From: a virus
IMG/VR virus record: IMGVR_UViG_3300006090_000001
Location: 1-23,131 of that record
DNA length: 23,131 nt
Reading direction: 5' to 3' (one strand)
The position numbers and the translations under genes were made by a program. How positions within the stretch are numbered: position 1 is the stretch's first letter; each line of letters begins with the position of its first letter. Below the pieces are notes generated by a model. That model was not told the DNA's origin and made no database searches. It was given only the letters and a program-made list of their open reading frames with translations. Of this stretch, positions 1-23,131 are shown piece after piece.

Positions 1-122
1 GGCTGACCACGGAGGGCAGGCAGGCATATCTTGGTGGGTCCTTTTTTAAGTAGAAGATATGGTGAAAGTTTTATACATTACAGTAATGTTTATTATATAT
101 CCACATACATTAGGAGCATAAT
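1..122. other. Leader region upstream of the HTH gene
   Basis: No complete gene is visible here. Two plus-strand frames are open from the left edge and could be the tail of a gene that starts outside: one stops at 47-49, the other at 51-53. I cannot choose between them. A T6 run at 42-47 follows GGGTC and could belong to a poor terminator pairing with GACC at 5-8, but the loop would be long and the stem weak. The rest is AT-rich leader containing a palindrome (75-89) and the ribosome-binding site AGGAG at 112-116, six bases before the ATG at 123. Confidence 0.4.
75..89. promoter_or_regulatory. Perfect 7-1-7 palindrome, candidate operator
   Basis: ACATTAC-A-GTAATGT is a perfect inverted repeat with a one-base centre. 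It lies in an AT-rich leader about 33 bases upstream of a gene encoding a small helix-turn-helix protein, which is the usual place for a dimeric repressor or activator site. The symmetry is directly visible; its use as an operator is inferred. Confidence 0.4.
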
Positions 123-308
123 ATGTCCGGAAATCTACTCACTATCAAACAGGTCGCAGACCAGCTATCTGTGTCAGTAATCCAAGTGCGAAGACTCATT
201 AAAGACAAAGTGTTGCCAGCATATCGTTTGGGGTATAGATCCTACCGCATAGATTCTAAAGATCTAGCTGACTTTAAAACCAAAAAGAGAACAGTCAATA
301 GTATATGA
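123..308 (+). CDS. Small helix-turn-helix protein, excisionase/MerR-like
   Basis: This 61-residue protein is nearly all one DNA-binding domain. Residues about 6-52 match the helix-turn-helix pattern of the excisionase/MerR-type family: LTIKQVADQLSVS, then a recognition helix with VRRLIKDK, then a short wing (LPAYRLGYRSYRI) and a final helix DLADFK. Such proteins act as excisionases or small regulators in phages and mobile elements. The ATG at 123 has AGGAG six bases upstream. The stop overlaps the ATG of the next gene, so the two are probably translationally coupled. A leftward integrase lies at 8134-9276, so an accessory role in excision is possible, but the genes are far apart and nothing in the sequence proves it. 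A plain regulator is equally likely. Confidence 0.75.
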   Translation: MSGNLLTIKQVADQLSVSVIQVRRLIKDKVLPAYRLGYRSYRIDSKDLADFKTKKRTVNSI

Positions 309-469
309 GAAAAATATTTAATGGTGTTCATTATCCTTATACAAAATTAAGTAAACATGGTTGTAAGGTTTGTGGTAAAAAGATTAAAGCAAGGTTGATT
401 CTCATTAAAGAAACTATTCCAAGGTATTGTTACAGGCATTTCATAAAAACCAGGGGAGGCATTGGTTGA
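305..469 (+). CDS. Small Cys-motif protein (54 aa)
   Basis: This short gene starts with an ATG that overlaps the previous stop (ATGA at 305-308) and ends at TGA 467-469. That stop overlaps the TTG start I propose for the deformylase. The product is basic, with KVCGKK (Cys20 and Cys23) and a later Cys42 followed by His45, which could make a single zinc-binding knuckle. I do not recognise a family. The tight overlaps on both sides are the main support for it being real. Confidence 0.6.
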   Translation: MRKIFNGVHYPYTKLSKHGCKVCGKKIKARLILIKETIPRYCYRHFIKTRGGIG

Positions 470-1047
470 TACAGACTAGGCAGACTAGACAAGAAGCGGC
501 TCACATAAAGATTATGAAATTTGATATCCGGGACCAGCTTGTTGTTGATAATATCACGAAGGTTAAATGGACAGAAAAAAGAAAACTACATAAAGCATTG
601 AGAACTTGGTGGGATGAGCACAACTTGTCTAGCTGTGCCTATGCTTTGGCTGCACCCCAAATCGGGATCCCCAAAACAGTGTTTTATGTGAATAATGAAT
701 CGGTTAGTATCACTAACCAGACGTTTACCAATCCCAGTATTAAATTAATAGGCGATATGTATTTATTTAAAGGAGAAGGTTGTCTGTCTTTTCCAGGCAC
801 TTATAAAAACAAATGGCGGTCCACTGAAGTGTTGATACAATGTGATGAATTTAAGGATTCTCAATTATTCACCGGAAAAGCTGCGGTGATTATGCAGCAT
901 GAGATGGATCATTTGCGGGGAATAACAATTAACCAGGCTACAACAATAGTAAATAATTTCAATAGGCCTGGGAGAAATGATGCATGTTATTGTGGGAGTG
1001 GATTAAAATATAAACGATGTTGCTTAATAAAAAAGGAGATAGTATGA
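466..1047 (+). CDS. def: Peptide deformylase with C-terminal SEC-C zinc motif
   Basis: The product should remove the formyl group from the N-terminal methionine of new proteins, a metal-dependent cytoplasmic reaction. All three deformylase motifs are present: YALAAPQIG (58-67), EGCLS (104-108) with the metal-ligand Cys106, and QHEMDH with His145, Glu146 and His149. The C-terminus carries PGRNDACYCGSG..YKRCC (168-186), the SEC-C zinc motif also found at the end of SecA. I chose TTG 466 because AGGGGAGG (452-459) sits six bases before it, it overlaps the previous stop, and the first deformylase strand (HIKIMKFD) begins before the later in-frame ATG at 514. An ATG at 427 would start inside the preceding gene. 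Phage deformylases are known from marine phages and may favour processing of rapidly turned-over proteins. The end overlaps the next gene as ATGA. Confidence 0.9.
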   Translation: MIQTRQTRQEAAHIKIMKFDIRDQLVVDNITKVKWTEKRKLHKALRTWWDEHNLSSCAYALAAPQIGIPKTVFYVNNESVSITNQTFTNPSIKLIGDMYLFKGEGCLSFPGTYKNKWRSTEVLIQCDEFKDSQLFTGKAAVIMQHEMDHLRGITINQATTIVNNFNRPGRNDACYCGSGLKYKRCCLIKKEIV

Positions 1048-2000
1048 CAACAATAATGACAAAATCAGGTAATAACGAGATAAAGAGAGGAACTAGTATC
1101 CAAGATGCGTTGGATCTTCTTGTATCCCAGGGCTATCAAATAGCACAGCCGGTCCCGGAATTGGATACGAGTCCGACTCTAATCCAGCCTACCATGGAAA
1201 TAACCCATAAGGATCTATCCAATGGGCGTTGGTATCACAATGTTGGAGATATTAATTTACTTAACTGGCGGCCTAGTGTTACAACCCAGTTAAGTGTCTT
1301 GGATAAAGGACCTGGGTTTAATCTCTGGAATAGGAATCTTGGCCACATGGCACCAAGGCATAGAGATGCAGCTGCGACAAGGGGATCTCATGTACACTAT
1401 TGGATGCATGCTCTAGTTGCGGGATCCACAGTAAATACAAATATGATCCTCAATCATATTATCCAGACCAATGATGAATCCTGGCGGTACTTTTACGATA
1501 AAGAAGAACAGTTCGCTCATTCAATCAGGCGATACCTGGCTTCATTTTGTGCATTCTGGAAAGATAAAAAACCCACACCGGTGGCAGTAGAATATCCAAT
1601 ATATTCACCTGAACTACCCTTTGCTGGTAGATTGGATATGCTGCTGAAATTCAAGAAGGCTAAAAATTCAAAGAAGGAAAGCCTTATCCTGGTAGATCTA
1701 AAAACTGGAGCACCTTACCCAACCCATGCTTATCAGAATTCGGCTTATAAACTTGGCTGGGAGACAGAACATCCGGAGTTACCCATTGATTACATTGCGG
1801 GACTGTATGTTAAGGATAGTTACCGGGGTGATCCCACCTACACATTAACGTATCAGACATACAATTATGATGCGTTTTTGTCTGCTAGTCATTTGTGGCA
1901 TGAGAAAAGCAAGACCAAATCTGGAAATGTACTTCCAACCATAAAGAAGGAACCACCGAAAGAATTCAATCTCTATCATAAACAAACAACAAAGGAGTAA
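1044..2000 (+). CDS. PD-(D/E)XK nuclease, RecB/Cas4-type
   Basis: This 318-residue protein shows the ordered motifs of the RecB/Cas4 branch of the PD-(D/E)XK nucleases: GSHVH (His116/His118), an acidic residue in VAVEYPIY (Glu183), FAGRLD (Asp198), LVDLKTG (Asp218 and Lys220, the D-x-K pair), and YQNSAY (Gln231, Tyr235). Only one cysteine is seen near the core, so the iron-sulfur cluster of typical Cas4 proteins is absent. In phages such proteins serve as exonucleases in recombination, replication or host DNA breakdown. The neighbour downstream ends in an SSB-like tail, which fits a DNA-processing pair. The start is ATG 1044, five bases after AAGGAG (1033-1038), in ATGA overlap with the deformylase stop. 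An upstream ATG at 1017 lies inside the SEC-C coding region and is less likely. Confidence 0.78.
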   Translation: MTTIMTKSGNNEIKRGTSIQDALDLLVSQGYQIAQPVPELDTSPTLIQPTMEITHKDLSNGRWYHNVGDINLLNWRPSVTTQLSVLDKGPGFNLWNRNLGHMAPRHRDAAATRGSHVHYWMHALVAGSTVNTNMILNHIIQTNDESWRYFYDKEEQFAHSIRRYLASFCAFWKDKKPTPVAVEYPIYSPELPFAGRLDMLLKFKKAKNSKKESLILVDLKTGAPYPTHAYQNSAYKLGWETEHPELPIDYIAGLYVKDSYRGDPTYTLTYQTYNYDAFLSASHLWHEKSKTKSGNVLPTIKKEPPKEFNLYHKQTTKE

Positions 2001-2006
2001 TTAACC

Positions 2007-2258
2007 ATGGCATTCGAACACAAGCTGAACACCGGTACCATATTCAAGAATGAAGAATATGACCCTAATGGAAGCGATGATGATTCAAATAACTACTGGG
2101 GAAATATGACCTGTAATGTTGCGGGAAAGATCTGGCGGGCCAGGCTATATCCAAAGGCACCCAAGGATCCGTCAAAGCCGAAGTACATGCGGGCATCATT
2201 TTACGAACCAAAACCAGCACAATCCCAGCAGCAACCGGCTGACGATCTGCCGTTTTAA
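2007..2258 (+). CDS. Small protein with SSB-like acidic tail (DDLPF)
   Basis: This 83-residue protein begins MAFEHKLNTGTIFKNE and has a short beta-rich core (GNMTCNVAGKIWRARLY). It then has a Pro/Gln-rich linker ending in ADDLPF at the extreme C-terminus. Bacterial single-stranded DNA-binding proteins end in an acidic tip of the DDDIPF type that recruits partner proteins, so this looks like a minimal SSB-like or SSB-mimic protein. It is only about half the length of a standard OB-fold SSB, so an OB fold is not certain. AAAGGAG precedes the ATG by ten bases. Its place just after a nuclease gene supports a role in replication or recombination. Confidence 0.6.
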   Translation: MAFEHKLNTGTIFKNEEYDPNGSDDDSNNYWGNMTCNVAGKIWRARLYPKAPKDPSKPKYMRASFYEPKPAQSQQQPADDLPF

Positions 2259-2270
2259 TAAGGGTATTTA

Positions 2271-2335
2271 GCCAGGGTAGGCTTTCTAGTTGTCTTGTCT
2301 CCCCATGCTCCCACATGGCATAAGTTTGCCCTGGC
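2271..2335 (+). ncRNA. Candidate structured RNA with 14-bp wobble stem
   Basis: The 14 bases at 2271-2284 can pair completely with 2322-2335 if the strand is read as RNA: 11 Watson-Crick and 3 G-U pairs, with seven uninterrupted Watson-Crick pairs at the outer end (GCCAGGG with CCCTGGC). Inside the enclosed 37 bases a second hairpin is possible, CCATG (2303-2307) with CATGG (2314-2318) around a six-base loop. The element fills the gap between the SSB-like gene and the likely ATG (2358) of the next gene. It could be a regulatory leader, an attenuator or a small RNA. No poly-U tract follows, so it is not an ordinary terminator. I do not match it to a known RNA family. Confidence 0.4.
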
Positions 2336-2357
2336 TCCCCTTTCACGTACCTCGGAT

Positions 2358-2816
2358 ATGAAACACAAACCATTCAATGCGGGTAACCATGCTGCTAATG
2401 ATGCAGCCGGTAAGGATGTTGTTCTAAATTACCTACGTGCTCATGGTGTAGCAGCAATCGAAAACCCTGATAAATATGGTGTAGATATTATGGCACCAAG
2501 GTATGAGGTAGAACGTAGGACCATACATTCCGAAAACTGGCCATATGATACAGTGCATGTGCCAGAACGCAAAACAAAGTTTTTAACAAAAGATATTTAT
2601 TATGTGGTGGTGATCCATCATATCGTATCTTCGGAATATTCCGTCAAATCTTCGGAGTGGGATACTTTAATGGTTTGTGATTCACCTACAATTCTAAAGT
2701 GTGGCTTAATTGAAGTTCCAAACAATTCTATGCCAGAAGGAGAATATTTCTATGATGTACCAATAAAATTTTGGACTATTTTACCTAATAAGGAACACAA
2801 TGCCAGCATGGAGTAA
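2358..2816 (+). CDS. Uncharacterised protein, possible PD-(D/E)XK fold
   Basis: This is a 152-residue protein if read from ATG 2358; in-frame reading could begin at TTG 2295, but that would cross the stem-loop region. Neither start has a clear ribosome-binding site. The N-terminal part (NDAAGKDVVLNYLRAHG, then NPDKYGVDIMAPRYEVERR) resembles the helix-strand-strand core of restriction-endonuclease-like proteins, with Asp43 in GVD and Glu50/Glu52 in YEVERR in the places of catalytic acids. The usual lysine of the E-x-K motif is replaced. The middle carries VHVPERKTKF, followed by a hydrophobic strand YYVVVIH. A nuclease role is a guess from pattern. The nearby nuclease and SSB-like genes make a DNA-processing job plausible. 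Confidence 0.55.
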   Translation: MKHKPFNAGNHAANDAAGKDVVLNYLRAHGVAAIENPDKYGVDIMAPRYEVERRTIHSENWPYDTVHVPERKTKFLTKDIYYVVVIHHIVSSEYSVKSSEWDTLMVCDSPTILKCGLIEVPNNSMPEGEYFYDVPIKFWTILPNKEHNASME

Positions 2817-2853
2817 TACAGTAAAGGTTAATGATATACATAGGCGAGGTTAT

Positions 2854-3072
2854 ATGTTTAAGGATGCGAAAAGAATTAACGAAGACGTTATAGATCTAAT
2901 TAAAAAGAGATTAGCTGCAGGTGCTGAAAAGTATGGAGAAGAGATACTGGTTGATGATAAGCGGGATATGATCCAGGAGACTTTAGAGGAATTACTTGAT
3001 TCATGTGTTTATCTTGCATGTAAGATAATTCAATTACAACGTAAGGAGAAAAAGGATGATACTAGAAGTTAA
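2854..3072 (+). CDS. MazG-like (all-alpha NTP pyrophosphatase) protein
   Basis: This short, wholly helical protein (72 residues from ATG 2854) has INEDVIDLIKKRLAAGAEKYG followed by ETLEELLDSCVYLACKI. The acidic residues Glu42, Glu45, Glu46 and Asp49 sit in the ExxE/ExxD-like arrangement of MazG and dUTPase-like all-alpha nucleoside triphosphate pyrophosphatases. Phages often carry such proteins to adjust nucleotide pools or the alarmone response. An ATG at 2800 in the same frame has AAGGA five bases upstream and would add 18 residues. I prefer 2854, where GAGG sits four bases upstream and the domain begins at once, but the choice is open. The end overlaps the next gene by 17 bases. Confidence 0.55.
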   Translation: MFKDAKRINEDVIDLIKKRLAAGAEKYGEEILVDDKRDMIQETLEELLDSCVYLACKIIQLQRKEKKDDTRS

Positions 3073-3238
3073 AAAGTTCCCAGAGAGCAAAGCTGTGGCC
3101 TGGGATTCAGAATGGTTTCCAATCGCAGCAGCCGATGCAGAAAAGGATCCCATAGGTAGCCATGCTATGGCAAGGATCCTGCACTCTAGAAGGGTGGGAA
3201 CATCTGTGAAGAAAAAGAAGGATGCAAAGGATGTGTAA
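3056..3238 (+). CDS. Small uncharacterised protein (60 aa)
   Basis: A 60-residue protein with a strongly basic C-terminus (SRRVGTSVKKKKDAK). I do not recognise a family. The ATG at 3056 follows a purine-rich stretch with AAGGAG about ten bases upstream, and the gene overlaps its neighbours on both sides, as is usual in this operon. Confidence 0.6.
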   Translation: MILEVKKFPESKAVAWDSEWFPIAAADAEKDPIGSHAMARILHSRRVGTSVKKKKDAKDV

Positions 3239-4532
3239 GAGTGACTCTATCAGACATAACGAATTATATAGAGTAATTTATGTTTGGTTTAAGTTGTGTG
3301 AAGAGTTTTGTATAATATCCAGTTTAGCTTATGGGTCATTGCTTGGATGTATTAGACATGATGGGATCATTCCCTGGGATGAAGATGCGGATGTTTGCAT
3401 TTTTCCGCAGGATTATGTAACTGTTAATTCGCCAGGATTTATTAGAGCATTAAATAGATGGGGTTATAATTTGGTAAAATCTGGTAAGCCAAAAAATATA
3501 CCTGATCAATTTTGTTTACGCATTTATAGAGAAAAGAATATATCGGACCTCATTCCTAAACCTAGATCATCCCCAGGGGTAAACCAATTAAAGGCTTTGG
3601 GTGAAGGATATTTGGATGTTTTTATTTTTCGTGGATTTAGAGATGGTGATGATGAGTTATATTACCGTCCAGTGGGTTTTAAAAAATATTGTGAAGAAAA
3701 AGATAAAATTTCTTATAATGAAATTTATCCATTGAAAACTAGAAACTTTGGTGGTTATACTGTTAACATATTTAATAAAAGCGAAGATTATTTAAAAAGA
3801 TTATATGGTCAATATTGTTTAAAGGAAGCCATGGAGCATAGCTACAATAATTTAGGAAAAATACACCTGAAAAAGGTGTCCTCTGCTTTTTTAAATACTC
3901 ATGTACCTTCTGTTATTGATGTGAATTATTGGTGTGGACTTTATAGGCAAAGTTTATTTGCGGATTATGTTGTCGAATATATTCAGTCTATGGGTAATGC
4001 ACTGCCACAAAAACTAGATCTCTTGGATCTAGGATGTGGCGATAATAGAGATGATTATTATTTTATCAGGCAGGGATTAAATGTTACTGCTGTGGATAGT
4101 GCGGTAAGTGAATGTTCAGGTGATCTGTTAAAAAAGGGTGCTTCTCTTGATGTTATTAAATCAGATATTATATATTTCATCAATAAGAGCATAGGCCGCT
4201 ATCATATTATCTATTGTAGGTTTGTTTTACATGGGTTAACGGAACTGGATGAAACCTTATTGATGCAGAAATTATATCGCTATAGCAGCCCAGGTACTTA
4301 TTTGTTTTTTGAGTTTCGTACACCAAAAGATGAATTGTATGGGAAGGGTATTCAATTATCAGAAAATGAATTTATATATAATAATCATTATAGACGTTTT
4401 ATTGATCTTGATAAACTTGCTGCAAAAGTTACGGATATTGGATTTAATATTAATTATCAAGAGCAATCTAATCAATTTGCAAGATATGGTAATTTTAAAC
4501 CAACTGTAGCTAGGATGGTCTTAATTGGTTAA
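3231..4532 (+). CDS. LicD-family transferase fused to SAM methyltransferase
   Basis: This 433-residue protein joins two enzymes. Residues about 1-210 form a LicD/fukutin-type domain of the nucleotidyltransferase fold. YGSLLG (34-39) and a stretch ending WDEDADV supply the metal-binding Asp52/Asp54, and FGGYTV (173-178) plus YLKRLYG (187-193) match the family's closing motif. LicD enzymes transfer phosphocholine or similar phospho-groups onto cell-surface sugars. Residues about 230-433 form a class I methyltransferase: LDLLDLGCGD (GCGD at 268-271), the acidic VTAVD (Asp289), and YCRFVLHGL after strand 4. The gene is very AT-rich: by hand count 30, 25 and 22% G+C in the 60-base lines starting at 3421, 3661 and 3721, against 53% at 1141 and 40% at 5101. 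This points to recent acquisition. ATG 3231 lies nine bases after GAAGG; ATG 3222 is an alternative. Surface modification (lysogenic conversion, exclusion) is inferred. Confidence 0.82.
   Translation: MCKSDSIRHNELYRVIYVWFKLCEEFCIISSLAYGSLLGCIRHDGIIPWDEDADVCIFPQDYVTVNSPGFIRALNRWGYNLVKSGKPKNIPDQFCLRIYREKNISDLIPKPRSSPGVNQLKALGEGYLDVFIFRGFRDGDDELYYRPVGFKKYCEEKDKISYNEIYPLKTRNFGGYTVNIFNKSEDYLKRLYGQYCLKEAMEHSYNNLGKIHLKKVSSAFLNTHVPSVIDVNYWCGLYRQSLFADYVVEYIQSMGNALPQKLDLLDLGCGDNRDDYYFIRQGLNVTAVDSAVSECSGDLLKKGASLDVIKSDIIYFINKSIGRYHIIYCRFVLHGLTELDETLLMQKLYRYSSPGTYLFFEFRTPKDELYGKGIQLSENEFIYNNHYRRFIDLDKLAAKVTDIGFNINYQEQSNQFARYGNFKPTVARMVLIG
4119..4137 (+). repeat. 19-bp direct repeat, copy 1 (copy 2 at 6249-6267)
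   Basis: Nineteen bases, GGTGATCTG followed by TTAAAAAAGG, occur identically here inside the methyltransferase domain and at 6249-6267 near the end of the helicase-loader-like gene. Both encode GDLLKK in frame. The copies are 2130 bases apart in the same orientation. Chance protein similarity is possible; exact identity at the DNA level is the notable part. Confidence 0.5.
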
Positions 4533-4794
4533 TATTTTTTTCCATGATGATGAAGAAGTTTCAGACTGTTGTGGTGCATCATATGCTACACCAGGTTGGC
4601 CAGACAATGATCTATGTAGTGAGTGTAAAGAACATTCAGAACCGATACAATACCATTATGAAGAATTCTACGATATGAACCCAATTGATATTACAAGAAA
4701 ACAGGACAAAGTTGGTAGGTGCGAACTTTGTAATAGGAATCCATGCACCTGTATAACAAACATAACTGGGAGAATAAACAATGCCAAAATTTAA
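4525..4794 (+). CDS. Zinc-ribbon-like protein (89 aa)
   Basis: The product has two cysteine clusters: VSDCCGAS with LCSECKEH (Cys15, 16, 31, 34), a pattern common in small phage zinc proteins, and RCELCNRNPCTC (Cys66, 69, 74, 76). Metal binding is likely; the partner or target is unknown. The only start in frame is TTG at 4525, which overlaps the end of the LicD fusion gene; AGGA lies about eight to nine bases upstream. The last bases overlap the ATG of the next gene. Confidence 0.6.
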   Translation: MVNIFFHDDEEVSDCCGASYATPGWPDNDLCSECKEHSEPIQYHYEEFYDMNPIDITRKQDKVGRCELCNRNPCTCITNITGRINNAKI

Positions 4795-5005
4795 AAAACA
4801 CTTCACCGGGGTTATACGGTCAACCGCTGAATCCACCCAAATAGAGTGCCCTGAATGCGATTCAAAGAATGTCATTTTTGAGGAATACATACGACCCCGA
4901 ACACCTGATGAGAGTGATCTTGGGATTAAATGTGAAGACTGTGGTTACAAGGAAGATCCCGAAGATTATGGTAACCGGTTCGAACCAACCGAACCAGAAG
5001 AGTGA
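4781..5005 (+). CDS. Small zinc-ribbon protein (74 aa)
   Basis: A compact zinc ribbon is formed by CPEC (Cys23, Cys26) and CEDCG (Cys51, Cys54), with an acidic C-terminal tail rich in Glu and Pro. No specific role can be assigned. It may bind nucleic acid or act as a small adaptor. The ATG at 4781 follows GGGAG by about nine bases. It sits just before the replication genes. Confidence 0.65.
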   Translation: MPKFKKHFTGVIRSTAESTQIECPECDSKNVIFEEYIRPRTPDESDLGIKCEDCGYKEDPEDYGNRFEPTEPEE

Positions 5006-5008
5006 TCA

Positions 5009-5782
5009 ATGAAGAGAGAGCATGGATGGATTAAGATCCATAGGGATCTGAAGGACCACTGGATATTTGCTAATGCAGAGTATCTAAAAGCCTGGATCCA
5101 GCTGCTTATGATGGCTAATCATAAGACCAAAAAATGGCTGGTCCAGGATCAAATGGTATTGATCAAACGGGGGGAATTAATCACTAGCCTGGCAGAGTTG
5201 GCCAAGCAATGGGGCTGGTCCCGGGGTAAGGTTAGGCGGTACATCAACATGCTGGAAAACGACACAATGGTGGTACGCAAATCGACACACTTATGGACAC
5301 ACCTAACTATCTGCAACTACGGGACTTACCAGGATCTGCGGCCAACCGACAGTACAACTGACGGACAGCAAACAGTACAACCAACGGACAGCAAACAGTA
5401 CAACCAACGGACACAACTAAAGAATGTAAAGAAAGACAAGAATGTAAAGAATGTAAAGAATGTTAAGAATGGTGTGGTTGAAGCTGCCGCTCCAACATTG
5501 CTGTCCATCTTTGGGGAGTTTTATCTAGAGTATACTGGCGTAGAGTATCATGCATCGTTTGGGAAGGATGGGAAGATCCTCCAAGAATTGGAGAAACAGT
5601 ATGGCTTTGATCCAGTAGCTGCTGGTATAGGGTTCTTCTTCCAGGAATATATTAAGAAAGATACATTTGCAAAAAAGAATCCTAATGTTGGTATGTTAAG
5701 AAATACCTGGAATGGAATGATTGCAATGGCCAGTGAAAGGAATAGAAATAAAAAGCAATACGATGACTGGGCCAATGAATAA
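5009..5782 (+). CDS. Phage replication initiator (O/DnaD-like)
   Basis: The 257-residue protein begins HGWIKIHRDLKDHWIF..YLKAWIQLL, the usual opening of phage replisome organisers. It continues with a winged helix at about 56-90 (ELITSLAELAKQWGWSRGKVRRYINML). A low-complexity linker (113-155; repeated TDSKQ/QPTDS and KNVK units) leads to a C-terminal domain (about 160-257) that resembles DnaD-like or O-protein helicase-recruiting regions. It would bind the phage origin and bring in a helicase through the loader encoded next. The linker is built from DNA repeats that look like iterons (5348-5473), so the origin may lie inside the gene as in lambda O. Four bases separate it from the previous gene, and the next gene overlaps its end. 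Confidence 0.78.
   Translation: MKREHGWIKIHRDLKDHWIFANAEYLKAWIQLLMMANHKTKKWLVQDQMVLIKRGELITSLAELAKQWGWSRGKVRRYINMLENDTMVVRKSTHLWTHLTICNYGTYQDLRPTDSTTDGQQTVQPTDSKQYNQRTQLKNVKKDKNVKNVKNVKNGVVEAAAPTLLSIFGEFYLEYTGVEYHASFGKDGKILQELEKQYGFDPVAAGIGFFFQEYIKKDTFAKKNPNVGMLRNTWNGMIAMASERNRNKKQYDDWANE
5348..5417 (+). repeat. Iteron-like direct repeats inside the replication gene
   Basis: A 23-base unit occurs twice in perfect tandem (5363-5385 and 5386-5408). It is followed by nine related bases (5409-5417) and preceded by a diverged copy of the second half of the unit (5348-5362, three mismatches in 15). Each unit contains ACAGTACAACC. The location within an initiator gene resembles lambda-type origins, where the initiator binds repeats inside its own coding sequence. 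The 23-base period is not a multiple of three, so successive copies are read in different frames; this suggests the DNA sequence, not the peptide, is what is conserved. Confidence 0.6.
5420..5473 (+). repeat. 9-bp AT-rich repeats next to the iterons
   Basis: The unit AAGAATGTA occurs at 5420-5428, 5438-5446 and 5447-5455, with close variants at 5456-5464 and 5465-5473. The stretch is almost free of C and very A-rich on the plus strand. It lies directly after the 23-base repeats, where a DNA-unwinding element would be expected. It encodes the KNVKNVKNVKN linker. Confidence 0.55.
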
Positions 5783-6275
5783 ACAGGACTTTACAAAGGT
5801 TATGCATTACTTAAACACTGCCTACAATAAAGAATTTAGTGATGGTACAATGAGAGTGTACTATGACCAGCTGGGGATCTATGAGTTATCTACTGTTACC
5901 AACGCTGTTAGGGAATGGGTGAGCAAGAGTGAATTCTTTCCTAAAGTAGCTGATATTACTAAACTGATAAAAGATAAGGTTGTTACTTTTGATCAGGTGA
6001 TGAAGGATCTTAAAAAAGTGATCCAGGTAACCACTGGGGAGTCATGGAATAAATCGCAGATCCATTCTGTTAGCTACCAGATCCTAAATGAACTGGGGGG
6101 TAAAACTAGTGTGGGTAATTTATCGGATGTGATATTAGAAAAGAAAGTAAGATTTAAATATAAGTACGTTGTTAATGAACAGTTACTGGGGATAGGATCT
6201 AAAACTAAAAAGGTAGTAGGCATGAGATCCGGTCAAACAAAGTTACTTGGTGATCTGTTAAAAAAGGATGTGTGA
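5775..6275 (+). CDS. Helicase-loader-like protein (SPP1 G39P-type)
   Basis: Read from ATG 5775, the protein has 166 residues and begins MNKQDFTKVMHYLNTAYNKEF..TMRVYYDQLGIYEL, then VTNAVREWV and FFPKVADITKLI. This helical pattern is typical of phage helicase loaders of the G39P type, which deliver a replicative helicase to the initiator-bound origin. Position right after the O-like gene supports this. Starts at 5763 or 5721 are possible in the same frame, but no start has a strong ribosome-binding site; coupling to the preceding gene, which ends at 5782, is likely. No helicase gene is in the window, so the host helicase or one encoded outside would be loaded. The stop overlaps the GTG of the next gene. 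Confidence 0.6.
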   Translation: MNKQDFTKVMHYLNTAYNKEFSDGTMRVYYDQLGIYELSTVTNAVREWVSKSEFFPKVADITKLIKDKVVTFDQVMKDLKKVIQVTTGESWNKSQIHSVSYQILNELGGKTSVGNLSDVILEKKVRFKYKYVVNEQLLGIGSKTKKVVGMRSGQTKLLGDLLKKDV

Positions 6276-6685
6276 TTATGTGGCCAGGTGCTGGGGAAAG
6301 AATAAAACGGACCCGAACAGATATATTGTTTTCGGAATATGTTCGTCACCGGGATGATTGGACCTGTCAAAGATGCGGGAAGAAGTTTACCCAGGGTGTA
6401 GATTCCAGGGGCCTACACTGTGCTCATGTGTGGTTTGGAAGAGCCAACAAGTCCACCAGATGGGAACCGATAAATTGTGTATCTCTCTGTATTGGATGTC
6501 ACAATCAGGTGGACCAGTCTCCAGCCGAGGCATGGGAACTTCTTATAAGCAAAATAACACCCCAGGAAATTCTGTGGCTGCAACAACAGAAGGATGAGAA
6601 ACGCACTATCAAAATCTCCAAGGAGGTAGAGATGGAAGCTAGAGAGAGAGTGAAACAATTGTTACTTGATATCAAGAAAGAATAG
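6272..6685 (+). CDS. HNH-type zinc nuclease-like protein
   Basis: This 137-residue protein has CQRCGK (Cys32, Cys35), then LHCAHVW (His49, His52), then a 16-residue gap to INCVSLCIGCHNQVD (Asn68, Cys73, Cys76, His77). This is the layout of HNH/treble-clef nucleases with a structural zinc held by two CxxC pairs. Similar proteins next to phage replication genes include NinG/Rap-type recombination factors and HNH endonucleases; I cannot separate these by eye. The C-terminal third is charged and helical. GTG 6272 overlaps the previous stop and has AAAAAGG upstream; ATG 6278 is an alternative. Confidence 0.68.
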   Translation: MIMWPGAGERIKRTRTDILFSEYVRHRDDWTCQRCGKKFTQGVDSRGLHCAHVWFGRANKSTRWEPINCVSLCIGCHNQVDQSPAEAWELLISKITPQEILWLQQQKDEKRTIKISKEVEMEARERVKQLLLDIKKE

Positions 6686-6696
6686 ACTTATTGACT

Positions 6697-6861
6697 ATGA
6701 AAAATAGTAGAAATACAACCATACCAGGTGTAAGGGTTAAGTACACGGAGAAGAAAGATACAAGAAAACTTATTCTTGAGCGGCTGGATTCGGCTGAAGC
6801 CACGCTGGATCAGATAACCAAGAAGATTGATAAACTTAATGAAAAAATCAACACGAAATGA
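6697..6861 (+). CDS. Small coiled-coil protein (54 aa)
   Basis: ATG 6697 to TGA 6859-6861 encodes a basic N-terminus followed by a likely coiled coil (LILERLDSAEATLDQITKKIDKLNEKI, residues about 25-51, with hydrophobic residues at heptad spacing). No strong ribosome-binding site is visible, and the function is unknown. It fills the gap after the HNH-type gene and overlaps the next small gene, which supports it being expressed. Confidence 0.5.
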   Translation: MKNSRNTTIPGVRVKYTEKKDTRKLILERLDSAEATLDQITKKIDKLNEKINTK

Positions 6862-7027
6862 TTACTTAATACGATCTGTATACCGGGATCTAATCAGAGA
6901 GCGGCATGCCCAGAAAAAAGATACTGGCAAATTACGGGATCGTTTGAATCAACTGGAAGAAGACAAATGGGGAAATACAGTAGAAGGTGTTCCGACAGTG
7001 CGAAGAGTGCCTATAAAACCTTCATAG
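6839..7027 (+). CDS. Small basic protein (62 aa)
   Basis: Read from ATG 6839, this is a charged helical protein (NDYLIRSVYRDLIRERHAQKK, then LRDRLNQLEEDKWG) with a Pro-rich end. TTG 6827 is an earlier possible start. I do not recognise it. It overlaps the genes on both sides in other frames. Confidence 0.5.
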   Translation: MKKSTRNDYLIRSVYRDLIRERHAQKKDTGKLRDRLNQLEEDKWGNTVEGVPTVRRVPIKPS

Positions 7028-7146
7028 ATATCGCTATAAGCCTTGCATACGGCTTATCTCTAGTGTTACTACTAGTAGGTACGGCTATAGCTGTTCCGCT
7101 GCTTATGCTGGGATCTTATATGTTTGACAAGTTCCATGGCAGATGA
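6967..7146 (+). CDS. Small membrane protein (59 aa)
   Basis: ATG 6967 to TGA 7144-7146 encodes a short basic N-terminus (GKYSRRCSDSAKSAYK) followed by a long hydrophobic stretch, residues about 19-50, containing ISLAYGLSLVLLLVG and AIAVPLLMLG. This is enough for one long or two short membrane segments. GGAAG lies seven bases before the start. It overlaps the preceding gene by 61 bases and the next by 11. Short basic-plus-hydrophobic proteins like this can be holins, exclusion proteins or toxins, but no endolysin is near, so no role is assigned. Confidence 0.55.
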   Translation: MGKYSRRCSDSAKSAYKTFIDIAISLAYGLSLVLLLVGTAIAVPLLMLGSYMFDKFHGR

Positions 7147-7348
7147 TTATGATCTGATTAAAATTATTGCTAGATCCCAATGTGATTATCCGGATGGGAT
7201 AGGCGAAAAGCGTAGCCTATTAAATATACGGTCTGTTGTGGGACGTAAGTATTTGTGGAAGTGCAGCAGATCTGAATTAAATAAGATTATTAAAATGTCC
7301 AGGGATGAATATATATACTTAAAAAACAAAAAGGCCACAATTAAGTGA
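7136..7348 (+). CDS. Uncharacterised protein (70 aa)
   Basis: Read from ATG 7136, the protein contains SRSELNKIIKMSRDEYIYLK near its end and a central IGEKRSLLNIRSVVG segment. It has no recognised family. A TTG at 7124 is another possible start. It is the last rightward gene before the convergent integrase operon, and its final codons lie inside the terminator of that operon. Confidence 0.55.
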   Translation: MADDYDLIKIIARSQCDYPDGIGEKRSLLNIRSVVGRKYLWKCSRSELNKIIKMSRDEYIYLKNKKATIK

Positions 7349-7352
7349 CCTT
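7321..7352 (-). terminator. Intrinsic terminator of the leftward operon
   Basis: On the minus strand AAGGTCAC (7352-7345) and GTGGCCTT (7338-7331) form an eight-base stem with one mismatch around a six-base loop. A T-rich tract, TTTGTTTTTT, follows directly (7330-7321). This is a standard intrinsic terminator placed about 50 bases beyond the last leftward gene. On the plus strand the hairpin is followed by no T-run, so it should act mainly leftward. It overlaps the 3-prime end of the rightward gene at 7136-7348. Confidence 0.7.
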
Positions 7353-7404
7353 CCTGTCTTGCGTGCTCTTCTGCGAGGTAGGTAAAAGACTTATAGAACC
7401 TCTA

Positions 7405-7611
7405 TCACCTGGATTCTGGCTCTTCTAGTTCACGTTGAAGAGACCGAATGATTAATGGCCGACCCACATCATTAAGATACTGTCGTAGTATACTTCCTAC
7501 CAGGTGTTGGTAACTCACCTTGAGTTCCTTGGCCACCTGGTGAAGTCGGTCATGTTCTGATCCGCTGATCTGTATCTTCACAAGTTTATATTCTGTTACT
7601 GGCTTGGCCAT
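7405..7611 (-). CDS. Ribbon-helix-helix (CopG/Arc-like) regulator
   Basis: The 68-residue protein has a short beta strand (YKLVKIQIS) followed by two helices (SEHDRLHQVAKELKV and SYQHLVGSILRQYLND). This is the layout of ribbon-helix-helix DNA-binding proteins, which bind operators as dimers through the strand. GGAGA lies about ten bases before the ATG. It is the last gene of the leftward integrase operon and could regulate lysogeny or the operon itself; that role is inferred. Confidence 0.68.
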   Translation of the reverse strand: MAKPVTEYKLVKIQISGSEHDRLHQVAKELKVSYQHLVGSILRQYLNDVGRPLIIRSLQRELEEPESR

Positions 7612-7613
7612 GG

Positions 7614-7754
7614 CTATTCAGTCTCCTTTTTATGCAGCCTGTATATCCAGGCAAATAAGGTAATGAGAATGATGTGAAACATCCTAATGCTTAATAGGGA
7701 ATTCACACCATGATCTCCTAATGGCTGGTAATTTAGTATGTCAATAAGATTCAT
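7614..7754 (-). CDS. Small single-pass membrane protein (46 aa)
   Basis: On the minus strand an ATG at 7754-7752 follows the stop of the upstream gene without a gap (TAAATG) and has a near-perfect ribosome-binding site, AAGGAGG, five bases upstream. The product has a polar first half and a likely membrane segment (MFHIILITLFAWIYRL, residues 25-40) ending in a charged tail HKKETE. Function is unknown. Strong translation signals and exact packing between neighbours make it very likely real despite its size. Confidence 0.7.
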   Translation of the reverse strand: MNLIDILNYQPLGDHGVNSLLSIRMFHIILITLFAWIYRLHKKETE

Positions 7755-7943
7755 TTAATCCTCCTTGGTTTCGATTATGTGATCATCAAATTGATCCCTG
7801 AACTGCTGGACCTTCTGAACGTATAGCTTATCACCGTTCCGCTTACCTACACGAATGGATGTGCTAAACATTCTTCTCATAAGATCTATATCGTCCTGGC
7901 TCAATGTCCATGTCCCTGGTTCCTTGTTTTTGTCTGTTGTCAT
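7755..7943 (-). CDS. Small uncharacterised protein (62 aa)
   Basis: A charged, mostly helical protein (LSQDDIDLMRRMF, then KLYVQKVQQFRDQF) with an acidic end. No family is recognised. AAGGAG lies five bases before its ATG. It belongs to the leftward integrase operon, eight bases after the previous gene. Confidence 0.62.
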   Translation of the reverse strand: MTTDKNKEPGTWTLSQDDIDLMRRMFSTSIRVGKRNGDKLYVQKVQQFRDQFDDHIIETKED

Positions 7944-7951
7944 GTTTCTCC

Positions 7952-8134
7952 TTACTTGGCTAGGTAATTAATGAAAATCTTAAATGTATGTATTGCCCAT
8001 TGATAATATACCCAGGCGAAATAAGACATTGCCAACGACTTGCCTACTTCTAGCCACCGGACATCTTCTATAATATCAAAGGCCTGGATTCCTTCGTCCA
8101 GGCCTTCAACTTCACTTCGTTTTTTGATTGCCAT
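7952..8134 (-). CDS. Small uncharacterised protein (60 aa)
   Basis: The second half is aromatic and hydrophobic (LAMSYFAWVYYQWAIHTFKIFINYL), which could be membrane-associated or an amphipathic helix. The first half is charged. Its ATG overlaps the stop of the integrase gene (TAATG), so translation is probably coupled. No family is recognised. Confidence 0.6.
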   Translation of the reverse strand: MAIKKRSEVEGLDEGIQAFDIIEDVRWLEVGKSLAMSYFAWVYYQWAIHTFKIFINYLAK

Positions 8135-9276
8135 TACTTCAGCCGCTTAATGGCTTCGTATGCTTTAACCTGATCCACATGCTTGACATAGATCTTTTTG
8201 AGCATTGTGGTATCACTGTGACCCATGATCAGTGCAACTTCATCTAGACTTAATCCTGATTCTAGAAGGTTGGTAGCACAGGTATGTCTGACTGCTGCAA
8301 TTACACTGTCGATCCCCTGGCCAGCAAGTGCTATCTTGAATCTCTTGTTGGATTTATCTCTGGCACTCTTGTTAGGATATATCCCAAAACAATCATCACC
8401 ATAAGTTGAGATAGCCTTCTCAATATTGGGATGAACCGGGATCCTGGCCAGTCTGCCGTTCTTGGCTCTTTTACCGTTGATGTGTCTGCCGTTACCCTTG
8501 TTGTCAGCTTCGATGCTGGCGGGAGTTAAAGCACTTACATCTTTAGGGTTCAAAGCGGTGTACCGCAACCAGGTCCAGAAGATTTTATCTGAATCGTTAG
8601 CATCGTTGATTACTATATCAAATGCATCGTCAGGAATGTAATCCCATTCTACAACAGTTGCCGTACCAGGCTTCTGTGCATACTTAACAGGATTCTTCGT
8701 GACCAGGTCATTCGCAACTGCATAATTGAATAGCTGCGATACCGGCTTGAGGTAGTTGTTAATCGTGTTTGCTGCCTTGCCTAATCCTTCCCGGCTAACG
8801 ATGAAATCATCAACATTCTCTGTTGTAACTGAACTTATGAGAGTATCACCACCAACGAATTCAATAAAGAATTTATGGCATACGATTTCTCTTTTGATCC
8901 AGTCAGCTGATTTCCGGCTGCTAACCTTGGAAAGCCATTTGTCCCGGCAATCACTATATGTTATTGTTGATGTGAGAGTATCACCATTTGTTTGATAACT
9001 GTCTGGTAGGTGATCGACCAGAACGAGTGCTAGTTTGGTCTTGTCAGATGGATCCAGTGTAGAAATGGAATCCACTAAACTAGCAAAATCAATACCACTG
9101 ACTCGTTTGTCAACTTCATTACGCTCCCATTTGATAGCCTGTTCTAAAGCTAATTGCCTGGCTTTCCTAGGACCATAAACTGAAATCCGAATCTTGGTAC
9201 TGACAGCGTTTTGAGATCCATCTGCTGTGCTGAAATTAGCCCAGTAAATGTCTCCCCTTTTATAAACACTAGCCAT
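8134..9276 (-). CDS. int: Tyrosine recombinase (phage integrase), atypical active site
   Basis: The 380-residue protein has the domain order of phage integrases: a short N-terminal arm-binding part (VYKRGDIYWANF), a core-binding SAM-like domain at about 105-200 (including NTINNYLKPVSQLFNYAV), and a catalytic domain at 210-380. It would integrate and excise the phage genome. The later catalytic residues are in place: Lys272 in RAKNGR, Arg330 in AAVRHTCATNLL, His353 in MGHSDT and Tyr363 in KIYVKH. Two positions are unusual. The first catalytic arginine, normally in a TGLRxxE-type box, reads TALNPKDV with Asn243. The first residue of the HxxR box is Ala327. AAGGAG lies eight bases before the ATG. 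It heads a leftward operon of five genes. Confidence 0.85.
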   Translation of the reverse strand: MASVYKRGDIYWANFSTADGSQNAVSTKIRISVYGPRKARQLALEQAIKWERNEVDKRVSGIDFASLVDSISTLDPSDKTKLALVLVDHLPDSYQTNGDTLTSTITYSDCRDKWLSKVSSRKSADWIKREIVCHKFFIEFVGGDTLISSVTTENVDDFIVSREGLGKAANTINNYLKPVSQLFNYAVANDLVTKNPVKYAQKPGTATVVEWDYIPDDAFDIVINDANDSDKIFWTWLRYTALNPKDVSALTPASIEADNKGNGRHINGKRAKNGRLARIPVHPNIEKAISTYGDDCFGIYPNKSARDKSNKRFKIALAGQGIDSVIAAVRHTCATNLLESGLSLDEVALIMGHSDTTMLKKIYVKHVDQVKAYEAIKRLK

Positions 9277-9385
9277 GATTTAGTCTCCTTATGTTGTTTA
9301 ATTGATTCATAATCTACAATAAAGGTATACAAGTATAACTTTAAAAGCAAGGAAAAGTTTCATAAATGATTTTCTCCGTTTATGT

Positions 9386-9415
9386 TTGTGGAAGAGAATC
9401 CCTATATATTATAAT
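9386..9415 (+). promoter_or_regulatory. Candidate sigma70-type promoter (rightward)
   Basis: A perfect TATAAT lies at 9410-9415, with TTGTGG at 9386-9391 as a weak -35 element 18 bases upstream. The region is AT-rich. No gene starts directly downstream, so it may drive a long leader or the structural operon together with the promoter at 9624-9632. Confidence 0.35.
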
Positions 9416-9474
9416 GTAATGTGAATAAAGTAAAAATTAGTTTAATCAGCCACGCTGGCAATCCCCAGGAATCG

Positions 9475-9521
9475 GGATCATGCTGCCGGATCCTGGATCA
9501 TGCTGCCGGATCCTGGATCAT
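9475..9521. repeat. 20-bp tandem repeat (two copies plus a partial third)
   Basis: GGATCATGCTGCCGGATCCT occurs at 9475-9494 and 9495-9514 without change, followed by GGATCAT at 9515-9521. A diverged relative precedes it (CGCTGGCAATCC, near 9454-9465). Each unit holds GGATC and GATCC as inverted halves. Lying in the gap before the terminase region and beside the integrase, it could be a protein-binding array, a packaging site or part of attP. Confidence 0.6.
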
Positions 9522-9623
9522 TGTCAATGAACATTAAGGACCACTAATTAAGGGGTCTTATTGTGGAAAGCAGTATCATTGGCTCATTAGGCGTATGTCC
9601 ACCGGGGAGAACCCTATTGCAAT

Positions 9624-9632
9624 TGGTATAAT
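9624..9632 (+). promoter_or_regulatory. Extended -10 promoter of the structural operon
   Basis: TGGTATAAT is a consensus extended -10 element (TGnTATAAT), 22 bases before the ATG at 9655. No good -35 hexamer is seen, which is common for extended -10 promoters. It would start transcription about 16 bases before the first structural-operon gene. Confidence 0.5.
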
Positions 9633-9654
9633 GTAGTTGGAACGTAGTAGTAGT

Positions 9655-10137
9655 ATGAAGAAGAACGGCAAGATGAAGCGTAAGGGTGGCAACCCCAACT
9701 GGGTACCAGGTGTAAGCGGTAACCCTGGTGGTCGTAAGCCTAGTCACTTTGGCAAGTACTTGAGGGAGCACCCATCTGTGCCTCTAGTGATAGAGAAGAT
9801 ATTGGCTGCTGCACTAGATGATAATGATCCAAGACAGAAGGATGCCTGGAAGATAGTGGCCAACAAGATAGCACCTGATCTGAAGGCACAGGAGATAAAG
9901 ACTGACGTGCAGAACCATATAGGGGTGATAATGATGCCTGGTAAGGTGCCTATAGATCTGATAGACCTTGAGGTGCTGCCAGGTGATGATGATGACCAGG
10001 CGAGGACCCCCCCCACCCCACTTCCCGTATATGATGGCCCGGGGGTAAGAGACAGCCAGTCAAATTACTCATCCCCAGCAGAAGTCGTCCAGGAAAAAGA
10101 CCCCCCCCCACCTTCGGAAGTAGGAGTCCCGGATTAG
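9655..10137 (+). CDS. DUF5681-like protein, possible small terminase subunit
   Basis: The N-terminus carries GGNPNWVPGVSGNPGGRKP (residues 11-29), the motif of DUF5681 proteins encoded near phage terminases. A helical middle (about 40-80) follows, and a long Pro/Asp-rich, probably disordered tail. A small-terminase or packaging role is inferred from position upstream of TerL; three small genes lie between. ATG 9655 is taken as the start; TTG 9637 is possible. Neither has a clear ribosome-binding site, perhaps because the promoter is so close. The tail is encoded by two pure C tracts (8 at 10007-10014, 9 at 10101-10109), which are unusual in this window and prone to slippage. Confidence 0.6.
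   Translation: MKKNGKMKRKGGNPNWVPGVSGNPGGRKPSHFGKYLREHPSVPLVIEKILAAALDDNDPRQKDAWKIVANKIAPDLKAQEIKTDVQNHIGVIMMPGKVPIDLIDLEVLPGDDDDQARTPPTPLPVYDGPGVRDSQSNYSSPAEVVQEKDPPPPSEVGVPD
10007..10014 (+). repeat. C8 homopolymer tract
   Basis: Eight consecutive C residues lie inside the DUF5681-like gene. Slippage in either direction would lead to an early stop (TGA or TAA) within about 20 codons. Confidence 0.6.
10101..10109 (+). repeat. C9 homopolymer tract
   Basis: Nine consecutive C residues lie near the end of the DUF5681-like gene. Gaining one C, or a -1 shift, would bypass the normal stop and add several dozen residues, running into the next gene's region. A shift the other way would stop after a few codons. 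Confidence 0.6.
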
Positions 10138-10152
10138 GATTATGGTACCAGG

Positions 10153-10404
10153 ATGAAATATATAATAGTAATTATATTAGTTGCTTTAATGGGGTGTTCT
10201 CATATGGAGGTATTGAATGATTCAGAATTAAAGAAAATAATAACCATACAGGATCCAGAGGGAGTATATCATAGATATAATCCAGCAGAATTTTATCCAA
10301 TTCCCTGGGGTTATGGTGCCGTACTAATAGAGGCCTACTGTTATTCACACAAGGAATTTGAAGTATCAATAATACATAAAAGCGGAAGGATAGAAAGCAA
10401 ATGA
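10153..10404 (+). CDS. Small lipoprotein (83 aa)
   Basis: The protein opens with a lipoprotein signal peptide: MKYIIVIILVALMGC has a hydrophobic core and a lipobox LMGC, so Cys15 would be lipid-modified and the mature protein would be outside the cytoplasm. The rest (HRYNPAEFYPIPWGYGAVLIEAYCYSHKEFEVSIIHKSG) is a short beta-rich domain with no recognised family. Phage lipoproteins act as outer-membrane spanins or as superinfection-exclusion factors. This one is not proline-rich like Rz1, so exclusion or virion entry roles remain open. The last codon overlaps the next ATG. Confidence 0.7.
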   Translation: MKYIIVIILVALMGCSHMEVLNDSELKKIITIQDPEGVYHRYNPAEFYPIPWGYGAVLIEAYCYSHKEFEVSIIHKSGRIESK

Positions 10405-10655
10405 GTAAACCACTAGGTGATTTTGTCGCAACTATTATTTCGAGTTTTACTAACCTACCAGAATGTCCTGGATGTAAAAAGCGAAAAGAATGGTTAAACG
10501 AACACTTTCCAGATATTAGTTTATTGGATTGGAGTGAAAAGTTAGAAAAATCTTTTAGGGACAAATTTTTCCCAGGCTGGGGAGATGGTCGCTATGAAAA
10601 GGAAGCAAAAGAAGCCCTTAAAACAAAAGGTGTTGCGGGTAAGAAAAAGAAGTAA
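10401..10655 (+). CDS. Small CxxC protein (84 aa)
   Basis: The first half contains ECPGCKKRKEWLNEHFP, a CxxC knuckle followed by a basic helix, which recurs in small proteins of phage packaging and lysis regions. The C-terminus is very basic (GVAGKKKK). The start overlaps the previous stop as ATGA, and the stop abuts the next ATG. The role is unknown. Confidence 0.62.
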   Translation: MSKPLGDFVATIISSFTNLPECPGCKKRKEWLNEHFPDISLLDWSEKLEKSFRDKFFPGWGDGRYEKEAKEALKTKGVAGKKKK

Positions 10656-10892
10656 ATGGAACTCAACAAAATTTTTGCATTGATTGAACAATATGGTTTA
10701 CCGTTAATTTTATTACTCGGAGCCATTTATGCACTATACAGATTTTTGGTGTTTAGTTTGTATGAGGTAAAGAATGAATTTGGTAAAAGACACGAAGACA
10801 ATGCTAGGGCAATGGCTGAATTGAAGGAGTCTATGGCAGAAATTAAATCAGACATTAAACTACTAGTAGAGTTTTTTAAGAGTAAACGGTAA
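10656..10892 (+). CDS. Holin-like membrane protein with coiled-coil tail
   Basis: A single likely membrane segment (YGLPLILLLGAIYALYRFLVF, residues about 13-33) is followed by a charged helix with heptad spacing (EVKNEFGKRHEDNARAMAELKESMAEIKSDIKLLVEF). This matches the layout of small BhlA/UviB-type holins and of other phage membrane proteins. A holin would form lesions that let an endolysin reach the wall, but no endolysin is present in the window, so the assignment is tentative. The ATG follows the previous stop directly (TAAATG), and the stop overlaps the start of the terminase gene. Confidence 0.62.
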   Translation: MELNKIFALIEQYGLPLILLLGAIYALYRFLVFSLYEVKNEFGKRHEDNARAMAELKESMAEIKSDIKLLVEFFKSKR

Positions 10893-12265
10893 TGGAAGAG
10901 CGAGTCATATGGCAGCCCCATCCGGGTCCCCAGACTAAAGTATTAACCCGTAAGGAATCAGAGATTTTATTTGGTGGATCCAGGGGTGGAGGAAAGACTG
11001 AAGCAATGACAGTCTGGATGGTAGAGCCGGATTATATAAAGAGTCCTAGATACAGGGGTTTAGTAATCAGGCGTAATTACGATGATCTGAAGGACTGGAT
11101 AGATCGTGCCAAGCATATGTACCGTTATATGGGAGTAAAGGTAACCGGAAATCCAGCCCAGTTTGAATTTCCATCTGGAGCCAAGATCTGGACCGGTCAC
11201 TTGAGTAATGAAGATGCCTGGACAAAGTATCTTGGCCAGGAGTACCAGAAAATTGCAATTGAAGAGTTAACTCTAATCCCTAATGAGTTAGATTATTTAA
11301 GATTAATCTCATCAGCAAGAAGTACAATTCCAGGGATCTCGTCCCAGGTATTTGCGACAACAAACCCCGGGGGTCCTGGCCATGGTTGGGTGAAGGCCAG
11401 GTTTGTAGATAGTGCCAAGAACAAAACACACTTTGACAAGAAAAGCAGAAAATCACGGATTTTTATACCCAGTAAGGTAACAGATAACCCTACTATTATG
11501 CGTGAAGATCCGGAGTATATTGAGAGTTTGAAGGCATTACCGGATGAATTAAGGCGTGCCTGGTTAGATGGAGATTGGGATGTATTCTCTGGACAGTTCT
11601 TTCAAAAGTGGCGGCATGACATTCATGTAGTAGAGCCTTTCGACATACCATATGAGTGGTACCGGTATAGATCTATTGACTATGGTTTTGCAGCACCATT
11701 TGCCTGTGGTTGGTGGGCTGTAGACTTTTTCGGGAATGTTTACTTATATCGTGAGCATTACGAAGCTGGCCAAGAGTTAAGTCACCACATAGATAGGATA
11801 TTAGAATTAAGTGGTCAAGAAGAATATATGATGTCAGTAGGAGATCCTAGTATGTGGATCCGTAATCCACAGAACACAAATAGGAGCGATGTAGTAGCAC
11901 CAAGTAATATGAGCATTGCTGATATTTTAAATCGTGCTGGAGTCAATCTATTTAAAGCTAATAATGAAAGAGTTAATGGTTGGAACCTATGCCGTCAGTA
12001 CCTAGATCACTATGCAGAGCAGCCGCCAAAGTTAAAAGTATTTTCAACATGTCCAAATTTTATAAGAACAATCCCAACCCTAGTCCACGATGAGAAAAGG
12101 CCGGAGGATCTAAACACAAAGGGTGAGGACCACCATGCTGATCAAATGAGGTATTTTTTACATTATGTAGGATCTCCAACCAAGGTAGTACAGAAGCCAT
12201 GGTTGCAGAAAGAATTAGATAAATTATTATCAGAAGACACAGATTATCAAGGGATCAGAGCATGA
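10892..12265 (+). CDS. terL: Terminase large subunit (TerL)
   Basis: TerL is the packaging motor: its ATPase pumps DNA into the prohead and its nuclease cuts the concatemer. The 457-residue length is normal. ATPase motifs: Walker A GGSRGGGKT (28-36), Walker B IAIEEL (121-126, Glu124/Glu125), and the coupling motif TTNPGG (156-161). Nuclease motifs of the RNase H-like fold: SIDYG with Asp263, GDPSMW with Asp318 and HHADQMRYF with Asp417. The start overlaps the previous stop (TAATG) and the end overlaps the next ATG. The gene leads directly to the portal gene after one small gene, the standard order. Confidence 0.95.
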   Translation: MEERVIWQPHPGPQTKVLTRKESEILFGGSRGGGKTEAMTVWMVEPDYIKSPRYRGLVIRRNYDDLKDWIDRAKHMYRYMGVKVTGNPAQFEFPSGAKIWTGHLSNEDAWTKYLGQEYQKIAIEELTLIPNELDYLRLISSARSTIPGISSQVFATTNPGGPGHGWVKARFVDSAKNKTHFDKKSRKSRIFIPSKVTDNPTIMREDPEYIESLKALPDELRRAWLDGDWDVFSGQFFQKWRHDIHVVEPFDIPYEWYRYRSIDYGFAAPFACGWWAVDFFGNVYLYREHYEAGQELSHHIDRILELSGQEEYMMSVGDPSMWIRNPQNTNRSDVVAPSNMSIADILNRAGVNLFKANNERVNGWNLCRQYLDHYAEQPPKLKVFSTCPNFIRTIPTLVHDEKRPEDLNTKGEDHHADQMRYFLHYVGSPTKVVQKPWLQKELDKLLSEDTDYQGIRA

Positions 12266-12474
12266 TCATCAGACCTTTAAATCTGCAATGGTTTAATCCA
12301 GAGACTGGAGAATGGGAAGAGAAAGATATCCCAGAAGTAAATGAAGTGATCATGGAAATAGATCGTATAGAATCAATAGGTGCTATATCATATGATTATA
12401 GACAGGCACTTATTACTATCGTTAATCAGGTAACACAACAAAGTTTAACTGGAATTGAGATAGAGGCAAACTAA
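12262..12474 (+). CDS. Small protein between TerL and portal (70 aa)
   Basis: An acidic, mostly helical protein (WFNPETGEWEEKDIPEVNEVIMEIDRI) whose start and stop overlap the flanking genes (ATGA and TAATG). Small proteins in this slot are common in phages but this one matches no family I can name. Confidence 0.65.
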   Translation: MIIRPLNLQWFNPETGEWEEKDIPEVNEVIMEIDRIESIGAISYDYRQALITIVNQVTQQSLTGIEIEAN

Positions 12475-14288
12475 TGGCAAAGAAAAAAACTGAAGCGGCT
12501 TATAAACCAACCCGTAAACACGAAAAAATAATCAAGAAAAATGAAGCTATGTTTGATATGTGTTTTCGAGCCAGGGAAAATACAACCACTGTTTGGCGGG
12601 AAGCTGAACGGTTATATATGGGTGATCACTGGACCAACATGAATATGCCAGCATTTAAGAACCAGGTTACGCTAGATCTTATTGCTAGTGCTATAGATAC
12701 AATGATCCCAATTCTTTCTAACCGTCCACCCCGAATTGATATAATTGCTGTAGGTGGAGATGACATATCTACAAAAGCAGCAGAGATATTACAAAAGCAA
12801 ATGGATGAGTTATGGGTAATTAGGGATATGCAAAATTTAATCCCGGATTGGTTATTAGATTATCTGGTATATGGCAATGGAATCTTAAAGGTCCATTTCC
12901 AGGACGATGATTTGCCAGATGCTGATGTTGTAGATCCTTATGCTTTCTTTGTGAATCCATCGGCAACGAAGTTGGAGAATGCAGAGTATGTTATTTATGC
13001 AGCACCAACCCCATTATGGGAGATCCGGGAAAAGTACGAGAATGGTAAATATGTAAAGTCAGAATCAAAACTTGATAAGTACGAAGCATTAAAGATTAAT
13101 GATGCTCAAGTTGGTGGGGATGATGTGGTCCAGGTCACTGATACCACCGGTTCAGAAACAAACTATTATGAAAACTCTTCCAGGGCCATGGAGGATCTAG
13201 AAGAGAGAGCACTATTAATTGAGGTCTATGCCAGGGATTACACAAAGGAATATATTGAGGCTGATGATCCTTCAGACGAATCACGGGAGATAGATAAATA
13301 TCCTGGCATGATTCGGCAGACAGCTATTGCCAATGGTGTTTTATTATATGATGGTCCAACCAGATATCCGTTCTTAACTAAAGAAAACCATTTGGCTCAT
13401 CCATTCCCATTCATTGTATTAAAGAATGGTGGATCTGCTCATAGTTTTTGGGGTAAGCCGGAACCAAAGAGATTAAAGTCTCTAAACCTATCTTTAGATC
13501 GTTTAGCCAGTCAAATGATGGACAATACCCACTTAATGGCCAATCCAATGTGGGTAGCTGATGAGACTACAGATGTAGTAGATCAAATAAACAATAAACC
13601 TGGTAGCGTAATCCGGAAACGTGGCCCTGGTGCAGTGAACATGCTGCAACCAGCTGGAATGCCAAATTATGTATTTAATTTTTATTCATTGCTAGGTGAG
13701 ATGTTTGAAACTATTAGTGGGGTTAACAAGGCAACCCAGGGTAAAGCTGATGCTAATGTAACAAGTGGTGTTCAGGCACAGATCTATCGCCAGGCTTCCA
13801 CTACCAAGATTGATTTCAAGGCAAGGTCTGTGGACCAGGCAATTCAAACTCTTGGCAGTATGTGGGTAGCTATGATTGTAAATCTTGGAACAGAAGAACA
13901 TCTAACAAGTGTTGAAACAGATCAGGGAATGCAGGACCGGAAATATATAGGTGCTATGCTCCAAGGGATGAACTTTGAAGTTAGAGCCAGATCCGGTTCT
14001 ATGTTGCCGGAGAATAGAGAGTGGATTGAACAGAAGATCATGCAGCTTATGCAACTAGGTCTTGTTACGGATCCGCTATATATCCTGGAGAACATAGAAC
14101 TACCAGGAAAAGAAAGACTTATAAGATCCTTAATGGAAGCACAGAAAGCACAATCTGGTAATGCAGAACCCATGGCTCCCGAAGAAATGGCAAATCTGGG
14201 AACCAATGAGGATGATATTATGAAAAAGTTTGAGCAAGATCCTACACTAATAGATAGACTCCCTGAAAATATGAGATCAAGAACATAA
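12474..14288 (+). CDS. Portal protein
   Basis: The portal forms the ring at one head vertex through which DNA enters and leaves and onto which the tail assembles. The 604-residue protein sits between TerL and the scaffold and capsid genes. It has the expected architecture: a helical N-terminus with tryptophan-rich WREAERLYMGDHW, LIASAIDTMIPILSNRPP, a wing, a stem-like stretch QMMDNTHLMANPMWV, and a long helical region ISGVNKATQGKADANVTSGVQAQ typical of podovirus/P22-type portals. The C-terminus (about 545-604) is acidic and Met-rich. No frameshift is seen. Confidence 0.88.
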   Translation: MAKKKTEAAYKPTRKHEKIIKKNEAMFDMCFRARENTTTVWREAERLYMGDHWTNMNMPAFKNQVTLDLIASAIDTMIPILSNRPPRIDIIAVGGDDISTKAAEILQKQMDELWVIRDMQNLIPDWLLDYLVYGNGILKVHFQDDDLPDADVVDPYAFFVNPSATKLENAEYVIYAAPTPLWEIREKYENGKYVKSESKLDKYEALKINDAQVGGDDVVQVTDTTGSETNYYENSSRAMEDLEERALLIEVYARDYTKEYIEADDPSDESREIDKYPGMIRQTAIANGVLLYDGPTRYPFLTKENHLAHPFPFIVLKNGGSAHSFWGKPEPKRLKSLNLSLDRLASQMMDNTHLMANPMWVADETTDVVDQINNKPGSVIRKRGPGAVNMLQPAGMPNYVFNFYSLLGEMFETISGVNKATQGKADANVTSGVQAQIYRQASTTKIDFKARSVDQAIQTLGSMWVAMIVNLGTEEHLTSVETDQGMQDRKYIGAMLQGMNFEVRARSGSMLPENREWIEQKIMQLMQLGLVTDPLYILENIELPGKERLIRSLMEAQKAQSGNAEPMAPEEMANLGTNEDDIMKKFEQDPTLIDRLPENMRSRT

Positions 14289-14390
14289 TAAAAAGAAAAT
14301 GATCAGATATATTTGGATAGTATATAAATATGATGGATTTTATTTACCAAATGAACAATGAAAAATTAACTTTTGTTGGAGGAAAACAGC
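14289..14390. other. AT-rich gap between portal and scaffold
   Basis: About 100 AT-rich bases hold two tiny open frames of 15-20 codons and no clear promoter. The useful signal is GGAGG (14378-14382), eight bases before the scaffold ATG. Confidence 0.4.
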
Positions 14391-15260
14391 ATGAGTGAAA
14401 ATATTGAAGGCGGGATCTATGGTGCTGAAGTTGAAGCAGATGTTGCAGCTTCGCTTGTGGTCGGAGAAGTAGAAGTAGCAGCAGAGCCTACAGAAGCCCC
14501 TAGTGAACCCAACGGTGAGGAAGCCACCGTAGAAGGCCAGACTCAAGAGATTGAGCAACCGGTTGAATCTGAAATTGAAACCCCACCAGTAGATACTAGC
14601 GTAGAAGTGGATGGAAAAAGTTATTCGCTTGATGATATCAAACTAGCAATAGATGATTCTCGGAACAGAAGCGATTGGCAGAAATCCAATACCAAAAAGG
14701 CACAACAACTTTCTGATGATCGGAAGGCTTTGACTGTAACCCAGAAAAAGTTTGATGATCTAAAGAAAGATGAAGACCTTATGGAGACTCTCAAGGATTA
14801 CCTTGGTGAGGACCACGCTCTATTCCAGGAAACTGATGAGCCTAATGAAAATGCTCAAACACAACAGGACACAAAGGATCCAACAGATAGTCGGATCCAG
14901 GAGTTGGAAGATAAGATAGAGATGCAAGAAGCCCAACAAGCGGTAGAACGAGACATCCAGGTATTAATCAAGAACCATCCAGAACTTGATGGTAAAGATA
15001 ATGCTGTTAGAGAAGTTTTGAATACTGCGATCAATAAAGGGATGAGCAATCTTGAAGATGCATTCGTGCTCACTTATCATAAGGCTACTGTAGATAGTTC
15101 ATTCTCAAAGGCGGTTAAGACGTTAAAGAAAGCCGATGCCAGCAAGTCAATTCCCGAAGCATCCGTTAAACACAAAGGTTCTAAATCTTTGTCTAATGTG
15201 AAGCCGGAAAATTTTGACGAAGCAAGAGCACAGGCTTTAAAATACGACCTATATGAGTAA
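14391..15260 (+). CDS. Scaffolding protein
   Basis: Located between portal and major capsid genes, this 289-residue protein has an acidic, low-complexity N-terminus (Glu/Val/Ala-rich to about residue 75), a folded patch VEVDGKSYSLDDIKLAIDD, and a long charged coiled-coil region rich in Lys, Glu and Gln. This is the usual profile of phage scaffolding proteins, which guide prohead assembly and are then lost. The basic patch near the end (SVKHKGSKSLSNVK) is the type that contacts the capsid protein. ATG 14391 is chosen because GGAGG lies eight bases upstream; TTG 14373 is weaker. Confidence 0.8.
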   Translation: MSENIEGGIYGAEVEADVAASLVVGEVEVAAEPTEAPSEPNGEEATVEGQTQEIEQPVESEIETPPVDTSVEVDGKSYSLDDIKLAIDDSRNRSDWQKSNTKKAQQLSDDRKALTVTQKKFDDLKKDEDLMETLKDYLGEDHALFQETDEPNENAQTQQDTKDPTDSRIQELEDKIEMQEAQQAVERDIQVLIKNHPELDGKDNAVREVLNTAINKGMSNLEDAFVLTYHKATVDSSFSKAVKTLKKADASKSIPEASVKHKGSKSLSNVKPENFDEARAQALKYDLYE

Positions 15261-15281
15261 ACTTAAACAAAGGAGTTAACA

Positions 15282-16253
15282 ATGGCTTTAAATTATGACA
15301 ATTTAAGTGCGTTAACGAAGGATAAGTATATTCCCCTTTTGGTCGATAATATTTTCGATTCCAATATTCTTACGCATCGCATGTTAAGAAAGTCGAAAGC
15401 AGCCGCCTCCGGAAACAAGGTGTTACAACCTCTTGAATATGGTAAGGCAGAAGCTAAAGGCTTTTTCAGTGGATACGATATCCTGGACACTAGTCCTACG
15501 GAAGTATTCACGGATGCGGAGTATCAATGGAAACAGGCTTATGCCACAATTAGTATTTCCGGTAAAGAGGAAATGCTCAATGATGGCCCGGAGCGTGTAG
15601 TCGATTTATTGGAGGCCAAGGTCAAAAACGCAGAGAAATCTCTAAAGGATCTATTCGGTAGCACCCTGTACGGTTCAACTGATGATTCCGGTGATGAGTT
15701 CATCGGGTTACAACATATCATCGCAGAAGACCGTTCACTTGGTGGAATTGATTCAAACACATACACTTGGTGGGATGCACAATCTGCTGCTAGTGGATCT
15801 GCTTCATATGCGAATATGGTAGATTCTACTCACGGTGATTTCATCCAAAGACAACTTCGTGAAATGTATGGTGGCTGTACGGTTGATAATGACAAGCCGT
15901 CCATCATCGTTACAACGCAAGTAGTCTTTGATGCCTACGAAGAATCCCTAACTGCTCAAAAGCGGTTTGGTGCTTCATCGAAGTCATTGGCCGATGCTGG
16001 TTTCACGAACTTACTTTATCGTGGTACCCCTGTGGTTGTGGATGATCATTGTCCGGATGGTTTGATGTTCTTCCTTAATGAGAAATATCTGGGTTTCCGT
16101 CATCATCGTAAACGAAATTTCGCTTTTGAGAAATTCGTTAAACCGGTCAATCAGGATGCAGCCGTAGCCAAAATTATGTGGCTCGGTGCCCTGACTTGTT
16201 CCAACGCTTCTAGACAGGGTGTTATTACAGGCCTGTCTACTAACTATACCTAG
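15282..16253 (+). CDS. Major capsid protein
   Basis: The 323-residue protein follows the scaffold gene and has the best ribosome-binding site of the area (AAAGGAG, eight bases before the ATG). Its sequence shows features of an HK97-fold capsid protein of short-tailed phages: an N-terminal arm (LVDNIFDSNILTHRML), a beta-rich E-loop part (NKVLQPLEYGKAEAKGFFSGYD), a long spine helix (DLLEAKVKNAEKSLKDLFG), and a C-terminal segment with IIVTTQVVFDAYEES, ANLLYRG-like NLLYRGTPVVVDDHCP and LGFRHHRKRNF. Many copies assemble the shell. Codon use differs slightly from the early genes, as expected for a highly expressed gene. Confidence 0.85.
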   Translation: MALNYDNLSALTKDKYIPLLVDNIFDSNILTHRMLRKSKAAASGNKVLQPLEYGKAEAKGFFSGYDILDTSPTEVFTDAEYQWKQAYATISISGKEEMLNDGPERVVDLLEAKVKNAEKSLKDLFGSTLYGSTDDSGDEFIGLQHIIAEDRSLGGIDSNTYTWWDAQSAASGSASYANMVDSTHGDFIQRQLREMYGGCTVDNDKPSIIVTTQVVFDAYEESLTAQKRFGASSKSLADAGFTNLLYRGTPVVVDDHCPDGLMFFLNEKYLGFRHHRKRNFAFEKFVKPVNQDAAVAKIMWLGALTCSNASRQGVITGLSTNYT

Positions 16254-16264
16254 GAGGTATTATT

Positions 16265-16510
16265 ATGGCTACTGTTCAAACTGCAGCAGATAAGAAGAAA
16301 GTTGGGATGCTCGGTGAGCGTGATGCGGGGGGTTTTGTGTATACATCGATTGGATCTATCGACTTCTATACAGGAGAAGGTGAACCCGATCATGAAGCAC
16401 GACCTGGCTCAATCTATATTGATGTGGCAGATTCGGGGATTGCGTATATCTATGCGTATGATCCTAACTCTACTGCATGGGATTGGGTAGTGATTGGATC
16501 CCAATCATAA
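16265..16510 (+). CDS. Small head protein, possible decoration protein (81 aa)
   Basis: Directly downstream of the capsid gene, with AGGAGG before its ATG, this small beta-rich protein (VYTSIGSIDFYTGEGEP, then IYIDVADSGIAYIYAYDPNSTAWDWVVIG) has the size and position of a decoration or head-fibre component. The family is not recognised, so the role is inferred from order alone. Confidence 0.6.
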   Translation: MATVQTAADKKKVGMLGERDAGGFVYTSIGSIDFYTGEGEPDHEARPGSIYIDVADSGIAYIYAYDPNSTAWDWVVIGSQS

Positions 16511-16540
16511 ACTGACCTTCAAACAATCTTATTAACTAAC

Positions 16541-16578
16541 GTTGGGTTGGCCTGGTCTGTGAGCCGGGTCGGCCCAAC
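16541..16578 (+). other. Strong wobble-paired RNA hairpin downstream of the capsid genes
   Basis: Bases 16541-16556 pair at every position with 16563-16578 when read as plus-strand RNA: 11 Watson-Crick and 5 G-U pairs around a six-base loop. On the other strand the G-U pairs become A-C mismatches, so the structure is an RNA element of the plus strand. It is followed by AATTAAAAAAAGG, not by a U-run, so it is not a standard intrinsic terminator. It may stabilise the capsid message, or attenuate expression of the genes that follow. Confidence 0.7.
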
Positions 16579-16599
16579 AATTAAAAAAAGGAGTCAGAA

Positions 16600-17244
16600 A
16601 TGACAGGTAACGAAATGTTATCAACCCTAGGTTTGCGATTAGAAGATCCTTCAGAATCTTCATTCACGCAAGCTGCAAAGCTAGATGCTTTGAATATTGC
16701 ACAAAAAAGTGTAGTGAACTTAATTCACAATGCATACTTGGGCGAATTACAAGTGATCGATGAAACTGTTGCGATGACGGCCAACGCTGTCGATATTTCT
16801 GTCGGTGGTGATTTATCAGAAGAAGTAATGCGTAATGGAATCATTGCGGTCTATGATTCAAGTGATTCTGTATGGTGTACAATGATAGATCCAGGCGATC
16901 AGAAACGATTGGAAAATTCTTACCTTGCGGGTAGCACGACTAATCCGGTTGCGTATGTTTTTTCCGATACACTATTTGTTGATGGCCCTGGTCCTACAGA
17001 TAATGTTGATGTGTGGTTCTTACGGTCCCCAGCAGATATTGAAGCTGATGGTAATGAATGTTCATTAAATGTTGCACTGCATGAATCTGTTGTAGATATG
17101 GCTGAATCTCAGCTGTGGAAGATGGATGCAAAAAATGATCGTGCAACAGCGGCATACGCAAATGGCAAGGGACAAATTGATTCACTAAACGCAAGATATC
17201 CAACAGAAGCCCCAACAGGTATAGGTACTAAAGGAAGGGGTTAA
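16600..17244 (+). CDS. Head-tail adaptor or connector protein (214 aa)
   Basis: This gene starts the connector block. Its helical N-terminus (AAKLDALNIAQKSVVNLIHNAYLGEL), a beta middle with SDTLFVDGPGPTDNVDVWFLRSP, and the helical C-terminus (ALHESVVDMAESQLWKMD) fit adaptor proteins that join portal to tail in short-tailed phages. AAAGGAG lies eight bases before the ATG. Sequence evidence is moderate; position is the main support. Confidence 0.62.
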   Translation: MTGNEMLSTLGLRLEDPSESSFTQAAKLDALNIAQKSVVNLIHNAYLGELQVIDETVAMTANAVDISVGGDLSEEVMRNGIIAVYDSSDSVWCTMIDPGDQKRLENSYLAGSTTNPVAYVFSDTLFVDGPGPTDNVDVWFLRSPADIEADGNECSLNVALHESVVDMAESQLWKMDAKNDRATAAYANGKGQIDSLNARYPTEAPTGIGTKGRG

Positions 17245-17247
17245 CCC

Positions 17248-18183
17248 GTGGTCTGGGAATCCCTTATCGATAGGACATTAACGTCCTTTGATGCTGGAAC
17301 GCCTAGAGTTAAAGTCAGAAAGTACCTGGAAGAAGCCGAGGTAGATTTTGCTTTAGGAACAAAATGCTACGTTAAGGACTGGTCCTACATGCACAAGGCT
17401 GGCAGCATTTCTATTCCGCTGCCAAATGATTTTGTAGAAGTCGTTGGCCAAGTTGAATACGATACTGCTATATTAGATTATCGCAGAGATTTTAAAGTAA
17501 GTTCTCGCTTCAAAAAGAACAATCAGTTAAAAACCGGTACACCCCAAACTTATTATGTTAGGGGTGACAAAATGTTTATATATCCGGTTTCTGGTACTGG
17601 TCTTGTTACTTTCTCCTATGCTGCTATGCCAACACATCTAGATCCTAATCTAGCGGATCCAGGATATGTATGGCTCCGGTTCAAGGATCTAACCTATGAA
17701 CAGTTTTATAGTGGCGATTCTATTGAGGGTCTTACCTCTGGTGCTACAGCGGAAGTGGTTGATGTAGTTAATGTTTACCAGGACCATGGATATTTGGTCT
17801 TAAAAAATTGGAACGAGACAGATTTCCAAGATGGTGAGCAAATATACAAAGCAAGTGAAGAGGAAGAGATGTGGAGCAACATATACACTTCCTGGGAAGA
17901 CTTGCTAGATGACTGGGCATCATTAGGTCTTGGTGGTGTTGCAAATGCCAGGGGTATTGAATATGATTATTCTGATCCTGGTGTTAGTCCAGTAATACCA
18001 GATGTGTATCATGGAGATCTAATTCATTACGCAAGATCAGCACTATACGCAGATCAGGCCGATGATCAAAGATCCCTACAGTCAAAAACAATATACGAAA
18101 CCAATAAACAAGAAGCTGATATTCAGTTACCGATGAAAGGCTATAGTGGGCCAAACCAGATAATTGATACAATGTTTAGGTAA
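17248..18183 (+). CDS. Connector/tail-tube-like virion protein with beta insert (311 aa)
   Basis: It begins with GTG 17248, three bases after the previous stop, with GGAAGGGG upstream. The first half (VKVRKYLEEAEVDFALGTKC, then SISIPLPNDFVEVVGQVEY and DKMFIYPVSGTGLVTFSYAA) resembles head-tail connector proteins of short-tailed phages. Between about 144 and 201 a small beta module, YEQFYSGDSIEGLTSGATAE then LKNWN..FQDGEQIY, recalls repeated modules of tail fibres that read GxxVxGxTSGATAxV. It seems to be an insert in the connector fold. The C-terminus returns to a helical pattern (YARSALYADQADDQRSLQSKTIYETNKQEA). Confidence 0.62.
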   Translation: MVWESLIDRTLTSFDAGTPRVKVRKYLEEAEVDFALGTKCYVKDWSYMHKAGSISIPLPNDFVEVVGQVEYDTAILDYRRDFKVSSRFKKNNQLKTGTPQTYYVRGDKMFIYPVSGTGLVTFSYAAMPTHLDPNLADPGYVWLRFKDLTYEQFYSGDSIEGLTSGATAEVVDVVNVYQDHGYLVLKNWNETDFQDGEQIYKASEEEEMWSNIYTSWEDLLDDWASLGLGGVANARGIEYDYSDPGVSPVIPDVYHGDLIHYARSALYADQADDQRSLQSKTIYETNKQEADIQLPMKGYSGPNQIIDTMFR

Positions 18184-18186
18184 ATA

Positions 18187-20241
18187 ATGGCAATAATAGA
18201 GATACCAGTATTTGATGGAGGATTAGTAACATACGCAGATCCTGAAGATCTCCCTAATACCGCTGCGACTACAAGTGTCAATTTTGAGACTGATGTCCCA
18301 GGAAAGTTAGTCAAACGTCAGGGTCGTGGTGCAGCAGTTACTTTAACGGGAAATCATGTTGGCCAAATATTAAAATGGACCCATGAAGATCTAGCAGATC
18401 CAGTATGGATCTATTTTGAACCTCAAACAAAAAAGTTAAGGAAATGTGCCGCCAATTTTACTAGTGCTACAAATGTGGCATCGCTTGCTTCAGCAGTAAC
18501 AGACGTTGAATTTAGTAACTATGGCCGTAAGTTAAGATTTGCTAACGGATTAGATGAGAAGTCTGGAATATATCAGCATATAGATCGAGAGTTTTTCTTT
18601 GGGGAACATACATGGGATGCCTTGTATTATGATAATGGAATGATGGAATTACCAGCAACTTGGGATCTCCTTGCGGTTGAAGAAATTGAAGGTGGGATGA
18701 AACAGTCTGGCTACTACAATTACAAATTTGTTCCAGTCTTTGATGGTAACCAGGAATCACCACTCCCAGAAGGAGCGGGTTTAACCCATGAATCGACAGA
18801 GGATGATCTAACTTTAAAAGTTGGAATACAATTAAGTACGCAAGCGAATGATTTCAATCCTAGGATTACTTCCATAAAGGTATATAGATCTTATTCCGAT
18901 ACAGCCACTGGGAATCTTGATGCAGTATATTATCATATTCATACAATCCCGTTAAATACTAAAGCAGATAGTGATGATATCCTGGGATCGTCAACAGTAA
19001 CACCAATGGATAATTGGTTTTATAGTGACGATTTACCAGCAACAACCGCTCAATGGGGTGGCTATGCAAATTCTGAAGGGTATAGGCACTGGATTATGAG
19101 AGATTCTTATCCCGGGACCAGTTACGAAGTTGATACATATTCTGTAGCTAATTATCCTGGGCCTGGGCTGTTAAAAATGAAGGATCCTTTCCCAGCCGAT
19201 AAAAACAGACTTAATGGTAGGTGGAGTTTTTATCAAACCTACGATGATGGTTATTCATCATCAGTATATACATTACTTGCTGAAGGTGACTATGGAGGGT
19301 ATTATGGAAAGAATTTAATATTTAATAATTCCTGGGATTGGCGAACTGGTGAAGCGGATGGTTGGGTTATTTATTCAGATGCAGAATCCTTGGATGCTAT
19401 AGCAACCGGTAGTTCTGAAAAGTTTATTCAGCTTTCTGATGATTTAACTCAAACAGGAGATTTTGATGTAGATATATCAGATGGATATCGTTATGCAATC
19501 GCTGGAGATGATGTAACTCTGTGGTTTTATGATTATGCAAATACAGATAGATCATTGCATCCATTAGGTACAAAGACAAAAACAACAGTTAATTATAAGT
19601 ATTCAGTATATGCATCAGGTAGAAATTTTGTGGGGAATGTACGTTTGGATCCAGATGGTGAAGCAGAGGATCATGCAGATTGGATAATCTATTCAGAGTT
19701 AGGGCAGCCTGATGTGTTGCCAATTGTCAACTATATTCAGATCAAAGATACTCAAGGTGGCCAGATCACTGGTCTAACAAAACATATGGGAGAACTGGCG
19801 GTGTTTATGTCCCGTGGTGTGTATCGTTTATCAGTATCTTCTGACCCAAGACATTTTGCTTTGATTGAATCCGATGAAAATATTGGCTGCATTGCTCCAA
19901 ACTCTATTATTACTGTAGCTGGCCAGACCTTTTTTGCGGGCCTGGACAATGCTTATGTGATAGATTCAAGTTTTAATATTCAACCAATTACTGAACCTAT
20001 AAAAGATATTTACCAGGGATCTTCAAATTTAGAAGAATCAAGATTTTTTTACGATCCAAAGAAGGCTAGAATTCTTTGTCGATTTGGATCAAACACTCAA
20101 AACATTTATAGCTTTGATATGATCAAGGCTAGAGAAGGTCAGGCAATATGGAGCCTGATGGATCTTGGTGCTAACACCGGTGCAGACATTTTTGCAATAG
20201 ATGAAAACCTAAATGTTTTTTCAATAACTAATGAGGTATAA
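18187..20241 (+). CDS. Large tail-region structural protein (684 aa)
   Basis: A large, beta-rich virion protein. It begins IPVFDGGLVTYADPEDLPNT..SVNFETDVPGKLVKRQG, the opening motif of phage proteins that form the tail nozzle or tubular protein B-type structures. Repeated strand-rich segments follow (such as YNYKFVPVFDGNQESPLPEG, HMGELAVFMSRGVYRLSV and NAYVIDSSFNIQPITEPI), compatible with a beta-propeller. The gene is preceded by a weak AGG site. Order (adaptor, connector, this gene) supports a nozzle or tail role. It could instead be a capsid-attached structural protein. Confidence 0.58.
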   Translation: MAIIEIPVFDGGLVTYADPEDLPNTAATTSVNFETDVPGKLVKRQGRGAAVTLTGNHVGQILKWTHEDLADPVWIYFEPQTKKLRKCAANFTSATNVASLASAVTDVEFSNYGRKLRFANGLDEKSGIYQHIDREFFFGEHTWDALYYDNGMMELPATWDLLAVEEIEGGMKQSGYYNYKFVPVFDGNQESPLPEGAGLTHESTEDDLTLKVGIQLSTQANDFNPRITSIKVYRSYSDTATGNLDAVYYHIHTIPLNTKADSDDILGSSTVTPMDNWFYSDDLPATTAQWGGYANSEGYRHWIMRDSYPGTSYEVDTYSVANYPGPGLLKMKDPFPADKNRLNGRWSFYQTYDDGYSSSVYTLLAEGDYGGYYGKNLIFNNSWDWRTGEADGWVIYSDAESLDAIATGSSEKFIQLSDDLTQTGDFDVDISDGYRYAIAGDDVTLWFYDYANTDRSLHPLGTKTKTTVNYKYSVYASGRNFVGNVRLDPDGEAEDHADWIIYSELGQPDVLPIVNYIQIKDTQGGQITGLTKHMGELAVFMSRGVYRLSVSSDPRHFALIESDENIGCIAPNSIITVAGQTFFAGLDNAYVIDSSFNIQPITEPIKDIYQGSSNLEESRFFYDPKKARILCRFGSNTQNIYSFDMIKAREGQAIWSLMDLGANTGADIFAIDENLNVFSITNEV

Positions 20242-20246
20242 TAATC

Positions 20247-20744
20247 ATGGGAAAATTAAATGACTCGGTAGGACCTAAAGGTACTGTGCGTTGGGAAATC
20301 CGAAGAAGTGGCGGGGACTGTACAGAAGGAAGAGGCCCCGCACCTAACGCAATCAACGATGAATTAAAAAATAAACTTGCAGCAACATTGACCACTGCTA
20401 CTAGCAGATTTGGTGTAGCTGAAAACATGTTTGGAGATGACGGTATGCTAGAAGCAACCAATGGCAAGTCGGGAATCGCTTTGGTTGACGATGGAAATGG
20501 ACCGGAAGGCTATTATGAGATGGATTGCAACCTATCTTCCACAGGTGCTCAAGATTTTGAAGTTTCGGGTGTGGTACGATGTGAGACAGATGGAATAACC
20601 ATAACTGATGCATTGCTGGGACACTCTTGGGCCGCAACAAATTTCTCTGTTGATTTCAGTAGTTATGAATTTACACCAGATGTGGACTTGGATGACGGGG
20701 ACCAATTAAATGTTACTTGGGAAATCTCAATAGATGATTCATAA
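20247..20744 (+). CDS. Small beta-rich virion protein (165 aa)
   Basis: Polar, beta-rich, with a basic N-terminus (VRWEIRRSGGDCTEGRG) and a closing strand pair (VDLDDGDQLNVTWEISI). The next gene ends with a similar strand (DILRVTWTITV), so the two may share a fold. No known family. GAGG lies ten bases before the ATG. Confidence 0.55.
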   Translation: MGKLNDSVGPKGTVRWEIRRSGGDCTEGRGPAPNAINDELKNKLAATLTTATSRFGVAENMFGDDGMLEATNGKSGIALVDDGNGPEGYYEMDCNLSSTGAQDFEVSGVVRCETDGITITDALLGHSWAATNFSVDFSSYEFTPDVDLDDGDQLNVTWEISIDDS

Positions 20745-20760
20745 AAATAGGAGAAAATAA

Positions 20761-21429
20761 ATGATACATGCACCTAATATAAATACATTGTGGACAAATA
20801 AAAGATTAAAAGTCCATGGTGATGTTGATATAAAAGTATACGACCCAGAAGATCTGATACGTATGGAACCAAAGGTCGATATTTTAGATACAAATATTGT
20901 AAAAGACGATTTGTTAGAAAAGCTGAATGACGAAATGCATACAACTTCGTCTGCAAATACAGCACACCAGTTACACACAGGTACTAACTGGCATCCAGCA
21001 AGTGATATGTGCTTATCCCCAGACCTGTGTCAGAACTACACTAATACATCAAATCGAGAGGGTGAGAATGGCATTAGTGTTGCGGTCACTGGTTACACTG
21101 GCCGGATTCAAGATGATGTTTACGGTGGTTGCAGCCAATGCCATGGCTTTTGTTTGTATGACAACACAAGTACCTCCACCACCAATAATGCAAGTACCTG
21201 GGCTGCTGAAGCAACTTGGCTGTCCGGATACGATCCTAACACCACTACGGTAGAAAGAATGTATATGGGTAAAGATTTTGATTCCCAAATTGGTGGCAAC
21301 TTCACCAATGTGTTTTCTACATCCTTTGATGGTCCGTATAATTTCAAGTATGCATATTATGATAACACCAACTTCACTATTCAGACTTTAGATATTCTTC
21401 GGGTAACTTGGACAATTACAGTAGGGTAA
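20761..21429 (+). CDS. Beta-rich virion protein, Thr/Asn-rich (222 aa)
   Basis: After a short helical start (EDLIRMEPKVDILDTNIVKDDLLEKLNDE), the protein is rich in Asn, Thr and Ser, with several cysteines (CLSPDLC, GGCSQCHGFC) and a closing beta strand similar to that of its upstream neighbour. This composition is common in tail-spike or receptor-binding accessories. AGGAG lies seven bases before the ATG. Function unknown. Confidence 0.55.
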   Translation: MIHAPNINTLWTNKRLKVHGDVDIKVYDPEDLIRMEPKVDILDTNIVKDDLLEKLNDEMHTTSSANTAHQLHTGTNWHPASDMCLSPDLCQNYTNTSNREGENGISVAVTGYTGRIQDDVYGGCSQCHGFCLYDNTSTSTTNNASTWAAEATWLSGYDPNTTTVERMYMGKDFDSQIGGNFTNVFSTSFDGPYNFKYAYYDNTNFTIQTLDILRVTWTITVG

Positions 21430-21435
21430 TTTTAA

Positions 21436-23131
21436 ATGCCATTCTGCCAAATAACCTCCATCACCAATCCAACCTCTAGTTCTGTATTTGATCCTGGGGA
21501 TGGCTTTACGGTTTCATGGTCATATAATGATCTTACAATTTGTGTCCCTTGGAGGATCACCTATATAAAGCTGTACGAAAATGGATCATACCATAGTACT
21601 TTATGGACAGGATCCCATTTTGTAGCTGGTCCGTATGGAATATATATTACACTACCATCTTCAGGTTTAACCTTTGGAGATGTGTATACTTTAGAACTCA
21701 AAATAGAACATAACTCATTTCCCGCATTATTTGACATATATACATCTGGTGTGTTTGAGATTGAAGGCAGCCCACCTACCACTGTTGATGTTAATGAAGC
21801 AGTTGCTGTTGATGAAAGTCATAGTAAACAAGAACAGACCTGGAAAATTGTAAAAAACGTATCGGATGAAATTGAATTGGATGAAGATGAAAGTAAGGTT
21901 GAAAGTGCGTGGAAGATAAATAGAGTCTTGTATGATCAGACTGACTTTGATGAAGATTTCTGGTCTAATCAACTATACACCATATCAATATCCGATGAAA
22001 TTGAATTGGATGGAGATGAAAGTAAGGTTAAAAGTGAGTGGAAGATAAATAGATCTGTTTCTGATTCTACTCTTCTCTCTGAATCCATTATTGATATAGA
22101 AACTGAAGGCAGAGAAAATGAAGATATAGGTCTTCTTACTGAAAAACAGGCGAAGGAAAAAAGAATATGGAGACATGTATATAATGTATCCGATACCATT
22201 GATGTTGATGAAGATGAAAGTAAGGTTAAAAGTACTTTTAAGACATGGGTATCTGTTTCTGATTCTACATGGTTTTCAACTGAAAACATTATATCCTATT
22301 TTTTCAAAGAAAACCAGCCAGGTGATTCTTCAAATATTGAAGAAGATTTTGATTACGAAGAACGAATCTGGAGAAAAGTAGTAAATTATTTCGATGATGC
22401 TGGGCTTAATGAGGATGTTGATGTAGATAAAAGAACCTGGAAATATTTGGTTGACCCTGAATTCGGATTCGGTGGTTCTATAGCTTTGCTTAAAGAGGAT
22501 GTTGATGTAGATACAAGAGAATGGAAACATCTAAAATATTCTTTAGATTGGATCAAGTTAACTGGCGATACGGTTAATTATGAAAAAAGAAAATTCATAC
22601 ACCGTTGGTTTCCGGATGATAATTTAACAGTTTATGGTGCAGAGCAGAACGTTTCATGGGAAAAACGAACACAACAAGAAACATATGAGACAGGTTATTT
22701 TGAAGAAGATTTTGATTACGAAAAAAGAGCATGGAAACATACTGAAGATGTAGATGAGACTATAGATATAGGTGTTTCCACATTTAATTGGAGTGAAAGA
22801 GAATGGAAAACCCATGAGACTGTAGATGAGACTATAGATATAGGTGTTTCCACATTTAATTGGAATGTCCATGAATGGCAAATTTTTGAGACTGTAGATG
22901 ATGCCACTTTCTTTGCTGAAGTATTTGCAAGTGAAGTAAGAACATTTATACATGTTATCACCCCGCAAGATGATATAGCCGTTTCCCCGGCAACAACATA
23001 TGAAAAAAGGACCCCCATTATTTATGGCGATTTATCCCTTTTTGAAGAAGGTTTTGATTACGAAGAAAGGACCTGGAAACATTTAAAATATAGTCCAGAA
23101 GTAATTGCATTTGATGAAGAGTTTGGTTATG
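21436..23131 (+). CDS. Long repeat protein, Kre9/Knh-like domain then degenerate repeats (partial)
   Basis: This open frame runs from ATG 21436 to the window end with no stop (565 codons), so the C-terminus is missing. Residues about 5-110 resemble the Ig-like Kre9/Knh N-terminal module: ITSITNPTSSSVFDPGDGFTVSW, then IKLYENG, then a strand-rich stretch ending SGVFEIEG. From about residue 115 onward the protein is a chain of some 16 degenerate repeats whose core reads like D-Y-E-x-R-x-W-K (for example FDYEERIWR 305, VDVDKRTWK 328, FDYEKRAWK 426, FNWSEREWK 450, FDYEERTWK 540), spaced about 10-35 residues apart. It is very acidic. Likely a tail fibre or surface-exposed virion protein. Antisense open frames here are shadows of the repeats. 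Confidence 0.75.
   Translation, partial: MPFCQITSITNPTSSSVFDPGDGFTVSWSYNDLTICVPWRITYIKLYENGSYHSTLWTGSHFVAGPYGIYITLPSSGLTFGDVYTLELKIEHNSFPALFDIYTSGVFEIEGSPPTTVDVNEAVAVDESHSKQEQTWKIVKNVSDEIELDEDESKVESAWKINRVLYDQTDFDEDFWSNQLYTISISDEIELDGDESKVKSEWKINRSVSDSTLLSESIIDIETEGRENEDIGLLTEKQAKEKRIWRHVYNVSDTIDVDEDESKVKSTFKTWVSVSDSTWFSTENIISYFFKENQPGDSSNIEEDFDYEERIWRKVVNYFDDAGLNEDVDVDKRTWKYLVDPEFGFGGSIALLKEDVDVDTREWKHLKYSLDWIKLTGDTVNYEKRKFIHRWFPDDNLTVYGAEQNVSWEKRTQQETYETGYFEEDFDYEKRAWKHTEDVDETIDIGVSTFNWSEREWKTHETVDETIDIGVSTFNWNVHEWQIFETVDDATFFAEVFASEVRTFIHVITPQDDIAVSPATTYEKRTPIIYGDLSLFEEGFDYEERTWKHLKYSPEVIAFDEEFGY
22749..22864 (+). repeat. 72-bp period direct repeat inside the repeat protein
   Basis: Bases 22749-22792 are repeated exactly at 22821-22864 (44 bases, 72-base period, 24 residues). 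This is a recent in-frame duplication of one protein repeat, showing that the repeat number can change. Confidence 0.75.

Follow-up and report, generated by a model that had tools for sequence, protein, structure and literature searches.

A phage cargo gene fusing a LicD-type transferase to a SAM methyltransferase, with a predicted role in host surface glycan modification

A tailed, integrase-bearing phage carries, within its replication module, a single gene in which a LicD-type transferase domain and a class I SAM methyltransferase domain are joined in one reading frame. The catalytic motifs of both domains are intact, two closely related phages lack precisely this gene, and the same methyltransferase family is repeatedly linked to LicD in other viruses and in bacteria. 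The gene lies at positions 3222-4532 on the plus strand of the window, which is the whole stretch of DNA analysed (23,131 nucleotides, positions 1 to 23,131 of the IMG/VR viral contig IMGVR_UViG_3300006090_000001). We consider it fairly probable that this presence/absence cargo gene encodes a two-step decorator, which would transfer a phospho-group to a surface glycan of the host and methylate it.

The reading frame at 3231-4532 has 433 open codons and yields a protein of 433 aa from the ATG at 3231, or of 436 aa from a second in-frame ATG nine bases upstream, at 3222; motif residues are numbered from ATG 3231, as in the preliminary description of this DNA. A second, independently assembled contig of 42 kb, IMGVR_UViG_3300025082_000016, matches the window at 99.9% end to end, and the reading frame and its protein are 100% identical there (L003). 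The fusion gene has a G+C content of 32.1% (GC3 23.1%), compared with about 40% for the window. The preliminary description held that its G+C was much lower than that of its neighbours; the contrast with the window is real, but it is smaller than was claimed, as several nearby small ORFs (2800-3072, 4525-4794, 10153-10404 and 10656-10892) are equally poor in G+C, at 32-35%.

Two intact domains in one frame had been proposed from the sequence, and both are recovered by Pfam above the curated cut-offs. The LicD/FKTN/FKRP-type nucleotidyltransferase-fold domain occupies 3231-3890 (aa 1 to about 205, followed by a linker), with a LicD (PF04991) match of E=1e-15 and 58.9 bits against a cut-off of 22.6, which falls into two stretches. 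The motif WDEDAD at 3375-3392 supplies the predicted metal-binding residues D50, D52 and D54. Across 28 aligned LicD domains the W-D-x-D-x-D pattern is invariant (W49, D50, D52 and D54 are unchanged), and so is the wider motif made up of G, G, R, P, W, D, D and D. The residue positions given earlier are correct for both domains: D52 and D54 lie within W49-D50-E-D52-A-D54, and GCGD is found at 268-271.

Structure prediction and domain search, proposed earlier as a check, place the first half with LicD/FKRP and the second with class I methyltransferases. The LicD half was modelled separately because neither full-length input was suitable: a 14-row alignment gave a poor model of this half, and in a 47-row alignment the LicD-only rows were misaligned with the methyltransferase half. 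The AlphaFold model of the LicD half alone reaches a pLDDT of 80 and a pTM of 0.78. Its 13 best PDB matches are all FKRP chains (E 3.6e-8 to 1e-6), including a CDP-ribitol complex, and the next is an antibiotic nucleotidyltransferase (E 1e-4); a comparison with predicted structures of viral proteins ranks LicD proteins first. FKRP is a phosphotransferase that uses CDP-ribitol, and transfer of a phospho-alcohol from a CDP donor is the most likely predicted activity. An assignment as a cholinephosphotransferase through NCBIfam GGPL_Ptran_Mf1 was rejected at 53.5 bits, far under the cut-off of 225. The domain thus resembles the LicD family (Lic-1; FKTN/FKRP) in its Pfam match, in the invariant G..LG..R..PWDxDxD motif and in its FKRP fold, and differs in being short (about 210 aa) and joined to a methyltransferase. 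In the Lic-1 system LicD moves phosphocholine from CDP-choline (PMC10434233); of its partners licA, licB and licC, none is recognised in the larger ORFs of the sister contig of 42 kb from the phage with the fusion.

The class I SAM methyltransferase domain, at 3900-4529, is identified by Pfam (Methyltransf_23, E=4.7e-8, 33.4 bits, cut-off 27), by alignment (motifs N-YW..Y, D-GCG..RD, Y.RF.LH, E.R...D and HYRRF) and by its model, in which pLDDT is mostly 85-97 in the domain core and fold matches are to class I methyltransferases. The SAM-binding motif I, GCGD (4032-4043), is aligned across the family. By alignment this half belongs to a rare subfamily that conserves YW..Y, D.GCG..RD, Y.RF, E.R...D and HYRRF; among the genomes sampled, a strict threshold left it in 4 of 391 from Clostridia and 3 of 296 from Spirochaetota, with the genome on which each search was centred included in the count. 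A genome scan with a single methyltransferase sequence gave no matches, and an alignment of the family was needed as the query. The fold search does not discriminate a substrate, as its matches are class I methyltransferases for many substrates (METTL6, N-terminal methyltransferases).

The surroundings of the gene are those of a phage, with a recognisable terminase, portal, major head protein, DnaD-like loader, exonuclease and tyrosine integrase. The integrase (8134-9276, minus strand, from a domain search) suggests a temperate lifestyle. Upstream of the fusion lie a PD-(D/E)XK exonuclease of the replication/recombination module (1017-2000, plus strand, domain search) and a small ORF (3056-3238, plus strand), which overlaps the start of the fusion gene and is conserved in sister phages except for its last codons. 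Downstream follow a small Cys-rich ORF (4525-4794, plus strand), homologous to its counterparts from about SDCCGA onward and unlike them at its 5' end, and the DnaD-like helicase loader of the replication module (5009-5782, plus strand). Since the fusion gene overlaps the upstream ORF, transcription together with the replication module is no less likely than transcription under a promoter and terminator of its own. Capsid and terminase relatives are scattered over many hosts, and for this reason no host is assigned to the phage.

Over the flanks, two sister contigs (3300025072_000038, 3300025114_000041) share about 94% identity with the window, and both are without the fusion gene. Their alignments (L096, L097, L110 and L111) end at window position 3222 and restart at 4567, so that about 105 bp replaces 1.34 kb; the missing segment, 3222-4566 on the plus strand, takes in the fusion gene together with the 5' end of the small gene that follows it. 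The fusion gene is a precise single-gene presence/absence cargo in the replication module, and its earlier description as phage cargo is borne out by this empty site. Its low G+C suggests that the fusion-bearing lineage gained it rather than that the sisters lost it. Next to it, two small ORFs rich in Cys and zinc-ribbon-like (4525-4794 and 4781-5005) diverge faster between the sisters than their neighbours do, and the site may be a cargo hot spot.

A gene that comes and goes in this way could be a passenger with no selected function in the phage, as its low G+C, its long tree branch (1.96) and its absence from the sister phages would allow. We consider this very unlikely: the ORF is intact and full-length in two independent assemblies, keeps all its catalytic motifs and is tightly packed with its neighbours.

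A search for the same fusion or pair elsewhere, also suggested in the preliminary description, found the pairing in viruses and both fusions and pairs in bacteria. Starting from the methyltransferase, LicD is touching or fused in 10 of 11 viral contigs besides the sister copy (L163-L169 and L171-L173; L170 is the only one without LicD), or in about seven of eight once near-duplicates are merged. Starting from LicD, the methyltransferase is fused or adjacent in 4 of 38 non-self viral contigs: L140, L154, and L146 and L147, which carry the fusion in reverse order (methyltransferase-LicD). The two scans overlap, L140 being the contig of L166, and L146 and L147 those of L171 and L172. Other phages run LicD and the methyltransferase as two overlapping genes, usually in that order, and most of them keep the pair within larger sugar clusters, several beside virion genes; the lone LicD-methyltransferase fusion was found in only one phage species. 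Judged from the translations only, genes near the pair resemble NeuB/NeuA in L154, L168 and L173, and one resembles a pyruvyltransferase in L140 and L164. At L164 4963-5724 a phage sugar cluster combines LicD, the methyltransferase and, preceded by a membrane-like segment, an APS-kinase-like domain, next to a sulfotransferase-like gene; phage glycan sulfation is possible there.

The cyanophage S-CAM7 (NC_031927) also has the same methyltransferase family adjoining a LicD-family gene, and differs in that the two are separate genes, the methyltransferase directly followed by LicD, in a multi-gene sugar cluster beside a tail fibre gene, with epimerases, an aminotransferase and glycosyltransferases annotated around them. 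The pair is annotated there as 'adenylylsulfate kinase' and 'hypothetical protein'. The first label, given in GenBank to the gene at 8004-8573 of L004, is attached to a protein that aligns full-length to the methyltransferase family, and it has probably leaked from CysC-methyltransferase fusions such as those of L015-L018. The S-CAM7 methyltransferase also matches MT837166 (L013), which we set aside as a generic methyltransferase in a bacterial-looking fragment and no notable member of the family.

In bacteria, LicD lies within 300 bp of the methyltransferase or in the same ORF at 8 of 24 loci of the subfamily and at none of 56 loci of other methyltransferases from the same scan (Fisher p=2.5e-5), these controls being generic methyltransferases, not picked from glycan clusters. 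The LicD matches come from an iterated profile; most of the divergent ones keep G.LLG..R....D.D.D, and several independently pass Pfam LicD. Fusions and pairs occur in Mediterraneibacter, Nocardioides, Opitutus and Alphaproteobacteria. Mapping the fusion label onto the tree takes four changes or more, on branches with good support, which means that the fusion has been gained or lost repeatedly; the window itself sits on so long a branch that its position is uncertain. The fusion of Mediterraneibacter agrestimuris (L021) has the same domain order and families at about 31% identity, with a longer LicD part (about 290 aa) and a chromosomal cluster that holds a TagF-like gene along with two further licD genes. 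The methyltransferase subfamily also has other partners: four Clostridia (L015-L018) have it joined to an APS-kinase-like (P-loop) domain, and in L019, L020 and L120 it comes after a TagF-like glycerophosphotransferase. From the sequences, the theme that these partners appear to share is an enzyme that would put a phosphate-bearing group on a glycan, and the recurrence of LicD beside the subfamily supports the two as a functionally linked pair. A further setting is a spirochaetal ORF of 708-723 aa (L117; L121, 161-2329, minus strand) that ends in the methyltransferase and has some 500 residues that match nothing in Pfam.

Remodelling of a host surface glycan by the LicD-methyltransferase pair is, we infer, a reasonable reading of this linkage. 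The LicD domain would take a phosphate-linked group of the phospho-alcohol type from a donor that is probably CDP-linked and produced by the host, and would place it on a hydroxyl group of a surface glycan of the host or of that glycan's lipid-linked precursor. The fused methyltransferase would methylate this decoration or the sugar to which it is attached. Fusion would thereby couple two successive steps that are run by two adjacent genes in other phages and in bacteria. The likeliest benefit would be a changed phage receptor, giving superinfection exclusion or protection of the lysogen.

The enzyme could instead decorate the phage particle, on a tail or head glycan. In S-CAM7, L154, L168 and L173 the pair stands among sugar genes directly beside virion genes, and the sugar-cluster setting of most other phages fits a virion-linked glycan as well as a host glycan. 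The fusion itself, however, is in the replication module, far from the virion genes, and the larger ORFs of the 42-kb phage contig include no further recognisable glycan-synthesis gene; for these two reasons the host glycan is the more likely target here, and decoration of the particle seems improbable. Most viruses that have the methyltransferase have both enzymes side by side, so the pair is probably a general phage kit for altering a surface glycan.

Two other proposals concern the methylation. According to the preliminary description, the methyltransferase could make phosphocholine by N-methylation of (phospho)ethanolamine, for LicD to attach to the glycan. The use of CDP-choline by the LicD of Lic-1 (PMC10434233) is in its favour, and plant phosphoethanolamine methyltransferases do rank first in a PDB profile search by summed score. 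These chains carry two methyltransferase domains, however, and the summed score adds both; scored singly, the best domain reaches about 45.5 bits, over the SAM core only, against 58.7 bits for an unrelated Methanosarcina methyltransferase of unknown function, and the identification is lost. In the fold search a phosphoethanolamine methyltransferase comes only 42nd, and in an ungapped stretch the family has R-F-x-L-H where the plant enzymes have R-D-T-I-L-H. PvPMT uses a catalytic Tyr/His dyad, Y16/H129, and a Tyr/Arg phosphate site, Y24/Y157/Y178/R176 (PMC4357015); the profile alignment sets the His of our family one residue off the register of that dyad, and L016 has Tyr there. Choline kinase, transporter and cytidylyltransferase are not recognised in the larger ORFs of the 42-kb phage, and the family pairs with TagF-like and APS-kinase-like enzymes too. 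The methyltransferase is not specifically related to phosphoethanolamine methyltransferases, and we regard the phosphocholine route as quite unlikely. A methyl-phosphate cap that stops chain growth and alters the surface, as made by WbdD or the Klebsiella O7 kinase-methyltransferase, would draw on the known kinase-methyltransferase pairs, which have evolved with unrelated kinases (PMC3482155, PMC11231755), and on the fusion of our family to an APS-kinase-like P-loop domain in the four Clostridia. We hold it to be unlikely: LicD-type enzymes give phosphodiesters from CDP donors, not free phosphomonoesters, and a methylphosphate would need a different donor; the APS-kinase-like domains may serve sulfation; and WbdD is absent from the 60 best PDB matches of the methyltransferase.

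The two-step decoration of a host glycan that we favour has partial parallels in described systems. WbdD and Klebsiella O7 ORF6 likewise combine a phospho-group enzyme and a SAM methyltransferase in one chain that acts on a surface glycan (predicted here), and differ in using a kinase instead of a LicD-type transferase, in their chromosomal O-antigen loci and in showing no close match to our methyltransferase; Pfam finds no kinase domain in the fusion protein, whose phosphate enzyme is LicD, and it is therefore not of the WbdD type. In some Flandersviridae phages licD and ispD are inserted in the replication module, and a role in superinfection has been proposed (PMC8008677). LicD is presence/absence cargo of a replication module there as well, with a separate IspD-type cytidylyltransferase gene as its partner, whereas the window phage has a fused methyltransferase. 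In Campylobacter, MeOPN is a methylated phospho-decoration tied to phage interaction (PMC3907429).

Both LicD and methyltransferases are already known in phages. In the literature searched (open-licence full text only) we found no description of the LicD-methyltransferase pair, of its recurrence, of fusions in both orders or of its carriage as single-gene cargo. We suggest, tentatively and at somewhat less than even odds, that LicD and this subfamily form a widespread undescribed cassette, found above all in phages, for a methylated phospho-decoration, reduced in this phage to a single cargo gene that would convert the host surface on its own. Glycan modifiers borne by phages help decide which phages infect a cell, and a part in blocking superinfection had already been put forward as a possibility for phage LicD genes (PMC8008677); the almost constant pairing with a single methyltransferase subfamily in viruses suggests a methylated phage decoration. 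With both steps on a single polypeptide the fusion is a concrete, testable enzyme, and it offers a lead to the function of phage and bacterial genes now called hypothetical or 'adenylylsulfate kinase'.

Several other features were noted. A peptide deformylase with a C-terminal SEC-C motif (427-1047) lies directly upstream of the exonuclease and is conserved in the sister phages; S-CAM7 likewise has a deformylase. Inside the DnaD-like gene, three 23-bp direct repeats followed by 9-bp repeats (5339-5471) resemble the iteron origins found inside phage replication genes and are a possible replication origin. On the minus strand, L008 encodes a very large polyvalent protein that exceeds 2,400 aa and has both an ADP-ribosyltransferase domain (ART-PolyVal) and DUF7178 (3-7310), and L010 another of this kind with LPD38 (11331-13964); both are candidates for virion-carried proteins. 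A tail-region protein of about 804 aa (window 20911-23131; L008 11061-13475, minus strand) contains degenerate internal repeats (WKHL..F/DEEF), which show as repeated matches of 65-106 bp.
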